DNA from: Gottschalkiaceae bacterium SANA
GTDB taxonomy: Bacteria > Bacillota > Clostridia > Tissierellales > GPF-1
Length of the DNA stretch: 64,000 bases
Direction: 5' to 3'
Assembly (NCBI GenBank): GCA_036323355.1
Contig: AP028876.1
Location: 682,001 to 746,000 of the forward strand
Both the position numbers and the translations under genes were made by a program. Positions 1-64,000 of this stretch are shown here, piece by piece (position 1 is the first letter of the stretch; every line of letters begins with the position of its first letter). The notes under the pieces were generated by a model. It did not search any database, was not told the DNA's origin, and worked only from the letters and a program-made list of their open reading frames with translations.

Positions 1-750
1 GTTCAAAGCGAGTTGTATCGAACTTACCATATGACGGATCCAACTGTATTCTATACCCGTGAGGATATTTGGAATATTGCCGAAGAGAAGTATATGGAAG
101 GCGTACAAACCGTGGAACCTAATTATGTAATGTTCCGTTTGCCGGACGATGGGGAAGCTGAATTTTTATTGACGATCCCGTATACACCTAAAGGCAAGCC
201 AAATATGACTTCCTTGTTTGTCGCCCGTAATGACGGTGACAATTATGGAGACTTGGTTCTCTATGAATTTCCGAAAGACAAGTCTGTAATGGGACCAATT
301 ATGCTGGAATCAAGGATTGATCAAAATCCTGAAATTTCTTCTCAATTGACCCTATGGGGCCAACAGGGATCCAGTGTACTACGTGGGAATATTATTGTAA
401 TTCCATTGGACGATTCACTTCTCTATGTGGAACCCATTTATCTGCAGGCAGACAATGCTAACAGCTTGCCGGAAATGCGACGAGTAATTGCAGCCCATGG
501 AGATGACATTGTCATGGAGGAAACCCTGGAAGAGGCCTTGCTGGCTTTGTTTGGGGGAACCAGAACCACAGACAATGAAGGTAATGAGGTGGATTTGACT
601 GAAGAGACTTTGATTGAGTTGATTAATCGGGCTCAAAATCTGTATGATGATGCGCAAGAAGCCGTTAAAATAGGCGACTGGTCAAACTATGGACGTTTTA
701 TGGATTCTTTGGCAAAAACATTGAATGAGTTGAGTAGCCAAACTGAATAA
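1..750 (+). CDS. UPF0182 (COG1615) family membrane protein, C-terminal part
   Basis: The reading frame is open from the first base, so this is the 3' part of a longer gene cut by the window edge. The visible 249 residues match the soluble C-terminal half of the UPF0182/COG1615 family: an early YHMTDPTVFY-like segment, then a region rich in SQLTLWGQQGS and VLRGNIIVIPLDDSLLYVEPIYLQ-type strands, and an acidic, helical tail. Family members have several N-terminal membrane helices, which would lie upstream of the window. The cellular role of the family is not established. A rho-independent terminator follows 13 bases after the stop. The family call is from memory of its conserved C-terminal motifs. 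Confidence 0.85.
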   Translation, partial: VQSELYRTYHMTDPTVFYTREDIWNIAEEKYMEGVQTVEPNYVMFRLPDDGEAEFLLTIPYTPKGKPNMTSLFVARNDGDNYGDLVLYEFPKDKSVMGPIMLESRIDQNPEISSQLTLWGQQGSSVLRGNIIVIPLDDSLLYVEPIYLQADNANSLPEMRRVIAAHGDDIVMEETLEEALLALFGGTRTTDNEGNEVDLTEETLIELINRAQNLYDDAQEAVKIGDWSNYGRFMDSLAKTLNELSSQTE

Positions 751-762
751 GAATTGAGTGCA

Positions 763-787
763 AACCTCCCGAATTTGGGAGGTTTTT
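763..787 (+). terminator. Rho-independent terminator after the UPF0182 gene
   Basis: AACCTCCC and GGGAGGTT pair around a short loop and are followed by TTTTT. It sits directly behind the stop codon at 750. Confidence 0.85.
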
Positions 788-871
788 CATTTGCAGAGGG
801 TGTAATCTGCAAATATAAGTTAAGCGAAGGCGGTCAGTCTTGAAAATATTTCAAGATGAATTCATTTGGCA
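787..871 (+). repeat. 85-bp direct repeat, copy 1
   Basis: This segment is repeated without visible change at 1006-1090, a period of 219 bases. It starts in the T-run of the upstream terminator and includes the short inverted pair TTGCAGA/TCTGCAA. A 16-base sub-repeat, GATGAATAGATCTTCG, also occurs at 874-889 and 987-1002, between the two copies. No gene is seen in the copies. Confidence 0.9.
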
Positions 872-1005
872 AAGATGAATAGATCTTCGTTAAGCATTAA
901 GCAAAATGCACGAATTTGCTAATATGCGAAAAAAACGAAGATGGTTTGGCTTGAACATCGAGAAAGACAAAATTCATCAAGGAAAGGATGAATAGATCTT
1001 CGCAA

Positions 1006-1090
1006 TCATTTGCAGAGGGTGTAATCTGCAAATATAAGTTAAGCGAAGGCGGTCAGTCTTGAAAATATTTCAAGATGAATTCATTTGGCA
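1006..1090 (+). repeat. 85-bp direct repeat, copy 2
   Basis: Second copy of the segment at 787-871. It ends 58 bases before the start codon of the cysteine-synthase-like gene, so the promoter of that gene may lie in or next to the repeat. The two copies look identical, which points to a recent duplication or to gene conversion. Confidence 0.9.
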
Positions 1091-1148
1091 GAAGGCCAGG
1101 GATTTGTTAGAATAGGAAGAGAAGAAAACAAGCCAAAGGGGGAGCCAC

Positions 1149-2111
1149 ATGATAGCAAAACGACTAAGCGATTTAGTGGGAAATACACCAATTCTGGAAT
1201 TGGATCAAGGACGGTACGAGATTCCAGAGAATGTACATGTTTTTTTAAAGATGGAGTCGATGAATCCCGGTACGAGTGTTAAGGATCGAACGGTTTCATA
1301 TATGTTCGATAAGCTAGAAGAATCCGGTGAATTATTGCCTGGTGGTACAGTGATTGACGCCAATGCTGGAAATACTGGGGTTGCCCTTGCCTGGGTGGGT
1401 GCAGAGCGTGGATATAAGATTGTCTTGGTTTTACCGGAAGATTACATAATAGAGAAACAGATTATGTGCAGGGCTTTGGGTGCAGAAATCATTCATGTCC
1501 CTTGTTGTTCAGATCATACGGAAACGGATGCAGCGGTCAACAAGTATCGTAGCGAACACCCGGATGCTTACTATTTTGATCAGTATGAGAATCCCCTGAA
1601 TATGCAGGTGCATTATGAGGTAACTGGACCGGAATTATATAGTCAGCTTGACGGTAAAATTGATATTTATATGCATGGTGCAGGTACAGGCGGCACATTT
1701 ACAGGGGTTGCAAAATACCTAAAGGAACAAAGCGAAGTGATTCAAGCGATCATCGTTCAACCGGAGGGGTCTGTATATTCAGGCGATAAATTCAAATCCT
1801 TTACATGCTCGGGAATTGGCAATAGCTTTATCCCGGGAAATCTAGATTTGAGTCTGGCCGATGAAATCGTTGATGTAAATCAAAAACAAATTGACGCGAC
1901 GCTTTGGGAAGTTGCAAAAAAATCCGGTCTTTTAATCGGACAAGCAACAGGGGCTCATGTATACGCAGCAATTCGCAAGGCAAAAACGATGGCGGGTACG
2001 GATGAGAAGAACATTGTGGTGATGGCGACGGATGACAGCTGGAAGTACTTCACCAAAAATATCTTTGATACTTGCGACTGGATGGAAGCGAAAAATCGAT
2101 TGGTAAAATAG
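1149..2111 (+). CDS. PLP-dependent cysteine synthase / cystathionine beta-synthase-like enzyme
   Basis: This 320-residue protein belongs to the fold-type II PLP enzymes related to cysteine synthase. The N-terminus reads LSDLVGNTPILEL, and the PLP lysine lies in the motif PGTSVKDR (about residue 45). The substrate-loop motif is NAGNTGVALAW, where cysteine synthases usually have TSGNTG. The phosphate-binding glycine loop is GAGTGGTFTGVAKYL. The family uses O-acetylserine, or serine plus homocysteine, to form a new C-S bond in the cytoplasm. The altered substrate loop makes the exact substrate uncertain. The start has GGGGGAG about 7 bases upstream. The gene stands alone after the repeats and before the serS leader. 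Confidence 0.85.
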   Translation: MIAKRLSDLVGNTPILELDQGRYEIPENVHVFLKMESMNPGTSVKDRTVSYMFDKLEESGELLPGGTVIDANAGNTGVALAWVGAERGYKIVLVLPEDYIIEKQIMCRALGAEIIHVPCCSDHTETDAAVNKYRSEHPDAYYFDQYENPLNMQVHYEVTGPELYSQLDGKIDIYMHGAGTGGTFTGVAKYLKEQSEVIQAIIVQPEGSVYSGDKFKSFTCSGIGNSFIPGNLDLSLADEIVDVNQKQIDATLWEVAKKSGLLIGQATGAHVYAAIRKAKTMAGTDEKNIVVMATDDSWKYFTKNIFDTCDWMEAKNRLVK

Positions 2112-2115
2112 GGGA

Positions 2116-2145
2116 TTGACGGACTTTGGTCCCTTGTGGTATCAT
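2116..2145 (+). promoter_or_regulatory. Sigma-A promoter of the serS leader
   Basis: A -35 box TTGACG (2116-2121) and a -10 box TATCAT (2140-2145) are separated by 18 bases. The predicted start lies just before the T-box stem I. Confidence 0.6.
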
Positions 2146-2151
2146 ACGAAT

Positions 2152-2371
2152 ATATTGATTGAGCGATGAAGAGCTTAGTACCTTTGATTTGTTACATAGA
2201 GACCTTGTGTCGGGTGAAAACAAGGATCAAAACAAAGGGAATCCACCTTGGAGCTTTCGGAAACGACCGGACCGCCGGTTACAGCGGATACTGAGGGAGT
2301 CTGTTTACAGGCTAACTAGGGTGGCAACGCGGAATTGATCCGTCCCTATATTTTATAGGGACGGTTTTTTT
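2152..2371 (+). ncRNA. T-box leader upstream of serS (serine specific)
   Basis: The leader carries the T-box core AGGGTGGCAACGCGG (2318-2332). In stem I an AGTA element is followed by CCTTTG, and CAAAGG on the other side is followed by GAA and the triplet TCC (2242-2244). That is the usual loop-E arrangement and makes TCC, a serine codon, the specifier. The TGGC bulge fits a tRNA with discriminator G, as expected for tRNA-Ser. Uncharged tRNA-Ser would stabilise the antiterminator and switch on serS. Confidence 0.93.
2340..2371 (+). terminator. T-box terminator hairpin of serS
   Basis: CCGTCCCTATA pairs with TATAGGGACGG and is followed by TTTTTTT. This is the terminator alternative of the T-box. 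Confidence 0.9.
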
Positions 2372-2508
2372 ATTTATAAGGAAATAGGTCTTTGGTGAGC
2401 ACTCAGCTGTGATATCAATCGGTTACCTGCGACGACACAAAGACAGCCTGTCTTGAACAGAATTCAAGACAGAATTTATTATGAAATGGACAAGAAGGGG
2501 TGAACGTG

Positions 2509-3774
2509 ATGTTGGACATCAAACGTATTCGAAAGAATCCAGAAGAAGTACAGGAATTGTTAAAGAGAAGAGGCGACTATGACCTAGGTGGTTTGATCGC
2601 ATTGGACGAAGAACGCAGAACGCTGTTGGTTGATATGGAATCGAAAAAGGCCGAGCAGAATCGTGCTTCAAAAGAAATTCCAAAATTGAAAAAAGAGGGT
2701 AAGGATGCCTCGGAAATTTTTGCCGCAATGAAAACTTTATCTGGCGAGGTCAAAGGACTTGAAGCTAAGGTTAAAGAGGTAGACGATCAAATCGATACAA
2801 TCTTGATGACTTTGCCCAACACGCCATGCCCGGATGTTACAATAGGAAAAGATGAAAACGACAACGTAGAGGTTATGTCCTTTATGGAGCCGACTGCTTT
2901 TGATTTTGAACCTCAAGCTCATTGGGACCTTGGCACAACCTTGGATATCCTTGATTTCGAGCGAGCAGCAAAGATCACAGGAGCAAGATTTACCTTGTTT
3001 AAGGGATTAGGCGCACGATTAGAAAGAGCGATTGCCGCTTTTATGCTACAGACCCATACGGAGAATCATGGATACACGGAGATTGCACCGCCATATATGG
3101 TGAATCGTGCATCGATGACCGGAACGGGACAATTGCCCAAGTTTGAGGACGATGCTTTTCATCTTCCTTCAAAAGATTTCTTTTTGGTTCCAACGGCAGA
3201 AGTGCCGGTTACCAACCTTCACCGAGATGAGGTGATCGATCAAGCGGCCTTGCCGGTAAACTACACGGCGTATACGCCTTGCTTCCGTCAAGAGGCAGGA
3301 AGCGCAGGCCGAGATACAAGAGGCTTGATTCGAAATCATCAGTTTGACAAGGTGGAACTGGTAAAATTTGCGCATCCGGATCACTCTTATGAGCAGTTGG
3401 AAATTTTGACTAATCATGCAGAAGCGATTTTAAAGGCCTTGAAGTTGCCATATCGCAAGGTGGAATTATGTACAGGAGATATTGGATTCTCTAGCGCCAA
3501 GACCTATGATCTTGAGGTGTGGATGCCAAGTTATAACCGATATGTCGAAATTAGTTCATGTTCTAATTTTGAGGATTTCCAAGCAAGACGTGCAAATATT
3601 AAATTTAGAGACCTAGAGACAAAGAAACTACGGTTTGTGCATACGTTAAATGGTTCAGGACTTGCAGTTGGTCGTACTTTTGCAGCAATCCTGGAGAACT
3701 ATCAAAATGCTGATGGAAGCATCACTGTTCCAGAGGTATTGCGCCACTTTATGGGCGTGGATGTTATTCGCTAG
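2509..3774 (+). CDS. serS: Serine--tRNA ligase
   Basis: Seryl-tRNA synthetase charges tRNA-Ser with serine in the cytoplasm. The 421 residues match the usual bacterial length. The N-terminus [14 protein letters not shown] begins the long antiparallel coiled-coil arm that binds the tRNA variable arm (about residues 30-110). The class II catalytic core follows, with [16 protein letters not shown], the motif 2 region [25 protein letters not shown], and motif 3 [10 protein letters not shown] near the C-terminus. The ATG at 2509 is preferred over a GTG at 2500 because it has AAGGGG at a better distance and matches the conserved family start. The gene is controlled by the T-box at 2152-2371. Confidence 0.97.
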
Positions 3775-3875
3775 CTATTCTCACGTATTTCGTGTGAACC
3801 GGGGCTGGGCAGTGTCAATCATGTTTTTTTATATGGGGATGTAAAATCAACGAGGGGACTCCAGCCCCAGGTATT

Positions 3876-3913
3876 AAGCTTCGTCAGAAACAGTCTGACG
3901 GAGCTTTTTTTTT
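3876..3913 (+). terminator. Rho-independent terminator after serS
   Basis: AGCTTCGTCAGA pairs with TCTGACGGAGCT and is followed by nine T residues. It ends the serS transcript. The 100 bases before it contain a longer-range complementary pair, GGGGCTGG (3800-3807) and CCAGCCCC (3861-3868), which may form a further stem in the serS 3' end. Confidence 0.88.
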
Positions 3914-4031
3914 ATACAAATAAGGAATACAATAAAAATAGAAAGAAATTGAAAGAAACGCCACTTTTTCTGCTTAGTTTCGTCGTATATATAAGCAGGA
4001 GTAGAAAGACAATGAAAAAGGAGGAAATAGA

Positions 4032-6239
4032 ATGAAAAGACTATTGGCATTTCTATTGATTGCCGTGTTACTTGCAGGAGCTGTGGGAACATCAGCCTTT
4101 GCAGCACCTGGCAACAGTGGAAAGGTGCATTGGAAAGATCAATTGATTATGAAATGGGATGAGATGCTAGAAGAGTATCTGGCATTAAAAGACAAATTAG
4201 AAGATCATGGAAGCCTGAATGGGGTGGATGAGGATCGTTACGATGAATTAGAAGAAATTTTGACGAGTAACAGTAAGGAAGCGAAGAAGTTTTATCTTGC
4301 TCTTCGTAATCATCTAAATAACAAGCATTATGTGGAACAACCCTATGTGCAAGATGCGGTTAGCGTGATGAATCGATTTAGACATCGCTTCGAAAATTGG
4401 GATGTGTTGCCGTTTAACAGCATTATCAGTCACAAGTACAATTTCTTGTTTGATACACCACCAATGTTGGCGGATGGTAGAACCTTAGTGCCTGTACGAG
4501 CCCTTGTAGAAGCCCTAGATGCTGATGTCGATTGGATTCCATATTGGGATAACAATTCGTTAACCTTTGGCAATTTTGCAGGATTCTCCAATATTGATTT
4601 GGAGGGAATGAGTGAAACTGCAGATGAGTGGCTGGATGATGAAATGAATGCCAATATTAATGTGGGCACACGAGTTTCTGTTGTTCGCATTACTTTAGAA
4701 GATGTTGAAATTGCATTATTTATTGATTTCCCTGTCGCATATGTCAAGGAAGATGGAAATATTCGTTGGGAAGCATTAGATACCAAACCACAGATATTTG
4801 ATGATCGCACCTATGTACCGCTTCGATTTATTTCAGAAACCTTTGATTTAGAAGTCACATGGGATGATGGAACGATTATTATTGACGATGATGATGATCA
4901 AGATGAACCGAATATTCCTTCGGACATTGCCCGAAATAGCGGAGATGTTACGCAAGAGCCCATCACGGGAAATATGTACAAATTAAACGTTAATTTTGAT
5001 CCATCGGACTATGACGTGACTGTAACGAGTACGGATGGTTTAGATCAAGGAAACAACGTTGATTTGTTGGTTAATTATAATGATTTCACCTTGTTTAATT
5101 TCAAACTTGATGGATATTATGTTGGCTTGGCAATTGATGTGCCTGACGAAATTGATTACGATTATGATACAGAGGACGTAGTTGATGTAGAGTGGAGAGG
5201 CAATGACATTGATAGCTATCAAATCGTAAATGATGAACTCTATGTGTACGTACCTGTAACAAAATCACTTGTGGGTACGAGTCCAAATCTTGAAGTCAGA
5301 TGGGATCTAGATCTCGATAGAGAAACATTTGATGTGAAGTTGCAGTATTTGGCCTTCGAAAATGCGCCTGTGGTAGAAATGCCGATTGATCGAGTAGATG
5401 ATGAAGTGATTCAGTACAATAACGTGGGCGGATTAAATTTAGATTTCAATTTTGATGGCGATGATAAAGATTTGGATATCGTTGGCGAGACAGGCAATCA
5501 AGTGCCGTTTATTGAAGCTGGTGATCCGTTACCAACAAAAGCTGGAAACTTTATTGGTATTCGAATTCCTTCTCCTGATGGATTTGATGATGAAGATTTT
5601 GAGTATATCGAATTTGAAAGCATGATCTTGGATGAAGATGAATTTGATTTGAATGATAACCGATTGGTTTATTATCTTGAAGTTGATCAAGAGAATCAAG
5701 CAGTTGCAAAAGAACTACGAATTAAATGGGGTCCAGAATATGTCGATGAGCTCATTGAAATTCGTTGGTTTGGTTTAAATTTAGAAGATGAGATTGTAAG
5801 TCCAATAAGATCAGCGGGCAGTATTCAACAAGATCCGGCTGTTACAGGCGGATTAGGTCTTGAGTATGTATTCGATGAGATGGAGAATGAATTGACCATT
5901 ACGACTCAAGAGGGACGAGCAGTGACCTACTACAAAGCGAGTGAAGGATCCTTGATGGACTTGGACGACGTGGCGTTAGTAGATGGAAATTGGGTTGGTA
6001 TTGAGATCCTCCTTCCAACAAATTATGATGGCGAAACGATTAAAGAGTTGAAAATTGGTGGAGAGACTTGGACTGACCTCGATTTAGATGGAAGTGGCAA
6101 AGACCGTTTGTGGTTCTATTTTGAAGCAGAAGTTGGCGTCAGTGAATTTGAGATCGAAATCATATGGGCAGACAACTTTGAAGCTGAAACCATTGAAGTA
6201 ATTGTTTCACTTGGTGAGTTGGCTGAACCTACGGAATAA
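4032..6239 (+). CDS. Secreted protein with CuAO-N-like domain and three acidic tandem repeats
   Basis: The 735-residue product has a clear signal peptide (residues 1-25, ending SAFAA). A helical region (about 30-125) follows. A copper-amine-oxidase N-terminal-like domain (about 130-290) is recognised by the paired motifs GRTLVPVRALVEALDADVDW and RTYVPLRFISETFDLEVTW. The remainder, about 300-735, is very rich in Asp and Glu. It contains three diverged repeats of about 130 residues, each with a V/I-G-I-x-I-x-x-P segment, a block ending L-x-x-Y-x-E-V, and a final E-I-x-W strand. Such domains are common in secreted and surface proteins of Clostridia and do not imply amine oxidase activity. GGAGG lies just before the start. 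A terminator and the tRNA gene follow. Confidence 0.8.
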   Translation: MKRLLAFLLIAVLLAGAVGTSAFAAPGNSGKVHWKDQLIMKWDEMLEEYLALKDKLEDHGSLNGVDEDRYDELEEILTSNSKEAKKFYLALRNHLNNKHYVEQPYVQDAVSVMNRFRHRFENWDVLPFNSIISHKYNFLFDTPPMLADGRTLVPVRALVEALDADVDWIPYWDNNSLTFGNFAGFSNIDLEGMSETADEWLDDEMNANINVGTRVSVVRITLEDVEIALFIDFPVAYVKEDGNIRWEALDTKPQIFDDRTYVPLRFISETFDLEVTWDDGTIIIDDDDDQDEPNIPSDIARNSGDVTQEPITGNMYKLNVNFDPSDYDVTVTSTDGLDQGNNVDLLVNYNDFTLFNFKLDGYYVGLAIDVPDEIDYDYDTEDVVDVEWRGNDIDSYQIVNDELYVYVPVTKSLVGTSPNLEVRWDLDLDRETFDVKLQYLAFENAPVVEMPIDRVDDEVIQYNNVGGLNLDFNFDGDDKDLDIVGETGNQVPFIEAGDPLPTKAGNFIGIRIPSPDGFDDEDFEYIEFESMILDEDEFDLNDNRLVYYLEVDQENQAVAKELRIKWGPEYVDELIEIRWFGLNLEDEIVSPIRSAGSIQQDPAVTGGLGLEYVFDEMENELTITTQEGRAVTYYKASEGSLMDLDDVALVDGNWVGIEILLPTNYDGETIKELKIGGETWTDLDLDGSGKDRLWFYFEAEVGVSEFEIEIIWADNFEAETIEVIVSLGELAEPTE

Positions 6240-6270
6240 CCGATACCTGCACCATAAATAGATGAGAGGA

Positions 6271-6293
6271 AGGCAGCCAAAAGGCTGTCTTTC
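6271..6293 (+). terminator. Rho-independent terminator after the acidic secreted protein
   Basis: AGGCAGCC and GGCTGTCT form an eight-base-pair stem around AAAA, followed by TTCTT. It abuts the promoter of the tRNA gene. Confidence 0.8.
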
Positions 6294-6322
6294 TTGACAT
6301 TTCGAGCCAATCTAGTTACACT
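6294..6322 (+). promoter_or_regulatory. Promoter of tRNA-Arg
   Basis: A -35 box TTGACA (6294-6299) and a -10 box TACACT (6317-6322) are separated by 17 bases and end 13 bases before the tRNA. Confidence 0.7.
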
Positions 6323-6335
6323 AGTATAGGTATTT

Positions 6336-6412
6336 GTTCTCGTAGCTCAGTAGGATAGAGCGACCGCCTCCTAAGCGGTAGGTCGGAGGTTCGACTCCTC
6401 TCGGGAACGCCA
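6336..6412 (+). tRNA. tRNA-Arg (anticodon CCT)
   Basis: A full cloverleaf can be drawn. The acceptor stem is GTTCTCG/CGGGAAC, the D arm GCTC...GAGC, and the anticodon arm ACCGC-CTCCTAA-GCGGT gives anticodon CCT for the codon AGG. The T arm has the loop TTCGACT, and the 3' end CCA is encoded. It stands alone between the two CuAO-N-like protein genes and has its own promoter and terminator. Confidence 0.96.
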
Positions 6413-6427
6413 GATAGAAATAAAGAG

Positions 6428-6481
6428 AAAGCATTGAAATTTAGGGTCTGTTATGATCCTGGGTTTCAATGCTTTTTTTAT
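6428..6481 (+). terminator. Terminator after tRNA-Arg
   Basis: AAGCATTGAAA and TTTCAATGCTT pair across a 24-base loop and are followed by a T-run. Confidence 0.8.
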
Positions 6482-6552
6482 TTGAATATTTTGACTCATC
6501 CATATGAAAGTGGTAAACTTTAGGTATAAATCAATAATTTAGGAGGTTCTAC

Positions 6553-7023
6553 GTGAAAAAGTATATTTTGCTTATGATATGTTTAATTCTGACGTTTTCC
6601 TCATCGGTTTTTGTTTTAGAAGAAAAAGAGTTTGTTACGGTTTATGTTGATGGGGAAGAAGTTGCTTTTCCAGATGAAAGGCCTTATGTTAATGAAGATG
6701 AACGAACGATGGTGCCGATTCGATTTGTTTCTGAATTGCTAGGGGCAAAAGTAATTTGGAATCAGGAGTGGGAGTATGCCAAGATTCTTAAAGGCGACGA
6801 TGAAATTGTGATTGCAATCGGTACGAAAACGATCATTAAAAATGGTGATTATTACACCATGGATACAGAAGCAGAGTTAATAGGTGAGCGTACAATGGTA
6901 CCGCTGAGGTTTATTTCTGAGCATCTTGGGGCGAAAGTTTCTTGGGCTGAGAAGACCGAGAGTGTATATATAGAAATTGATTTCGCAGAAGACCCATCGA
7001 CCGAGATGGTCACGAGCCAATAG
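6553..7023 (+). CDS. Secreted CuAO-N-like (stalk-type) domain protein
   Basis: This 156-residue protein has an N-terminal signal sequence (about residues 1-20) with no lipobox, and then a single copper-amine-oxidase N-terminal-like domain. The domain shows the paired repeats typical of the family: ERTMVPIRFVSELLGAKVIW at about residues 51-70 and ERTMVPLRFISEHLGAKVSW near the C-terminus. It is close in sequence style to the domain of the large acidic protein at 4032-6239, on the other side of the tRNA gene. It probably works outside the membrane, perhaps as a wall-associated or protein-interaction module; no enzymatic residues are visible. The ribosome-binding site AGGAGGT lies seven bases before the start. 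Confidence 0.8.
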   Translation: MKKYILLMICLILTFSSSVFVLEEKEFVTVYVDGEEVAFPDERPYVNEDERTMVPIRFVSELLGAKVIWNQEWEYAKILKGDDEIVIAIGTKTIIKNGDYYTMDTEAELIGERTMVPLRFISEHLGAKVSWAEKTESVYIEIDFAEDPSTEMVTSQ

Positions 7024-7339
7024 ACAGAATAGATTTGAGATTTGTGAAATCTAGAGGTGATATTTTCAATGAAAAAGCCATGTTTTTCAAGGATAGAAGG
7101 ATAAAATTCATTGGCAGCATGTGAATTATTAATCTATTTTAGGAGGAAGAGCTTGATAAAATGTTCGATGCACTCGAGTATATGACAGATATGTTCGAAG
7201 ACTTATAAGCGACTGATTTGTCAAAATACAGCATACGACGATAAGGTCACGATCAAGTAATCGGGTAAGATTGAGTGTTCAAGAGTTTTTGGATTGCCGA
7301 ATTTTTCTTGGCAGCTTCAATTTTACGACAAAGAGCAAG

Positions 7340-7379
7340 CGGGAGTTTGATGAAGGTTCATCAAACTCCTGTTTTTTTT
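7340..7379 (+). terminator. Rho-independent terminator
   Basis: GGGAGTTTGATGAA pairs with TTCATCAAACTCCT and is followed by eight or more T residues. Confidence 0.88.
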
Positions 7380-7418
7380 TGGAAGAAATCGATGGAAAGG
7401 TTAAAAATAACGGTAATA

Positions 7419-7449
7419 AAAAAGACCCATTCTTCCGAATGGATCTTTG
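7419..7449 (-). terminator. Terminator of the MetRS-like gene
   Basis: Read on the minus strand, AAGATCCATTC and GAATGGGTCTT pair around GGAA and are followed by TTTTATT. It lies just behind the stop codon of the minus-strand gene. Confidence 0.85.
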
Positions 7450-7461
7450 TTGAAACTGTCT

Positions 7462-9456
7462 TTATCTTTTGACTAATTGAGATTCGTGTTTCTCGAAAAA
7501 GTCAAATCTCGGTTCAATAAAGGTTAGTTTGTGAGTTATAGGATCATCCATATGGGCTGTAATCGGTTCGAAAATATAATCCCAAGACCATAGTGTCTCG
7601 TTAAGGTTCAGATAGTTTCTAGCATACTCAGCACTTTCCGGTACAAGGGGGTGAAGAAGGGTAAGGGCAACTTTAACGCCATATAGCGTATCGGCGATGA
7701 TCTGTGAGCGATGTTGATCGTCATCGTTTGAGTCGGCTATTTTCATTTCCTTGGCCCAGTTTTTACTCAACGCTCGAATTAAGCTGTCTAGGTTATAAGT
7801 GACTCTATGGAATTCTTGTTTTGCCATATTAGACTCATAATCAAGTACACCTTTTTCAACCGTTTTTAGGATGTTTTCTGAGATTTCAAGATTAGGGACA
7901 ATCGACTCGGTATACTTTTGAGAGGTATAGAAGCATGAACGCAAAAGTCGGTTGAGTACATTCGTTAATAGGTTGCCATCTTTTAAGGTTACATCCGCTT
8001 CATTCTCTTTAGCCTTTGGATCAAATGGTTTTGGATTGAAACTAACGCTTTTCTTTGAAAGACCCAAGCTCAAGAAATGCATCCTCAATTGATCTTTTGT
8101 ATAGTGATTTAAAAGTTCGTCCGCCATTGGTGGCTTAATGGTACCTGAACTACTTGCTTTCGTATCCAAGAACAATAGATGACAGTTGGCAACGAGTCTA
8201 GGGAAATTCACTTCGCTTAAGTCTCGGTCATCATTAGGTCCGTAGCCCATATAAGCAAGTAACATGGCCATTTCAGCAATTCCGTAGAAATAAATATTAT
8301 CCTCGCCGATAAACTGATATACTTTGGTTTCGTCTGAAATCCACCATTTACGCCATTCCTTTGGATCTTGTCCAATGGATTCCAGGTAGGTTTGTGTAAA
8401 TGAAATGGGTGCCCAAAGTGATTCCGGCCATACCCAGAAGGTCAAGTCGTTTAGGTCATCCGTATTGGGCACGGGAACCCCCCAATCACTATTGCCGGAC
8501 AATCTGAAAGGGACAAGAGTCTTGCCCGTTCTGAAACGGATTTCTTGTGATTCCAAAAGTGCTCTTCCCGTATCACGCGCATCTAGTGAATCAAATTCAT
8601 AGGTCACTGATGGTTTTTTTGCTTCATCGATTAGCGTGCAATTTTCAAGAACCAAATTCTTTTCAAGAATTTTGGCTTGTTCTTTTCGAGTCACGTAGAT
8701 GGCAGGATCTTTTAAGAACTCGTTCGTAATATTCAAAACCATGGGTCTTACTTTTCGTTCTTTTCGTTGAAGTTCGACCATTTTATGAAGTTGCTCGGTG
8801 TATTCGTCTAAAATAAAATACCAGTTAGAGACTTCTTTGAGAATTGGTTTTTCCCCAGATAAAATGCTGATGGGGTCAATCAATTCACTTGGTTGATATT
8901 GGTGGCCTAGTGCGCACTCGTCCGCATATGCTTTATCTGATTTACATCCTTCAAATGGACATGTTCCAATGACTTGACGGCCATTTAGGAATTCATTCGC
9001 TTTCGGATCAAAGAATTGCTTGGTCGTTAATTTTTTTAAAAAGCCGCCTTGATATAAAGCATCAAAAAGTTTGTTAGAAACTTCCTTGTGCACTTGACCG
9101 CTTCGATCAAACGCAGAAGAACCGTACAAACTTGGTGCAATATCATAGTCTGCTAGAGCTTTTTTTTGCAACATATGGAATTGGTGCACATAGTCTCTCA
9201 TCGAGATATCTGAACCAGTTTCATCCTTATATTTTTTATGACTTGCTACAATGGGAGAACCATAGCAATCTGTACCTGAGACAAAGATGACATTGTCTTT
9301 ACCAATTCTGTCTTTCAAAAATCGAGCATAGGTATCTGCATGAATAAATACACCGCCAATATGACCAAAATGCAAAGATTTGTTTCCGTAGGGCATGCCT
9401 GCTGTTATAACGGCACGCTTTGGAAATTCGGGTCTAGGTCTTTTAAATTGTTTCAT
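7462..9456 (-). CDS. metG: Divergent methionyl-tRNA synthetase (class I)
   Basis: This 664-residue class I tRNA ligase resembles MetRS. It has the HIGH-type motif HFGHIGG near residue 30 and a GTDCYGSPI segment as in MetRS. A zinc-knuckle-like region has Cys residues in CPFEGC and DECALGH. WGVPVP and KVYQFIGEDNIYFYG fit the catalytic domain. The KMSKS loop, however, reads TKASSSG, so the usual second Lys is missing and catalysis may be altered. The C-terminal anticodon-binding helical part runs from about residue 470. A T-box leader precedes the gene and a terminator follows it. It could be a second, specialised MetRS-like paralogue rather than the only MetRS of the cell. The start has AGGAG about 9 bases upstream. 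Confidence 0.82.
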   Translation of the reverse strand: MKQFKRPRPEFPKRAVITAGMPYGNKSLHFGHIGGVFIHADTYARFLKDRIGKDNVIFVSGTDCYGSPIVASHKKYKDETGSDISMRDYVHQFHMLQKKALADYDIAPSLYGSSAFDRSGQVHKEVSNKLFDALYQGGFLKKLTTKQFFDPKANEFLNGRQVIGTCPFEGCKSDKAYADECALGHQYQPSELIDPISILSGEKPILKEVSNWYFILDEYTEQLHKMVELQRKERKVRPMVLNITNEFLKDPAIYVTRKEQAKILEKNLVLENCTLIDEAKKPSVTYEFDSLDARDTGRALLESQEIRFRTGKTLVPFRLSGNSDWGVPVPNTDDLNDLTFWVWPESLWAPISFTQTYLESIGQDPKEWRKWWISDETKVYQFIGEDNIYFYGIAEMAMLLAYMGYGPNDDRDLSEVNFPRLVANCHLLFLDTKASSSGTIKPPMADELLNHYTKDQLRMHFLSLGLSKKSVSFNPKPFDPKAKENEADVTLKDGNLLTNVLNRLLRSCFYTSQKYTESIVPNLEISENILKTVEKGVLDYESNMAKQEFHRVTYNLDSLIRALSKNWAKEMKIADSNDDDQHRSQIIADTLYGVKVALTLLHPLVPESAEYARNYLNLNETLWSWDYIFEPITAHMDDPITHKLTFIEPRFDFFEKHESQLVKR

Positions 9457-9511
9457 CGGTTTTCTCCTCTTAAAGATTGATTTCTATTTCAATTATAATT
9501 TAATACTGTAT

Positions 9512-9541
9512 AAAAAAACACCCCTACGCTATACGTAGGGG
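9512..9541 (-). terminator. T-box terminator of the MetRS-like gene
   Basis: On the minus strand CCCCTACGTATAGCGTAGGGG forms a hairpin and is followed by TGTTTTTTTATA. Confidence 0.88.
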
Positions 9542-9746
9542 CGATAAGATCACGGTGCCACCCTAATTCTGCCTTTCGGCCTCATTAGACAATAGTCTTG
9601 TTCTGTAACGTGAACACACGTAGCTGTATCAAAATATCCACAGCGCAGCTCCAAGTCTTGGTTCATATCAAATCGTTGTCCCCTTTTCCAGCAACCGGGT
9701 TCTCTGTAACACGTAATGATACTACTCTTCTCTTCATCGCATTTGT
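9512..9746 (-). ncRNA. T-box leader of the MetRS-like gene
   Basis: On the minus strand the leader has AGTA in stem I, a GAGAACCCGGTTGCTGG element, and the T-box core AGGGTGGCACCGTG in front of the terminator. An ATG triplet (complement of 9664-9666) in GATATGAACC is the obvious candidate specifier. If the register is taken strictly from the GTATCA/TGATAT stem, the triplet after GAA would instead be CCA, so the specifier is not settled. The bulge is TGGC, which predicts a tRNA discriminator G; TGGT would be expected for the usual tRNA-Met. Confidence 0.9.
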
Positions 9747-9752
9747 ACTTCG

Positions 9753-9781
9753 ATTATATGGAGATTTACTCTGCATGTCAA
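9753..9781 (-). promoter_or_regulatory. Consensus sigma-A promoter of the MetRS-like T-box transcript
   Basis: On the minus strand TTGACA and TATAAT are separated by 17 bases, a perfect match to consensus. Transcription would start just upstream of the T-box stem I. Confidence 0.88.
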
Positions 9782-9888
9782 GAGGGAAAGGTATCGTCTA
9801 AAATTCTAACGCATTTTATGAATAAGTTCGGTTGAAGGATCCACGAATTCAAGCCAATTACTGATGAGCAAAAGGGGTACCTGCTGCT

Positions 9889-10527
9889 TTATTTTCTGCC
9901 AATGTAGGAATACCCATTGGAGGGATTGCCATTCATGGTGGTGTATTGTATTGTCTCAAGTGAAATTTCTTGGAATGTGGAAGTGCTTTCCCTTACCCAA
10001 TCCAGTGTGTGGTGCCGACATACACCACCATTTGGCAATTTGAAAGTGCCATACTGTTCAAAAATATCTTGATATTTCTTATAACGATCGAGGTTGCGTG
10101 GGTCTGTGTTTAACAGGAAGTCGCTTATGAGGACAATGCCGGCCGGCTTGAGCACACGATGGATCTCGGATAATAATGCAATCTGTTCTTCGTTTGATTC
10201 AATGCAAGTCAGTACTGCAAATAAAATTACAGCATCAAATGATTCATCAGGGAAGGGTAAAGCGGGCGTTTTTAGTGTTTTTAAATCTAATTCAGGGTAG
10301 AGACTCTTTCCTCGTTCAATCATTTTGCTTGAGAAATCGACGCCAATCAATTGCTCAAACCCTTCAAGAACTAACTCATTTAAGGTGCGACCGTAACCGC
10401 ATCCAACATCAAGAATGGACGCATTCCATTCCAAGTGATTACTTATAAGATGCATAGGAATAGGTAAAGTGAATTTTTTTTCATTGGCAACGGTGTTCCA
10501 ATAGTTCAGTTGATCGTTTCGTGACAT
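9889..10527 (-). CDS. Class I SAM-dependent methyltransferase
   Basis: This 212-residue cytoplasmic protein has the Rossmann-type methyltransferase fold. Motif I is ILDVGCGYGRTL (about residues 38-49), where SAM binds. An acidic residue follows at the end of strand 2 in LIGVDFSSKMI, and the post-I and motif II region reads LPFPDESFDAVILFAV. The segment HRVLKPAGIVLISDF is typical of the Methyltransf_11 group. The methyl acceptor cannot be told from sequence. The gene is divergent from the Crp-type regulator at 10648, with a palindrome in the shared 120-base spacer, so it may be that regulator's target. The ribosome-binding site AGGAGG lies upstream of the ATG. Confidence 0.85.
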   Translation of the reverse strand: MSRNDQLNYWNTVANEKKFTLPIPMHLISNHLEWNASILDVGCGYGRTLNELVLEGFEQLIGVDFSSKMIERGKSLYPELDLKTLKTPALPFPDESFDAVILFAVLTCIESNEEQIALLSEIHRVLKPAGIVLISDFLLNTDPRNLDRYKKYQDIFEQYGTFKLPNGGVCRHHTLDWVRESTSTFQEISLETIQYTTMNGNPSNGYSYIGRK

Positions 10528-10583
10528 CGAGTATCCTCCTTTTAGTTATGGTTCAAGTATGGCAGAATAACCAAGCTTGCAAG

Positions 10584-10599
10584 TATGACATTCGTCATA
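10584..10599. promoter_or_regulatory. Palindromic operator between divergent genes
   Basis: TATGAC-ATTC-GTCATA is a perfect 6-4-6 inverted repeat in the spacer between the methyltransferase and the Crp-type regulator. Its size and form suit a Crp/Fnr-type dimer, so autoregulation and control of the methyltransferase are likely, though not shown. Confidence 0.6.
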
Positions 10600-10647
10600 G
10601 CTATTGCAAAGAAATTAACGTATGATTAACCCAAGGAGGTGAGATCG

Positions 10648-11337
10648 ATGGTGAGATTAAATAAACAGCAACAGGTAGTATATGGGAAAAAATATAGCTT
10701 GTTGCAGGATATCATGAGCAAGGACAACTGGGACAATGGAGTTTTCTGTTCCTTTAGCAAGGGAGAATACTTGTTCCAAGAAGGGGATTTGCCTAAAGGC
10801 TTGTATCTCCTAGTAGAAGGAAAGTGTAGAGTTTCCAAAACAGTTGAAAGCGGAAAGACTTTTCTTATTAATCACTATGAAGGCTTAAGTGTGATAGGCG
10901 AAGTTGAATTATTTGATCCAAGGGAATATCAAAGTAGTGTTCAAGCGCTGGAAAAAAGCGTTTGTTTTGTCCTTGGATTTCGAGAGTGTTTGCATGCAAT
11001 GATGGAAGATCTTCCGCTAATGCGCTTTATTGCTGAGCAATTATGCTGGAAGGTAGAACGGAGTGATCGAAATACATCGATAAATCTCACTTATTCTTTG
11101 AAACAACGTCTATCTAGCTATATTTTATATGCACAGAAGCAGGGCTTGTTTTCAAGTAACTACACACATTTGGCAAATCATTTAGGGTGTAGTCATCGAC
11201 ATTTACTGCGCACCTTAAAAGGGTTTTGTGATGATAAAATCCTAGAAAAAAAACAAGGCCAATACCGGATTCTCGATGAAGAAGAACTGCAGGAACAAGC
11301 AGGAGATGAGTTTTATTTTAATCACTCAAAAGTATAG
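10648..11337 (+). CDS. Crp/Fnr-family transcriptional regulator (YeiL-like)
   Basis: The 229-residue protein has a cyclic-nucleotide-binding-type beta-roll (about residues 20-125), with FSKGEYLFQEGDLPKGLYLLVEGKCRV near its start, and a C-terminal winged helix (about 150-215) with the recognition region LANHLGCSHRHLLRTLKGF. No N-terminal Fnr-type cysteine cluster for a 4Fe-4S centre is seen. The overall pattern resembles YeiL of enteric bacteria and its relatives in Firmicutes. The ligand is unknown. The ATG at 10648 is chosen because AAGGAGGT lies seven bases upstream; a GTG at 10639 overlaps that site. The likely operator is the palindrome at 10584-10599. Confidence 0.85.
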   Translation: MVRLNKQQQVVYGKKYSLLQDIMSKDNWDNGVFCSFSKGEYLFQEGDLPKGLYLLVEGKCRVSKTVESGKTFLINHYEGLSVIGEVELFDPREYQSSVQALEKSVCFVLGFRECLHAMMEDLPLMRFIAEQLCWKVERSDRNTSINLTYSLKQRLSSYILYAQKQGLFSSNYTHLANHLGCSHRHLLRTLKGFCDDKILEKKQGQYRILDEEELQEQAGDEFYFNHSKV

Positions 11338-11485
11338 GTGAGTTTCCTGGGTTATTTAGATTCTATTTTAGCGATTTAGGTTTAAGGAGTGTGGATTGTG
11401 CTTTTTCGTAAGGTTACAAAGGTTCCGATGAGATTTGTTTTGGATCAACATTAATAAACGTGAGTAAAGCAGACATCACCTTTTC

Positions 11486-11514
11486 TTGACAGACGCATAG
11501 AAATCACTTATTCT
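11486..11514 (+). promoter_or_regulatory. Promoter of glpP
   Basis: TTGACA (11486-11491) and TATTCT (11509-11514) are separated by 17 bases. The transcript would start near 11521, upstream of the leader terminator. Confidence 0.75.
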
Positions 11515-11541
11515 AAACTTAGGGCTAGAGTCTAAGAGATG

Positions 11542-11577
11542 TCCATACTACTTTTAGGGGGTAGTATGGATTTTTTT
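11542..11577 (+). terminator. Leader terminator in front of glpP
   Basis: TCCATACTAC and GTAGTATGGA form a perfect ten-base-pair stem followed by TTTTTTT. Because it lies between the promoter at 11486-11514 and glpP, it is a candidate antitermination target for GlpP itself. Confidence 0.85.
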
Positions 11578-11597
11578 ATATCCAAAAGGAGAGATGT

Positions 11598-12173
11598 ATG
11601 CTGACATCGGATCAATTCAAGCAGGAGCTGGTAAAACAAGTGGTGGTGCCTTCAGCACGATCGATGGAGGAGTTGGAAAATGTAATTGAAAATTCAAGAC
11701 ATGGATTGATTATGGTGAAGTTTGGCGATGTGAATACACTGCCTGGGATTATGACCTATTTGAAGGAAAATCGTCGCAAGGTGATGCTCCATCAAGATTC
11801 TTTGCGAGGAATTGCCCGTGATCATCAAGGGCTAGAATTTTTAGCTAACCTGAAAGTGGATTATCTAATTACAACAAAACCTCAATTGATTAAAGGCATT
11901 CGTAAATTAGGTATGCAACCAATTTTATGTTTATTCTTGATTGACTCCGATGCCTTGCGGACGGGTCTTCGCTCCATTGGGGACATGGCACCTGATGCGG
12001 TGATTGTAATGCCATCCAGCGTGCCAAAAAAAGCAGTGTTAGAAATCAAAAGAAAAGCGCGGGTTCCGGTTATTGGAGGAGGAATGGCTTTCGATGAGGA
12101 AGCGATTCAAGAAGCCAGAAAAAATGGCTTTCATGCTGTTGCAGCTAGCAAAGACAATTTATGGAAACGATAG
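11598..12173 (+). CDS. glpP: Glycerol-3-phosphate responsive antiterminator GlpP
   Basis: GlpP-family proteins bind leader RNA and, with glycerol-3-phosphate, prevent termination in glp operons. The 191 residues are the full family length and fit its TIM-barrel-like fold. The N-terminus has PSARSMEELENVIENS. Conserved segments include KVMLHQDSLRGIARDHQGLEFL and DYLITTKPQLIKGIRKLG. PDAVIVMPSSVP and VIGGGMAFDEEAIQEA follow near the C-terminus. The gene is first in a run ending with glpK. It has a strong terminator both in its leader (11542-11577) and behind it (12193-12234), and either could be its own target. The start has AAAGGAGAG at a suitable distance. Confidence 0.93.
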   Translation: MLTSDQFKQELVKQVVVPSARSMEELENVIENSRHGLIMVKFGDVNTLPGIMTYLKENRRKVMLHQDSLRGIARDHQGLEFLANLKVDYLITTKPQLIKGIRKLGMQPILCLFLIDSDALRTGLRSIGDMAPDAVIVMPSSVPKKAVLEIKRKARVPVIGGGMAFDEEAIQEARKNGFHAVAASKDNLWKR

Positions 12174-12192
12174 GGGAAGCGAGAGAATAAGA

Positions 12193-12234
12193 GTTGCTGA
12201 ACCGCCTGTAGGGGTGGTTTGTGCGGCTTTTTTT
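12193..12234 (+). terminator. Terminator between glpP and the hydrolase gene
   Basis: GTTGC/GCGGC and the inner pair AACCGCC/GGTGGTT (with wobble pairs) form a long hairpin followed by TTTTTTT. It would limit read-through from glpP into the downstream genes unless antiterminated. Confidence 0.7.
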
Positions 12235-12382
12235 ATTGCAATGATGCAGAAATTGACAGGAAAAGTCTTGTAGGACGAATTTCTAAGTAAGGAGGAATGT
12301 GTATTCAAGAGGGTTTGCCGGATCGTGCATATCAAACAATGCGGGTAGTGAAGTAAAGGAGAAAAGCCTAAAGGAGGTAAAG

Positions 12383-13027
12383 ATGAAAAACGTATTAATT
12401 TTTGGCGACTCAAACACATGGGGATGGAAACCGACCAATACATTGGCAAGCATCGAGCGGTACACGGATGATGAGCGTTGGGCTGGAGTCATGCAGGCGA
12501 TTTTAGGATCAGAATACAAGGTGATTCCTGAGGGACTAAATGGCCGCACAACGGTTTGGGATGATCCCATTGAGGAGTTTCGATGCGGCAAACACCATCT
12601 AATTCCATTGCTTGATACCCATGATCCCCTGGATCTTGTGATTATTTTCATGGGAAGCAATGATTTTAAATCACGTTACTCTTTGACTGCTGAGGATGTA
12701 GCCTTTGGTGTCAATCAACTAATTGTAAAAACTTTGGATCATGTATCTTGCTTCAAAAACGGCGAACCGAAAATACTTTTGATTACGCCACCGCCAACAG
12801 GTCCTTTGGCAGGCAGTATTTTTGAATATATGTTCAAGGGATCGGAAGAGACATCCAAATATTTGGCACAGCACTATGCGACTGTTGCTGGATGGTACGG
12901 AATTCCTGTGATCGATGCGGGCCAGTATATTGCCAGCAGCAAGCATGATGGCATCCATCTGGATCTGGACGCTCATGAAAAACTAGGTCAAGTCGTTGCA
13001 GAGGAAGTAAAACGAATCTTAGGATAG
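12383..13027 (+). CDS. SGNH/GDSL-family hydrolase (arylesterase-like)
   Basis: This 214-residue cytoplasmic protein is a GDSL-type serine hydrolase. Block I is FGDSNTWGW with the nucleophile Ser at residue 10. The oxyanion Gly and Asn lie in GLNGRTTVWDD and MGSNDFKSRY, and the C-terminal DGIHLDLDAH holds the catalytic Asp and His. The W-x-W after the nucleophile and the NGRTT block resemble the arylesterase/acyltransferase branch. The substrate is probably an acyl ester, perhaps an acetylated sugar or glycerol ester given the glpP and glpK neighbours. AAGGAGGT lies five bases before the ATG. It starts a close run with the amidohydrolase (14-base gap) and glpK. Confidence 0.85.
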   Translation: MKNVLIFGDSNTWGWKPTNTLASIERYTDDERWAGVMQAILGSEYKVIPEGLNGRTTVWDDPIEEFRCGKHHLIPLLDTHDPLDLVIIFMGSNDFKSRYSLTAEDVAFGVNQLIVKTLDHVSCFKNGEPKILLITPPPTGPLAGSIFEYMFKGSEETSKYLAQHYATVAGWYGIPVIDAGQYIASSKHDGIHLDLDAHEKLGQVVAEEVKRILG

Positions 13028-13041
13028 ATGGAAGTGGCGAA

Positions 13042-14565
13042 ATGAAAAATGAAGGAAGCTTATACATTAATGGAAAGGTAACATGTATTCGTCCAAAGGG
13101 TCTTGTACATAGCGCAATTTTAACCCGGGGAGAACGAATTGTTGCAATAGGAGAGAAGCAAGCGCTTGAAGCGCTTGCGACTTTTCCTTATGAAACAGTG
13201 GATTTAAAAGGAAAAATGATGCTTCCGGGTTTGATTGACACCCATGCGCATTTTTTAGATACTGGATTCAGTGTGACAAGGTTGAATTTGGGTGAAGTAA
13301 AAACCATGGATGAACTGCTTAATCTTCTTTCTAAGCAGGCTGAAAAGTTTGTAGCGGGGGAATGGGTCATGGCAGTGAATTTCGATGAAAATCGTATTGT
13401 AGAAAAAAGGATGCCCAGCCTTGAGGAATTGGATGAGGCGGTGCCCAATCATCCCTTGTACATCAATCACAGGGGCTATCACAGCAGTTTATTGAATAGC
13501 CGGGCAAAACAACAGGCAAGTTTACCTTTTGAAGCGGAAGCGGATCAAGGAGGCGGGGCTTATATCAGCCGGGGCAATAATGCCGTTTTTAAAATGTGGA
13601 TAGCAAAACAAACAGAGGTTGCCGACTTGGACCGGGCGTGGGCTGCGGCATCCAAAATAGCTGTCAAGCGGGGCTTGACGACCATTCATTGCATTGAGGG
13701 TGGCGAATTTTGGGGCGACGCCTACGCGGAATTCTTGCACCGGAAAAACTCAAATTTGTTAGATTTAGTTCTCTTCTACAATATCAAGAGGGTGAAGAAG
13801 ATTGGGGAACTGGGACTTTCCAGGATGGGGGGAGATCTCTTTCTTGACGGGTCAGTTTCGGGGCGGACGGCGGCATTTTCGAAGAATTATAGCGATGCAG
13901 AGACGGCTGGAGAATTATATATGGCTGACAAGGAATTGGAACAGCTAATTGAGGACGCTCATATGGCGGGTATACAAATCAGCTTTCATGTGATTGGAGA
14001 CAAGGCAATCGAGCAGGCTTTGCGGGTCTACGGGCGGGTGTTGAAGCGTCATCCTGCACGGGATCATCGACACCGCATCGAACACTTCGGATTTCCATCA
14101 GATGCCCAGATTGCAAGGGCGGCAGAATTGGGGCTGGCCATTGCCACCCAACCGGCCTTTGTCTATCTGAAGGGGGATAACTATCGAGTTCGTTTGGGAG
14201 AAGAGCGAGTGAAAAATGCTTATCCTCTTCGAAAATTGCTGGATGCGGGTTTGCGGGTTGGCGGTGGATCTGACAGTTTGGTTACACCCATGGACCCCTT
14301 GCTTGGTATTCATGCGGCAGTAAACGCTCCTTATGAAAACCAGCGATTATCGCGAATGGAAGCGATTGAAATTTATACGATCCGTGCGGCAGAATTGAAT
14401 TTTGAAGAGGCAGAAAAAGGGTCACTGGAAGCGGGTAAGTTTGCGGATTTTGTTATTTTGCAACAGGATCTGTTTGAAGTGGCGGAGAAGAACATCAAGG
14501 ATGTTCAGGTAGCAATGACTGTTTATCATGGACGCTGTGTTTATCAAAATATTGAGGAGGAGTAA
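13042..14565 (+). CDS. YtcJ-like metal-dependent amidohydrolase (amidohydrolase 3 family)
   Basis: The 507-residue enzyme has the composite beta-sandwich plus TIM barrel of the amidohydrolase superfamily. The N-terminal sandwich includes GKVTCIRPKG and ends at LKGKMMLPGLIDTHAHFLD, whose H-x-H binds the first metal. Later metal and catalytic positions are SFHVIGDKAIEQAL, DHRHRIEHFGF and the C-terminal GGGSDSLVTPMDPL. YtcJ-type members hydrolyse amide or related bonds of largely unknown natural substrates. The gene lies between the GDSL hydrolase and glpK with gaps of 14 bases and 1 base, so all three are likely co-transcribed. The stop codon is followed after one base by the glpK ATG. The link to glycerol metabolism is by position only. 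Confidence 0.85.
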   Translation: MKNEGSLYINGKVTCIRPKGLVHSAILTRGERIVAIGEKQALEALATFPYETVDLKGKMMLPGLIDTHAHFLDTGFSVTRLNLGEVKTMDELLNLLSKQAEKFVAGEWVMAVNFDENRIVEKRMPSLEELDEAVPNHPLYINHRGYHSSLLNSRAKQQASLPFEAEADQGGGAYISRGNNAVFKMWIAKQTEVADLDRAWAAASKIAVKRGLTTIHCIEGGEFWGDAYAEFLHRKNSNLLDLVLFYNIKRVKKIGELGLSRMGGDLFLDGSVSGRTAAFSKNYSDAETAGELYMADKELEQLIEDAHMAGIQISFHVIGDKAIEQALRVYGRVLKRHPARDHRHRIEHFGFPSDAQIARAAELGLAIATQPAFVYLKGDNYRVRLGEERVKNAYPLRKLLDAGLRVGGGSDSLVTPMDPLLGIHAAVNAPYENQRLSRMEAIEIYTIRAAELNFEEAEKGSLEAGKFADFVILQQDLFEVAEKNIKDVQVAMTVYHGRCVYQNIEEE

Positions 14566-14566
14566 A

Positions 14567-16057
14567 ATGGAGCGGTATGTACTAGGAATTGATCAGGGGA
14601 CGACAGGAAGCAAGGCGATTCTATTTGACAAGAAATCCAATATAATTGCCCAGGCATATTCTGAATTTCAACAACATTATCCAAAGCCCGGTTGGGTTGA
14701 GCATGATCCCATAGAAATATTGGATGTAACTATGAGTGTGGTGAAGGAGGCCTTGGCCAAGGGAAATGTGGCCATGGAGCAGGTAGATTCCATTGGCATT
14801 ACCAATCAACGGGAGACCACCGTATTCTGGAATAAGGAAACGGGAGAACCTGTAGGTCGTGCGATTGTATGGCAAGACAGACGATCTTTGGGTGTTGTAG
14901 AAGATCTATTGGCTATGGATCCCGATGTTGCTGAAAGAACCGGTGCGCCGATTGTGCCAAATATCTCTGCATCAAAAATCAAGTGGCTTCTTGACAATGA
15001 TGAAATAATAAAAGTAGGTGTTGCAGAAGGAACGTTGCTTTATGGGACCATTGATACATGGCTGATATGGAAATGGAGCAAGGGTGCCGCTCATGTATCG
15101 GATTTATCCAATACATCGGTAACAGCCTTGTTGAATGCGAACACCTTGGAATACGACGAGCGCGTATTGGAAGAGCTTGCGATTCCTAGAGAAATTCTTC
15201 CTAAGCTTGTGCCTTCATCAGGGATTGTGGCTTATACGGATGAAGCGCTTTTTGGCGCGAAGATTCCAATTGCTGGAATTGCCGGCGATCAGCAGGCAGC
15301 AACCTTTGGGCAGGCTTGTGTACGAGAAGGCATGGCAAAGAATACATATGGTACGGGTTCCTTTATGCTGATGAATACAGGTGCGGAATATAATCCCCCG
15401 CAATCGGGCTTGTTTTCGCCGGTACTGTGGACGATCGGAAATGATACTTCATTTGCTTTTGAAGGCATGGCAGATGTATCGGGTGCAGTGGTGCAATGGC
15501 TTCGAGACGAGCTAGGGATTATTGAGAAAACAGAAGACGTAACAACATTGGCAACCAGCGTGGAAGACAATGGCGGTGTGTATTTTGTACCAGCCTTTGT
15601 TGGCTTGGGGTCGCCACATTTTGATTCCTATGCCCGTGGTACCATCATCGGACTTACCCGGGGAACGGGCAAGGCTCATATCGCCAGAGCAGCCCTGGAG
15701 TCCATGGCTTATCAGGTGCGAGATGCCTTGAAGATTATGGAGAATTCAGCTGGCAAGAAACTTGATATTCTACGCGTTGACGGTGGTGGAGCAAAGAATG
15801 ATTTCTTGATGCAGTTCCAAGCGGACATTCTGGGGATTCCTGTCGAACGTCCTATTATCACTGAAACCACATGCTTGGGCGCTGCATACTTGGCGGGACT
15901 TGCAACGGGATATTGGACAAGCTTGGATGAGATCGAGGAGAATTGGCAGCTCGACAAGCGATTTGAGCCACAGATTTCTGAAGAAAAGCGGGAAGAACTT
16001 TGCACCATGTGGGAGCGGGCAGTGAAACATGCTAAGGGGTGGCTGAAATTCGACTAA
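14567..16057 (+). CDS. glpK: Glycerol kinase
   Basis: Glycerol kinase phosphorylates glycerol with ATP to sn-glycerol-3-phosphate, the GlpP effector. The 496 residues are the usual length. The N-terminal FGGY motif is GIDQGTTGSKAILFD. Substrate contacts are in TNQRETTVFW and the segment WQDRR. The ATP-binding parts include AGDQQAATFGQACVREGMAKNTYGTG, and a C-terminal DGGGAKNDFLMQFQADIL. The ATG at 14567 lies seven bases after GAGGAGG and one base behind the stop of the amidohydrolase gene. No glpF or glpD is in the window. A strong bidirectional hairpin follows. Confidence 0.95.
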   Translation: MERYVLGIDQGTTGSKAILFDKKSNIIAQAYSEFQQHYPKPGWVEHDPIEILDVTMSVVKEALAKGNVAMEQVDSIGITNQRETTVFWNKETGEPVGRAIVWQDRRSLGVVEDLLAMDPDVAERTGAPIVPNISASKIKWLLDNDEIIKVGVAEGTLLYGTIDTWLIWKWSKGAAHVSDLSNTSVTALLNANTLEYDERVLEELAIPREILPKLVPSSGIVAYTDEALFGAKIPIAGIAGDQQAATFGQACVREGMAKNTYGTGSFMLMNTGAEYNPPQSGLFSPVLWTIGNDTSFAFEGMADVSGAVVQWLRDELGIIEKTEDVTTLATSVEDNGGVYFVPAFVGLGSPHFDSYARGTIIGLTRGTGKAHIARAALESMAYQVRDALKIMENSAGKKLDILRVDGGGAKNDFLMQFQADILGIPVERPIITETTCLGAAYLAGLATGYWTSLDEIEENWQLDKRFEPQISEEKREELCTMWERAVKHAKGWLKFD

Positions 16058-16160
16058 GGGTAGATTTTTAATAATATCGGATTACTGAGTAATGGATCGT
16101 GCATTATATATAACAGTAAATTTGTTAGATGATGATTGTTAGAAAAACGAAATGATGAAA

Positions 16161-16200
16161 GAATGCGGGGCGCTCTGATTGTAGAGTGCTCCGCATTCTT
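16161..16200. terminator. Terminator between glpK and the convergent lipoprotein gene
   Basis: GAATGCGGGGCGCTCT pairs with AGAGTGCTCCGCATTC. The stem is followed by a short T-run on the plus side and by TTTC on the minus side, so it could serve both genes. Confidence 0.75.
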
Positions 16201-16248
16201 GATGTAACATATTAACCGGCACTGAGAGGAGTGATCTTTGCATCTGAT

Positions 16249-16746
16249 TTATCTTCTAATTTTGATATTTCCACGTAATAGTGGTGCGAAATTGTTGTAG
16301 CCTTCTTCTGGACCTGAAAGAAGTTTAATTGCGACAGCATCGCATTTGAATTGGCCTGCATAGTCTGAATCATAAAGCATAATGCAGCATGCTCCAGTAG
16401 CTCCACACATATCGGTATATTCGCCATATACCGTACCAATTGCACCTGGTTTGCACGGATCAAAATCAAGAACCATACCACCCTCAACGGTTCCTTTAAT
16501 TTTTACACATTCTTGTTTATCAAAATAAGTAAAGTGACCGGACACATCGTATTCGCAGCATCGATCATCGCAGCAAGGATCCTTTTCAATAACTGCATTG
16601 ATCCCAAATGTGGTTAATGTGCTAGGATGAGCACAAGGGTCTTCGCAATCCATTAGCAGACCACCACCGCGGATTGTACAACCGCTAAGCAGTAACACGG
16701 TTACGACTACAAGTGCCAATACTTTGATGTACTTTTTGGTTTTCAT
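16249..16746 (-). CDS. Cysteine-rich lipoprotein of unknown function
   Basis: I do not recognise this 165-residue protein. It begins with a basic N-terminus and a hydrophobic stretch ending in the lipobox LLSGC, so it should be a membrane-anchored lipoprotein on the outer face. The mature part has at least 13 further Cys residues, several in pairs: DCEDPC, DPCCDDRCCEYD, ATGACC and FKCDA. This is unusual for a secreted protein in an anaerobe and suggests metal binding or disulfide cross-linking. The ATG at 16746 is chosen because AGGAGGAAA precedes it; an upstream ATG at 16773 lacks a good site. A possible promoter lies about 130 bases upstream on the minus strand. Confidence 0.75.
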   Translation of the reverse strand: MKTKKYIKVLALVVVTVLLLSGCTIRGGGLLMDCEDPCAHPSTLTTFGINAVIEKDPCCDDRCCEYDVSGHFTYFDKQECVKIKGTVEGGMVLDFDPCKPGAIGTVYGEYTDMCGATGACCIMLYDSDYAGQFKCDAVAIKLLSGPEEGYNNFAPLLRGNIKIRR

Positions 16747-16881
16747 AGTTTTCCTCCTATTCTTATTGAGCATTTCATGAAATCTCCTCTCAAATCACTA
16801 TGTTCGTAAATAGAAAAAACAATTGCAGAATGAATAAATTGCTACAAAGATAGACTGTTATCGCATAATTTCAACATTCAA

Positions 16882-16911
16882 ATTATACCCGTTATTGTTT
16901 AAATAAATCAA
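16882..16911 (-). promoter_or_regulatory. Possible promoter of the cysteine-rich lipoprotein
   Basis: On the minus strand TTGATT and TATAAT are separated by 18 bases. The leader to the start codon would be about 130 bases long. Confidence 0.45.
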
Positions 16912-17160
16912 TAATAACGAATAAATATAGTTTAATGAAGTGTATTAACAACATATGTTAGATATATATTCCAGAAGAACCAACACGAGCCAAACTTCTG
17001 TGTTAATGGATAATATGGGCGTAAAAACCTTGTTTAGCTAGAATAGTAAGAGATAAAGAAAAGTTTGCAGGAGATACGTGCAAGACTTAGGGCAATTCAT
17101 TTTTCTTTAACGACAAATGATAAGAATGACTAGTATAAGTGATATCTATTCATGTAATTT

Positions 17161-17389
17161 CCAAAGAAGAAGGGTTCGATTAATCATATTTCTGATTCTG
17201 CCTTATCTGCTGCAACAGAGAAAGGCAGAATTGTGCCAAATGTAATTGATATCGTGGAGACTTGGCTTGCCCCTTTATTCTTTCTTCATCATTCTAATTG
17301 GCTTGGTAAAAATGATTACAAGACTTTTCTATGAGATGCGGTCGTTGCAAGGGCTTCGTCATTTGATTAAAACTCACTCAAAAGTTTAG
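17161..17389 (+). pseudogene. Possible decayed small membrane-protein gene
   Basis: Two plus frames give coding-like peptide segments that could join by one frameshift near 17260. The first reads EKGRIVPNVIDIVETWLAPLF and stops at 17334. The second, one base later in frame, reads FFIILIGLVKMITRLFYEMR and stops at 17389. Together they resemble the end of a protein with one hydrophobic helix and a basic tail. No start codon or ribosome-binding site is found upstream. This may be chance. Confidence 0.25.
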
Positions 17390-17490
17390 AAGGTCTGATT
17401 TTGTTGAAAAAAGTTCGTGCAGACGCTAAAAGAATGTTGTATTATGGAGAAGGATAAGTAAACAAATGGATGATATTAGGAGGGGCAAAA

Positions 17491-18438
17491 ATGAGAAAAA
17501 ATATTATGATCGACTGTGATCCGGGGCATGACGATATGATGGCTATTCTGTTAGCATTGGGAAATCCAGATTTTTTCAATGTACTGGGTGTAACCACGGT
17601 GGCAGGCAATCAGACCTTAGAAAAAGTAACGTTGAACTTGAGACGAATTTATACCTACTTGGGAATGAGCACGCCTGCAGCTAGTGGGGCGGCAAAACCG
17701 ATTGCCAGAGAATTGGTTTTGGGCGATCTGGTTCATGGAGAATCCGGTCTTGACGGATGGGACTTCCCAGAACCAACATTTGAGTTGGATTCAACCAATG
17801 CGGTTACCTTTATGCGAGAAAAGATTATGAATTGCGATGGCAAGGTTACCTTGGTGCCTGTGGGACCACTAACGAATATCGGTTTGTTGTTGGCGACATT
17901 CCCGGAAGTCAAAGAAAAAATCGAAGTGATCTCCATTATGGGCGGCTCGATTTATGCGGGCAATATGACGCCGGATGCCGAGTTCAACATTATGGTAGAC
18001 CCAGAAGCGGCATGGATTGTTTTTAAATCAGGAATTCCGGTAATTATGAGTGGATTGGAAGTGACTCATGCTGGTGGAATTACTCATGAGGAAATCGAAT
18101 CCTTGCGTCAAAAAGGCGGTCGTGTATCAAAAATGTGCGGCGATCTTTTAAAGTTTTATGTAAGCTATCATGATGCGGAGGGCTATGCTTCATTCCCATT
18201 GCATGATGTTTGCGCGGTGATGTACTTGTTGAAGCCAGAGATTTTTACCTATCAAGATCTTCAGGTGGAGATTGATTGCAACGATGGTCCAACATTAGGC
18301 CGAACTGCTGCGGATCTTCGCGAGTGGATGCGATATGAGAAACCGAATACACGTGTTTTGGTGGATGTAGACCGGGAAAAATTTATTGAAGTCTTGTTTG
18401 AAGCGGTAAATAAGCTCGATGTGATGTGTGCAGAGTAG
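17491..18438 (+). CDS. Nucleoside hydrolase (inosine-uridine preferring type)
   Basis: The enzyme cleaves the N-glycosidic bond of ribonucleosides to ribose and free base, a salvage step in the cytoplasm. The 315-residue product begins with the calcium- and ribose-binding signature DCDPGHDDMMAILLAL (residues 8-23). It has the conserved VPVGPLTNIGLLL segment, the MGGSIYAGNMTPDAEFNIMVDPEAAW block and a later HDVCAVMYLL with the active-site Asp/His region. The ATG at 17491 is preferred to that at 17470 because AGGAGGGG lies just in front. The next gene, 18 bases downstream, encodes a YczE-like membrane protein and probably shares the transcript. Which nucleoside is preferred cannot be read from the sequence. 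Confidence 0.93.
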   Translation: MRKNIMIDCDPGHDDMMAILLALGNPDFFNVLGVTTVAGNQTLEKVTLNLRRIYTYLGMSTPAASGAAKPIARELVLGDLVHGESGLDGWDFPEPTFELDSTNAVTFMREKIMNCDGKVTLVPVGPLTNIGLLLATFPEVKEKIEVISIMGGSIYAGNMTPDAEFNIMVDPEAAWIVFKSGIPVIMSGLEVTHAGGITHEEIESLRQKGGRVSKMCGDLLKFYVSYHDAEGYASFPLHDVCAVMYLLKPEIFTYQDLQVEIDCNDGPTLGRTAADLREWMRYEKPNTRVLVDVDREKFIEVLFEAVNKLDVMCAE

Positions 18439-18456
18439 GGAAAGAGGGAATAGAAA

Positions 18457-19101
18457 ATGAAAAGCAATATGAAACGACGAGTTGCAGTCTATGTAATTGG
18501 ACTCTTCCTATATACATTGGGAATTGCATTAACAGTGAAAACAGATTTAGGGATTGCGCCAATTAGTACATTTCCCTATGCCTTGTCCTTTATTACACCG
18601 TTTTCCTTTGGCGTAACAACATTCTTTTTGACAATTGCCTATATTTTAATTCAGGTGGTTTTGTTGGGAAAAGAATTCGAGAAGCGGCAATATTTTCAAA
18701 TCGTGGTAGGCATTTTATTCAGTACCTTTATAGATTTTTCGATGATGCTGGTGAAGAATGTTCATCCGGAAACCTATATAAGCCGTATGGGACTTTTGAT
18801 TGCTGGATCCTTTGTTTTGGCTGTGGGTATTGTTCTATCGGTCGTGCCCGACGTTATTACACCACCGGCAGAGGGAGCTATTGGTGCCATCGCTAAAAGA
18901 ACCAATAGAAACTTTGGAAATGTGAAGATTGCATTTGACTCAACGATTGTTATTCTTGCGATTGTTGTATCCATGGTCTTTTTGGGACATTTGGTCGGGT
19001 TCAAGGAAGGAACGATCATTTCTATTCCTGTAACTGGATTTTTTGTGAAGTGGCTTTTGAAGGGCTTCCAAGGAAAACTTGAAAAAATTTGTGGCATGTA
19101 A
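18457..19101 (+). CDS. YczE/YyaS-like integral membrane protein
   Basis: This 214-residue protein has about five membrane helices. Its motifs fit the YczE/YyaS/YitT-related family: LYTLGIALTVKTDLGIAPISTFPYALS at the first helices, a central LGKEFEKRQYFQI loop, and VPDVITPPAEGAIGAIAKRTN in the second half. The family function is not established; some members lie next to transport or nucleoside genes. Here it follows the nucleoside hydrolase by 18 bases, so a role in moving a nucleoside, base or ribose is possible but unproven. A rho-independent terminator follows at once. Confidence 0.8.
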   Translation: MKSNMKRRVAVYVIGLFLYTLGIALTVKTDLGIAPISTFPYALSFITPFSFGVTTFFLTIAYILIQVVLLGKEFEKRQYFQIVVGILFSTFIDFSMMLVKNVHPETYISRMGLLIAGSFVLAVGIVLSVVPDVITPPAEGAIGAIAKRTNRNFGNVKIAFDSTIVILAIVVSMVFLGHLVGFKEGTIISIPVTGFFVKWLLKGFQGKLEKICGM

Positions 19102-19110
19102 GAGTGTAGA

Positions 19111-19138
19111 GTCGGCTAGTTATGTAGCCGGCTTTTTT
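19111..19138 (+). terminator. Terminator after the YczE-like gene
   Basis: GTCGGCTA and TAGCCGGC pair and are followed by TTTTTT. Confidence 0.88.
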
Positions 19139-19225
19139 ATTGGAGAAAAGCCTTGTGATCAGACGGTGCCTTGCATAGAATAAGGGCAGAGAAAGTAAAG
19201 AACGTCTATGGAAGGATCAGTGAAA

Positions 19226-19906
19226 ATGGAAAAAGCAATCACGATTCAGGTGGAGTATCGAAAAAGAAGAAGCTTTGAATTAAAATGGATTAATCCCCAT
19301 GAATTGCGGGTTCGGGTACCTTTAGGTACTTCACGGAAAACCATTGACCAATTGATTCAAGATAAAGACGATTGGATTAATCGGTCAAGAAAGCAAATGC
19401 TGATTAGGGAATCAGAACAGGGGAAAAACTATTTGGAAGCGGAGGTCATTCAGTATTTGGGCAAAGCCAGACCCTTTCGGTGGGAGAAGGCTCAGCATCC
19501 CTTTCAATTGCATATGGGGTTTGAGGCTGTTGTATTGACTGGTGATGGAACGCCAGAAGAGGCACAAGTCTTGATTGAACAGACGTATCGAGAACTGGCG
19601 AAAGAAATTTTCCAAGCGAGGGTCTCTTTTTTTGCTGAACGTTTGGGTGTGAGTGTGAATCAAATTCGTGTGAAATCTCAAAAAACCCGCTGGGGAAGCT
19701 GCAGCAGCAAAGGGAATCTGAACTTCAATTGGCATGCCATTGTGATGCCAATTGAAGTGGTTGACTATTTGGTGGTGCATGAGTGTTGTCATCTGCTTCA
19801 GATGAATCATTCCAAAGAATTTTGGAATTTGGTGGAGTCGATTTGCCCCAATTACAAGGAAGAACGAAAATGGCTGAAGAATCATCATACACAGATCTTG
19901 CCATAA
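19226..19906 (+). CDS. YgjP-like zinc metallopeptidase (M48-related, DUF45)
   Basis: The 226-residue cytoplasmic protein belongs to the YgjP/DUF45 group. It starts with a beta-rich part containing SRKTIDQLIQDKDDWI, then a central TRWGSCSSKGNLNFNWHAI motif typical of the family. The zinc site is VVHECCHLLQMNHSKEFW: an H-E-x-x-H pair and a downstream H in the N-H-S-x-x-F-W block. It ends in the usual W-L-K-N-H segment. These are putative metal-dependent peptidases with few characterised members. An alternative ATG at 19208 is possible; 19226 is chosen for AAGGA upstream. The Nudix gene follows within 36 bases. Confidence 0.88.
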   Translation: MEKAITIQVEYRKRRSFELKWINPHELRVRVPLGTSRKTIDQLIQDKDDWINRSRKQMLIRESEQGKNYLEAEVIQYLGKARPFRWEKAQHPFQLHMGFEAVVLTGDGTPEEAQVLIEQTYRELAKEIFQARVSFFAERLGVSVNQIRVKSQKTRWGSCSSKGNLNFNWHAIVMPIEVVDYLVVHECCHLLQMNHSKEFWNLVESICPNYKEERKWLKNHHTQILP

Positions 19907-19942
19907 TAAAGGTTGATGATAGGTTTTTGACGGGGGACCGAG

Positions 19943-20446
19943 ATGGAAGAACGCTTTATGAAGCCGGCAGCGGCAGGAATTATTGAGAAAATTGAAGATG
20001 GGAAGCGGTATGTTTTGCTTCAGGATCGAGAAAAGGTTGGTGCGGAAGCAGAGGCTGGTTTATGTGAGATTCCAGCAGGAAAAATTCGTGAATTTGAAAA
20101 TATTTATGATTGTTTGCGTCGAGAAATTTGGGAGGAGACAGGATTGACGGTGACTGAGATTGAAGGGGAAGAGAATGCTTTTTGGTTTGAATCCCATGGA
20201 TATCGAGTTCTTCAGTATACGCCCTTTGCAAGTACGCAAAATATTAGTGAGGTTTATCCGATTATGGTGCAGACATTTATTTGCAGAGCGATAGGCAAGC
20301 TTGCAGAGGAGACCAATGAAACGAAAAACTTGCGGTGGGTGGAGATCGAAGTGCTTCAAAATGTGCTTGAAGAAAATTTGGATAATTTTTATCCTATGCA
20401 TGTGATGACACTAAAAAAATATATTTTTTATAATAAACCGGGTTGA
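19943..20446 (+). CDS. Nudix hydrolase
   Basis: The 167-residue protein has a complete Nudix box, GKIREFENIYDCLRREIWEETGL, matching G-x5-E-x7-R-E-x2-E-E-x-G (residues about 47-69), which binds the metal and cleaves nucleoside diphosphate linkages. The N-terminal AAAGIIEK and the central VYPIMVQTFICRAIG strands complete the fold. The substrate is unknown. The stop codon lies inside a terminator hairpin. It is probably co-transcribed with the metallopeptidase gene upstream. Confidence 0.88.
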   Translation: MEERFMKPAAAGIIEKIEDGKRYVLLQDREKVGAEAEAGLCEIPAGKIREFENIYDCLRREIWEETGLTVTEIEGEENAFWFESHGYRVLQYTPFASTQNISEVYPIMVQTFICRAIGKLAEETNETKNLRWVEIEVLQNVLEENLDNFYPMHVMTLKKYIFYNKPG

Positions 20447-20470
20447 TTTTATCAATCCGGTTTATTATAA
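20431..20470 (+). terminator. Terminator hairpin overlapping the end of the Nudix gene
   Basis: TAATAAACCGG and CCGGTTTATTA pair around an inner GTTGAT/ATCAAT stem. The Nudix stop codon (20444-20446) lies in the left half. Confidence 0.7.
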
Positions 20471-20562
20471 AATTAGGTAATAATATTTTTCACAAAACTT
20501 GTAATAATTTGAACTGTTTGAAAGACATAGTCCGAATTACACTGTATGTGAGGGGAGAAGAG

Positions 20563-22686
20563 ATGAATTATCGTCAAGCAATTTTATTAAAAGGATTGAT
20601 TTACAATCAAAAATTAAATTTAGAAACTTGGATGGATACATTTGGTGTGTCCGAAAGAACGATACGAAATGATTTGGAGTATATAGAGAAAATATTATGG
20701 GATAGTGAGTTAAAGATATCCATTGAATATCATGGAAGAAATGTTGATCTTGAAGCATCGAACGAAGAACTGAATCGTTTTTTACGATACATAGATGAAG
20801 AAAACGATATCAAATATCAATTTTCTCCTGAAGAAAGAAAGAAGTATATCTTAATTGAATTGTTGTTTTCAAAAGATTTTGTTACACTTGATGATTTGGC
20901 AGATCGGGCAAAAGTGAGTCGAGGTACGATTATTGCCGATATCAAAGAAATAAAAAAATGGTTAAAAGTTGATCAGATTCGTCTCGAAGGATCGGCACAC
21001 AAGGGAATGAAAATTGAGGGACCAGAAGAGACAAAACGTGAATTAATTGTTTCGTTGATTAAAGACTTTCAACATCAACAGATTGGGATGGTACAATTTG
21101 CTAAAGATGATAGTATTTTGGGAAAAGTTTTCCGAGAAATTGATCTGCGTTTAATCAAGAAGATCATATGTGAGGCGGAAGATTTCTTCGGCCATACGTT
21201 AACCGATATCGCATTTGATAGCTTATTAATTCATATTGGCGTTTCGATATTGAGGCTAGAAAGTGGTCACGAAATCGTATTCGATCAAGAATTGTATGCT
21301 GAAATCAAGGATGAAAAAGTATTCCTGATGGCAAGATATATTGCTCAGTTGATTGAAAGTGAATTAGATATAACCTTGCCAGAAGAAGAATTGGGATATA
21401 TTACATTACACCTTATTGGAAAGAATGATATGCAAGGTGAAACGAAACTATACGAAAAATGGTTAAATATTCAAATCGTATCATCAGAGCTGATAAAAAA
21501 TGTAGGTAATGAATTGAAGATTGACTTCAAGGATGATGATCGCTTATATGAAGGTTTAATCAAACATATTAATACTGCGATTTATCGAATTAAGAATCAT
21601 ATGATCTTAAGAAATCCCCTGCTAAAAGAAATATTAGAAAATTATTTTGAAATATATCAAGCGGTTGTTACTCATATTTCTCCAATTGAGAAATTTGTAG
21701 ATACAACAATAACGGACGATGAAATTGCGTATTTGGTCATGCATTTTGGTGCCTCGGTCGAGAGGAAAAGGCAAGTTTTATTGATTCCAAAGGTCTTAAT
21801 TGTTTGTAGTACAGGGATGGGGACTGCCCAGGTAGTTTTGCAGCGATTGAATCAGCATTTTCACTTGCATATTGTAGGTGTAATTGGATTTCATGAATTG
21901 ACTAAATATGAATCAGGATCGGAACTTGATTTAATTATTACGACGGTGCCAATAAAGAGCAAATTTCCATCTATTCGGGTGAGCCCTTTTTTGACCGATG
22001 AGAATGTAACGGATCTGAAGAGATACTTTAATCATAATCGGATGAACTGTAATCTTGAGAAAGGAGAGCAGCAAAGCCTAGAAATATCGGATGCACTAGA
22101 GAAACTATATTGCTTGGCCGATGAATGCATAAATAAAGAATTAAAAAATAGAATGAAATTTGAATTAAATAAAGTTGATCGATATTTTGTAAAACGTCAT
22201 AAAAAGGAGGCACAGCCGTTGTTGAGTGAAGTTCTAACTGAAAGCAAAGTGAAATTGAAGGTTGAATGTGATAATTGGAGAGAGGCCGTGCAATCTGCAG
22301 GTGAGTTATTATATGAAGCAGATTGTGTCACGAAAGAATATATTGATGAAATGATACAATCGGTTATCGATTTGGGTCCTTATGTAGTGATTACTAAGCA
22401 TGTTGCGATTCCGCATGCTCGACCTGAAAAGGGAGCGAAACGAATTGGGATTAGCTTGGTTTCGCTAAAGAATCCTGTGAATTTCGGCAATAAAGAAAAT
22501 GACCCTGTGAAATATGTTTTTGGATTAAGTGCAGTTGATGCTAAGACACATATGAAGGCATTATCGGAATTAGTTGAGCTACTAGAAGTAGATGAATTTT
22601 ATCGGGCGATAGATCTTGCTCATAGCCCTAGTGAGGTCTTTAAATATATTGTCAAATTTGAAGAGAGAAAGGAGGGGATAAGATGA
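20563..22686 (+). CDS. BglG/MtlR-type PTS transcriptional regulator (PRD, EIIB and EIIA domains)
   Basis: This 707-residue protein is a PTS-controlled activator. Two N-terminal helix-turn-helix domains (about residues 1-65 and 105-155) are followed by PRD1 (about 185-290, with H224 and H283) and PRD2 (about 300-400, with H335 and H394), the phosphorylation sites. Next come a GatB-like EIIB domain (about 410-500, C415 in VLIVCSTGMG) and a C-terminal EIIA type 2 domain (about 560-705, with His in VAIPHARPE). Phosphorylation by HPr or the EII proteins would report sugar availability. It overlaps the EIIB gene by four bases (ATGA), so it probably controls this operon. The ATG at 20563 is preferred for the AGGGGAG before it. 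Confidence 0.92.
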   Translation: MNYRQAILLKGLIYNQKLNLETWMDTFGVSERTIRNDLEYIEKILWDSELKISIEYHGRNVDLEASNEELNRFLRYIDEENDIKYQFSPEERKKYILIELLFSKDFVTLDDLADRAKVSRGTIIADIKEIKKWLKVDQIRLEGSAHKGMKIEGPEETKRELIVSLIKDFQHQQIGMVQFAKDDSILGKVFREIDLRLIKKIICEAEDFFGHTLTDIAFDSLLIHIGVSILRLESGHEIVFDQELYAEIKDEKVFLMARYIAQLIESELDITLPEEELGYITLHLIGKNDMQGETKLYEKWLNIQIVSSELIKNVGNELKIDFKDDDRLYEGLIKHINTAIYRIKNHMILRNPLLKEILENYFEIYQAVVTHISPIEKFVDTTITDDEIAYLVMHFGASVERKRQVLLIPKVLIVCSTGMGTAQVVLQRLNQHFHLHIVGVIGFHELTKYESGSELDLIITTVPIKSKFPSIRVSPFLTDENVTDLKRYFNHNRMNCNLEKGEQQSLEISDALEKLYCLADECINKELKNRMKFELNKVDRYFVKRHKKEAQPLLSEVLTESKVKLKVECDNWREAVQSAGELLYEADCVTKEYIDEMIQSVIDLGPYVVITKHVAIPHARPEKGAKRIGISLVSLKNPVNFGNKENDPVKYVFGLSAVDAKTHMKALSELVELLEVDEFYRAIDLAHSPSEVFKYIVKFEERKEGIR

Positions 22687-22961
22687 AAACAGGGTTAGTA
22701 CTTTGCAGGACTGGTATGGGGAGTAGTATGATGCTTAGAATCAAACTCGATCAAGTAATTGCAGAGAATAATTTTCCGCTTGAATTATCGCATGATGTTA
22801 TGAGTGGGGCAAATTCTTACAATGTTGATTTAATCATTACGATGAAAGACCTTGTTTCAGAATTTAAAGACTCGGGAGTTTATGTTATTGGTATTTTGGA
22901 TATCATGGATAAACAGTACATGAAGGCGGAATTAATGAAGTTTTTTGAATCAACAACTTAA
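22683..22961 (+). CDS. PTS EIIB component, ascorbate (Ula/Sga) type
   Basis: The 92-residue protein is a free PTS EIIB domain. Its N-terminal phosphoryl-accepting Cys is C8 in VLCRTGMGSS, the usual P-loop of lactose/ascorbate-type EIIB. It receives phosphate from EIIA and passes it to the sugar during EIIC transport. It overlaps the regulator gene by four bases and is followed after 15 bases by the EIIC gene. No free EIIA gene of this type is in the operon; the EIIA-like domain at the C-terminus of the regulator, or one encoded elsewhere, may supply it. Confidence 0.9.
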   Translation: MKTGLVLCRTGMGSSMMLRIKLDQVIAENNFPLELSHDVMSGANSYNVDLIITMKDLVSEFKDSGVYVIGILDIMDKQYMKAELMKFFESTT

Positions 22962-22976
22962 GATTGGAGGAAAATA

Positions 22977-24260
22977 ATGGAAATTCTATCTAATTTACTT
23001 AAATTTATTGTATTTGATGTTTTGGGTCAAGCTTCGTTATTAGTAGGAACAATGGCTTTAATTGGGTTATTGTTGCAGAAGAAATCATCTGTCGCGGTGA
23101 TTACGGGAACGTTTAAAACAGTTGTTGGATTTTTGATCTTTGGGGCTGGTGCTGGGGTTGCAGTTGGTGCTCTAGCGAATTTTCAAACATTATTTTCAGA
23201 AGGATTTAATGTGCAAGGTGTTTTGCCTTTAGCGGAAGCTGTAACGGCGATGGCACAGACACAGTTTCCAGCAGTAATTGCACTTGTAATGGTATTGGGA
23301 TTTGTGATGAACCTTATCATCGCCCGATTAACGAGATTTAAGTATATTTTTCTAACTGGACAGCACAATCTATTTTTAGCTGCTATGCTAACCGTGATTT
23401 TTAAAGCTTTGGGACTCAGTGATGGAGTAACAGTTGTATTGGGTGCGATTTTCTTAGGATTATCAGCGTCAATGTATCCTTCGATTGCTCAACCATTTAT
23501 GAGAAAAATTACGGGCCATGATGAAATAGCGATGGGACATTATTGTACAATCGCATATGCAATATCTGGTTGGATTGGATCGAAAGTTGGAGATCCAAAG
23601 AAAAGCACGGAATCCATTGTTTTACCTGGATGGCTTGCGATTTTCAAGGATTACATTATGTCGGTCGCGATTTCCATTGGTATTTTTTACTATATTTCAG
23701 CATTTGCAGCTGGAAGAACAAAGGTAGAAGCGATTGCTGGTGGAACACATTGGCTGTTGTATCCATTGATTCAGGCGCTTACCTTTACAGCGGCACTTTA
23801 TGTAATTATTACTGGGGTACGGATGTTGTTAGGTGAGATTGTGCCTGCCTTTGTTGGTATTTCGGAAAAATTTATTCCAAATGCTAAACCAGCTTTAGAC
23901 TGCCCTGTAGTATTTCCATATGCACCAACTGCTACTGTAGTAGGATTCATTTCAGCATATGTTGCTGGTTTGCTTTGTATGGTAATTTTCGCAGCAATTG
24001 GATGGCCTGTAATTATACCAGTTGCAATACCATATTTCTTTATCGGTGCGACTGCGGGTGTATTTGGTAATGCAACAGGTGGCTGGAAAGGTGCAGTTGT
24101 TGGTAGCTTTGTTACAGGAATTCTAATTGCAGTGGGACCTGCATTAATGTATCCAGTGATGGAATCAATTGGTTTGACAGGAACTGGATTTCCAGAAACA
24201 GACTTTAACTTTTTAGGCTTAATCCTGTTTAACATTGGGAAGCTATTTGGCTTAGCGTAG
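22977..24260 (+). CDS. PTS EIIC component, ascorbate (UlaA/SgaT) type
   Basis: This 427-residue protein has 10 or more predicted membrane helices. Its conserved segments match the ascorbate-type EIIC family: IGLLLQKKSSVAVITGTFKTVVGF near the N-terminus, LVMVLGFVMNLIIARLTRFKYIFLTGQHNL, a central AYAISGWIGSKVGDP motif, and a glycine-rich C-terminal half with FFIGATAGVFGNATGG. It would carry the sugar across the membrane during phosphorylation. The substrate may be L-ascorbate or another acidic or pentose-like sugar; the downstream transketolase pair fits a product that enters the pentose phosphate pathway. GGAGG lies seven bases before the ATG. Confidence 0.92.
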   Translation: MEILSNLLKFIVFDVLGQASLLVGTMALIGLLLQKKSSVAVITGTFKTVVGFLIFGAGAGVAVGALANFQTLFSEGFNVQGVLPLAEAVTAMAQTQFPAVIALVMVLGFVMNLIIARLTRFKYIFLTGQHNLFLAAMLTVIFKALGLSDGVTVVLGAIFLGLSASMYPSIAQPFMRKITGHDEIAMGHYCTIAYAISGWIGSKVGDPKKSTESIVLPGWLAIFKDYIMSVAISIGIFYYISAFAAGRTKVEAIAGGTHWLLYPLIQALTFTAALYVIITGVRMLLGEIVPAFVGISEKFIPNAKPALDCPVVFPYAPTATVVGFISAYVAGLLCMVIFAAIGWPVIIPVAIPYFFIGATAGVFGNATGGWKGAVVGSFVTGILIAVGPALMYPVMESIGLTGTGFPETDFNFLGLILFNIGKLFGLA

Positions 24261-24270
24261 GAGGAACAAA

Positions 24271-25086
24271 ATGCTTTTGAATATCGCGGAATTATCCGTA
24301 AAATCACAAGAATATAGAAAACAGATTATTAAAATGATCTATGATGGTGGAGCGGGTCACCCGGGTGGTGCTTTATCCTGTATTGATTTTCTGAATGTTG
24401 TTTATCAGGATGAAGTTGATTTTAGCAAAAAACATCGATCACGGGTTGTGTTGTCGAAAGGACATGCAGTACCAGCTCAGTATGCGATATTGCATGATTT
24501 TGGATTTATAGCTGAATCTGAAATGAAAGGATTTCGAAATATCGATTCGCGGCTAGAGGGTCATCCACACGCATTATCGATTCCACAAACCGATGCAACA
24601 ACGGGACTTTTAGGTCAAGGGCTATCGATTGGTGTTGGTATGGCGATGGGAAAGAAGATTAATAAAGATGAGAGCCGAGTATTTGTCATTTTAGGTGATG
24701 GCGAAATGCAAGAGGGACAGATTTGGGAAGCAATTATGGAAGCAGGTCATTATGGTCTATCCAATTTGGTTGTGTTTGTTGATAAGAATGGTCTTTCATC
24801 GCATTGTAAAGCCTGTGAACAAATGAATATTGATCCTCTTGATGAAAAATTCAAAGCATTTAATTGGAATGCAACAGAAATTGATGGCCATGACTTTCAT
24901 GCAATTCGATCCGCAATTAATTGTGCGAAAAATGAAGAGTATAAACCAACAGTCATCATAGCGAAAACCGTAAAAGGAAAAGGGGTTTCTTTTATGGAAA
25001 ACAACCCTCAATGGCATAGTGGTGTTATTTCGGATGAGGAATATGAAATTGCAATGCAGGACTTAGCAACGATGGGGGTAGAATGA
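24271..25086 (+). CDS. Transketolase, N-terminal subunit
   Basis: The 271-residue subunit carries the thiamine-diphosphate pyrophosphate-binding domain of a split transketolase. It has the motif GGAGHPGGALSCIDFLNVVY, the HGHA-like VVLSKGHAVPAQYAIL, and the TPP metal motif GDGEMQEGQIWEA, ending in KTVKGKGVSFMENNPQWHSG. With the next gene it transfers two-carbon units between sugar phosphates. AGGAGG precedes the start. It overlaps the C-terminal subunit gene by four bases (ATGA), so the two are made in equal amounts. Its place behind the ascorbate-type PTS suggests dedicated use for the imported sugar. Confidence 0.93.
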   Translation: MLLNIAELSVKSQEYRKQIIKMIYDGGAGHPGGALSCIDFLNVVYQDEVDFSKKHRSRVVLSKGHAVPAQYAILHDFGFIAESEMKGFRNIDSRLEGHPHALSIPQTDATTGLLGQGLSIGVGMAMGKKINKDESRVFVILGDGEMQEGQIWEAIMEAGHYGLSNLVVFVDKNGLSSHCKACEQMNIDPLDEKFKAFNWNATEIDGHDFHAIRSAINCAKNEEYKPTVIIAKTVKGKGVSFMENNPQWHSGVISDEEYEIAMQDLATMGVE

Positions 25087-26021
25087 TGGAACAAAAGTAT
25101 ATTTCTCTTAGGGATTATGTTGGGAAAGCATTGAATGCTGCTAAGGTAGAGTTTCCAAATATTACAGTTATTGATAGTGATCTCGATACATCAACTCGTG
25201 CTCATGAGTTTGCTGTAGAACATCCTGAGTCATTTGTAGAGTTAGGGATTGCGGAAAGTAGTGCTGTGAGCCTTGCCATGGGTATGGCAGGTGAGGGAAT
25301 GATTCCGTTTTATGTTAATTTTGCAATTTTTGTGACTGGAACCTCGTGGACGCAATTGAGGCAAGCGTGTTATGAAAATGCAAATGTGAAGATACTAGGA
25401 ACGCATCCGGGAATGGATGATGGACCTGACGGCGCATCACATCATGCAAATGAAGATCTTGCTATTACGCGTGTTATACCAAATATGACGGTGCTAGTTC
25501 CTAGCAATGAAAAAGAAGTCATGCAAGCAGTGAAACTTGCTTGTGAGATTGATGGTCCTGTATATATTCGCGTAGCCCGAGATCTTGTTCCAGAAAGAGA
25601 GAGTAAGACGGTTTTCGTTTCAGGAGAAGCGGAAATAGTTGAATCTGATGGATATGATGTTGCACTAGTATATGAAGGAACGGCTGCGAAACAAGCACAT
25701 GAGGTCTTTGAGGAGTTATCAAATGCTGGGAAAAAAGTGACTCTCGTTAATATTCGTTCACTTAAGCCGATTGATAAGATTTTGATAAAAGAAATGGCAA
25801 AGAAAACGGAGCGATTTGCGACCATTGAAAACCATACTGTTATTGGTGGACTCGGAGGAGCAATTGCAGAGGAATTGAGTAGCTTTTCAAATTCGGTAAA
25901 ACTGATGCGATTTGGTGTGCAGGATGAATTTACAGAATCAGGAAAAACAGCAGACGTTAAGAAAAAATATGGCTTGGATTCAGATAAAATTGTAGTAAGT
26001 ATTTTGGACGAATTGCAGTAA
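25083..26021 (+). CDS. Transketolase, C-terminal subunit
   Basis: This 312-residue subunit holds the pyrimidine-binding and C-terminal domains of the split transketolase. Conserved segments are DSDLDTSTRAHEFAVEHPES, the catalytic glutamate region FVELGIAESSAVSLAMGMAGEG, and the TPP-pyrimidine site. The transketolase C-terminal domain follows, with VNIRSLKPIDKILIKEMAKKTER and TIENHTVIGGLGGAIAEEL. It acts with the product of the gene at 24271. It ends the PTS operon, apart from the 27-codon ORF and structured segment that follow. Confidence 0.93.
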   Translation: MMEQKYISLRDYVGKALNAAKVEFPNITVIDSDLDTSTRAHEFAVEHPESFVELGIAESSAVSLAMGMAGEGMIPFYVNFAIFVTGTSWTQLRQACYENANVKILGTHPGMDDGPDGASHHANEDLAITRVIPNMTVLVPSNEKEVMQAVKLACEIDGPVYIRVARDLVPERESKTVFVSGEAEIVESDGYDVALVYEGTAAKQAHEVFEELSNAGKKVTLVNIRSLKPIDKILIKEMAKKTERFATIENHTVIGGLGGAIAEELSSFSNSVKLMRFGVQDEFTESGKTADVKKKYGLDSDKIVVSILDELQ

Positions 26022-26038
26022 AAACTTAGGAGGAACAG

Positions 26039-26122
26039 ATGAAAAAGCTCAAAAAAACAAAGCTCGAAAACATTGATTGTCGAGCAATCCTACTCCCGCC
26101 AGAGAGCTGTTTTGAGCTTTGA
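26039..26122 (+). CDS. Possible 27-residue peptide with strong RBS, inside a structured RNA
   Basis: An AGGAGG at 26028-26033 with five-base spacing precedes ATG and an open frame for 27 residues beginning MKKLKKTKLENIDC and ending SCFEL. The ribosome-binding region is almost the same as that of the transketolase N-subunit gene. The same bases fold: AAAGCTCAAAA near the start pairs with TTTTGAGCTTT at the end, and GCTCGA/TCGAGC forms an inner stem. It could be a translated small protein, a truncated gene start, or a 3' regulatory RNA. I do not recognise the peptide. Confidence 0.4.
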   Translation: MKKLKKTKLENIDCRAILLPPESCFEL

Positions 26123-26158
26123 TGTACCGATTTTATCATATTTATCCTTGCAGGTAAA

Positions 26159-26200
26159 ATAATAAGGTGATTCTCATAACGAGGATTGCCTTATTTTTTT
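26159..26200. terminator. Bidirectional terminator between the PTS operon and the AraC-type gene
   Basis: AATAAGGTGATTCTC and GAGGATTGCCTTATT form a 15-pair stem (with wobbles) around ATAAC. A T-run follows on the plus strand and TTATTATTTT on the minus strand. Confidence 0.85.
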
Positions 26201-27432
26201 GCCCGAAAAACAGAAGGTGACATATTGGAGATGCGTTTAAAAACACGGGTGAAATAGTTTTGATGATTATAACCAACGGCAAAAGCGATTTCGCTAATGG
26301 TCATATTCGTGCTTTGAAGCAAGTCTTTGCTCTTTGCGATGCGGAGTTGATTGATGTAGGTGGAAAAAGGCACATCCATTTCCCGGTGGAAGAGTTTAGA
26401 AAGATGTCCTTCGCTTACATGAAGCTCCTTTGCAACGGAAGCAAGAGAGATTTCACTTGTAAAGTTGTTTTCGAGAATGGATAGCGCTTTTGAAATGAGT
26501 GGTGTATGTTGCCTAGAGGCATGAACAAATAACTCATCGATAAAGAAAGAGATGGTTTCAACTGCCCAGGCGTGAAGCTCATTTACGGTAAAGATGTTGC
26601 TTAAAGAAGAAATGAACTTGAAATTCAAATCAAAAACGGAATCCAGTTCAAGTCCTTTTTCTACCGCTGTTCGCGCAATGAGGGAATAGAATTCAAGCAC
26701 CCTTACTTTTACCAAATCGAGATTACCTGATTCGAGCAATAATAGTTCGTTGATCAGTTTTTCCATAGATTCTTTTGCATTTTCTTTGTCGCATTGCAAT
26801 ACGAACTCAAGCACATTGCTTTTATTGTCATTCGAAAATTGAATCGGTAAATTTGAAGACTTGTAATCGTAAAGGGTTTCGCCGATGCGTGCTTGGCTCT
26901 TTTTTTCTTCTCGCAGTTTCTTATAGATAATTTCTTGATCAAATAGGCGTGTAATGGTGATATAGGTTAGGGTTGCAAGGGCATGAATTTCATTTGATGT
27001 GAAGGAACGCATGCGCTGAATTTTTAATAAGGAATCGGCTAATTGATGGGAAGGTTCATGATGCAAGCGAATAAATTCTTCAAGGGTGTGTTGTTCCAAA
27101 GCTTTGATTTGAATGGGACCGATAAGGATGGTTCCAAAGTCATCGTGATCTTGAAGAAGGCTCATGGCGATATGAATAAATCCGGAGGGACAAGTAAAAA
27201 TATAAGCTTCTCCCATCTTTTTTGCTACCCGTTGAGCCGTTTGAAAGCATTGGCTGCAACTGCTTTCGGTGTTGTTATAAAGGGCTAGGGGTGTGCAAAG
27301 ATGTTGTTCTTGCAGAGAAAAGTGCGTGGTTAAATGATCGGAGGAGACAAAGCGGATTGGCAACTCTGTAGAGAGGCTCAAGGCGTCAATATGTTGTTGA
27401 ATCGATGGTAGTGGCAAATCTGTTTTCTTCAT
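26191..27432 (-). CDS. AraC-family regulator with PocR sensory domain
   Basis: The 413-residue regulator has an N-terminal PocR-type ligand-binding domain (about residues 10-180), with paired cysteines in SSCSQCFQTAQRVAKKMGEAYIFTCPSGFIHIAM, a helical linker, and a C-terminal AraC/XylS DNA-binding domain with two helix-turn-helices (about 310-410; SLASVAKELHVSEGHLSKLFHREM and TISEIAFAVGYNHQNYFTRVFKR). PocR domains are common in regulators of corrinoid-dependent and related anaerobic pathways. It is divergent from the UroD-thioredoxin gene and its operon, which are the likely targets. The ATG at 27432 is chosen; a TTG at 27444 is also in frame. Confidence 0.9.
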   Translation of the reverse strand: MKKTDLPLPSIQQHIDALSLSTELPIRFVSSDHLTTHFSLQEQHLCTPLALYNNTESSCSQCFQTAQRVAKKMGEAYIFTCPSGFIHIAMSLLQDHDDFGTILIGPIQIKALEQHTLEEFIRLHHEPSHQLADSLLKIQRMRSFTSNEIHALATLTYITITRLFDQEIIYKKLREEKKSQARIGETLYDYKSSNLPIQFSNDNKSNVLEFVLQCDKENAKESMEKLINELLLLESGNLDLVKVRVLEFYSLIARTAVEKGLELDSVFDLNFKFISSLSNIFTVNELHAWAVETISFFIDELFVHASRQHTPLISKALSILENNFTSEISLASVAKELHVSEGHLSKLFHREMDVPFSTYINQLRIAKSKDLLQSTNMTISEIAFAVGYNHQNYFTRVFKRISNMSPSVFRAKK

Positions 27433-27570
27433 AAGCACCTCCAAATAATGCTAAAGACGTTTTTGGTTTTCTATTATTTCTATATTTTCATCATTTTCAT
27501 TTTGGTTATCTCTGCTATTATGACATAAAAATGCTAAAACATAAAGCCTCAATGAAAGAAAAGTAATTAA

Positions 27571-27584
27571 TATGATCATATAAT
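27571..27584 (+). promoter_or_regulatory. Probable -10 box and overlapping palindrome of the methyltransferase operon
   Basis: TATAAT lies at 27579-27584 and a perfect ten-base palindrome TATGATCATA at 27571-27580 overlaps it. No good -35 box is seen, so an activator such as the divergent PocR-AraC protein may be needed. Confidence 0.45.
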
Positions 27585-27612
27585 AAAGATAGATAAAGTC
27601 GAGGAGGATATG

Positions 27613-28977
27613 ATGGGAAAAGATTTATTGTTACGTATACTGCGACATGAGGATGTAGAACGACCGGGCTGGGTTCCTTTTGCAGGGATTCATGCGGGTA
27701 AATTAAAGGGCTATACAGCAAAGGAAGTTTTGACAGATGAAAAGAAATTAGAAGAGGCTTTGCTTGAGGTACACCGGTTGTATCGACCAGATGGCATGCC
27801 AATTGTATTTGATTTGCAAGTGGAAGCAGAAATTATGGGATGTGATTTATTATGGGCAGAAGACAATCCACCTTCCATTGCATCTCATCCATTGAGTAAG
27901 GAAAAGAAGATTCCTTGCGCATGCAAAATGCCCCAAAAAGAGAGTGGAAGGATTCCTATGATTCTTCGCACCATGGAACGAATGAAAACGGCTGTAGGAG
28001 AAGACACTGCCCTTTATGGATTGATCTGCGGACCATTCACATTGGCGTCCCACCTTCGTGGCAGCCAGATTTTTATGGATATGATTTTAGATCCAAAGTA
28101 TGTGAAAGAGTTGGTTGAATATTGCGCGGAAGTTGCAATGAAGATGGCGGAGTATTATATTGAAGCGGGAATGGATGTTATAGCGGTTGTGGATCCGCTG
28201 GTCAGCCAGGTGTCACCGGCGCATTTTACTCAACATTTATCGGAGCCGTTTACAGCGGTATTTGATTATATTCGAGCAAAAGAAGCGTATTCAGCTTTCT
28301 TTGTTTGTGGAAACGCAACGAATCAATTGGATGTTATGTGTAAAACAAATCCAGATTCCATATCGATTGATGAAAATGTCGTGATTCAAGATGCAAAAAA
28401 AGTCATGGACGATTATAATATCACGACAGGCGGCAATATTCCTTTAACAACAACCATGCTATATGGTTCACAATTGGACAATATGAAATATGTCGTTGAT
28501 TTGATCGACTCTATGGATCAGAAAAATTTAATTGTCGCTCCAGGTTGTGACATGCCCTATGATGTGCCAATCGAAAATACCATTGCGGCTGCACAGGCAG
28601 CTCTGCAAACAGAAGAAGTACGTGAGATGGTGGCGGGATATCAAGCCATTGAAGAAGAACCAATTGAAATCGAATTGCCGGTCTATCAAGACCTTAAACA
28701 TGTTTTAATTGAAGTGTTTACGTTGGATTCGGCAACATGTGCAGCATGTACCTATATGATGAACTCGGCCATGCTTGCAAAACCGAAGTTTGGAGATGCA
28801 GTTGAAATTGTAGAGTACAAGTATACGAGACGAGAGGATATTGCAAGGACAAAGAAAATGGGTGTCACCAATTTGCCATCTATTTATATCAATGGAAAGT
28901 TGACATGGTCTTCGATTATTCCGAGTGAAAAAGAGTTGTTTGAAACTATTGAAGGGCTAATCAAAAGTTTGGCATAG
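27613..28977 (+). CDS. UroD-family (MtaA/CmuA-like) methyltransferase fused to a thioredoxin-like domain
   Basis: Residues 1-345 form a uroporphyrinogen-decarboxylase-type barrel of the branch that moves methyl groups to or from corrinoids. It includes MILDPKYVKELVEYC, VDPLVSQVSPAHF and GNATNQLDVM. The zinc site seems partial: C232 and C312 are present, but the His normally two residues before the first Cys is not. Residues 360-454 form a thioredoxin-like domain with C376-A-A-C379 and the cis-Pro segment NLPSIYING. The fused redox domain could keep a thiol or the corrinoid partner reduced. The gene starts an operon with CobW, a MetH-activation-like protein and RACE. The second ATG (27613) has better spacing to AGGAGG. 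Confidence 0.85.
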   Translation: MGKDLLLRILRHEDVERPGWVPFAGIHAGKLKGYTAKEVLTDEKKLEEALLEVHRLYRPDGMPIVFDLQVEAEIMGCDLLWAEDNPPSIASHPLSKEKKIPCACKMPQKESGRIPMILRTMERMKTAVGEDTALYGLICGPFTLASHLRGSQIFMDMILDPKYVKELVEYCAEVAMKMAEYYIEAGMDVIAVVDPLVSQVSPAHFTQHLSEPFTAVFDYIRAKEAYSAFFVCGNATNQLDVMCKTNPDSISIDENVVIQDAKKVMDDYNITTGGNIPLTTTMLYGSQLDNMKYVVDLIDSMDQKNLIVAPGCDMPYDVPIENTIAAAQAALQTEEVREMVAGYQAIEEEPIEIELPVYQDLKHVLIEVFTLDSATCAACTYMMNSAMLAKPKFGDAVEIVEYKYTRREDIARTKKMGVTNLPSIYINGKLTWSSIIPSEKELFETIEGLIKSLA

Positions 28978-28990
28978 TAGGAGAGAAGCC

Positions 28991-29902
28991 ATGAAGATCA
29001 TATTATTGACAGGGTTTTTAGGAGCGGGGAAAACCACGCTCCTTTCTCGCTTGTTAGCAAGTCGTTTGGAAGGCCGCGTTGGAGTGGTTGTGAATGAATT
29101 TGGCGATATTGGCATTGACGGGCGCTTGATACAGGATATGGGGTATCAATTATCGGAATTGAATTCAGGTTCGATTTTTTGTGCTTGTTTAAAATCGCAG
29201 TTTTATACGGCACTGGAGGCAATGGATGATCAGGGAGTGGAGTGGTTGTTTGTTGAAGCCTCTGGACTGGCCGATCCATCAAGCATGCAGGATGCGATTC
29301 AATATCTGAAGGGTAAGAAAGTCAATGCAATGTACCATGGAGCAATTTGTATGGTGGATGCAGTTTATTTTCTTGATCAGATGCAGATTCTACCCGTTCT
29401 TGAAAGGCAAATATACTATAGTGATCTTGTACTATTGAATAAGACTGATTTGCAGACCGAGAGAAAATTAGAATTAGTGGAAGCGGTCTTAAGTAAAATT
29501 CAACCCGACAATCAAATTTTACGGACTCAGTTTTGTGATGTTGATTTGTCACAGATGCTGGCGCTATTATCGCATCGCGGGCAAGAAAGCGTAGCTAATT
29601 TGAATACGTGGGAATCTCGCATGCAGACGGTTGTGATTCATGACAATGGGGAGCATTCAATTCATGCTTGGAAGCTGTTTATTGAATCGATTGCCAAAGA
29701 GACCTATCGTTTGAAGGGATTTATTCGAAGCTCGGAAGGTGTCTATTTGGTCAATGGAGTTGGTCAGACATTACGATGGGAGATTGCTCAGCATCATGAG
29801 GCTACGGAAATTGTTTTGTTCTCGGCGATCGGCATTCGTTTTGTAAGTCGTATCTTGGAAATGGCAGAGAAGCAAGGCTTGAATCTACGTATAGGGACAT
29901 AG
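28991..29902 (+). CDS. CobW/G3E-family GTPase
   Basis: This 303-residue P-loop GTPase belongs to the G3E family (COG0523), whose members load metals or act as chaperones for metal and corrinoid enzymes. The Walker A motif is GFLGAGKTT (residues 8-16). The switch and Walker B regions are VVNEFGDIGIDG and LFVEASGLADPS, and the guanine motif is NKTD near residue 155. The family metal motif C-x-C-C is here CACL (C64, C66), so one Cys is lost. A CobW C-terminal domain follows. It lies 13 bases behind the UroD-thioredoxin gene and likely helps mature or reactivate the corrinoid system of the operon. Confidence 0.9.
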   Translation: MKIILLTGFLGAGKTTLLSRLLASRLEGRVGVVVNEFGDIGIDGRLIQDMGYQLSELNSGSIFCACLKSQFYTALEAMDDQGVEWLFVEASGLADPSSMQDAIQYLKGKKVNAMYHGAICMVDAVYFLDQMQILPVLERQIYYSDLVLLNKTDLQTERKLELVEAVLSKIQPDNQILRTQFCDVDLSQMLALLSHRGQESVANLNTWESRMQTVVIHDNGEHSIHAWKLFIESIAKETYRLKGFIRSSEGVYLVNGVGQTLRWEIAQHHEATEIVLFSAIGIRFVSRILEMAEKQGLNLRIGT

Positions 29903-29921
29903 GGGGTGGAAGGATTTGTTA

Positions 29922-30545
29922 TTGCGTATCAATACGGAGATAAAACTGGACCAAAAGAAAATTTATCGGAGAATGAAGGTTTCGGAGGCCATGACCGACG
30001 TAATGGATCAATACTATCAAACCCTTCTTGTGGAGATTCAGGAAGCGGTTGAAGTGGAATCAGTTTGTTTAATTGAAGAAGATTCGTTGACTTTTGATAT
30101 TGTTGAATTGGATTCCTGTAAAAAAAAGGCTTACTGTTATGTGAATATCGGCAGCAAAGTCGTTGAGATTTTAAAAGGCTACTTTGCAGGCAAGCAATAT
30201 ATGCTGGGTTATTTGCTGAATGAAATGCTTGGAGAGACCATTATGCAAGTCGCAAGTCAGCTTCGCCTGGAAATGATGAAATCTTTGTCGGAGGGGGAAA
30301 ACTTAACGGTTCGGTATTCACCTGGAGAGAAGGGCTTCCCTTTAGAGAAACAAGAAATGATTTATGAAAAATTACAGGGTAAGACGAAACTATCGGGTGA
30401 GTTGAATGATTCTTATATGATTGTGCCGGATAAAGCAATGATGTTTGTATATGGCATTGGTCGTCATCTTCCTTATAATGAGGTGGACCACGAATGCACA
30501 CGTTGTACAGGAAATCGGCTTTGTCCCTATCGGACGGGATATTGA
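29922..30545 (+). CDS. MetH activation-domain-like protein
   Basis: The roughly 207-residue protein resembles the activation (SAM-binding) domain of cobalamin-dependent methionine synthase, found as a stand-alone protein in corrinoid methyltransferase operons. It has the segment VVEILKGYFAGKQYMLGYLLNEMLGETIMQVA, then RYSPGEKGFPLEKQEMIYEKL as in the R-x-S-P-G-Y/E region of MetH, and a C-terminal CTRCTGNRLCPYR cysteine cluster that may hold a metal. It probably takes part in reductive reactivation of the corrinoid. A TTG start at 29922 is preferred for its spacing from GGAAGGA; a TTG at 29916 is also in frame. The RACE gene follows by nine bases. Confidence 0.82.
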   Translation: MRINTEIKLDQKKIYRRMKVSEAMTDVMDQYYQTLLVEIQEAVEVESVCLIEEDSLTFDIVELDSCKKKAYCYVNIGSKVVEILKGYFAGKQYMLGYLLNEMLGETIMQVASQLRLEMMKSLSEGENLTVRYSPGEKGFPLEKQEMIYEKLQGKTKLSGELNDSYMIVPDKAMMFVYGIGRHLPYNEVDHECTRCTGNRLCPYRTGY

Positions 30546-30554
30546 GGAGAGGCA

Positions 30555-32078
30555 ATGGTTGAGATTATTCAAGGAAACGGAAAAAGAGAAATTTCTTGTG
30601 ACAAGAAGCAGAGCATTCTTGAATTTCTGCGAGAATCGGGCTACGAGGTATCGGCAGTTTGTTCGGGAAATCAGACCTGTGGGAAATGCAAGGTGCAAAT
30701 TCTAGAAGAGTGTCCAATAGCCAATGAACAGGAAGGCCGATTTTTTTCATCTGAGGAAATTGAGGCTGGACTTCGCTTGTCTTGCGCCCACCCAATTCGT
30801 TCTGGCATGAAGATTAGGCTAGCAGACAAGGTGACTTATCAAAGTCTATCCACCTTTGACCTTGCCGATTCCATTAAGATGAAGAGTGAAAAGGGTAAGG
30901 GCTATGGCGTGGCCATTGATTTGGGCACAACGACTGTTGTGATTGGGCTTGTATCGCGCGAGAAGAAGGCGATTGTTCAAGTGGCAAGTTTTTTAAACCC
31001 GCAAAGTAGTTATGGAGCAGATGTGATTTCACGAATTGAGGCATCTAAAAGAGATGGCGGTGAGGTCTTGCAGGCCTTAATTTTGGAGGAAATCAAAAAG
31101 AAAATTAAAGCCTTATGCGAGTTGGAAAAAATTGCTGGTTTAGACATCACAGATTTTGTGATTTCGGGGAATACAACCATGCTCTACTTGCTGCAAGGCT
31201 ATGATCCGCAAGAATTGGCTCTTGCTCCCTTTGTAGTAAGTCATTCGGAATATGTTGAATTTGAGGCAAAGATGTTCTTTGCGGAGAACTGGCCGGGAAC
31301 GGTTCATCTATTTCCATGTATTTCAGCTTATGTTGGTGGCGATATTGTCTCGGGTCTCTATGCATATGGAAAAGAGCTTGAAGAATGTCAGCCGGTTTGT
31401 CTGTTGGATCTTGGAACCAACGGGGAAATCCTACTGATGGATCAAAATAAAGTGGTCTGTGCAGCTACGGCAGCAGGTCCCGCTTTTGAGGGTGCTGGAA
31501 TACAGTCGGGAATTGGTGGAATTTCTGGAGCGATTGACAAGGTACAATTTGATGGTGATCGCATTGCATATTCAACAATCGATGAGGCGGATCCAATTGG
31601 GATTTGTGGGTCCGGGATTATCGATGTTGTTTCGGAAGGAATTCGGACCGGACGGATTGATAAAACTGGCAGAATGGCGAGTGGTGATTTGATTTTGTGC
31701 CAAGAAGGAAATCAAATTGTCTTCACGCAAAAAGACATTCGTGAGGTTCAGCTTGCAAAGGCGGCGATTGCAGCGGGAATCAAGGTCCTGGCATCACATA
31801 TGGAAATCTCGATCGGTCAGATTAAAAGTCTTCATCTTGCAGGGGGATTTGGTCAATATTTAAATCTACAGCATGCGGGGACGATCGGACTCATTCCTAA
31901 TGAGTTGGTAGGTCGTAGCAAAGCGATCGGGAATGCTTCCTTCGCAGGAGCCTATAAAGCACTTTTTGATTTGAATCTGAAAGAGAATCTAGAGGAAATA
32001 CAAAAAAAATGTGCCTATATCGAGTTATCAAGCGAAAAAACCTTCAACGGAATTTACATTCAAGAAATGGGATTTTAA
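30555..32078 (+). CDS. RACE: ferredoxin-ASKHA reductive activator of corrinoid enzymes
   Basis: The 507-residue protein begins with a 2Fe-2S ferredoxin domain (C36, C42, C45 and C77 in VCSGNQTCGKCKV and LSCAHP). From about residue 115 it has an ASKHA (DUF4445-type) ATPase domain, with AIDLGTTTVVIGLV, LDLGTNGEILL, GPAFEGAGIQSGIGG and LAGGFGQYLN. Proteins of this build use ATP to drive reduction of cob(II)alamin to cob(I)alamin in corrinoid proteins. In this window the natural partner is the corrinoid protein at 40692, about 9 kb downstream. It is the last gene of the first methyltransferase operon, followed by a strong terminator. Confidence 0.93.
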   Translation: MVEIIQGNGKREISCDKKQSILEFLRESGYEVSAVCSGNQTCGKCKVQILEECPIANEQEGRFFSSEEIEAGLRLSCAHPIRSGMKIRLADKVTYQSLSTFDLADSIKMKSEKGKGYGVAIDLGTTTVVIGLVSREKKAIVQVASFLNPQSSYGADVISRIEASKRDGGEVLQALILEEIKKKIKALCELEKIAGLDITDFVISGNTTMLYLLQGYDPQELALAPFVVSHSEYVEFEAKMFFAENWPGTVHLFPCISAYVGGDIVSGLYAYGKELEECQPVCLLDLGTNGEILLMDQNKVVCAATAAGPAFEGAGIQSGIGGISGAIDKVQFDGDRIAYSTIDEADPIGICGSGIIDVVSEGIRTGRIDKTGRMASGDLILCQEGNQIVFTQKDIREVQLAKAAIAAGIKVLASHMEISIGQIKSLHLAGGFGQYLNLQHAGTIGLIPNELVGRSKAIGNASFAGAYKALFDLNLKENLEEIQKKCAYIELSSEKTFNGIYIQEMGF

Positions 32079-32114
32079 AAAAGTGAATTAATAAAGTGAA
32101 GTTGATAGAAAATT

Positions 32115-32157
32115 GAAAAAAAGTGATGATATAATAAAATATATCGTCACTTTTTTT
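32115..32157 (+). terminator. Terminator after the RACE gene
   Basis: AAGTGATGATATA and TATATCGTCACTT form a 13-pair stem around ATAAAA, with A-runs before and T-runs after. Confidence 0.92.
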
Positions 32158-32240
32158 CATGTTTGAAATAAATGGGCGAATATAAATCGATAAAGTAGAA
32201 ATAAGCCCTGAATTACAGGGAAAAAGTCTAAATAATGTGA

Positions 32241-32257
32241 TTGGCATGAAAATTGCA
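32241..32257 (+). promoter_or_regulatory. Sigma-54 (-24/-12) promoter upstream of the LevR-type activator
   Basis: TTGGCATGAAAATTGCA has GG at -24 and GC at -12 with the required ten-base spacing and matches the sigma-54 consensus closely. The start codon is 24 bases downstream. The gene encodes a sigma-54 activator, so positive autoregulation together with the PTS genes is likely. Confidence 0.88.
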
Positions 32258-32280
32258 ATAATAAGGAGTGGGAGAAGAAG

Positions 32281-35190
32281 ATGGAACTAGTTGAGATGAT
32301 TTTGCAGGAAATTCAAAAAGAAGACCGGAAGGAGCCCTATCAAGACCAACAATTGGCGGAACTTCTTGCTTGTGATCGCACCAGTATTACAAAAGCGAGA
32401 AAGCGACATGGAATTGAAGAGTCTCGAACTCGATTTAAGCAGTATGTTGCTGAGGAAATCGCAGGTATTTTGCAAGAAGACAGTGATCTTCCCAATCGAG
32501 AATTAATCCGGGAGCTTGGCAAAAAAGGATTTTCAATTTCCCCCTATATGATGAAACAGATTCGAGTCAGCATGACAGAAGCAAAACCGAAAAATTCAGA
32601 GCGAGGGAACAAGAAACAAAAGCTTGTCAATATAGCGGAATTAGAAAGTGTTTATTCGGATATTGTAGGAAATCTTGGCAGTTTTAAAACCGTGATTCAA
32701 TCCCTTGAAGCAGCCGTGATGTATCCGCCAAAGGGTCTAAATACCTTGATCACTGGCGAAAGCGGTGTGGGCAAGACTATGCTTGCAAGAAAAATGTATG
32801 AGTTTGGGCGGATGAAGGGAAGGTTTCCTTTAAATAGTGAATTTGTGCATTTCAATTGTGCGGATTATGCAGAAAACTCACAACTCATCTTATCCATGTT
32901 GTTTGGTGTGAAAAAGGGAGCCTATACGGGTGCTTCTGATGATCGTATTGGATTGGTGGAAAAGGCGCGAAATAGCATTTTGTTTTTAGATGAAGTACAC
33001 AGAATGCCAGCAGAAGGGCAAGAGATTCTTTTTAAAATTATTGACGAAGGTGTTTATCGACGATTGGGTGAGAGTGACCGTGAGCGAGAAATTAATGTGT
33101 TCATCGTTGCGGCAACAACGGAGGAACCAACAGAATGTTTGCTGGATACCTTTTTGAGGCGATTCCCCATGATGGTTCATATTCCACCATTGAAGCAGAG
33201 GCCAGCATCGGAACGATTGGAGTTGATCGAACGATATCTGCTTGTACAAGCCAAACAACTGCAAAAGGATATTTGGCTTGACCATGACAGCGCTTTGGCT
33301 TTCTTGTTGCATATGCCCAAGGGTAATGTTGGAAAATTGTTCAATGAAATTCAAGTATGTATCGCAAAGGCCTATTTGGAATCAATGATTGAAAACAAAA
33401 AAGAAATCCGAATTACATTTGATTTGGTGGATCATCAGATTCAAAGAAATTTGATGGATAAGAATCAATTCTACAAAGAGGCAAATCAAATTGTACATTA
33501 TCAAGGACTTACGATTCCAAAAGATGGTCGTCTGGAAGCTTCGCTATTTAATCTTAAAGACGAAGAAACCATATATAAATTAACGGAACACCTTTTTCAA
33601 GAAAGCAAGGAATCGGAACGATCAATTGAAGAAACACAACAGTATATTGGAGAGAAAATTGAAGGATTTATTCAGAAAAAGGTAAACAAGACTTATCCCA
33701 TTGACAAGCAAAATATTATCAAAATCATTGGAACACAATTGGCTTCAACCGTCGAGCGTGCATTGGAGTTGGCTGCACCAATTATCCAAAAATACGATAT
33801 GCAATTATTTTATTCTTTGGCGGTGCATATCAATGAAACGATTGAACGTGTTAAGGCGGGGAAAGCCATTGAAAATCCAAAGCTCCGCACGATTGAAAGC
33901 AAGCATAAGGATGTTTTTGAGATTGCATTACGGATGACTGAGTATATTACCTCAAGAACTGGGGTGGAATTTCCAAAAGATGAAGCGGCCTTTGTGGCTA
34001 TGTATTTGTTGGGTTATATCGAGAAGGAAAAAGATACAGGGAGAATTGGAATCTTGGTTCTTAATCATGGGGAGTATGGTCTTCCAATGATTCGTTTGGC
34101 AGAAACATTAATGGGCCAGGCGAACATTGCCAATGTCGCGATGAAGATGGAGGATCAACCGAGCGAAGTGTTACCTCTTGCGATGGAACGAGTTCGGAAA
34201 ATGGATGAAGGGAAAGGCGTTTTACTTTTTGTTGATATGGGTTCGCTGAATGCATTTGGATCATTGATTGAAGAGAGCACAGGGATTAAGGTGAAAACCG
34301 TCGCAAGATTTGATGTCTTGATGTTGATGGAAGCGGTGCGCATGTGTCGAATGGCAGAAATAAGCTTGAGTGATATTCATAAGCACTTGATAGCACCAGA
34401 GCGCAGCCATCTGAGGCGGGATGATAAGCGGATAAAACCAGCCATGAAAAAACCATTGATTATAACGACCTGCATGACGGGACAAGGTGCCAGCGTTTAT
34501 TTGAAGGAACTGTTGGATCGTTCACTTGATGATCTGCCAATCGAGATCAAAGAAATAGGCGTCTTCTCGGAGGTGAGTTTAGATGATCAAATCCAGCAAC
34601 TATCACAAACCTATACCATTTTATGTGTGGTTGGAACAATCAATCCCAAGAAAGAATGGATTCAATTTATCAGTATAGATCAGGTGGTGTCTGGAAAAGC
34701 GGTTGAAACAATTCGCTATTTGTATCGTAAGCAGTATGGTGAAAAGGAAAAGTATCCGATTGATCGTCACTTGATTTTCAATCGACAAGCAGTTTCGACA
34801 AAAGAAGAATGTATTGAATTCTTATGTCGACAGATGGTGGACCAGGGAGTTGTAACAAAACGATATTTACAAGATGTTTATGAGCGAGAAGAAATGGGTT
34901 TGACCTGTTTGTTGGACGCGCAGGAAAAAGGAATTGCGATTATTCATACGGTATCGTCTAAAGAAGTTATTCGAGACGGGATGAGCATTCTGAGCACAAG
35001 ACAACCTATTTTTTGGGATGCGATTGATATTGATGTTGTTGTGGTGATGGCATTGACGGATTCGGAAAGTCGTTTACCCTATTTAGTGAATCGCACAATA
35101 TTTCAAAACGAAGACCGAATGAGACGGATTCGGGCATCACAATCAAAGGGTGAAATGCTTACTCTAATCCAAGAGGCATTGCAAACATAA
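32281..35190 (+). CDS. LevR-type sigma-54-dependent PTS regulator
   Basis: This 969-residue activator has an N-terminal helical DNA-binding region (about 1-100). An AAA+ domain (about 125-400) follows, with Walker A GESGVGKT (159-166), the sigma-54 contact loop GAYTGA (213-218) and Walker B ILFLDEVHRM. A PRD (about 500-590) and an EIIA-Man-like domain (about 595-715, His in VLNHGEYG) come next. An EIIB-like segment (about 735-820, TCMTGQGASVY) and a C-terminal EIIA type 2-like domain (about 830-965, His in GIAIIHT) complete it. Phosphorylation by PTS proteins would tune its activity. It precedes the aldolase and the galactitol-type PTS genes, which it most likely controls from the sigma-54 promoter at 32241. 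Confidence 0.92.
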   Translation: MELVEMILQEIQKEDRKEPYQDQQLAELLACDRTSITKARKRHGIEESRTRFKQYVAEEIAGILQEDSDLPNRELIRELGKKGFSISPYMMKQIRVSMTEAKPKNSERGNKKQKLVNIAELESVYSDIVGNLGSFKTVIQSLEAAVMYPPKGLNTLITGESGVGKTMLARKMYEFGRMKGRFPLNSEFVHFNCADYAENSQLILSMLFGVKKGAYTGASDDRIGLVEKARNSILFLDEVHRMPAEGQEILFKIIDEGVYRRLGESDREREINVFIVAATTEEPTECLLDTFLRRFPMMVHIPPLKQRPASERLELIERYLLVQAKQLQKDIWLDHDSALAFLLHMPKGNVGKLFNEIQVCIAKAYLESMIENKKEIRITFDLVDHQIQRNLMDKNQFYKEANQIVHYQGLTIPKDGRLEASLFNLKDEETIYKLTEHLFQESKESERSIEETQQYIGEKIEGFIQKKVNKTYPIDKQNIIKIIGTQLASTVERALELAAPIIQKYDMQLFYSLAVHINETIERVKAGKAIENPKLRTIESKHKDVFEIALRMTEYITSRTGVEFPKDEAAFVAMYLLGYIEKEKDTGRIGILVLNHGEYGLPMIRLAETLMGQANIANVAMKMEDQPSEVLPLAMERVRKMDEGKGVLLFVDMGSLNAFGSLIEESTGIKVKTVARFDVLMLMEAVRMCRMAEISLSDIHKHLIAPERSHLRRDDKRIKPAMKKPLIITTCMTGQGASVYLKELLDRSLDDLPIEIKEIGVFSEVSLDDQIQQLSQTYTILCVVGTINPKKEWIQFISIDQVVSGKAVETIRYLYRKQYGEKEKYPIDRHLIFNRQAVSTKEECIEFLCRQMVDQGVVTKRYLQDVYEREEMGLTCLLDAQEKGIAIIHTVSSKEVIRDGMSILSTRQPIFWDAIDIDVVVVMALTDSESRLPYLVNRTIFQNEDRMRRIRASQSKGEMLTLIQEALQT

Positions 35191-35214
35191 AAGCTAGCAG
35201 CAAAAGGAGGAAAC

Positions 35215-35865
35215 ATGTTACAAAATTTACGTGAAAAGGTATTGGACATTGGGCTTAAAATGAAGGCCTATGGTTTGATTGCGCAAGCAGGGGGGACTGT
35301 CTGTGCGAGGGATCCAGAAACCGGATTGATTGCGATTTCCGCAAGCGGCATGTCTTATGAAGAGATGACCTGGCAGGATGTCTTAATCATTGATGAAGAG
35401 AAAAATCTTCTTGCTGGCGAGCGAAAAATATCGGTAGCAACCGATATGTTTTTGACTATTTTTAAAAACCGGCCCGATGTGAATGCGCTGATTCATACGC
35501 ATTCCCGTTATGCAACGGCATTTGCGGCGGTGAAAAAGCCAATCCCTGTGATTACAACGACTCAGGGAAATATTGTCGGGGGCCAAGTGCCTGTGGTGCA
35601 AACCGTTCATGTTGGTCCCTATGATCAAGCCTTCTACAACGAAATTGCTGAAACACTGGGAAATGGGTGGGCATGCAATTTAGCTGCGCACGGCCCGATC
35701 TGCGCAGGCACCGATTTGGAAATGGCTTTGGATGTATCAGTAACCATAGAAGTAACCGCGCACACAGCGTGGATTGCAAAGTTTTTGGGCGAACCGTATC
35801 AACTTACAAATGAAGAGATTCAGGGTTCGTTTCAATTTTGTCAGGCCGCAGTTGGCCAAAAATGA
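35215..35865 (+). CDS. Class II aldolase/adducin family protein
   Basis: The 216-residue zinc enzyme belongs to the fuculose-phosphate aldolase / ribulose-phosphate epimerase family. It has the N-terminal GLIAQAGGTVCARDPETG segment where the phosphate and glycine loops lie, and the central zinc pair in NALIHTHSRYATAF. The third zinc His is in the helix TIEVTAHTAWIAKFLG. Such enzymes cleave a phosphorylated sugar to dihydroxyacetone phosphate and an aldehyde, or invert a hydroxyl. It lies between the LevR-type gene and the PTS genes and should act on the PTS product. AGGAGG precedes the start. Aldolase and epimerase roles cannot be separated from sequence alone. Confidence 0.88.
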   Translation: MLQNLREKVLDIGLKMKAYGLIAQAGGTVCARDPETGLIAISASGMSYEEMTWQDVLIIDEEKNLLAGERKISVATDMFLTIFKNRPDVNALIHTHSRYATAFAAVKKPIPVITTTQGNIVGGQVPVVQTVHVGPYDQAFYNEIAETLGNGWACNLAAHGPICAGTDLEMALDVSVTIEVTAHTAWIAKFLGEPYQLTNEEIQGSFQFCQAAVGQK

Positions 35866-35879
35866 AGGGAGGTGACAAA

Positions 35880-36191
35880 GTGGCAGAAAGAAAATTGATT
35901 TTATGTGTTTGCGGAGCAGGAATTAACACGTCAATGAATGCAAAAATGACGATTATGGAACATCTACGTGATGCGGGGATGGATGATGTTGAGGTTAAGC
36001 ATGCAATGATTGGTGATATTACACCTTATCGGGGCAGGGAAAACATGGTTGTGGTATGGATGACACAGATTGATGCAAAGTTCGAGGCACCAGGCGTGCA
36101 AGGCATGGCATATTTAATTGGAACCAAGAAGAAAAAGCGTGCCTTATCTGAAGAAATTATGCAGAAAATGAAAGAAATTTGCAAGGAATAA
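35880..36191 (+). CDS. PTS EIIB component, galactitol type
   Basis: The 103-residue protein is a GatB-like EIIB. Its phosphocysteine is probably C11 in the P-loop CVCGAGINTS. A GTG start at 35880 is chosen because GGGAGGTG lies seven bases before it and the family motif then begins at the usual place; it is 14 bases behind the aldolase stop. It passes phosphate from EIIA (37610) to the substrate on EIIC (36319). A hairpin follows the stop. Confidence 0.9.
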   Translation: MAERKLILCVCGAGINTSMNAKMTIMEHLRDAGMDDVEVKHAMIGDITPYRGRENMVVVWMTQIDAKFEAPGVQGMAYLIGTKKKKRALSEEIMQKMKEICKE

Positions 36192-36194
36192 AAA

Positions 36195-36233
36195 TAGCAT
36201 CACAAGAGGCGTCGAAACAGCTTGTGATGCTAC
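36195..36233 (+). terminator. Intercistronic hairpin between EIIB and EIIC
   Basis: TAGCATCACAAG and CTTGTGATGCTA form a 12-pair stem. There is no T-run, so it is more likely an mRNA stabiliser or processing site than a full terminator. It lies inside the PTS gene run. Confidence 0.6.
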
Positions 36234-36318
36234 TTAATCAAATCGCAAAGAGACTTTACGAATGACTTAATAATTCTAGCAATTATTGAGCAATAAATCA
36301 AATAAATGGAGGACTATT

Positions 36319-37545
36319 ATGGTTGCATCTATATTAGGAAGTTTGGGGGGACCCGTACTTGTCGCTATTGTTATGTTTTTACTCGGTCTGATTTTTCAAG
36401 CTGGTTTTTCCAAAAGTATACGCGGGGGATTATATGCAGGGATTGGCTTAGCAGGTCTATTTGTTGTTGTCAATGCGGTAACAGCAAGTTTGACACCAGC
36501 GATTCAAGCTTTTGCAGCACGTTTTGACACAAGCTTGACCTTAACTGATGTTGGTTGGGGATCTGCGGGTATTGCCTTTTCATGGCCAGGATTAGCATTT
36601 GTTATTATCGGTGTTATTGTTGTTAATATTATTTTGGTCATGCTTGGTGTTGTAAAGACCATGTGGACAGATATTTGGTCTTACTGGCATGGTCAAGTTG
36701 TTGGTGGTTTTGTATGGTATACAACAGGAAGCGTAACGCTAGGTGTGGCAGCAGCTATTTTGTATTTGACTTTGGGTAGTTTTATTGCCGACTACACGGC
36801 AAAACGATATCAAGAATTCAATGGGATGCCAGGAATTTCGGTTCCATGTGCAGTCAGTTTAGCGGGAATTTTTGCACAACCAGTTAACGCATTGATTGAA
36901 AAGATTCCTGGAATCCGAGATATTAATGGGTCGCCAGAAAACATTCGTAAGCGTATGGGAATCTTTGGTGAACTAGGTGTTATGGGTGTTGTGATTGGTG
37001 CTTTTATTGGTTTGCTTGCAGGCTATGGCTATGCGGCTGTTTTAAACTTGGGTGTTCAAGTTGGTGTGATGATGGTCTTCTTGCCAAAGACGGTTTCCGT
37101 TCTTTGTGAGGGTGTTATTCCAATCGCCAACTCGGCTACAGAATTTATTCAAGAAAAATTTGAGGACAAGGAAGTTTATGTAGCAGTTGACTGTGCGGCT
37201 CTATTGGGCCATCCATCTGTTATGGCATCTGCCGTTTTACTTTACCCAATCGCTGTTATTATGGGCGTTTTACTACCAGGCAATGGCATCATTCCAATTG
37301 CTAGTTTGGCGATTATTCCTTACTGGTGTGGAGCGATTGCACCTTATTGTAAAGGCAATGTATTCCGTATTGTATTGACAACCATGCTTTGGATGGTTCC
37401 AATTTTCTATATCGCAACAGCAATGGGCGATGTGCATACTGGAACTATGGCTTCATTAGGACTTGGCGAAGCGGCAAGCTCTTCTTTTGACATGGGTGGC
37501 GATATTTTAGGATTCTTGGTTCATAAGATTTTTAGCATCTTTTAG
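36319..37545 (+). CDS. PTS EIIC component, galactitol type
   Basis: The 408-residue membrane protein has about 10 or more helices of the GatC family. The N-terminus contains GGPVLVAIVMFLLGLIFQAGF, then VTASLTPAIQAFAARFDTSLTLTDVGWGSAGIAF, a conserved GatC segment. Further on come WHGQVVGGFVWYTTGS, IPGIRDINGSPENIRKRMGIFGELGVMG and the C-terminal PIASLAIIPYWCGAIAPYCKGN. It transports and presents a sugar alcohol or ketose for phosphorylation. The actual substrate is unknown and may be a modified (for example methylated) polyol, given the nearby methyltransferase genes. GGAGG lies before the ATG at 36319. Confidence 0.92.
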   Translation: MVASILGSLGGPVLVAIVMFLLGLIFQAGFSKSIRGGLYAGIGLAGLFVVVNAVTASLTPAIQAFAARFDTSLTLTDVGWGSAGIAFSWPGLAFVIIGVIVVNIILVMLGVVKTMWTDIWSYWHGQVVGGFVWYTTGSVTLGVAAAILYLTLGSFIADYTAKRYQEFNGMPGISVPCAVSLAGIFAQPVNALIEKIPGIRDINGSPENIRKRMGIFGELGVMGVVIGAFIGLLAGYGYAAVLNLGVQVGVMMVFLPKTVSVLCEGVIPIANSATEFIQEKFEDKEVYVAVDCAALLGHPSVMASAVLLYPIAVIMGVLLPGNGIIPIASLAIIPYWCGAIAPYCKGNVFRIVLTTMLWMVPIFYIATAMGDVHTGTMASLGLGEAASSSFDMGGDILGFLVHKIFSIF

Positions 37546-37554
37546 GAGTTGTTG

Positions 37555-37587
37555 AACCTAGCCCGATGGTATCGGGCTAGGTTTTAC
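37555..37587 (+). terminator. Hairpin between EIIC and EIIA, possible attenuator
   Basis: AACCTAGCCCGAT and ATCGGGCTAGGTT form a perfect 13-pair stem around GGT, followed by TTTAC. It could terminate part of the transcripts and lower expression of the downstream genes. Confidence 0.65.
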
Positions 37588-37609
37588 AAGACGGGAGAAA
37601 GGAGAAAGT

Positions 37610-38068
37610 ATGTTTATTCTAGAAAATCAGAATGTGCTGCTCGGGGTTGATGCAAAAAATCAACGAGAAGCAATTCAGATCCTTGGAAACCAAATGGTGG
37701 AAAATGGATTTATTAAAGAGGCGTATATCGACGCTGTTATTGAGCGGGAAATGCAATATCCAACAGGACTTCCCACAGAAGGCGTAAAGGTAGCCATACC
37801 GCATGCGAATGCGAATCACGTGATTCAATCCACAATTGGTGTCATGACGCTTTCGAAACCCGTGACTTTTTGTAGTATGGGGGATGCAACAGAAGAGTTG
37901 GATGTTGAACTAATTTTTCTTTTAGCAAACACAGATCAGTCGGATCAGCCAGAATCCTTGCAGCGATTGATGCAATGCTTTTCTGAAGAGGAAGCACTGT
38001 TGAAAATGAAAGCGGCAACAACAGAAGATGAGATTTTAACGGTATTGCGGGATTACATGAAAGAGTAG
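37610..38068 (+). CDS. PTS EIIA component, fructose/galactitol type (EIIA-2)
   Basis: The 152-residue protein is a PTS EIIA type 2 domain. The phosphohistidine is H65 in GVKVAIPHANANHV. The C-terminal part has LIFLLANTDQSDQPESLQRLMQCF as in GatA proteins. It takes phosphate from HPr and gives it to the GatB-like EIIB. The UroD-type methyltransferase gene starts eight bases later, linking PTS and methyltransferase genes in one transcript. Confidence 0.92.
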   Translation: MFILENQNVLLGVDAKNQREAIQILGNQMVENGFIKEAYIDAVIEREMQYPTGLPTEGVKVAIPHANANHVIQSTIGVMTLSKPVTFCSMGDATEELDVELIFLLANTDQSDQPESLQRLMQCFSEEEALLKMKAATTEDEILTVLRDYMKE

Positions 38069-38076
38069 GTGGAGAA

Positions 38077-39231
38077 ATGAAAAAAGTAATGACGCCCAGA
38101 GAACGGGTTGCAGCAACCTTGAATTTTGAAGAGCCGGATCGCGTTCCAATCTGTATTGGGTCGAGTGGAGCCAGCGTGAATGATGCCGTCTATTATCAAT
38201 TGAAAGAGCATTTTCAAATTGAAGGAGACGTTGAACCTTTTCGCAGCGGTCATGGAGATAATATTTATGATCCCAGGGTATTTGATAAATTAGGTGGAGA
38301 TTTTCGGCATGTATTTTTAAAATCAAATCAAGAATACAAGGCAGCAACAACAGAAGACGGTGGAAGAATCAACGAATGGGGTGTAAAAGTTATTCGAGTC
38401 GGCAAATTCAATGAATGGATGAGCCATCCATTGCAAGGTGCCACGCTTGAGGATTTAGACAATTATGCATGGCCCAAGCCCTATGAAGGCAATCGGGACC
38501 GTGATTTAAAAGCAGATATAGACTATTGGTATAAAGAAACAGATTTTGCGATTTCAACACGATCACCTTCTCGTGGTTTTTGGGACTTGGGTATTCAATT
38601 GCGGGGATTTGATCAGTTCGCTATGGACATGATTTTAAATAAACCATTTATTCATAAGATGATGGAAAAGATCTTAGAGGTTTTGATTGCCTACTATGAT
38701 GTCTTATTGAGTACAGTAGGACCCTATGTACAGATTGTTGAGACACAAGATGACTTGGCTCATCAGAATGCGCCATTTATGTCTCCGGATGCCTATAAAG
38801 AGTTTATGATGCCATATCGGAAAAAGTTAAATGCATTTATTAAGAGCAAAGCACCACAGGCAAAGATTTATCAGCATTGCTGCGGTTCTGTAAGAAAATT
38901 GATTCCCTATATGATTGAAGCGGGAATTGAAGTACTTAATCCCATTCAACCCTTGGCAAAAGAGATGGATACGGGAAAATTGAAGCGTGATTTTGGCAAA
39001 GACATTGTGTTCTTTGGTGGAATTGATTTGCAGGAACGATTGGCAGGCCCACCAGAAGTGGTAGAACAAGAAGTGAAGGAACGGATTCGCGATCTTGCCC
39101 CTGGCGGTGGATATATTATGTCACCGGCAAATGTTGTTCAACCGGATGTGCCGATTGAAAATTTGATTTTATTATGTGAATTGGCAAGAGAATATGGCCA
39201 ATATCCTTTGGATCTTGAAAAGCTAAAATAG
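38077..39231 (+). CDS. UroD-family corrinoid methyltransferase (probable substrate demethylase)
   Basis: The 384-residue protein is a UroD-fold methyltransferase. Motifs include RVAATLNFEEPDRVPICIG at the N-terminus, the conserved TQDDLAHQNAPFMSPDAYKEF region, and QHCCGSVRKLIPYMIEAGIEVLNP, where H267 and C269 fit the H-x-C zinc site. The later Cys found in MtaA-type enzymes is not seen; the matching segment reads MSPANVVQPDVP. UroD-type methyltransferases remove methyl groups from substrates such as methoxy compounds and pass them to a corrinoid protein. Here one lies 1.4 kb downstream at 40692. It follows EIIA by eight bases, so it may act on a methylated PTS product. Confidence 0.87.
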   Translation: MKKVMTPRERVAATLNFEEPDRVPICIGSSGASVNDAVYYQLKEHFQIEGDVEPFRSGHGDNIYDPRVFDKLGGDFRHVFLKSNQEYKAATTEDGGRINEWGVKVIRVGKFNEWMSHPLQGATLEDLDNYAWPKPYEGNRDRDLKADIDYWYKETDFAISTRSPSRGFWDLGIQLRGFDQFAMDMILNKPFIHKMMEKILEVLIAYYDVLLSTVGPYVQIVETQDDLAHQNAPFMSPDAYKEFMMPYRKKLNAFIKSKAPQAKIYQHCCGSVRKLIPYMIEAGIEVLNPIQPLAKEMDTGKLKRDFGKDIVFFGGIDLQERLAGPPEVVEQEVKERIRDLAPGGGYIMSPANVVQPDVPIENLILLCELAREYGQYPLDLEKLK

Positions 39232-39243
39232 AGGAGAACTCCG

Positions 39244-39540
39244 ATGAAGAAAGTATTGTTGATTGGAGGGCTGTGCGGGATGACCATGTTGCGAGCAGCC
39301 TCGATGATTGAAGACGAGTGTCGGGATCGAGATATTTCGATTTCAGTAAAAATTCAAAATGTATGGGAGTCTCCAACGGTAGAGATGCAGGGGCTTGATG
39401 TGGTGATTCAAATGATGCCTTTGTATGAGACGGCTCCCTGTATGTTGGTGAGCGGAAAGCCATTTATCTCGCATTTTAAAGAGAAACAATTATTGTCTTC
39501 GATCATTGACTATCTGGAAAGAGGGGGCGAAAGATCGTGA
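39244..39540 (+). CDS. Small EIIB-like protein of unknown function
   Basis: I do not recognise this 98-residue protein with certainty. It starts KKVLLIGGLCGMTMLRAASMIEDE, which looks like a PTS EIIB P-loop with the Cys (C11) in the same place as in the GatB-like protein at 35880, but the glycine and T-S of a normal CGxGxxTS loop are changed. The middle DVVIQMMPLYETAPCMLVSGKPFIS also fits an EIIB-type alternating fold. It may be a repurposed EIIB that carries something other than phosphate, perhaps sulfur, since the cysteine desulfurase gene overlaps it by four bases (GTGA). Confidence 0.6.
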   Translation: MKKVLLIGGLCGMTMLRAASMIEDECRDRDISISVKIQNVWESPTVEMQGLDVVIQMMPLYETAPCMLVSGKPFISHFKEKQLLSSIIDYLERGGERS

Positions 39541-40679
39541 TTTATGCGGACTATGCGGCAACAACACCCTTAGATTCTCGAGTATTCGAGGTCATGAAAC
39601 CCTATTTTCAGGAACAATACTTTAATCCATCGGCGCTTTATCCTCAGGCGCAAAAAATACGAAAAGAGATTGAACAAGCACGTTCACAAGTCGCTGAACT
39701 CTTGGATGCAGAGTCTGAAGAGATTATTTTTACCAGTGGCGGTACCGAGGCGGACAATATGGCAATCAAGGGGATTGCATTTGCTTTGCGGGAAAAGGGA
39801 AAGCATTTGATTACGTCTCAGATTGAGCATCATGCGGTTTTAGCGAGTTTTCAATTTCTTGAAAGGCAAGGATTCGAGGTCACCTATTTGCCCGTTGATG
39901 ATCATTTTCGAGTGTCTGTTGAAGCCTTTGAAAGTGCGATTCGTCCGGATACGATCCTGGCTTCCATCATGATGGCAAACAATGAGACTGGAGCCATTCA
40001 GCCTATACAAGAATTGGCAGCAATTGCGAGGTCGGAAGGTGTTTATTTTCATACGGATGCCGTGCAAGCTATAACGACATGCAAGATATCGGTTAGGGAG
40101 CTGGGTGTTGATGCATTGAGTATTTCGGGACATAAGATCTATGGACCGAAGGGGTCCGGTGCCTTGTACCTAAAAACGGATACGCCTATTGTTTCTTGGA
40201 TTACCGGAGGTGACCAGGAAGGTGGATACCGCGGTGGAACGGAATCGGTGGCAAATTTAATAGGACTTGGAGAAGCGGCGAGAATTTTACAAAGTGAACG
40301 AGCGGATCGAGAAAACCATGGCAAGGTTTTACGCAAAAGATTGATGGATGAATTGAAGCGTCAAAATCTTGATTTTCAGGTTCACCAACATCCGACATAT
40401 CAATTATCACATATTGCCAATATTGGATTTCGTGAGGTTGAAAGCGAGAGTTTGTTGATGCATTTGATGTTAAGAGGAATTGTGGCTTCTTTGGGGGCGG
40501 CTTGCAATTCTTCATCTGTTGAACCATCCTATGTTTTAGAGGCTGGCAAGGTGGATCGTGCTTATATTAAGGGAAGCGTACGGTTTTCATTCGGTCAGGA
40601 CACGTCTGTGGAGGATGTAGATCGACTTGCGAGTGAAGTGAAACAAATACTTGATTTGATAAGAAAAGTGAATTTTTAG
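39537..40679 (+). CDS. NifS-like cysteine desulfurase
   Basis: The 380-residue PLP enzyme moves sulfur from L-cysteine to a catalytic Cys persulfide, releasing alanine. The N-terminus IYADYAATTPLDSRV, the FTSGGTEADNMAIKG segment, and the PLP lysine K200 in SISGHKIYGPKG are family hallmarks. The catalytic loop is SLGAACNSSSVEPS with C323. It resembles NifS/IscS-type enzymes and selenocysteine-lyase-like relatives. It starts with GTG and overlaps the EIIB-like gene by four bases; the corrinoid protein gene follows by 12 bases. A desulfurase between a UroD methyltransferase and its corrinoid protein is unusual and hints at sulfur chemistry or Fe-S supply for this pathway. Confidence 0.92.
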   Translation: MIYADYAATTPLDSRVFEVMKPYFQEQYFNPSALYPQAQKIRKEIEQARSQVAELLDAESEEIIFTSGGTEADNMAIKGIAFALREKGKHLITSQIEHHAVLASFQFLERQGFEVTYLPVDDHFRVSVEAFESAIRPDTILASIMMANNETGAIQPIQELAAIARSEGVYFHTDAVQAITTCKISVRELGVDALSISGHKIYGPKGSGALYLKTDTPIVSWITGGDQEGGYRGGTESVANLIGLGEAARILQSERADRENHGKVLRKRLMDELKRQNLDFQVHQHPTYQLSHIANIGFREVESESLLMHLMLRGIVASLGAACNSSSVEPSYVLEAGKVDRAYIKGSVRFSFGQDTSVEDVDRLASEVKQILDLIRKVNF

Positions 40680-40691
40680 CAGGAGGAAATT

Positions 40692-41318
40692 ATGATAAAT
40701 AAAGTGATCGAAGTATTGTCGATGAATAATCCGGAATTGGTGAAATCGACTGTGGAAGAAGCCTTGGAAGCCGGTTTTACAGCCAATCAAATCATTAATG
40801 AGGGCTTGGTTGTTGGTATGAATGGAATCGGGAAACGGTTTCGAGAAGGAGAAATCTTTGTTCCCGAGGTATTGGTATCGGCAATGGGCATGCAAATGGC
40901 TTTGGAGCGATTAAAACCCTTATTGAAAGAGGGAGAGAATCAGGCGAAAGGTAAGGTCATTTTCGCTACTGTTCAAGGGGACATTCATGATATCGGAAAG
41001 AATCTGTGCTGTATTATGCTAGAAGGCGCGGGATATGATGTGATTGATTTAGGCACAGATGTCAGCAAGGAAGTGATTGCAAATGCGATTCAAGAGCATA
41101 ACCCTGATGTTGTTGGCTTGTCAGCTCTTTTGACAACTACGATGACTGAGATGCCAGTGATCGAATCTTATCTGCAAGAAGTTGGGGTGAGAGAGAATAT
41201 CAAATTGGTTTATGGGGGAGCACCGCTTACAAGCAAGTGGGCGGAAGAACATGGCGCAGATGGCTATAGCGAAGATGCGGCAGAGTGTGTTGATCTAGTC
41301 GCAAAATTCGTTTCATAA
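40692..41318 (+). CDS. Corrinoid (cobalamin-binding) methyl carrier protein
   Basis: The 208-residue protein has the two-domain build of methyltransferase corrinoid proteins (MtaC/MtbC/MttC type). A four-helix cap domain (about 1-85) includes EGLVVGMNGIGKRFREGEIFVPEVL. The B12-binding Rossmann domain (about 88-208) has the lower-ligand motif D97-x-H99-x-x-G102 in GDIHDIGKN, and then GLSALLTTTMTEM and YGGAPLTSKWAEEHGADGYSEDA. It would accept a methyl group from the UroD-type enzyme and pass it on, perhaps to tetrahydrofolate. Reactivation would need the RACE protein at 30555. AGGAGG precedes the start and a terminator follows. No second-step THF methyltransferase gene is in the window. Confidence 0.95.
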   Translation: MINKVIEVLSMNNPELVKSTVEEALEAGFTANQIINEGLVVGMNGIGKRFREGEIFVPEVLVSAMGMQMALERLKPLLKEGENQAKGKVIFATVQGDIHDIGKNLCCIMLEGAGYDVIDLGTDVSKEVIANAIQEHNPDVVGLSALLTTTMTEMPVIESYLQEVGVRENIKLVYGGAPLTSKWAEEHGADGYSEDAAECVDLVAKFVS

Positions 41319-41340
41319 GAAAATGAAAAATAAATGAAAG

Positions 41341-41369
41341 AGACGATGTGAAAGCATCGTTTTTTTTAT
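41341..41369 (+). terminator. Terminator after the corrinoid protein gene
   Basis: ACGATG and CATCGT pair around TGAAAG and are followed by a long T-run. Confidence 0.85.
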
Positions 41370-41387
41370 TTAAAATGTAATGTATTT

Positions 41388-41416
41388 TTGACATTTTGTA
41401 TAAAATAGAATACACT
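41388..41416 (+). promoter_or_regulatory. Promoter of the membrane protein-XRE pair
   Basis: TTGACA (41388-41393) and TACACT (41411-41416) are 17 bases apart. Confidence 0.7.
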
Positions 41417-41434
41417 TCAAGTGAGGTGAAGAGT

Positions 41435-41872
41435 ATGAGTAAACAGATGAAACAAGCCTTTATTCGAATGATTCTATGGTCTCTAGTCTTTGTGTTTTTT
41501 CTTGCGATTTTTTTATCGGGAGATACCCTGACCACCTGGGGCGATAACACGAGAAAAACAATTATGCTAGCTGTTCTATTTCTTGCGGGATTTGGAGGCG
41601 ATGCTGTTTTGAATATTGTCTACCGGAAGAAGAATGGAGAAATTATTAAAGATGAACGGGACGATGCGATCGAAAAGCGCGCCGTATCAGCAGGGTTTAT
41701 TGTTACTTTGATCTACGTGTTTCTTCTTGCGATTACCTTATACACAAAAAATGAAAGCAGTGGATTTGTTCCTGTTGCTTGGTTATGGTTTTTGGCTTAC
41801 AGCTTGATCTGCGTGGCCAACATATCAGTCACAGCGTTTTCCGTATTTTTTTATCGGAAAGGTGGATTGTAA
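41435..41872 (+). CDS. Four-helix membrane protein paired with XRE regulator
   Basis: The 145-residue protein has about four membrane helices (near residues 10-30, 40-60, 85-105 and 115-140) and a charged cytoplasmic loop NGEIIKDERDDAIEKRA between helices 2 and 3. That acidic-basic loop and the gene order, membrane protein then small XRE regulator with overlapping codons (TAATG), fit a widespread pair of unknown function in Firmicutes, with DUF2178-like features. The start at 41435 has GAGGTGAAG in front. No catalytic motif is seen. Confidence 0.75.
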   Translation: MSKQMKQAFIRMILWSLVFVFFLAIFLSGDTLTTWGDNTRKTIMLAVLFLAGFGGDAVLNIVYRKKNGEIIKDERDDAIEKRAVSAGFIVTLIYVFLLAITLYTKNESSGFVPVAWLWFLAYSLICVANISVTAFSVFFYRKGGL

Positions 41873-42102
41873 TGCCAGAAAAGCTGCAGAATCAAATACG
41901 TCAAATTCGACGTGGACAGACAAATTTGACGCAAGCGCAACTAGCTGAACGGGTTGGATGCACCCGCCAAACCATTGTGGCTTTGGAGCAGGAACGCTAT
42001 AATCCCTCCTTGATTTTGGCAATGAAGATTGCTGGGGTTTTGCACGTTACGCTTGAAAAACTATTCGTTTTGTCAGAAGAAGACAGTTTCCCTTCTAAGT
42101 GA
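41872..42102 (+). CDS. Small XRE-family transcriptional regulator
   Basis: The 76-residue protein is almost entirely one HTH_3 (Cro/C1-type) domain: LTQAQLAERVGCTRQTIVALEQERYNPSLILAMKIAGVLHVTLEKLF. It belongs to the short YozG/YgzD-like regulators, often encoded beside a membrane protein, as here. The start codon overlaps the stop of that gene by one base. It probably controls its own two-gene operon from the promoter at 41388-41416. Confidence 0.9.
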   Translation: MPEKLQNQIRQIRRGQTNLTQAQLAERVGCTRQTIVALEQERYNPSLILAMKIAGVLHVTLEKLFVLSEEDSFPSK

Positions 42103-42192
42103 TGATTTTTTGAGGTTTGAAAAGTATGAATCAACTGCTGTGGGAGAATAGAAAATTGAAAGCGAAAAGTTGTAAAAAAATGGATATAAGGT

Positions 42193-42221
42193 TTGAAAAT
42201 TTATGGAATTTCCTATAAAAT
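42193..42221 (+). promoter_or_regulatory. Promoter of the HD-GYP gene
   Basis: TTGAAA (42193-42198) and TAAAAT (42216-42221) are 17 bases apart. A hairpin, AATCCTCTGTCA with TGACAGGGGATT, lies between it and the start codon and could act as a leader attenuator. Confidence 0.55.
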
Positions 42222-42289
42222 AGGAATGAAAATTAAGGAATTAGAGAAATCCTCTGTCATTGACAGGGGATTTTATTATGGGAGGGGTT

Positions 42290-43849
42290 ATGGCTCTAAA
42301 AAAATCAAAATCACTACGCTCAACGATTAGCTGGTTTATTATTCCCAAGGTAATAGGGGGTGTTGCCCTATCTTTTCTGATTGTTTTGGGCATTTTTCAT
42401 ATTCAAATGGTAACATATGTAGATCGATTTGTAAGTGCCAGAAACAATAACATAGAAGAGTTTATGGAACAGTATGAAGAAACATTGGCTAATTATGCGC
42501 GGATTCACGGGCATTGGACAGATCTCATTGATCACATTGATCAGGAAGATTTTGAGTGGATTCAAGAAAATGCATCACAAAACTTATTGCAAGAAACCAA
42601 TTATGATATTGACCTCGTTTACATAAAAGACAGTTCGACTGGCTTTGAATCTGCCCTAGGTGCATCAGTGGAAGGGGTAAGGTATTTGCGTAGTCAAGTA
42701 GCTCACAATGTGGGGAAGCAAGAGTTTGAAGCGGGAATTATCAAAATTGACGAAGAGCCATATCTGATCAATGGAACCTATTTGTCCGACAATGATGGTT
42801 TGATCAATCGAGGGTTTTATGTGGTTGGTCGAAAAATAGATGATGTGTTTTGGGAGAAACTACATAAGTCCATGAATTTGGAATTGGTTCAATCGATTTG
42901 GCTTGAAGAGGATGAGATCGCTATTTTGTATCCAAGTTTTTTCTGTGACACCGCTCAATTTTGTGTTCCTCTGAATCACTCGACGACCATGCCGCCTATT
43001 TTTTTACATTTGGAATATAAGTTGGATTATCTATACACCTTTCTATATGATGGACAGGTTGGCGTGTTAATCTTGATAGTATTTGGAATTTGCTTGATTA
43101 TTCTTTTGGTTTTCCGCGCACTCAAGGACTTTGTTGCCAAGTTGAGTGTTATGCAGCGAGTGTTGCACCGTGTTCGGAATGGTTTTTTTGGAGAGCAAAT
43201 GGAGCCAATGCAGATTGAAGAAATGGATGAACTGATTGATGCCTTTAATCAAATGTCGACGGGGCTTGATTTATATCAAAAGCAGGTGAGTCAAGATCAA
43301 GTGGATATGGTCCATTTGATGGTTAAGGCGGTAGACATCAACGATCATTATACCAAGGGTCATTCTGAGCGAGTGGCGATTCAAGCCAGACAATTAGCGG
43401 TAATGGTTGGCTATGAGCATCCGAATGATATAGAGATTGCTGGATTGCTTCATGATGTAGGCAAAATTTCAATTCCAACTCAGATATTGAATAAACCAGG
43501 TAGACTTACGGAAGAAGAATATGAAATTATTAAAACTCATCCAGAAAGGGGATATGAGTTATTGTTTCAATCGGAGGTTTTTCGTGTGGTTCGAGGGGCT
43601 GTAAGGGATCATCATGAACGCTTTGATGGCAAGGGGTATCCTAGAGGCCTAAAAGGTGACGAGATTGCTATGGAAGCAAGAATTGTCTCGATTTGTGATG
43701 TGTATGATGCACTAACATCAGATCGTCCATATCGAAAAGCAATGAGTCATAAAGAAGCCATAGAAGTTATCAATAAGGAGAGAGGTAAGGCCTTTTCTCA
43801 AGATCTAGTGGATCTTTTTCTTTTGATTTTTGAGAATGAGAAGACATAA
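42290..43849 (+). CDS. CHASE4-HAMP-HD-GYP sensor phosphodiesterase
   Basis: The 519-residue membrane protein has an N-terminal helix (about 20-40), an extracellular CHASE4-like sensor (about 50-250, with NYARIHGHWTDLIDHI), a second helix (about 265-285), a HAMP-like linker, and a C-terminal HD-GYP domain (about 340-515). The HD-GYP domain has the HD pair in AGLLHDVGKISIP, then HHERFDGKGYPRGLKGDEI, the full HHExxDGxGYP metal signature, so cyclic-di-GMP hydrolysis is likely. It probably links an outside signal to c-di-GMP breakdown. The start is uncertain: ATG at 42278 or 42290 could be used, and the second follows GGGAGGGG. Confidence 0.9.
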   Translation: MALKKSKSLRSTISWFIIPKVIGGVALSFLIVLGIFHIQMVTYVDRFVSARNNNIEEFMEQYEETLANYARIHGHWTDLIDHIDQEDFEWIQENASQNLLQETNYDIDLVYIKDSSTGFESALGASVEGVRYLRSQVAHNVGKQEFEAGIIKIDEEPYLINGTYLSDNDGLINRGFYVVGRKIDDVFWEKLHKSMNLELVQSIWLEEDEIAILYPSFFCDTAQFCVPLNHSTTMPPIFLHLEYKLDYLYTFLYDGQVGVLILIVFGICLIILLVFRALKDFVAKLSVMQRVLHRVRNGFFGEQMEPMQIEEMDELIDAFNQMSTGLDLYQKQVSQDQVDMVHLMVKAVDINDHYTKGHSERVAIQARQLAVMVGYEHPNDIEIAGLLHDVGKISIPTQILNKPGRLTEEEYEIIKTHPERGYELLFQSEVFRVVRGAVRDHHERFDGKGYPRGLKGDEIAMEARIVSICDVYDALTSDRPYRKAMSHKEAIEVINKERGKAFSQDLVDLFLLIFENEKT

Positions 43850-43863
43850 CTCGTCTAATAATA

Positions 43864-43898
43864 GAGAAGGAGCAAACCGGAAGGTTTGCTCCTTTATT
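43864..43898. terminator. Bidirectional terminator between HD-GYP and ArsC-like genes
   Basis: AAGGAGCAAACC and GGTTTGCTCCTT form a perfect 12-pair stem around GGAA between two convergent genes. Confidence 0.88.
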
Positions 43899-43901
43899 TG
43901 A

Positions 43902-44306
43902 TTATAATAGAGTTTGAGATTTGGCGCGTGCAATCAAATCCAGCACTTTTTCCTTAATGAGATCTCGTGTTGCACGAAAGTCTTCAATGGGTCCGCCAGA
44001 CGGATCGTCTAATCCCCAGTCTTCCATCAAACGATTCGGTACAAAGGGACAAGTCACGTTACAGCCCATGGTAATCAAGATATCCAGTTCAGAAGGGATT
44101 TCAGAAAGCAATTTGGGGTGATGATTGTTCATAGAGACACCCGCTTCTTCCATCACAGCGACAGCTAATGGTTTTACTTCCGGATAGTTTTCCGTACCAG
44201 CGGAATAAACGTCAAAATATTCACTTCCTAATTCCTTGGCCCAGCCTTCAGCCATCTGTGAGCGACAAGAATTGTGGACACAAACAAAAGCTACTTTTAG
44301 TTTCAT
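43902..44306 (-). CDS. ArsC-like arsenate reductase (low-molecular-weight phosphatase fold)
   Basis: The 134-residue protein has the LMW protein tyrosine phosphatase fold used by thioredoxin-coupled arsenate reductases. The P-loop is C9-VHNSC-R15 in FVCVHNSCRSQMAEGW. A second cysteine pair, C82 and C86, lies in ITMGCNVTCPFVP, and WGLDDPSGGP carries the general-acid Asp. In classical ArsC the two later Cys residues are seven apart; here they are four apart, as in a related branch. The probable role is reduction of arsenate to arsenite, but no ars operon partner is adjacent. AGGAGGAG precedes the start on the minus strand. Confidence 0.85.
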   Translation of the reverse strand: MKLKVAFVCVHNSCRSQMAEGWAKELGSEYFDVYSAGTENYPEVKPLAVAVMEEAGVSMNNHHPKLLSEIPSELDILITMGCNVTCPFVPNRLMEDWGLDDPSGGPIEDFRATRDLIKEKVLDLIARAKSQTLL

Positions 44307-44379
44307 ATTCTCCTCCTATATTCAAGGTGAATTTCATTATATCAAGACTGCCAATAAGTTTCGCCCGATTTACAAGAAC

Positions 44380-45276
44380 TTAACATTGCCATGGGATGAA
44401 TCCGTAGGTTTTCATGATGGACAGAGGAAATTCCATGCGAACCGTCATATTGGGATCAACGATTTGGCAGATTCGAAGATTGCCCGCAAGGCTCAATAGC
44501 ATGCCTGCATTCTCAGCAGTTAATTCTGTGTGATTCATCAAAAACTCATGCATGTGGTCTGTAGCAAGCTGTGCGGCCTCGTCCAGGGTCGGTGCAGAAA
44601 CGATATTCATCCATTGCGTTTCGGCTTGCAGCATGGGTTGTGTGATGGTGTGGTCCTTTCGCACGGTTACCCGAACCGTTACGCGTCCGGGAACTTCAAG
44701 GCCGCAGATTACAACTTCTCCATCCCCCATGACCGCATGAAGATCGCCCATGGCAAGGAGTCCGCCTTCTACGAAGACGGGAAGAAAAAGGGTTGTTCCT
44801 TTTTTGATTTCTTTGCAGTCCATATTGCCGCCGTGGGTATCGGGGGTAACTGCGGGAATTGATTCATTGGCCGGTGCTGTTCCGATGACACCAATCATGG
44901 GATCAATGGGCAAGTGGAGTTTTTCGTCAAAGAGTGCAAGGCCATTTTCGATAGGGATTCGTTTGACAAATTCTTGAGTAAAGCGGTCACCAAGAACCCC
45001 CTTGTTTGGACCACTTCTCATTAGTCCTTCTTTGGCGACTTCAATATCTAAGATCTCCACTTGCAGGCTATCGCCTGGCATGGCATCTTCGATAAATAAG
45101 GGTCCAGTAGCGGGATTTCCGCCTTCTTTTGGTAAGGGGAGTGTACACCCTGGAGCGGCATTTCCATAGCAGTCTAAGGTATCGAAAGCAACGGTGTCGC
45201 CGGATTTTGCAGTGGCGACAGGTGTATTGTCTTTAGAAAAGTCAAATAGAGTTGGTGTTACAGGAATTTGAAGCAT
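44380..45276 (-). CDS. Acetamidase/formamidase family protein
   Basis: The 298-residue cytoplasmic enzyme matches the FmdA/AmdA family, which hydrolyses formamide or acetamide to ammonia and the acid. Conserved parts are AKSGDTVAFDTLDCYGNA, GPLFIEDAMPGDSLQVEILDI, IGVIGTAPA, TPDTHGGNMDCKEIKKGTTLFLPVFVEGGLLAMGDLHAVMGDGEV and the C-terminal helix region. Metal ligands are probably in the THGGNMD and GDLHAVMGDGE blocks. The ribosome-binding site GAGGTG lies before the ATG. It is a single gene, convergent with nothing, and the nearest plus-strand gene is divergent. Confidence 0.92.
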   Translation of the reverse strand: MLQIPVTPTLFDFSKDNTPVATAKSGDTVAFDTLDCYGNAAPGCTLPLPKEGGNPATGPLFIEDAMPGDSLQVEILDIEVAKEGLMRSGPNKGVLGDRFTQEFVKRIPIENGLALFDEKLHLPIDPMIGVIGTAPANESIPAVTPDTHGGNMDCKEIKKGTTLFLPVFVEGGLLAMGDLHAVMGDGEVVICGLEVPGRVTVRVTVRKDHTITQPMLQAETQWMNIVSAPTLDEAAQLATDHMHEFLMNHTELTAENAGMLLSLAGNLRICQIVDPNMTVRMEFPLSIMKTYGFIPWQC

Positions 45277-45398
45277 GGGTCACCTCTTTTTCCTTTAAGT
45301 ATATCAAAGATTAAATCAATCTTAAATGATTAGGTTAGCACTTGTCAGAGAAGAGTCGTTTGGATAAACTGAGAGTCGGCTATTAAGGGGGAATTGGT

Positions 45399-46142
45399 AT
45401 GTTAAGGATGTTATTTTGGGGAAATGAGAATATTGGCAAGCCTTTTCAGATGTTTGGGAATCAGCATTTGATTGCACTTTTTTTGGTGTGTATGGGAATC
45501 GGTTGGGTCTATCGGGAACGAGAATGGATGAAGAAGCATGAGAAATCTGCTGCACGGATTCTGGCTTTGCTTTTACTTTTACAACAAGGATTGCTTTATC
45601 TTTGGTATATCACATCAGGTGCATTTTCATGGGCTGAGTCATTGCCTTTGTATCCATGTCGATTATCCATTTTAGTGACAATTTTGATGTTGTTAAAGGA
45701 TAGTGATAAGATCTATCAGATTGTATTCTATTGGGCAAGTGCCGGCGCAACGGTTGCCTTGCTTTCGCCAGACACATCGGGTTTTGGCTTTCCGCATTTT
45801 ATGTTCATCCAATACTTTATTGGGCATGGCGGGCTTTTGATGGCAATTGGGTTTATGGCTTGGGTGCGCGGACACCGTATTTTGAAAGACGGAATCCATG
45901 CAGTTTATAAATGGTCTTTGGCTTACGTTGTATTCGTTTTGCCGGTGAATTGGCTTACAGGCGGGAATTATGGGTATTTGAGTCGTCCAATTGCGGGAAA
46001 TATTTTAGAAATTTTTCCAAAGACGCCTTTTCTCTATTTACTCTTTTTGGTGGGCGCAATGTTTTTGTTATTTGGATTGATTCATATTGGAATTCTTAGA
46101 AGAAGAGAGTTGATTTGGATCAAAGATGAAAAAATGTCTTGA
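45399..46142 (+). CDS. YwaF-like (TIGR02206) integral membrane protein
   Basis: The 247-residue protein has six to seven predicted membrane helices. FGNQHLIALFLVCMGIGW, LPLYPCRLSILVTILMLL, GFGFPHFMFIQYFIGHGGLLMAIGF and VFVLPVNWLTGGNYGYLSRP are typical of the TIGR02206/YwaF family. The conserved H in IGHGG and the NYGYL motif are retained. The function of the family is not known. It has an AGGGGG site before the ATG and is followed by the promoter of the MarR gene, which starts inside its last codons. Confidence 0.85.
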   Translation: MLRMLFWGNENIGKPFQMFGNQHLIALFLVCMGIGWVYREREWMKKHEKSAARILALLLLLQQGLLYLWYITSGAFSWAESLPLYPCRLSILVTILMLLKDSDKIYQIVFYWASAGATVALLSPDTSGFGFPHFMFIQYFIGHGGLLMAIGFMAWVRGHRILKDGIHAVYKWSLAYVVFVLPVNWLTGGNYGYLSRPIAGNILEIFPKTPFLYLLFLVGAMFLLFGLIHIGILRRRELIWIKDEKMS

Positions 46143-46167
46143 CATTACTTTGATATCCAAGTAAAAT
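46139..46167 (+). promoter_or_regulatory. Promoter of the MarR gene
   Basis: TTGACA (46139-46144) and TAAAAT (46162-46167) are 17 bases apart. The spacer contains the MarR operator, so binding would block RNA polymerase. Confidence 0.8.
46146..46163. promoter_or_regulatory. MarR operator, copy 1
   Basis: TACTTTGATATCCAAGTA is an 18-base near-perfect palindrome with one mismatched pair, between the -35 and -10 boxes of the MarR gene. A close copy lies before the flavin-ferredoxin gene at 46613-46630. Confidence 0.82.
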
Positions 46168-46173
46168 AAGATC

Positions 46174-46599
46174 ATGAAAACAGATGCTACGATTCATTAT
46201 ATGAGTCGAATACGAGAAAAAGTAAATGAAAAGATTCAGGCTGAGCTGGAGAAAGCCGGTGCATTTGGATTGGTTCCATCCCACGGAGATTTGTTGGTGG
46301 CTTTGTATGAAAAGGAGCCTATGACGATGACCGAACTGGCAGATCGCATTCATCGTGATCGCTCAACGGTTACGACTTTGGTTAATAAGTTGAAGCGGTT
46401 GGGCTATGTAGAGGTTCAAAAGAATCCTGCGGACGCGCGATCGAATTGTGTCTATGTAACTGGGAAGGGCCGATCTTTGCATCCGATCTTTGTTGAAATT
46501 TCAGAAGCCATGTATGAACAGGAATATCAAGGAATCAGTGAAGAAGAACGAAAAAACTTTGCAAAATTACTGGAAAGGGTGTATGCCAATTTCCAGTAA
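46174..46599 (+). CDS. MarR-family transcriptional regulator
   Basis: The 141-residue dimeric regulator has a winged helix with MTMTELADRIHRDRSTVTTLVNKLKRLGYVEVQKNPADARSNCVYVTGKG, a classical MarR recognition helix and wing. The N- and C-terminal helices form the dimer interface. Its likely operators are the two 18-base palindromes at 46146-46163 (own promoter) and 46613-46630 (next gene). It would therefore repress both itself and the FMN-ferredoxin fusion, and release on a small ligand or redox signal. The ligand is unknown. Confidence 0.92.
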   Translation: MKTDATIHYMSRIREKVNEKIQAELEKAGAFGLVPSHGDLLVALYEKEPMTMTELADRIHRDRSTVTTLVNKLKRLGYVEVQKNPADARSNCVYVTGKGRSLHPIFVEISEAMYEQEYQGISEEERKNFAKLLERVYANFQ

Positions 46600-46612
46600 T
46601 TTTTTACACAAA

Positions 46613-46630
46613 TACTTGGACATCCAAATA
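46613..46630. promoter_or_regulatory. MarR operator, copy 2
   Basis: TACTTGGACATCCAAATA matches the operator at 46146-46163 at 14 of 18 positions and keeps the palindrome. It lies just before the ribosome-binding site of the flavin-ferredoxin gene. Confidence 0.8.
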
Positions 46631-46645
46631 AAAAGGAGAATGAAA

Positions 46646-47254
46646 ATGGAAAAAGCATTAAAGTTGTTACGTGGCTTGCGTTCGGTCAGTTTTGCTACAA
46701 TTTCGGAGGGAAAGCCGCAATCAAGGATTATTGATGTAATGTTTATTCGGGAGGACGGCTTATATTTTATGACCTGCAAGTCAAAGCCTTTTTATCGGCA
46801 ATTAAGAGAGTCGCCTCATGTCGCAATTACAGGGATGACGCAAGACTTTGTACAGATTCGATTGACCGGGGAGGTAGAAGTTGTTTCTTCAGAGTTGATT
46901 GATCAAATTTATAGGGAAAATCAAGACTTTGATCAACTATTCCCTCGGAATGATGATCATGCATTTATGGAAGTCTTTCGTGTGTTTCGAGGTAAAGGTG
47001 AGATCTTTGATTTAAGCGGGAAAGAGGTAAAAATGAAACGGCATCGATTTGCATTTGGAGGAGAGAAAGTAAGAAAGTCGGGCTGCGAGATTCAAGAGAA
47101 CTGTATTGGATGTGGTCGTTGTCAAAGTGTTTGTCCCTTTCAAGCAATTCAAGCCGGTTCACCATACGGTATTGATTCTGAACTTTGCGATGAATGCGGT
47201 CGGTGTTTATTATCGTGTCCAGTGGATGCGATAGCCTTGCCAACGGGATTATAG
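46646..47254 (+). CDS. Pyridoxamine 5'-phosphate oxidase-like flavoprotein fused to 2[4Fe-4S] ferredoxin
   Basis: The 202-residue protein joins two modules. Residues 1-140 form a split-barrel FMN-binding domain of the PNPOx-like type (LRSVSFATISEGKPQSRIIDVMFIREDGLYFMTCKSKPFYRQL). Residues about 145-200 form a bacterial ferredoxin with two C-x2-C-x2-C-x3-C clusters, CIGCGRCQSVCP and CDECGRCLLSCP. The fusion should pass electrons between FMN and 4Fe-4S clusters in the cytoplasm. The donor and acceptor are unknown. The ATG at 46646 has AAGGAG eight bases upstream; an ATG at 46640 is too close. The MarR operator in front suggests induction by a stress or a redox-active compound. Confidence 0.9.
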   Translation: MEKALKLLRGLRSVSFATISEGKPQSRIIDVMFIREDGLYFMTCKSKPFYRQLRESPHVAITGMTQDFVQIRLTGEVEVVSSELIDQIYRENQDFDQLFPRNDDHAFMEVFRVFRGKGEIFDLSGKEVKMKRHRFAFGGEKVRKSGCEIQENCIGCGRCQSVCPFQAIQAGSPYGIDSELCDECGRCLLSCPVDAIALPTGL

Positions 47255-47309
47255 GATGGAATAGAAGAAATTGGGTATTGAATAAAAGAGAAGACCTGAG
47301 GAGGACGAT

Positions 47310-47969
47310 ATGGCTTTCATTGTAAGAATGGGACGATTACTTGTTGACAGAAAAGAGTTTTTCATAAAATTGGTTGGCGAGCATATTGCCTTGTCTTTGA
47401 TTGCAATAGCCTGGATCACTGTGATCGGAATTAGTTTGGGAATTTATATCACACGAAATAAAAAAATTGCCAACCTTGTTTTGGCCATGACGAATGTATT
47501 GTACACCATTCCCTCCATTGCTTTATTTGGTTTTCTTGTATCCTTTACAGGAATCGGGAATACAAGTGCTTTAATCGCTTTGACAGCCTATGGGATTTTG
47601 CCGATTATCCGTAACACCTATGTGGGAATTGAGGAGGTTGATCCACAGATTGTGGAAGCAGCCATCGGTATGGGCAGCACGGACCGTCAATTGCTGTGGA
47701 AGGTGCAAATTCCAATTGCCTTGCCGGTGATTCTCGCAGGATTTCGAACCATGGTGGTGATGACGATCGCTCTTGCGGGGATTGCGTCATTTATTGGAGC
47801 GGGTGGATTAGGTGTTGCAATTTGGCGGGGTATCACGACGAATTTCACTGAGATGACCGTTTTGGGAAGTCTCTTGGTTGCTCTTTTGGCCATGGGATCA
47901 GACTTGACTTTGGGACTTGTGGAACGACTCATACGGAAACGTGTCTTGGGCACGGAGAAAGGAGTATAG
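47310..47969 (+). CDS. Glycine betaine/choline-type ABC transporter permease
   Basis: The 219-residue inner-membrane permease has about five helices and the binding-protein-dependent transport signature EEVDPQIVEAAIGMGSTDRQLLWKVQIPIALPVILAGFRT, the loop that docks on the ATPase. It resembles OpuBB/OpuCB/ProW permeases for quaternary amines such as glycine betaine, carnitine or choline. It is the first gene of the operon permease, binding protein, ATPase. AGGAGG precedes the start and the next gene begins two bases after its stop codon. Only one permease gene is present, so it probably works as a homodimer. Confidence 0.92.
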   Translation: MAFIVRMGRLLVDRKEFFIKLVGEHIALSLIAIAWITVIGISLGIYITRNKKIANLVLAMTNVLYTIPSIALFGFLVSFTGIGNTSALIALTAYGILPIIRNTYVGIEEVDPQIVEAAIGMGSTDRQLLWKVQIPIALPVILAGFRTMVVMTIALAGIASFIGAGGLGVAIWRGITTNFTEMTVLGSLLVALLAMGSDLTLGLVERLIRKRVLGTEKGV

Positions 47970-47970
47970 A

Positions 47971-48858
47971 ATGAAACGATTAAGTTTATTGGGATTGATT
48001 ATGCTACTATTGCTTGTTGTTTTGGCAGGATGTCAAACGGAGGAAAAGAAGGTTGTCATTGCCTCAAAGCCCCATAGCGAGCAATATATCTTGGCAGAGA
48101 TGTTAACTCAGTTGATTGAAACCCATACAGATATTACGGTGGAACAGAAACTGGGAATCGGTGGAGGAACAGCAAATATTCAACCAGCCATGCTGGCGGG
48201 CGAGATTGATATTTATCCGGAATATTCCGGAACGGGATGGCTCTTTGTATTAAAACAAGAATTGATCAATGATCCAGATGCGTTATACGAGTCTGTTATG
48301 TCCATGTATCAAAGCGAGTTTAATATTGTTTGGTTGGATCGCTATGGATTTAACAATACTTATGCCTTGGCAGTAGCGGGCTCCATTGCTGACGAGTTTC
48401 AGTTGGAAACGTATTCGGATTTGGTTGACAAGTCACCCATGCTGACCTTTGGTGCAGAGTATGACTTTTATGAGCGGGAAGATGGATATCCAGGCTTGGA
48501 AGCGATTTATGGATTTGATTTTATGGAGAAGAAAGAATTGGATATTGGCCTGAAGTATGAAGCTATTGGTTCAGGAGAGATCGATGTTGTGAATGCCTTT
48601 TCAACGGACGGTCTTCTGAAAGAGTATGGTCTGAAGGTTTTGAAGGATGATCAGAATTTCTTTCCGTCTTATCAGGCGGCGACTCTGATTCGACAGGAAA
48701 CTTTAGATCAATATCCAGAATTGAAAGACGTGTTGAATAAGCTGGCAAATCAGATCAGCGATGATGAGATGATCGAAATGAACTATCAAGTGGAAAAAGA
48801 AAATCTGGATCCAAAAGATGTAGCACGCAAATTCTTGGAGGATAAAGGACTGATTTAA
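47971..48858 (+). CDS. Glycine betaine/choline-type ABC transporter binding lipoprotein
   Basis: The 295-residue lipoprotein has a signal sequence ending in the lipobox VLAGC (about residues 17-21), so it is anchored outside the membrane. The mature part has KKVVIASKPHSEQYILAEMLTQLIE, IGGGTANIQPAMLAGEIDIYPEYSGTGW and RYGFNNTYALAVAGSIADE, all typical of the OpuAC/QAT family for quaternary ammonium compounds. It lies between the permease and the ATPase genes and overlaps the ATPase start by one base (TAATG). The precise ligand is not known. Confidence 0.93.
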   Translation: MKRLSLLGLIMLLLLVVLAGCQTEEKKVVIASKPHSEQYILAEMLTQLIETHTDITVEQKLGIGGGTANIQPAMLAGEIDIYPEYSGTGWLFVLKQELINDPDALYESVMSMYQSEFNIVWLDRYGFNNTYALAVAGSIADEFQLETYSDLVDKSPMLTFGAEYDFYEREDGYPGLEAIYGFDFMEKKELDIGLKYEAIGSGEIDVVNAFSTDGLLKEYGLKVLKDDQNFFPSYQAATLIRQETLDQYPELKDVLNKLANQISDDEMIEMNYQVEKENLDPKDVARKFLEDKGLI

Positions 48859-49808
48859 TGGACATCATACAATTTGACGCAGTGGGGCATGCCTATCAAG
48901 CTGGTGTACCCGTGGTGAGAGATCTGAACTTGAAAATTGAAAAGGGTGAATTTGTCACCTTGATTGGGCCGTCAGGATGTGGGAAAACCACCATTCTAAA
49001 AATGGTCAATGCCTTGATACAACCGACAGAGGGGGAAATATATGTGCATGGGAAAGCTCTTTCAGAGTGGGACCCTATTGCACTACGCCGAAAGGTTGGC
49101 TATGTAATTCAACAAATCGGCTTGTTTCCACATTTAACCATTGCCGAAAATATCACCTATGTATTGGACTTAGAGAAAGTATCAAAGCCGGAACAGCGGA
49201 AACGGGCGGAAGAATTAATTGATTTGATCGGACTCGACCCAAGTTATTTGGATCGTTATCCACGAGAACTTAGCGGGGGGCAAAAGCAGCGGGTTGGGGT
49301 AGCGCGGGCCTTGGCTGCGGATCCAGAGATTATTTTAATGGATGAGCCTTTTGGCGCTGTCGATGAAATTTCAAGACGTGGCTTGCAAGAAGAGGTTGTT
49401 GCATTGCACCGAAAATTGAAAAAAACCATTCTCTTTGTCACCCATGATATTGAAGAGGCATTTCGAATGGGCACTTGGATCATTTTATTTAAAGATGGAC
49501 AGATTGAACAGCAGGGAAGAAGAGAAGAATTGATTTTTCAGCCAGCTAATTCTTTCGTTGAATCCTTTTTTGGATTGAAGAATTTTGTCTCTTATTTAAC
49601 CTTAACATCGGTGTCAGAATTGATGGATACGAAAGCACCTCGACTGACAGATCATGCAGTATTTGCTTCACAATCCGCCATGGATGCAATCAAATTGATG
49701 TTTTTTAATCGGGTGGATTGTGTCAGTGTGAAAAATGGGAAGAATGAGCTGGTGGGGAACTTTCGACTGGCTCACGCAAAGCAACAAATGGAGCATCCCA
49801 GCAAATAG
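48858..49808 (+). CDS. Glycine betaine/choline-type ABC transporter ATP-binding protein
   Basis: The 316-residue ATPase has Walker A GPSGCGKTT (residues 35-43), the Q-loop region QQIGLFPHLTIAENI, the signature LSGGQKQRVGVARAL, Walker B IILMDEPFGAVDEI and the H-loop FVTHDIEEAF. The C-terminal part (about 250-316) is a short CBS-like remnant that may sense ionic strength in related transporters. It powers uptake through the permease at 47310. Confidence 0.93.
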   Translation: MDIIQFDAVGHAYQAGVPVVRDLNLKIEKGEFVTLIGPSGCGKTTILKMVNALIQPTEGEIYVHGKALSEWDPIALRRKVGYVIQQIGLFPHLTIAENITYVLDLEKVSKPEQRKRAEELIDLIGLDPSYLDRYPRELSGGQKQRVGVARALAADPEIILMDEPFGAVDEISRRGLQEEVVALHRKLKKTILFVTHDIEEAFRMGTWIILFKDGQIEQQGRREELIFQPANSFVESFFGLKNFVSYLTLTSVSELMDTKAPRLTDHAVFASQSAMDAIKLMFFNRVDCVSVKNGKNELVGNFRLAHAKQQMEHPSK

Positions 49809-49832
49809 TTGGGGTGTTTTTTTGCAAAAAAA

Positions 49833-49846
49833 TGAGAACCTTCTCA
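49833..49846. promoter_or_regulatory. LacI-type operator, copy 1
   Basis: TGAGAACCTTCTCA differs from the perfect palindromes at 50024 and 50059 in one central base. It lies just upstream of the promoter at 49855-49883. Confidence 0.7.
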
Positions 49847-49854
49847 CAAAAGAC

Positions 49855-49883
49855 TTGCATTATTAATTAAGAGCGTTTATACT
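49855..49883 (+). promoter_or_regulatory. Upstream promoter in the LacI spacer
   Basis: TTGCAT (49855-49860) and TATACT (49878-49883) are 17 bases apart. The transcript would run over the cre-like site and the operators into the LacI-type gene. Confidence 0.55.
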
Positions 49884-49893
49884 AATATCGAGT

Positions 49894-49907
49894 TGAAAAT
49901 GTTTTCA
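49894..49907. promoter_or_regulatory. CcpA cre-like site
   Basis: TGAAAATGTTTTCA matches the cre consensus TGWNANCGNTNWCA except at one central base and lies directly downstream of the -10 box at 49878. It suggests carbon catabolite repression of the operon. Confidence 0.55.
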
Positions 49908-50022
49908 TCCCCGAAAACAGACGAAAACTTAGAGGTGAACCATGAGCAATGACTGAATTATTCTAATTCCCTATGTTTTATTCCCTTACCATCATGCAAG
50001 CATTCGTTTTTTTTGAGCTGAA

Positions 50023-50038
50023 GTGAGAACGTTCTCAC
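50023..50038. promoter_or_regulatory. LacI-type operator, copy 2
   Basis: GTGAGAACGTTCTCAC is a perfect 16-base palindrome with a central CG, as expected for a LacI-family dimer. Confidence 0.85.
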
Positions 50039-50057
50039 GTCTTTTTTTAGAGAATTG

Positions 50058-50086
50058 GTGAGAACGTTCTCAAAATGGTGTATAAT
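50058..50086 (+). promoter_or_regulatory. Promoter and operator copy 3 before the LacI-type gene
   Basis: The palindrome TGAGAACGTTCTCA (50059-50072) overlaps a weak -35 box, with TATAAT at 50081-50086. Repressor binding here would block transcription of its own gene. Confidence 0.75.
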
Positions 50087-50118
50087 AAGCTTATGAAAAA
50101 AATGATGGAGGAATGACA

Positions 50119-51144
50119 ATGTCAACCATATTGGATGTAGAAAGGGAATCAGGTGTATCAAAATCAACAATCTCTAGATACTTAAACGGAAAGAATGTAA
50201 CCGAGAGCAATCGAATTAAGATCATTGCAGCAATCGACAAACTGGGGTATCAACTAAATCCCATTGCCAGCAGTTTGAAAACCAATCGAACCAATACCAT
50301 TGGGATTCTATTGCCGGATGTGACGGACACATTCTTCCCTCCGATTATTAAGAGTTTGGAAGAGGTCCTCACACAAAAGGGATACAGTGTAATTCTTTGT
50401 AATTATCAACAAGATGTAAAGCTAGAAAAGCAAAGGACCCATTTTTTGGCAGGGAAACGGGTTGATGGGATTATCGTGGCCTCTTCATCAAAAACGGGTG
50501 AGCATATTCAAACCCTATTAAATGATAAGATTCCAGTCCTTCTTCTTGACAGGCAGATCCCAAATTTAGAATGCGATGCAGTAATTGTAGATAATGAGGA
50601 AGCAACCTATAGAGCGATAAAGGTCGCTATTCAAAAGGGTCATAAAAAAATTGCCTTTCTTTATGGACCTGAAAATGAATTTACAGCTGTAGAACGCTAT
50701 AAAGGATATGTGCGGGCCATGAATGAGGCGGGTCTTGAAATTCCAGCTGAGTATGTTGTTCAGGGTGACTTTGTGCGCTATAGTTGCAAGAACAAATTTA
50801 TTGATCTGATGAGAATGGCCAATCCACCTACAATCGTTATGGCGGGTAATATTTATATCGCGATCGGGGTATTGGAAGGGATCGTGGAATCGGGCATGAA
50901 GATTCCAGAAGATGTGTCTGTGATTTCATTTGATGATTATACACAAGTGCCGGTTTTAAAATTTATGAATTTCATTTTGCCAAAATTCACCTGTATAAAG
51001 CAGCCGATCGAAGCCTTGGGGCGTCGAGCTGCAGAATTGATTCTTCATCGAATTGAAGGAGAATGGGAAGATGATTTTGTACCAGAAGTGGTGCAATTGC
51101 GCACCAGTTTTGAATTAACTGATTCGGTTGCAGATTTACGGTAA
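50119..51144 (+). CDS. LacI-family transcriptional regulator
   Basis: The 341-residue regulator has an N-terminal HTH with the hinge helix (STILDVERESGVSKSTISRYLNGKNVTESNRIKIIAAIDKLGYQLNPIASSL) and a periplasmic-binding-protein-like effector domain from about residue 60. The effector domain has TIGILLPDVTDTFFPPIIKSLEE, RVDGIIVASS, RAIKVAIQKGHKKIAFLYGP and VSVISFDDYTQVPVLKF. It heads the ABC transporter and dehydrogenase operon and should respond to the imported sugar or polyol. The probable operators are the three TGAGAACGTTCTCA-type palindromes upstream. The ATG at 50119 is chosen because GGAGG lies seven bases before it; one at 50113 is too close. Confidence 0.93.
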   Translation: MSTILDVERESGVSKSTISRYLNGKNVTESNRIKIIAAIDKLGYQLNPIASSLKTNRTNTIGILLPDVTDTFFPPIIKSLEEVLTQKGYSVILCNYQQDVKLEKQRTHFLAGKRVDGIIVASSSKTGEHIQTLLNDKIPVLLLDRQIPNLECDAVIVDNEEATYRAIKVAIQKGHKKIAFLYGPENEFTAVERYKGYVRAMNEAGLEIPAEYVVQGDFVRYSCKNKFIDLMRMANPPTIVMAGNIYIAIGVLEGIVESGMKIPEDVSVISFDDYTQVPVLKFMNFILPKFTCIKQPIEALGRRAAELILHRIEGEWEDDFVPEVVQLRTSFELTDSVADLR

Positions 51145-51179
51145 CAAGTTTTTGCAATTGAATCTAGGGATCGATGTAG

Positions 51180-51236
51180 ACGGCAATTGCCGTTTAATAA
51201 TACGGTGCATGCCGTAAAAAAACGGCAATTGCCGTT
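51180..51236. promoter_or_regulatory. Three spaced palindromes before the sugar-binding protein gene
   Basis: ACGGCAATTGCCGT (51180-51193), TACGGTGCATGCCGTA (51201-51216, imperfect) and AACGGCAATTGCCGTT (51221-51236) lie about 21 bases apart, two helical turns, just upstream of the binding-protein gene. They differ from the TGAGAAC operators, so a second regulator or an RNA-level role is possible. They could also form hairpins in mRNA. Confidence 0.7.
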
Positions 51237-51260
51237 AAATAATAAGGGGGAGGAATTTCA

Positions 51261-52232
51261 ATGAAAAACAAGAAACGATTTTTAGCTTTATTATTGGTAG
51301 CAGTACTAGGTTTAATTGCATTTACTGGTTGCAGCAGCACAGGTGCTGCAGATCCGGTGGCAGCAGCGGAGGATGATGTGGTAGAAATTGCCTTGATCAT
51401 CAAGGCAACAGATTCACCTTTCTGGCAAAAGGTAGCGGACGGTGGGCGCGATTATGCAGCAGAGCATGAAGGCGTCAATGTAACCATTTACGGGGCACCT
51501 TCGGAAAGCGATTTCGAAAAGGCGTTGACAATCTTAGACGACGTGATTAACAGTCAACCAGATGGAATCGTAATTGGTACAGACGGTGCTGAAGGCGCAG
51601 TACCAGCGATTGAGCGAGCAACTGAAATGGGAATCCCTGTGATCACAATTGATACAGAAGTACCAAGTGATCAGGTTGTTACACATCTGGCAACAGACAA
51701 TGTAGCGGGTGGTGCCATGGCAGCTGATGCAATGGTCGAGTATTTGAATGCGGCTGGTATTGCTTTGAAAGGCAAAGTGGGTATTGTGGCTGGTGTTGCT
51801 GGTGTTGATACAATTATCAAACGGGACAACGGTTTCATTGACCGCATGGCAGAAATTGCACCGGAAATTGAAATTCTTGAACCACGATACATTGAAGGCG
51901 ACCCTGCAAAGGGAATGATTGCAACGGAAGACTTTATTACTACATATGACGATTTGATTGGCGTTTATGGCGATTGCTGCTTCTCTGGAACAGGCCTAGC
52001 AAGTGCCATGGAGCAATCAGGTCTTCAAGACGAGATTATTGCCATTGCTTTTGACGATGATCCGTCAGAAGTTGAAGCTTTACAAAATGGTGTGATCAAA
52101 GCTTTGATTATTCAAGATCAGCACAACATGGGTTATGCCGGTTGTGAATCGATTATGAAAGTTAAAGCGGGTGAAGAGTTGCCGAAGTTCATTGACACAG
52201 GTGTTCAAGTAACTAGTAAAGAAGATCTGTAG
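51261..52232 (+). CDS. Sugar ABC transporter substrate-binding lipoprotein (RbsB-type)
   Basis: The 323-residue lipoprotein has a signal peptide ending in the lipobox FTGC (about residue 24) and a periplasmic-binding-protein type I fold. Conserved parts are EIALIIKATDSPFWQKVADGGRDYAAEH, DDVINSQPDGIVIGTDGAEGAVPAI, GIPVITIDTEVPSDQVVTHLATDN and IAIAFDDDPSEVEALQNGVIKALIIQDQHNMGY. It belongs to the ribose/xylose/galactose-type cluster and delivers a sugar or polyol to the transporter encoded next. A hairpin after its stop likely keeps its message in excess. Confidence 0.93.
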   Translation: MKNKKRFLALLLVAVLGLIAFTGCSSTGAADPVAAAEDDVVEIALIIKATDSPFWQKVADGGRDYAAEHEGVNVTIYGAPSESDFEKALTILDDVINSQPDGIVIGTDGAEGAVPAIERATEMGIPVITIDTEVPSDQVVTHLATDNVAGGAMAADAMVEYLNAAGIALKGKVGIVAGVAGVDTIIKRDNGFIDRMAEIAPEIEILEPRYIEGDPAKGMIATEDFITTYDDLIGVYGDCCFSGTGLASAMEQSGLQDEIIAIAFDDDPSEVEALQNGVIKALIIQDQHNMGYAGCESIMKVKAGEELPKFIDTGVQVTSKEDL

Positions 52233-52268
52233 AAAAAAACGGCAAGCCTGAACCTAGGCTTGCCGATA
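52233..52268 (+). terminator. Hairpin between binding-protein and ATPase genes
   Basis: CGGCAAGCCT and AGGCTTGCCG pair around GAACCT, followed by ATACTTTTA. It fits a partial terminator or mRNA stabiliser that raises the amount of binding protein over the transporter. Confidence 0.7.
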
Positions 52269-52293
52269 CTTTTACCTGAGTGAGGAGAGAAAT

Positions 52294-53805
52294 ATGCGAA
52301 ACTGGACACATGAAGTAGTACGAATGACAGATATCCATAAATCATTTGGATCGGTTCACGCATTAAAGGGTGTGAAACTTCAAGTGCATGCGGGAGAAGT
52401 ACATGCCTTGGTGGGAGAGAATGGCGCTGGGAAATCTACATTAATAAAAACATTGATGGGAGTTCATCAAAAAGATCAAGGCCAAATTCATATCGAGGGA
52501 AAAGAAGTAACGGTTCAAAATCCAATCCACGCAGGCCAGTTGGGTTTGGGATGCGTGTATCAAGATGTTACGATTGCTAGGCACTTGACCGTTGGAGAAA
52601 ATTTCTTTTTGGGTAAACTGCCAATGAAAAAGGGCATGGTTGACTGGGATACGGTACATCAGAAAACAAAAGAAACCCTGGATAGTTTGCATATACAGGT
52701 GAATCCGCGAGAAGTGGTGAAAAACTTATCTGTAGCGCAACAAGAGATGGTTGTTATTGCAAAAACTGTTCATCAAGATTGCAAGGTTGTTGTCTTTGAC
52801 GAACCAACGGCTTTATTGGCCAATGAAGAGGTTGAAGAACTATTTAAGATTATTGAAACCTTAAAAGGCAAGGGAATTGCAGTCATCTACATATCTCATC
52901 GTTTGGAAGAGATCTTTCAAATCTGCGATACCATTACCGTATTTAAAGATGGTGCATGGGTGAATACCGTGGAGACAGATCAAACGGATGAAGATCAATT
53001 GATCGCCATGATGGTTGGACGAACCATTGAGGATATGTATTCCATTGAGCATTATGAGCCGGGAGATGAGGTGCTAAAGGTAAAAGGCCTTACTCGAAAG
53101 GGCAGCTTTGAAAATATTGATTTGAGTCTTCGAAAGAGCGAAGTTTTGGGGATGTTTGGGCTTGTAGGATCCGGGCGAACTGAAATTATGCGTGCCGTTT
53201 TTGGTGCGGATTCTTATGAAGAGGGCGTTATTGAATTATTTGGTCAAGAGGTAAAAATTAAATCACCGCAGGATGCCATAAAATTAGGAATCGGACTTTT
53301 GCCGGAAGATCGAAAAGAGCAGGGCTTGTCTCTGGCGACATCGGTAAAAGAGAATATTAACTTGGCAGCATACGATCGCGTTATGAGTAAAGGCGTTATT
53401 AATTTACGCAAGGAAGCTAAGATTGCTGAGAAATATGTCAAAGATTTATTGATAAAAACACCGACAATCGATCAAAAAGTAAAAAATTTAAGCGGTGGAA
53501 ATCAGCAAAAAGTAGTCATAGGAAAGTGGTTGAATCGCGATAGTCGAATTTTTATTTTCGATGAACCAACAGTTGGTATAGATGTTGGGGCTAAACGTGA
53601 AATCTTCCGTTTATTTGAGAAAATCTTGGCGGCGGGAAATTCCATCGTATTGATCTCTTCATATTTACCCGAGGCAATGGGTATATCGGATCGATTAATT
53701 GTGATCCATGAGGGCCAAAAGATGGATACCTTAGTTCGGAGTGAATTTGATGAGGAGCTAATTTTACGATTGGCGTCAGGAATAAAAGATTCGGTGGAGG
53801 AATAA
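52294..53805 (+). CDS. Sugar ABC transporter ATP-binding protein (RbsA-type)
   Basis: The 503-residue protein has two ABC ATPase halves in one chain, as in RbsA/MglA/XylG. The first half has Walker A GENGAGKSTL, signature LSVAQQEMVVIAKTV and Walker B VVVFDEPTALL. The second has a degenerate Walker A GLVGSGRTEIM, signature LSGGNQQKVVIGKWL and Walker B IFIFDEPTVGIDVGAK. It energises import by the permease at 53810. GAGGAGAG precedes the start. Confidence 0.95.
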   Translation: MRNWTHEVVRMTDIHKSFGSVHALKGVKLQVHAGEVHALVGENGAGKSTLIKTLMGVHQKDQGQIHIEGKEVTVQNPIHAGQLGLGCVYQDVTIARHLTVGENFFLGKLPMKKGMVDWDTVHQKTKETLDSLHIQVNPREVVKNLSVAQQEMVVIAKTVHQDCKVVVFDEPTALLANEEVEELFKIIETLKGKGIAVIYISHRLEEIFQICDTITVFKDGAWVNTVETDQTDEDQLIAMMVGRTIEDMYSIEHYEPGDEVLKVKGLTRKGSFENIDLSLRKSEVLGMFGLVGSGRTEIMRAVFGADSYEEGVIELFGQEVKIKSPQDAIKLGIGLLPEDRKEQGLSLATSVKENINLAAYDRVMSKGVINLRKEAKIAEKYVKDLLIKTPTIDQKVKNLSGGNQQKVVIGKWLNRDSRIFIFDEPTVGIDVGAKREIFRLFEKILAAGNSIVLISSYLPEAMGISDRLIVIHEGQKMDTLVRSEFDEELILRLASGIKDSVEE

Positions 53806-53809
53806 GAAC

Positions 53810-54802
53810 ATGATGGAAACAACAATGAAGAAGGAAAATAAACAAACAGGAATTTTGGATAAAATTAATGCTTTTCGGAAACGATACAGTGAAAGCACTT
53901 TGGGTGCGATTTTAATAGTATTTATCATTATTATGTCATTTGCATCAGATCGCTTTTTGACCTTAGGCAATATTTCAAATTTACTTCGTTCCACATCGAT
54001 TGTCGGTGTTGCTGCAGTCGGAATGACCTTTGTTATTATCTCAGCTGGAATTGATTTATCCGTTGGTTCTGTATTGGGTCTTAGCGGTATTATTGCAGCT
54101 CTTTTGATGACGAGTGGCGTGCCAATAATTCTTTCTGTGATTGGTGCAATGATCTGTGGTACAGTCGTCGGTGTCATTCAAGGTTGGGTCATTCACAAAG
54201 GAAGCGTGCCGCCATTTATTGCAACCTTGGCAGGAATGATGATTATTCGAGGCGGTGTGATGCTGATTACCGGTGCCAATATGGTTTCTGGTTTGCCAAA
54301 ATCTTTCCGATCTTTTGCAACAGCTGAATTCTTGGGTTTGCCAGCAGTCTTTTTTATCTGGGTGGTCGTTCTAGGATTGGGTGCATTTATTGCAAAGTAT
54401 ACAAAATTTGGTCGCAACATCTATGCCATCGGCAGCAACGAAGAAGCAGCGCGACTTAGTGGAATTAATATTAAAAAGAATATTGTAGCTGTTTATGGAT
54501 TTTGTGCCTTTACAGCCTCCATTGCAGGTGTTTTATTCTTGGTTCGATTAGGAAATGGCATACCATCAGCGGGACAAGGCTATGAAATGGATGCGGTAGC
54601 AGCGGCAGTTGTTGGTGGTGCTAGTTTAATGGGTGCGGAAGGTAGTATTTTAGGTACGTTTTTGGGTGCGATTATTATCGCTATGATTCGAAATGGTGGA
54701 AATCTATTGGGGATCAATCCATTTATTTTAAATATTATTGTAGGTTCTTTGATTGTAATAGCCGTTCTATTGGACCAACAAGGTAAGAAACAAGGAAAAT
54801 AA
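53810..54802 (+). CDS. Sugar ABC transporter permease (RbsC-type)
   Basis: The 330-residue membrane protein has about 8-10 helices and the family motifs VGMTFVIISAGIDLSVGSVLGLSG, IPPFIATL-like VPPFIATLAGMMIIRGG, NIYAIGSNEEAARLSGINIKKNIVAVYGFCAFTASIAGVLF and DAVAAAVVGGASLMGAEGSILGTFLGAIIIAMIRNGGNLLG. It is the usual partner of the RbsA-type ATPase and RbsB-type lipoprotein. The substrate may be a pentose, a hexose or a sugar alcohol. Confidence 0.95.
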   Translation: MMETTMKKENKQTGILDKINAFRKRYSESTLGAILIVFIIIMSFASDRFLTLGNISNLLRSTSIVGVAAVGMTFVIISAGIDLSVGSVLGLSGIIAALLMTSGVPIILSVIGAMICGTVVGVIQGWVIHKGSVPPFIATLAGMMIIRGGVMLITGANMVSGLPKSFRSFATAEFLGLPAVFFIWVVVLGLGAFIAKYTKFGRNIYAIGSNEEAARLSGINIKKNIVAVYGFCAFTASIAGVLFLVRLGNGIPSAGQGYEMDAVAAAVVGGASLMGAEGSILGTFLGAIIIAMIRNGGNLLGINPFILNIIVGSLIVIAVLLDQQGKKQGK

Positions 54803-54848
54803 CCCCGGGTATTCGCAAGGAATGTCAAGTCGATCCAGGGTATGCTAG

Positions 54849-54913
54849 GTTTATGGCATGCCAAGATCGAGCCAAGAGTAGATAAGGTCAGGTATTGTCT
54901 TTGGCAATGCCAA
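54849..54913. promoter_or_regulatory. GGCATGCC-type palindromes before the first alcohol dehydrogenase
   Basis: TATGGCATGCCAAG (near 54852) and TTTGGCAATGCCAAG (near 54899) are imperfect inverted repeats about 47 bases apart in the 147-base spacer before the dehydrogenase gene. Their GGCA-TGCC core resembles the GGCAATTGCC sites at 51180-51236, so the same factor may bind both. Confidence 0.4.
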
Positions 54914-54949
54914 GCAGAGAAAATATGAGATTAAAAAGGAGAAAATATT

Positions 54950-56122
54950 ATGTACGGATTTGAATTTTCACTACCCACACAAATTAAATTTGGCGAAGGT
55001 GCTGTATCCTCAGTTGGGGAAAAAGCAGCACAGTTTGGAAAAAAAGCATTATTGATTACTTATGAGGAAGACTTTTTTACTAAAGTTGATTTCCTTGAAA
55101 AAGTAGAGAAGAGCTGTAAAGAAGCAGGCGTAGAGTTGATTAAGTACTTTGGCGTTAAAAGTAACCCAACTGTTGAGCATGCTCAGGGAGCCATTGAAAT
55201 TGCCAAAAAGGAAAAACCGGATGTATTGATCGCTCTTGGTGGCGGATCTGCCATGGATGAAGCAAAATACGTCAGCATGGCGGCGCCATATGATGGAGAT
55301 GCCTGGGATTTTGTTGAAGGCAAAGCAACACCTGAGTCTGTATTGCCTCTTGTAGTGGTGGTTACCGTACCGGCAACCAGTTCTGAATTGAACTATACAA
55401 CGGTTATGAACTACGAAAAAATTCAAAGAAAAGATGGCTATGCCAATCCAATCCTTCTTCCAAAAGTAGCCATTCTTGATCCTGAATTGACATATACCTT
55501 GCCTATGCGCCAAACAGCGTATTCAGCAGCGGATATTGTATCGCACTTGATGGAAGCTTACTTTGGCCATGAACTTTCATGGGCACCATTCCAAGACCGA
55601 TATTCACAAGCTTCCATTCGCACCATTATGGATTGCATGGATCGATTGTTGGTCAACCCACAAGACAAAGAAGCGAGAGCTCAGATGATGTGGACAGCAT
55701 CATTTGCTTGGAATGGATTCTATCCATTGGGCTTGGGACCAGCTGATGCGACTATTCACGTATTGGGTCACTCCTTAAGCAACTTCTATGACACACCTCA
55801 TGGTGCGGCTATGTCTGTAACGATCCCGGCAACTATGCGATACTTTATGGATAGCAAAACAGCAAAATTCGCAGGCTATGCCCGCGAGGTATTTAAACTG
55901 GATGAAGCCGATGACAAAAAAGCAGCGGAAGCGGGACTGAAACTGACCTTGGACTGGTTTGACAAGATTGGCTCGCCAAAAACATTGGCAGAAGCGGGGA
56001 TTGATGATCCAAAAGCCATTGCAAAAATGGCGCCAGATGCCTTGCAAACGGCACAAGCATGGGGTCTTGGTGATTTATATACACTTGAAAAAATTGAAGA
56101 CATGTTTGCCCTTTGCAAATAA
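54950..56122 (+). CDS. Iron-containing alcohol dehydrogenase, copy 1 (YqhD/Bdh-like)
   Basis: The 390-residue NAD(P)-dependent enzyme belongs to the group III, iron-dependent alcohol dehydrogenases. The cofactor region has KPDVLIALGGGSAMDEAKY, and the metal site has the Asp and first His in YSAADIVSHLMEAYF and two His in HVLGHSLSNFYDTPHGAAMS. It closely resembles the butanol-dehydrogenase/YqhD branch, which reduces or oxidises varied alcohols and aldehydes. It is probably the first enzyme acting on the imported polyol, or on an aldehyde made from it. The second dehydrogenase gene follows by 39 bases. Confidence 0.92.
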   Translation: MYGFEFSLPTQIKFGEGAVSSVGEKAAQFGKKALLITYEEDFFTKVDFLEKVEKSCKEAGVELIKYFGVKSNPTVEHAQGAIEIAKKEKPDVLIALGGGSAMDEAKYVSMAAPYDGDAWDFVEGKATPESVLPLVVVVTVPATSSELNYTTVMNYEKIQRKDGYANPILLPKVAILDPELTYTLPMRQTAYSAADIVSHLMEAYFGHELSWAPFQDRYSQASIRTIMDCMDRLLVNPQDKEARAQMMWTASFAWNGFYPLGLGPADATIHVLGHSLSNFYDTPHGAAMSVTIPATMRYFMDSKTAKFAGYAREVFKLDEADDKKAAEAGLKLTLDWFDKIGSPKTLAEAGIDDPKAIAKMAPDALQTAQAWGLGDLYTLEKIEDMFALCK

Positions 56123-56161
56123 GTTTGAATTGGTTATAAACACCCAGTGAGGAGACAGAAG

Positions 56162-57331
56162 ATGAAAACATTTGAGTTTCAAATTCCAACTCGGGTGATC
56201 TTTGGGGCAGGAAGTTTGAATCAATTAGGGGAAGCGGCAACTAAAATTGGAACAAAAACCCTAGTGATTTCGGACGTTGTGATGCGAAAGATGGGTTATT
56301 TGGATCGAGTATGCGATCAATTGCGAGGAGTCGGAATTGACGTGGTTGTTGATGACCACGTCATGCCGAATCCGGTTGCCAATTATGTTGACGATATGGT
56401 TCGTCTGTTCTTGGATGAGAAATGTGATGCTGTAGTAGGCCTTGGTGGCGGCAGTGCCATGGATACAGCAAAAGCAGTCGGTTTGGTTGCAAGAAACGGT
56501 GGAAAAATGGTTGATTATATGCCGGGTGGAAGACGAGAAACTTTGGAGAATGTCGTTCCTGCTTTTCCGATTATTGCTATAACGACAACGGCAGGAACGG
56601 GTGCTGAAGTAACAAAGTTCGCTGTAATCACAAATCTAGAAACGCGAGAAAAGCCTGGGGTTGGACATGAGAGTTTATATCCAAAACTGGCGATTGTAGA
56701 TCCGGAATTAACATTAACTCTTTCAAAGCGGATTACAGAGACAACGGGAGTCGACGTGTTATTTCATGGCATGGAAGCCTACTTGTCAAAACCAGCGACA
56801 CCATTTACTGATCTGCTGGCGATTGAAGCGATGGAAATTGTGATGAAACACTTGGAAACGGTGATTGTTGATCCACAAAATTTACATGCTCGGACGCGTA
56901 TTTCATATGCTAATACCCTGGCGGGAGTTGCCATTGTACAAGCGACCACCATTGCTATTCATGGGCTAGGGCATGCCGTTGGCGGGGCGACGAATGCTGC
57001 TCATGGATTGACTATGGCAGCCATTGGTCCTGCATTTCTAGATTTTTCCTTTGATGCAAATATCAAAAAATATGCCAAAGTCACTCAACTATTAAAATAT
57101 GAAGTGGATGGACTTTCAGAGGAGGAGCAAGCGGCACGAGCCGGCGATGCTCTTCGGCATGTACTGAAGAAATTTGATTCGCTTGTAAGCTTAATGGACT
57201 TGGGGGTAACGGAAGAGTTGCTTCCAGAACTTGTAGATAGTGCTTACAGGACCATGCAAGGATGTATCGATGCAAGCCTTAAAGAAGTAAGCCGAGAGGA
57301 TGCGATGCAAATTTATCGGGCTTCTTTGTAA
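56162..57331 (+). CDS. Iron-containing alcohol dehydrogenase, copy 2
   Basis: The 389-residue protein is a second group III iron alcohol dehydrogenase, only distantly similar to the preceding one. It has DAVVGLGGGSAMDTAKAVGLVA, the TTTAGTGAEVTKFAVIT segment, and the metal ligands in TTGVDVLFHGMEAYLS and IHGLGHAVGGATNAAHGLTMA. This pattern is nearer to the FucO/1,3-propanediol dehydrogenase branch. Two different dehydrogenases side by side suggest two oxidation steps or two substrates in the pathway. The ATG at 56162 has GAGGAG in front. The FGGY kinase gene follows 29 bases later. Confidence 0.92.
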   Translation: MKTFEFQIPTRVIFGAGSLNQLGEAATKIGTKTLVISDVVMRKMGYLDRVCDQLRGVGIDVVVDDHVMPNPVANYVDDMVRLFLDEKCDAVVGLGGGSAMDTAKAVGLVARNGGKMVDYMPGGRRETLENVVPAFPIIAITTTAGTGAEVTKFAVITNLETREKPGVGHESLYPKLAIVDPELTLTLSKRITETTGVDVLFHGMEAYLSKPATPFTDLLAIEAMEIVMKHLETVIVDPQNLHARTRISYANTLAGVAIVQATTIAIHGLGHAVGGATNAAHGLTMAAIGPAFLDFSFDANIKKYAKVTQLLKYEVDGLSEEEQAARAGDALRHVLKKFDSLVSLMDLGVTEELLPELVDSAYRTMQGCIDASLKEVSREDAMQIYRASL

Positions 57332-57360
57332 GAAAGGAATGCTGAATAAAGGAGGCTGTG

Positions 57361-58887
57361 ATGGAAAAATATGTAGCGGGAATTGATGTTGGCACCACCG
57401 GTGTCAAGGTTATGATTCTTGATTTGAAAGGCAATATTGCGGGAAAAGCTTATCAAGAATATCCAGTAGAGATCCCCCACGACGGATGGGTGGAACAGGA
57501 TTTTGAACTAGTTGCGGAAAAAACCTTTGAGGTCAGCCGAGCAGCAGTGGCTCATTCCAAGGTGGATCCAAAGGATATTAAAGGGATTGGCATTGGGGGC
57601 CAGCGTGCCACTGTTGGCTTTTTAGATGAAGCAGGAATGCCAATCGGAAACTTTATGACATGGCAGGACAATCGTGCCATTACGGAGATGGACTATATCA
57701 AATCCGTGATGGATCCGGTGAAATTGTATCAGATTGAAGGTCAGCCCATCACACCAACCTTTTCTTTTGAGAAATTGATTTGGGTGAAAAGAAACAAGCC
57801 GGAAATGTATAAACAAATTAAGAAAATAGTCTTTGCACCAGATTATATTCTGCATAAATTTGGTGCCGATGAAATGGTGTCGGAAGTGACAAATGCCGGC
57901 TGTAGCGGCATGATGAATTTGGAAGAAAGATGTTGGTCTAAAGAAATTTTTGACACTTATGGATTGGATCAAGAGCTTGTATGTCCTTTGGTGAACCCTG
58001 GTGACATTGTAGGATATGTAACAGCGGCAACGGCAAAACTTTGCGGATTTGCTGAAGGTACGCCTCTTGTGGCCAATTCAGGGGACAATCAATTGGCGAC
58101 CTTGGGTGTTGGTGTCACAACACCGGGGGATGCGTGTTTGACCTTAGGCACATCGGGAGTTTTGATTGCGGCAACCGAGAAACCGGTGTATGCGGAGGAT
58201 TGTGCAACCATGGTTAACATGGCTGCAAGCAAAGATCTATATCAGTTTGAAGGTATTCAATTAGGTGCGGCCTCCAGTTATAAATGGGTGCGAGATACCA
58301 TCGCAGACTTGGAAAAGAAACAGGCAGAAGAGATTCAAGGGGATGCCTTCGAGTTGATGAACAAGCATGTGGAAAAATCAGCTGTTGGAGCAGGTGGCGT
58401 CATTTTTATGCCATATCTCTATGGCAATGGCTATCCCTATTGGAATCCTCATGCTAAAAGTATTTTTGCAGGCTTAAAATCAAGTACCACAAAAAGCGAT
58501 ATGATCCGTGCTGTGATGGAAGGGATCTCCTTGGAAAGCAAGGATATGTATCAACATATGCAGGAAGCTGGGATTGCAATTAATTCTCTTGTCTTGACAG
58601 GTGGCGCTTCAAAGTCAGATATTTGGGCGCAAATTATTGCAGATATGCTTAATTTGCCGGTAAAACGATTGAAGGTGTCGGATGCAACGATTTTAGGTTC
58701 CGCAATTTTGACAGGCGTGGGTGTTGGCTTATTTGAAGACAATGCGTCGGCTGTTAAGGAAATGGTTCATGTGGCAGATGAGACAAGACCAATTGCAGGA
58801 AATGTAGCAATCTATGAGAAACGATATAGTACCTATCGAAACCTGTATCACGCCTTGGCGGACCAGGGTATATTTGAACAATTATAA
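57361..58887 (+). CDS. FGGY-family carbohydrate kinase (xylulokinase-like)
   Basis: The 508-residue kinase has the two-domain FGGY fold. The N-terminal ATPase motif is GIDVGTTGVKVMILD. Substrate and hinge regions are GGQRATVGFLDEAG and WQDNRAITEMDYI. The ATP-binding half has ANSGDNQLATLGVGVTTPGDACLTLGTSGVL and VLTGGASKSDIWAQIIADMLNLPVKRL. It most resembles xylulokinases but the exact ketose or polyol cannot be fixed. It ends the LacI-controlled operon, where the dehydrogenases could make a ketose for it to phosphorylate. The ATG at 57361 follows AAGGAGG by about seven bases. Confidence 0.92.
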   Translation: MEKYVAGIDVGTTGVKVMILDLKGNIAGKAYQEYPVEIPHDGWVEQDFELVAEKTFEVSRAAVAHSKVDPKDIKGIGIGGQRATVGFLDEAGMPIGNFMTWQDNRAITEMDYIKSVMDPVKLYQIEGQPITPTFSFEKLIWVKRNKPEMYKQIKKIVFAPDYILHKFGADEMVSEVTNAGCSGMMNLEERCWSKEIFDTYGLDQELVCPLVNPGDIVGYVTAATAKLCGFAEGTPLVANSGDNQLATLGVGVTTPGDACLTLGTSGVLIAATEKPVYAEDCATMVNMAASKDLYQFEGIQLGAASSYKWVRDTIADLEKKQAEEIQGDAFELMNKHVEKSAVGAGGVIFMPYLYGNGYPYWNPHAKSIFAGLKSSTTKSDMIRAVMEGISLESKDMYQHMQEAGIAINSLVLTGGASKSDIWAQIIADMLNLPVKRLKVSDATILGSAILTGVGVGLFEDNASAVKEMVHVADETRPIAGNVAIYEKRYSTYRNLYHALADQGIFEQL

Positions 58888-58950
58888 GCGGTTATTTGGT
58901 ATTGTTTTACAATACCTTTAAATAGTCATATAAGACTATTCTCCTATCGG

Positions 58951-58982
58951 AACCAGCGCAAATTTTGCGCTGGTTTTTTTTA
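58951..58982 (+). terminator. Terminator of the ABC/dehydrogenase operon
   Basis: AACCAGCGCAA and TTGCGCTGGTT form an 11-pair stem followed by TTTTTTT. Confidence 0.92.
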
Positions 58983-59235
58983 TTTTTTGCTGGTGGATTT
59001 AGTCTCTTTTAACCATGAAGAGAATTGGATTTGTAGGAGGAAAGAAGACCATACAATCATCGTTCAAGCTCTTATAAGTTTGCATAAAAAGGATAATAAA
59101 CATGTTTTTCCAAAATGTGAAAGAATTCTGAGATTTTTGTTCGAAAGAACATAAAGAGTAGCTAAAAACCTTGAAAACATAGGCTTTTTGTAATAAATGG
59201 AATATTCGAATTTCGCTTTTTTTCTTCAAAAAGAA

Positions 59236-59244
59236 TGGTATAAT
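59236..59244 (+). promoter_or_regulatory. Extended -10 promoter
   Basis: TGGTATAAT is an extended -10 element 25 bases before the YaiI-type gene. No good -35 box is seen, as is common for this class. Confidence 0.6.
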
Positions 59245-59268
59245 GATGGATATAACAAGGAGGCCGAT

Positions 59269-59718
59269 ATGCGGATTTGGATAGACGGTGACGCGTGTCC
59301 CGTTAAAAATATCATTATTGATTTGGCAAAAAAAGCAGAGTTGCCCGTTACAATTGTGAAAAATCATTCTCATCGAATTGAAATTCCGGGGGTGGAAGTT
59401 GTCACAGTAGACGGAAGCAGTGATTCGGCAGACTATTACATTACCAACCATATTCAACCGAAAGAGTTAGTCGTTACCCAAGATTATGGACTCGCAGCCA
59501 TGGTGCTTGCGCGCAAGGGGGAAGCCATGACCATTATGGGAGCAATCTTGAATGACTATAACATCGATATGCATTTGAGTCGGCGGCATGTGAATCGAGA
59601 GAATCGAATGAAACACCAGAAATATACCAAGTTTAAAAAGCGAACAGGGAAAGATGATACAATTTTTCAAGAAGCGTTTGTTCAGTTTTTGAGAGAGAGG
59701 GGATATCGATATGATTAA
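59269..59718 (+). CDS. YaiI/YqxD family protein (DUF188)
   Basis: The 149-residue protein matches the UPF0178/DUF188 family, a PIN-like fold. Conserved parts are RIWIDGDACPVKNIIIDLAKKAELPVTIVKN at the N-terminus, VDGSSDSADYYITNHIQPKELVVTQDYGLAAMVLARKG and the basic HLSRRHVNRENRMKH near the end. The aspartates in IDGD and QDYG suggest a nuclease-like metal site, but the function is not known. AAGGAGG lies before the ATG. The next gene overlaps it by eight bases, so the two are translated together. Confidence 0.92.
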   Translation: MRIWIDGDACPVKNIIIDLAKKAELPVTIVKNHSHRIEIPGVEVVTVDGSSDSADYYITNHIQPKELVVTQDYGLAAMVLARKGEAMTIMGAILNDYNIDMHLSRRHVNRENRMKHQKYTKFKKRTGKDDTIFQEAFVQFLRERGYRYD

Positions 59719-60496
59719 ATTAGTTGCTTCTGATGTGGATGGAACACTTGTGGATGGACAGGGAAAACTTCATCCGGAGACCTTTGATGTTATTCAAAAA
59801 ATGCATAAGCAAGATGTGCGTTTTGTGGTTGCAAGTGGGCGACAATATCAAAGTTTGCGAAATAAGTTTGCGCCCATCGCAGATGAAATTGCCTATATTG
59901 CTGAAAATGGAGCCGTTGTGGTATTGGATGGGGAAGAAATTCATAAAAGCGTAATTGAACCCAAGCTGATTCCAGAATTTATTCAGGATGTTCGAAGGAT
60001 AGAAAACACGCATTTGGTTCTATGCAGCAAGGATTGTGCCTATATTGAAACGGATAATCTAGCGGTTTTGAAAGAAATGCAAATTTATTATGCAAACCTA
60101 GAAATTGTAGAGGATCTTACGGATGTTGAGGCGGAAGTTATTAAGCTTTCCGTTATGCACATGGAGGATTCTGAGCTTACCTATGCAGGATTAGAACCAA
60201 AATGGAAGCAACATTTGACCCTTGTCATTACAACTCCTCTTTGGGTGGATGTATACAATCAGTCTACAAGCAAGGGCTTTGCCCTAAAAAAACTTCAAGA
60301 GCATTATGGAGCGAATTTCGATAGCACCATGGTATTTGGCGATTATTTCAATGATGTTTCCATGATGAAGGAAGCCAAGTACAGTTATGCCATGGCCAAT
60401 GCGCCAGCGGGTGTAAAGGATGAGGCGACTTATGAAGCGGCGTCCAATGAAGAATACGGTGTACTTCAGGTAATCTACGATCGAATTTTGGGCTAG
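59711..60496 (+). CDS. Cof-type HAD-superfamily phosphatase
   Basis: The 261-residue enzyme is a HAD phosphatase with a type IIB (Cof) cap. Motif I is VASDVDGTLVDGQGKL with both catalytic Asp residues, motif II is the S in VVASGRQYQSL, motif III the Lys near STSKGFALKKL, and motif IV GDYFNDVSMMKEA. It likely removes phosphate from small molecules such as sugar phosphates or cofactors. It overlaps the upstream gene by eight bases and is followed by a terminator. Confidence 0.93.
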   Translation: MIKLVASDVDGTLVDGQGKLHPETFDVIQKMHKQDVRFVVASGRQYQSLRNKFAPIADEIAYIAENGAVVVLDGEEIHKSVIEPKLIPEFIQDVRRIENTHLVLCSKDCAYIETDNLAVLKEMQIYYANLEIVEDLTDVEAEVIKLSVMHMEDSELTYAGLEPKWKQHLTLVITTPLWVDVYNQSTSKGFALKKLQEHYGANFDSTMVFGDYFNDVSMMKEAKYSYAMANAPAGVKDEATYEAASNEEYGVLQVIYDRILG

Positions 60497-60509
60497 GGAA
60501 AATAAATAG

Positions 60510-60548
60510 CAAAGGATCAGGGAAGTTCATTTCCTTGATCCTTTTTTT
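60510..60548 (+). terminator. Terminator after the HAD phosphatase gene
   Basis: AAAGGATCA and TGATCCTTT pair, with extra pairing inside, followed by TTTTT. Confidence 0.85.
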
Positions 60549-60639
60549 ACGGGTTATTTTCTCGATTTGAGTGTCAGGTGCAACTCACATCAAAGACAGT
60601 CATCTTTTCATATCGAAGAAGAAATCATGCTTTTTAAAA

Positions 60640-61971
60640 TTATAGGTGCGCAGGTGTACGATTTTGATCTTTATCAGCATACATGCGTTGATCGCTTAAC
60701 TTGATTACATCTTCTAAGTCTGATGCCTCTTCAGGAAATGAAGCGATTCCAATACTTGGAACAACTTCGAAAGTGTGAGTGTCGTTTTTGTGAATGAAGA
60801 TAAGTTGCTTTCTGAGGGTTTCAATATCTGGCACAGAGTTTTCGGAAATAAGAAACAGTAAGAATTCATCTCCTCCAAGGCGATAAATTTGTTTTTTTGG
60901 ATAAGGGAGTTCAACTAGTTTTTTTGCAAATCGTTTTAAGACTTGATCCCCCGAATCATGACCGAATTGATCGTTAATCTGTTTGAAGTAATTGATGTCA
61001 AACATAATTCCAATGAGAGATTCTGCTTTCTTTGTGACTTTATATTGCTTGAGATCCGCACCCAGTGCATGGCGATTTTTCAATTGCGTTAAGGCATCGG
61101 TGTTGGCTTGTTGTTTGATTTTCGAACGGGTAGAGAGTAACAAAAACATAAGTGTGCCGATGACTAGACTAAAAATACTAGACAAGATTCGAAGTGCGAA
61201 AAAGAAAGGCTTTGACTCGTCCCATCCGTCGATGGGTTCGGTTGCAATTCGCCAGGTGCTGTCGAGTAGATTGATGTTAAGTTCGAGACCCTCTCGGGCC
61301 AAAATTCCCTCATCTCCATAAATCGATGATGTTGGATAGTCTGCTATATTATAAACAACAATATTTAGTTGCGCATTTTCGGCTAAAGACTCAATATAGT
61401 GCATATATTTAATCGCATCTAAAACGATGCTGATCTGGCCCCAATAGGTTCCGTTTTTATTAATGGGCATACGGACGATAAAACCAGTTCCTCCTTGCAG
61501 TAGATCAACAGGACCAATAAATATTTTTTCATTTTGATTTTTTACACGAAGAATATCGTCTTTTTGCAGTTCTACTTGTGCAAAATCGGTACCGATAATG
61601 GAATCATTTCCTTGCCGTGGATAATTCCAGATCATGGTGGTGTTTTCTAGAATGCCAATGTTTCGAATCAGTGTGTCTTTCTCTTGAAGAAGGCGATCTA
61701 AGTAAGAAGAGGAATCAATCTCAGAGAGATCTGGCGTTACTTCAATATAAGCCAAATATCCTTCTAACAGATGAATGCTTTCTTTGATTGTCAGTTCGGC
61801 TTCTGTTTGAAATCGCAAAAATTGTTCCATGACTTTGAGCCGCTCTTGTTGTGTGTTTTGAATTTCAAGGGTTCGAATGGCATAAAAAGAAAAAAACAAA
61901 ACTAAAATGCCAGAAACTATGCCGATTACGAGAGAGGGGATCAGTGCGTTTTTAGATTCGATTTTTCTCAT
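60640..61971 (-). CDS. Membrane-bound GGDEF protein (probable diguanylate cyclase)
   Basis: The 443-residue protein has an N-terminal membrane helix (about 12-34), an extracellular sensor region (about 40-255), a second helix (about 258-282) and a C-terminal GGDEF domain (about 290-440). The catalytic motif is intact in IYRLGGDEFLLFL, and the nucleotide-binding FDINYFKQINDQFGHDSGDQVL is present, so synthesis of cyclic-di-GMP is likely. The RxxD inhibition site five residues before GGDEF is absent. With the HD-GYP gene at 42290 the window has both making and breaking activities. The ATG at 61971 follows AAAGGAAT; the earlier in-frame ATG at 62055 lacks a good site. Confidence 0.9.
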   Translation of the reverse strand: MRKIESKNALIPSLVIGIVSGILVLFFSFYAIRTLEIQNTQQERLKVMEQFLRFQTEAELTIKESIHLLEGYLAYIEVTPDLSEIDSSSYLDRLLQEKDTLIRNIGILENTTMIWNYPRQGNDSIIGTDFAQVELQKDDILRVKNQNEKIFIGPVDLLQGGTGFIVRMPINKNGTYWGQISIVLDAIKYMHYIESLAENAQLNIVVYNIADYPTSSIYGDEGILAREGLELNINLLDSTWRIATEPIDGWDESKPFFFALRILSSIFSLVIGTLMFLLLSTRSKIKQQANTDALTQLKNRHALGADLKQYKVTKKAESLIGIMFDINYFKQINDQFGHDSGDQVLKRFAKKLVELPYPKKQIYRLGGDEFLLFLISENSVPDIETLRKQLIFIHKNDTHTFEVVPSIGIASFPEEASDLEDVIKLSDQRMYADKDQNRTPAHL

Positions 61972-62086
61972 AGAAATTCCTTTCGAATGAATTGAATTAA
62001 GTATATCATAGTATGAATTACTTGATAAAGCTGAGATTAGAATCCCATGAATCATTCAATTTTTCATGGAAAAACCAGTGTTATTT

Positions 62087-62902
62087 CTACTCTTCATCCT
62101 TGTATTCGAAATATTCTTTGCGGGAAGAATCGCTAAAAGTTTCAAAATTGTTTTTAGCTTGTCCACGCAGGGTTTCGGCGTATTGATTGATCATAATGTC
62201 ATGCGAGATATAGTCCTCGCTCATTTCTACAAAACCCGGGTCTTTGATCCAAGTGACCCGGCTGTCAGCGCCCCGGGAAATTACACCAGAGATGACCTGT
62301 TGGCCGTCTAGGATCACCGAAAGATGACGCTCTTTTTTTTCAAGCAGGTAGCGATCGATTCTTCGATGAGCAGTCATGGTTGAAAAGGGAAGAGTCGTAC
62401 CGAAATAAATTCCACGAATTTGAATGCCGCGCGCTTTGGCTTCCTTCAGGGGCTCCATCAATTCCATTATCTCCTCGTCCCAGATGGAAAGGGCGATTCG
62501 AGACTGCGCTTCGCTGATTAAAAGCTTGAGAAGCTTGATGATCTTTTGACGATCCTTGATAACAATCATCCGTTGATCATCACGGTTTCGATTCAATTGA
62601 CTGCTAGCCATTTGATCGACCCGTCCGATAATTTCATTCAAATCTTCCCGTAGTTTTCGAATCAGTAACTTGGGTTCAAGGGGATAATAGATGAGGGCAT
62701 CGCCATCCTCTTGTTTGAAAACAACCTGTTTTTCTTCTAAGGAATTCAGAACTTCGTAAATTCTGGATCGTGGAATGCCGGACTTTTTACTGAGACCATA
62801 ACCGTTGACGGGGTATTGTTGCAATAAACTCATATAAGCCTTGACTTCATAGGCGCTGAAACCCAGTTTTTTCATATCATTGATAATTGATTCATTTATC
62901 AT
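62087..62902 (-). CDS. TrmB-family transcriptional regulator
   Basis: The 271-residue regulator has an N-terminal winged helix (KKLGFSAYEVKAYMSLLQQYPVNGYGLSKKSGIPRSRIYEVLNSLEEKQVV) and a C-terminal effector domain of the TrmB type, including a region with SRIALSIWDEEIMELMEPLKEAKARGIQIRGIYFG that resembles a phospholipase-D-like fold. TrmB proteins often sense sugars, but here the gene is the last in an azlC-azlD operon, so it may sense an amino acid or analogue. It overlaps azlD by four bases. The likely operator is the inverted repeat before azlC. Confidence 0.88.
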   Translation of the reverse strand: MINESIINDMKKLGFSAYEVKAYMSLLQQYPVNGYGLSKKSGIPRSRIYEVLNSLEEKQVVFKQEDGDALIYYPLEPKLLIRKLREDLNEIIGRVDQMASSQLNRNRDDQRMIVIKDRQKIIKLLKLLISEAQSRIALSIWDEEIMELMEPLKEAKARGIQIRGIYFGTTLPFSTMTAHRRIDRYLLEKKERHLSVILDGQQVISGVISRGADSRVTWIKDPGFVEMSEDYISHDIMINQYAETLRGQAKNNFETFSDSSRKEYFEYKDEE

Positions 62903-63207
62903 AAGACTCCTCCCACTTGAATCAATACGGCGACACCGACAGCTCCTATAATCGGGCCGATAATGCCTTTATGAAACCATGCGATCAGAGCTGCGACAAG
63001 CAAACAAAGGCTGGAGGCCCATGGATGCCCAGAAAGACCGGAAAGCCCACCGGGTAGAATCAAGGCACCCAGTACAGCAAAAGGAATAAAGGAAAGAAAG
63101 TCTTGCACCCAGTCTGGTATTTTTTTTGTGTCAAAGAGAAAGAAGGGAAGGATTCTGGGTACCATGGTAACGACCATGCTGCCAAAGAGTATTAGTTTAT
63201 GATTCAT
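62899..63207 (-). CDS. azlD: Branched-chain amino acid export protein, small subunit (AzlD)
   Basis: The 102-residue membrane protein has about four helices, with VTMVPRILPFFLFDTKKIPDWVQDFLSFIPFAVLGALILPG typical of AzlD. With AzlC it exports branched-chain amino acids or analogues such as azaleucine. It overlaps azlC by 11 bases and the trmB-type gene by four, so the three are translationally coupled. Confidence 0.93.
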   Translation of the reverse strand: MNHKLILFGSMVVTMVPRILPFFLFDTKKIPDWVQDFLSFIPFAVLGALILPGGLSGLSGHPWASSLCLLVAALIAWFHKGIIGPIIGAVGVAVLIQVGGVL

Positions 63208-63898
63208 AAGATTTACCCTCCTTTTTCAAGGGAAAGTTGCGTTTGAACAAGGTTCCCATAGCAGCAACGGACAGTACAGTGAGAATGAAGCTTCCACTCT
63301 GTTCAAGATTGGTGAATCGGATGAATAAAGAATTGAGTCCACCGGCAATTAAGGCAACCAACAAGGCGCTTTTTGCCTGTTTTCCTGCTGGGATCAAAAG
63401 GGCGACGAAGAGAGCGTAAAGTGCAATGCCCATGCTGTCAGTAATGATGGCGGGAATGAACATTCCAAAAAGGTATCCAGCAGCGGTTCCACCCACCCAA
63501 GCGGCATAGGCGCTTAGCTCCAAGGAAATTAGGTAGCCGGGATCATCAATCTCTTTTTTTAAACTAACAACGGAGTAGGATTCATCCGTTAAAAAGAAGC
63601 CGATAATGGAATAATATTTGCGATTTGTTTTTGTTAACCGCGCCCGCACGGAAGCGCTCATAATAAAATGTCGAAAATTCATAAAAAATACAGCAAGAAT
63701 AATGCTGAGTGCACTGATTCCAGCTCCGATCATGCTGGCAACCATAAATTGGGCAGCACCAGCGTAGAGAAAGATCGAGAACATGATGCCGTCAGTCATG
63801 GTAATGCCTACGGACTTCGCTAAGATCCCGTAGGCCATAGCAATGGGAAAGTAGCCGGCCATTATGGGTAGAGCATCTTTGAATCCGGTTTTCTTCAT
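63197..63898 (-). CDS. azlC: Branched-chain amino acid export protein, large subunit (AzlC)
   Basis: The 233-residue membrane protein has about six to seven helices and family motifs DALPIMAGYFPIAMAYGILAKSVGIT, FLYAGAAQFMVASMIGAG, MNFRHFIMSASVRARL and GFFLTDESYSVVSL. Together with AzlD it forms an exporter for branched-chain amino acids. It is first in the operon. GGAGGAA lies before the ATG on the minus strand, behind a consensus promoter and an inverted repeat. Confidence 0.94.
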   Translation of the reverse strand: MKKTGFKDALPIMAGYFPIAMAYGILAKSVGITMTDGIMFSIFLYAGAAQFMVASMIGAGISALSIILAVFFMNFRHFIMSASVRARLTKTNRKYYSIIGFFLTDESYSVVSLKKEIDDPGYLISLELSAYAAWVGGTAAGYLFGMFIPAIITDSMGIALYALFVALLIPAGKQAKSALLVALIAGGLNSLFIRFTNLEQSGSFILTVLSVAAMGTLFKRNFPLKKEGKSYES

Positions 63899-63937
63899 TG
63901 AAATTCCTCCAAATTAATATCTAAATTAATAGTGGTT

Positions 63938-63958
63938 ACTAATACAACTACTATTAGT
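63938..63958. promoter_or_regulatory. Inverted repeat operator of the azl operon
   Basis: ACTAATA-N7-TATTAGT lies between the promoter and the azlC start. It is the probable site of the TrmB-type regulator encoded at the end of the operon. Confidence 0.65.
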
Positions 63959-63962
63959 GATT

Positions 63963-63991
63963 ATTGTAGCAATCTCTAGATTTTCTGTCAA
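63963..63991 (-). promoter_or_regulatory. Promoter of the azlC-azlD-trmB operon
   Basis: On the minus strand TTGACA and TACAAT are separated by 17 bases. The start would lie just upstream of the inverted repeat at 63938-63958. Confidence 0.85.
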
Positions 63992-64000
63992 TGCATCTGT

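Follow-up and report, generated by a model that had tools for sequence, protein, structure and literature searches.

A sugar-responsive PTS operon with a putative built-in corrinoid O-demethylase in Gottschalkiaceae bacterium SANA

Corrinoid methyl-transfer genes and a complete GAT-type enzyme II set share a run of 13 open frames, all on the plus strand, at 27610 to 41318 of the window (the whole 64,000-nucleotide stretch analyzed). We propose, with belief and doubt in about equal measure, that nine of these genes make up a phosphotransferase system (PTS) operon that responds to a sugar and includes a corrinoid O-demethylase, whose putative substrate is an imported methylated sugar phosphate. 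LevR, sensing PTS phosphorylation, would activate the predicted sigma-54 promoter at 32242, and GatC, GatB, and GatA would take up a methylated sugar or polyol and phosphorylate it on entry. The methyltransferase UroDB would then load the O-methyl group onto Co(I) of the corrinoid protein CorrC, with RACE, perhaps together with a 209-aa partner, keeping Co(I) reduced. UroDTrx would take the methyl group off CorrC and hand it to an acceptor, probably a thiol, given that UroDTrx is MtaA-like and that no folate-type MT2 was found in this genome outside MetH; NifS could provide sulfide. The freed sugar phosphate would enter central metabolism, perhaps via a step carried out by a class II aldolase-fold protein.

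Methyl ethers on plant, algal, and bacterial sugars block sugar catabolism. The accessible part of PMC10033563 documents one such sugar, 6-O-methylgalactose, and describes a P450 of marine bacteria that demethylates 6-O-methyl-D-galactose in an oxygen-dependent reaction with release of formaldehyde; only oxygen-dependent removal of sugar methyl ethers was found in the literature accessible to our search. The proposed route resembles that of the P450 in stripping a sugar of its methyl ether ahead of catabolism, but it would be oxygen free and corrinoid dependent. In the mostly open-access literature covered, we found neither a description of a corrinoid sugar demethylase nor a paper that brings together UroD, a PTS, and a corrinoid protein. 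If true, the corrinoid route would explain the use of methylated sugars by anaerobes and tie one UroD clade to a concrete substrate class, and the compact operon with one likely inducer would offer a testable system. A broader reading, to which we give slightly less credence, is that the UroD clade with a His-Cys-Asn site consists of corrinoid demethylases of methylated sugars or sugar phosphates, an oxygen-free counterpart of the P450 that anaerobes have built into their PTS, ABC, and pentose-phosphate operons; here a fusion of UroD and thioredoxin would carry off the methyl group, to an acceptor other than folate.

The gene mixture of the preliminary description is real: the 13 frames lie where it had placed them, and most families were confirmed with Pfam and NCBIfam profiles. 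Neighboring genes are 8 to 14 bp apart or overlap by 4 bp, except at four larger gaps (RACE-LevR, 202 bp; LevR-aldolase, 24 bp; GatB-GatC, 127 bp; GatC-GatA, 64 bp). They probably form two transcription units, the borders of which we infer from the sequence; features are on the plus strand unless stated. Unit 1 encodes an MtaA-like UroD with a thioredoxin-like domain (UroDTrx; 27610 to 28977; URO-D, 178 bits; Thioredoxin_3), a CobW-family GTPase of the metal chaperone type (28991 to 29902; PF02492, E = 5e-38), a 209-aa protein (29916 to 30545), and the ATP-dependent corrinoid reductive activase RACE (30555 to 32078; PF14574, E = 1e-65; RACo_C_ter, Raco_middle, and Fer2). It probably has its own transcript, ending at an intrinsic terminator in the RACE-LevR gap (32114 to 32159; 20-bp stem, −23.9 kcal/mol), a hairpin recognized by its stem and U-run and absent from the list of the consensus terminator scan. 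Unit 2 probably runs from LevR through the class II aldolase-fold protein, GatB, GatC, GatA, UroDB, a 98-aa protein, and NifS to CorrC, after which lies a second intrinsic terminator (41335 to 41369; −16.0 kcal/mol, U-run).

Unit 2 starts with a predicted sigma-54 (−24/−12) promoter at 32242 to 32257, TGGCATGAAAATTGCA, which has one mismatch to TGGCACNNNNNTTGCW. It is one of four sites with at most one mismatch on the two strands of the 64 kb, and it is identical in the sister species (G002), where the 64 bases compared upstream have partly diverged. The promoter claim is based on this one-mismatch site, its position, and its conservation; a loose scan allowing three mismatches was uninformative (380 matches versus 275 expected). 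One-mismatch sites also arise without a promoter, as indicated by a second one at locus L046 that falls inside the UroDB gene. The LevR-type activator (32281 to 35190) carries Sigma54_activat, PRD, EIIA-man, and EIIA_2 domains. LevR/sigma-54 PTS operons are characterized by these LevR domains, a −24/−12 site, and a complete EII set, all found here; this locus differs from them in having methyl-transfer genes within the operon. Since the site is kept in the sister species at the start of unit 2, UroDB and CorrC, which lie between EIIA and the terminator, would belong to the PTS regulon. The preliminary description had the two halves of the locus acting together and took separate transcripts as evidence to the contrary. 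This applies to the activation cassette of unit 1, which is probably transcribed separately, but not to UroDB and CorrC, which share the PTS unit.

EIIA, EIIB, and EIIC are all of the GAT kind, as expected of a galactitol-type PTS, and the earlier claim of a complete PTS therefore stands when confined to enzyme II. GatB (35880 to 36191; PF02302) has a CGAGINTS motif and a likely GTG start at 35880, GatC (36319 to 37545; PF03611, E = 3e-59) a likely ATG start at 36319, and GatA occupies 37610 to 38068 (PF00359, E = 1.5e-32). GatC scored 319 bits against the galactitol EIIC model TIGR00827, below the cutoff of 542, which is consistent with membership of the GAT superfamily and does not support galactitol as the cargo. 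The gatB-gatC spacer (36192 to 36318) is unusually conserved and contains a hairpin with a 12-bp stem at about 36195 to 36232; a comparison with Rfam gave no credible match, all seven weak ones falling well short of the respective gathering scores.

The class II aldolase-fold protein (35215 to 35865; PF00596) keeps the metal ligands His94, His96, and His159 in an alignment to fuculose-phosphate aldolases. However, Ala75 takes the place of the catalytic Glu, as it does in the sister species; we take the catalytic Glu/Asp of class II aldolases to be E73 in FucA numbering. The sugar cleavage suggested previously is therefore doubtful, although the fold and the metal site are real. The 98-aa protein (39244 to 39540), an open frame once labeled EIIB-like, has no Pfam family and no PDB sequence match, did not match the two EIIBs of the window in hhalign, and could be modeled only with low confidence (pLDDT 68.6), the best fold matches of the model being proteins other than EIIBs; the label is not supported. 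The NifS-type cysteine desulfurase (39537 to 40679; aminotransferase V) scored 445 bits against TIGR03402 (NifS; cutoff, 531) and 310 bits against the IscS subfamily model NF002806 (cutoff, 304).

UroDB (38077 to 39231; PF01208) is a UroD-superfamily protein for which we propose the role of substrate:corrinoid methyltransferase (MT1). Its model (pLDDT 91.4) has MtaA (4ay7) as the best PDB fold, with His267, Cys269, and Asn352 at the metal site. CorrC (40692 to 41318; PF02310 and PF02607) is a methyl-carrying corrinoid protein with the base-off His motif DIHDIG at residue 97. The sister species has the same gene order from LevR to CorrC, with 84 to 97% protein identity, which argues against a chance mixture of genes, and it keeps the upstream cassette at 78 to 94% identity. 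The neighborhood of UroD with GatABC, NifS, and the corrinoid protein, for which a search had been suggested, is thus conserved, but the full arrangement was found in these two genomes only. The other genome of the genus gave no UroDB, UroDTrx, or RACE match and no stand-alone corrinoid protein. A scan of named genomes returned a single true relative, Clostridiales bacterium isolate GPF-1, which by place and identity is the sister species itself, and two weak UroDs, and plasmid records returned two UroD relatives of only 28 to 34% identity.

In a tree of 60 UroD rows (frames of 301 to 439 aa only), UroDB falls in a supported clade of eight (98/91) with the His-Cys-Asn site, and all eight are found in carbohydrate loci, of five kinds of arrangement. 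At L046 and L047, UroDB belongs to an operon for a mannose-type PTS that also has LevR, HPr, EI, and an almost identical sigma-54 site; at L043, a CorrC of its own comes next after UroDB, with transketolase and RpiB on either side. Three remote UroD rows (L044_12501, L044_18695, and L079) also have Asn in the third position, with a His-x-Asp pattern; they stand outside alignment A1, which comprises the UroDB of the window, that of the sister species, and 27 from other loci. Sugar genes occur within four ORFs of 22 of 48 UroDB-type loci, several of them near-copies or from one genome, compared with none of 20 control stretches, which were chosen nonrandomly at round places on homologue-bearing contigs, one per genome; one control has a TRAP-type protein and another an ABC ATPase. 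When the eight loci that supplied search seeds are left out, the tally is 14/40. The other 26 loci have no sugar marker at this distance, L043 with its transketolase and RpiB being counted among them, and this frame-based tally may be low, as longer antisense frames can mask genes (as for the corrinoid gene at L043). PTS genes are near UroDB in 4 of 50 loci (the window, the sister species, L046, and L047). Homologues without a PTS, which had been named as grounds for rejecting the coupling, are thus the rule, yet many of them lie in non-PTS sugar loci, so that the link is one to carbohydrate rather than to PTS genes as such.

These neighborhoods also bear on the best-surviving alternative, an unlikely one, in which UroDB and the PTS share only a regulon: UroDB would demethylate another compound, such as a methoxylated aglycone or acid from a plant glycoside, while the PTS takes the sugar part. 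Relatives outside the clade do lie beside TRAP transporters or LarA (5/48 loci) and in corrinoid sets with a folate-type MT2 (both within 2.5 kb at L044, L054, L058, L133, and L137). Moreover, according to the accessible part of PMC13222342, the acetogen corrinoid O-demethylases Odm, Vdm, and Mtv act on aromatic methyl ethers, and CdmBCA acts on chloromethane. Against a shared regulon alone, the nine genes of unit 2 include neither a glycosidase nor a second transporter, and a common aglycone would leave unexplained the clade members in four other kinds of sugar locus. The locus shares with these known systems a UroD-superfamily MT1, a corrinoid protein, and an activating enzyme, but its MT1 lies inside a PTS operon. 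As described in that part of PMC13222342, their methyl groups pass to tetrahydrofolate via MT2, whereas the sole match to folate-type MT2 (PF00809) in this genome is an 811-aa frame (MetH); the other genome of the genus and the sister species have one long PF00809 frame each.

Sulfur chemistry is less probable again. The locus could be a relative of the type 1 mlp clusters that salvages S- or Se-methyl compounds (e.g., a methylthio sugar), with NifS as a sulfur/selenium enzyme. Like those clusters, as far as the accessible part of PMC10418091 describes them, it has more than one MtaA-like UroD (here, two), a corrinoid protein, and RACE without a folate methyltransferase, and NifS is present in the operon. 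However, that text gives the Mlps as His-Cys-Cys (S/Se), several Mlps1 excepted, whereas the sites here are His-Cys-Asn in UroDB and Phe-Cys-Cys in UroDTrx, and it mentions no PTS in such clusters. By its rule, a third ligand of Asn and not Cys points to O- rather than S-demethylation. The methylthio sugar that had been offered beside a methyl ether is weakened accordingly, the third Cys ligand of the S type being Asn in UroDB.

Somewhat more improbable still is non-methyltransferase chemistry of UroDB on a sugar phosphate, with CorrC present for another reason. This would agree with the lack of a corrinoid protein within 2.5 kb at 38 of 50 UroDB-type loci (tblastn), the other 12 including this locus and its sister. 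It conflicts with the genome search, which found two UroDs, one RACE, and one stand-alone corrinoid protein, all at this locus, so that UroDB and UroDTrx are the sole UroD-type partners found for the sole CorrC; as to MT1 kinds, the system is closed for UroD-type enzymes only. It also conflicts with the second sugar operon with an adjacent CorrC at L043 and with the distribution of RACE, which occurs in 218/398 genomes overall but in every one of the 39 that have a UroDB homologue at E ≤ 1e-40 (Fisher p = 2e-11, uncorrected for relatedness), an association that may come partly from the relatedness of anaerobes. The reverse direction, with the sugar methylated as a methyl sink, is very improbable given the placement in an apparently substrate-induced PTS uptake operon, even though the ClMlp2 assay in the accessible part of PMC10418091 ran from methylcobalamin to selenide and both directions are thus possible in vitro. 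We therefore retain O-demethylation of an imported sugar as the preferred reading: both the second UroD and the one stand-alone corrinoid protein that the searches found are encoded within the predicted LevR/sigma-54 PTS transcript, and the UroDB clade lies in carbohydrate operons, with transporters of other kinds.

The activation cassette, in contrast to UroDB and CorrC, is probably a general methyl module that is not specific to sugars, as it occurs elsewhere beside MttB-type systems. At L110, UroDTrx adjoins CorrC and an MttB-like gene (identified by eye) with an in-frame TAG. For UroDTrx we propose the role of methyl-corrinoid:acceptor methyltransferase (MT2). Among the methanogen coenzyme M methyltransferases MtaA and MtbA, MtaA (4ay7) is the nearest solved structure to both UroDTrx and UroDB; relative to these enzymes, UroDTrx has lost a metal ligand, the His, and carries an additional thioredoxin domain. 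Its motifs FFVCG, PGCDMPY, and CAACTYM are invariant in 10/10 sequences. The cassette raises the question of where the corrinoid-borne methyl group goes in bacteria without a folate methyltransferase. A substitution of folate MT2 by UroDTrx was considered and rejected: a stand-alone folate MT2, sorted from MetH by frame length and score, is missing in 9 of 10 UroDTrx genomes, but equally in 52 of the 59 genomes of the order that have RACE and lack UroDTrx (Fisher p = 1.0). The 209-aa protein has no significant Pfam match, and its earlier label, MetH-activation-like, is weaker than claimed, although the split MetH-activation protein of this genome is a relative (29% over 106 aa); other genomes with the cassette encode related proteins of 209 to 212 aa in it. 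Divergent from the cassette, on the minus strand, lies a PocR-domain AraC-family regulator (26191 to 27444; Pfam PocR and HTH_18), and a divergent PocR-type gene also adjoins UroDTrx at L095, L096, L097, L106, L107, and L109.

The preliminary description had placed 13 genes on the plus strand, and these were borne out at 27610-41318, with family assignments made. The first four encode UroDTrx (27610..28977, UroD plus thioredoxin domains), CobW, a 209-aa protein and RACE (30555..32078, an ATP-dependent corrinoid reductive activase); this activation cassette is spaced at 9 to 13 bp and is separated by a 202-bp gap from the remaining nine genes, which run from the sigma-54 activator LevR (32281..35190) to the corrinoid protein CorrC (40692..41318). 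Within the gap, a strong hairpin (-23.9 kcal/mol) accompanied by a U-run lies at 32114-32159. A predicted sigma-54 site, TGGCATGAAAATTGCA (32242-32257), ends 23 bases 5' of the LevR start codon; it departs from the consensus at one position, and the two strands of the window together contain four sites of this quality. This site is identical in the sister species G002, where the 64 bases available 5' of it have partly diverged. LevR has sigma-54 interaction, PRD and EIIA domains, and a second terminator (-16.0) lies 3' of CorrC. From these sequence features, the PTS genes, UroDB (38077..39231, the second UroD protein), the 98-aa protein, NifS and CorrC would most simply be transcribed together under LevR control, with the activation cassette forming a separate transcript.

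A search of the 3.49-Mb single-contig genome, of which the window covers positions 682001-746000, returned two UroD proteins and one RACE. The corrinoid-protein model matched CorrC, an 811-aa frame (MetH) and, weakly, a 526-aa frame, three matches in all. Both UroD proteins, the sole RACE and CorrC all lie within 27610-41318; thus CorrC has one activase and two partners of UroD type, a count that covers UroD-type methyltransferases, and among such enzymes the set is nearly a closed system. The gene order is the same in G002, where the cassette ends one contig and the PTS half begins another, so the two are probably contiguous. In G001, another genome of the genus, searches found neither UroDB (E <= 1e-20) nor UroDTrx (E <= 1e-10), and no RACE or stand-alone corrinoid protein. 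It is likely that UroDB, CorrC, RACE and UroDTrx constitute one corrinoid methyl-transfer system. This kind of system is already known; no description of its sugar-operon setting, ligand set or methyl sink was found in the literature searched.

The structure predicted for UroDB has a confident pLDDT of 91.4 and comes nearest to MtaA and uroporphyrinogen decarboxylase. In the alignment with MtaA, His267 and Cys269 match its His-x-Cys motif and Asn352 occupies the position of the second Cys. According to PMC10418091, the zinc site of S-methyltransferases in this superfamily is His-Cys-Cys, and O-methyltransferases have one or both Cys replaced. In an alignment of 29 sequences that includes the window's, residue 267 is always His, position 269 carries Cys (25 sequences) or Asp (4), and position 352 carries His (21) or Asn (8). 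The Asn rows (window, G002 and loci L041, L042, L043, L045, L046 and L047 of other genomes) form one supported clade (98/91 in a 60-row tree whose bootstrap is not fully settled).

All eight clade members are found in carbohydrate loci, which show five kinds of arrangement. L041, with the closest relative of UroDB found outside the genus, contains an ABC sugar transporter, a phosphofructokinase and a fucose/sulfoquinovose-isomerase-like protein, and L042 is similar, with the isomerase-like gene present twice. L043 is a second operon combining sugar, UroD and corrinoid genes: it encodes fructose-6-phosphate aldolase, a split transketolase, RpiB and a DeoC/LacD aldolase, with a corrinoid protein directly 3' of UroDB. 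An FGGY kinase and a ribose-type ABC transporter are present in L045. L046 and the similar L047 have a PTS of mannose type together with LevR, HPr and EI, and the window and G002 have a GAT-type PTS. Between LevR and EIIB of L046 and L047 lies TGGCATGAAACTTGCA, almost the same predicted sigma-54 site as in the window. The gene at L041:8053-9381, which adjoins the UroDB homologue, encodes a relative of the sulfoquinovose isomerase SftI, at 316 bits (cut-off 700).

Across the phylum, UroDB homologues (E <= 1e-40) occur in 39 of 398 genomes, G000 (the window's genome) included, and RACE accompanies all 39, versus 218 of the 398 overall (p 2e-11, relatedness not corrected). Not counting the window and G002, 22 out of 48 homologue loci have a sugar transporter, kinase or isomerase within 4 ORFs, versus none of the 20 control stretches, which came from 20 of the host genomes (p 1e-4), the loci tallied being partly near-copies (L046/L047, L056/L057) or from one genome. 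These markers were seeded from 8 of the loci, without which the count is 14 of 40 (p 0.002). With the window and G002 included, 12 of 50 loci have a corrinoid protein no more than 2.5 kb away; none of the 20 controls does. Two observations count against a sugar as substrate: the markers are absent at 26 of the 48 loci, and at L044, L054, L058, L133 and L137 the UroDB homologue has a corrinoid protein as well as a folate-type MT2 (the methyltransferase from corrinoid to acceptor) beside it. The proposal that the corrinoid and PTS genes act on a methylated sugar has a roughly even chance overall, with the methyl donor being a carbohydrate imported by this PTS; if the UroDB system is a demethylase, the balance tips towards such a donor.

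Within the order, a search of 249 genomes gave UroDTrx in 10 (E <= 1e-60); RACE is present in all 10, versus 69 of the 249 overall. In G090 the cassette comes with one extra gene and a PocR regulator in divergent orientation. Facing it are a transporter judged by eye to be of BCCT type, a methyltransferase of the MTTB family and a corrinoid protein. In G059 UroDTrx adjoins two genes, one for a corrinoid protein and one that looks MttB-like by eye and contains an in-frame TAG. At this place, by a corrinoid protein and MttB, methanogens would carry MtbA. All 10 UroDTrx proteins have Phe for the His of the MtaA site (FFVCG), and keep both Cys; the CAAC motif in their thioredoxin domain is likewise retained. 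The activation cassette is probably a general module, not tied to one substrate, and UroDTrx probably relays methyl groups from corrinoid proteins serving several substrates. That it replaces a folate MT2 is unsupported: G000 and 9 of the 10 genomes with UroDTrx gave no such enzyme, and this absence is no evidence, because 52 of the 59 RACE genomes without UroDTrx gave none either. The in-frame TAG of the MttB-like gene in G059 (L110:2418-3899) possibly encodes pyrrolysine.

Other members of the operon fit less well. Aldolases have a catalytic Glu where the class II aldolase-fold protein, in both the window and G002, has Ala75; its metal His are kept, and cleavage or epimerisation by this protein is doubtful because of the replacement. 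The 98-aa protein is 88% identical between the window and G002, and comparisons gave no match to anything. NifS might supply sulfide to whatever accepts the methyl group, or it might act in Fe-S assembly instead.

Compared with G002, no other 120-bp segment of the operon is as conserved as one in the gatB-gatC spacer (36192-36318), at 97.5% versus a median of 86.7% over 913 such segments. The spacer also contains a perfect hairpin with a 12-bp stem. When 36185-36330 was set against 200 shuffled versions, 199 of them folded less well (z -2.6), and Rfam gave no credible match for the spacer. Just upstream of the cassette, a separate PTS unit (20443-26021) encodes a PRD-type regulator and a small EIIB (both by eye), an ascorbate-type EIIC (NF009553, 574 bits) and a split transketolase, and its position beside the cassette is conserved in G002. 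Elsewhere in G000 (L098:4937-8908), the MetH-like protein (799 aa) apparently lacks its activation domain, and a 222-aa protein that may be this domain in separate form (PF02965, 25.9 bits) sits between it and an MTHFR-like protein (by eye). The window also contains two T-box leaders, at 2157-2350 and 9534-9746.
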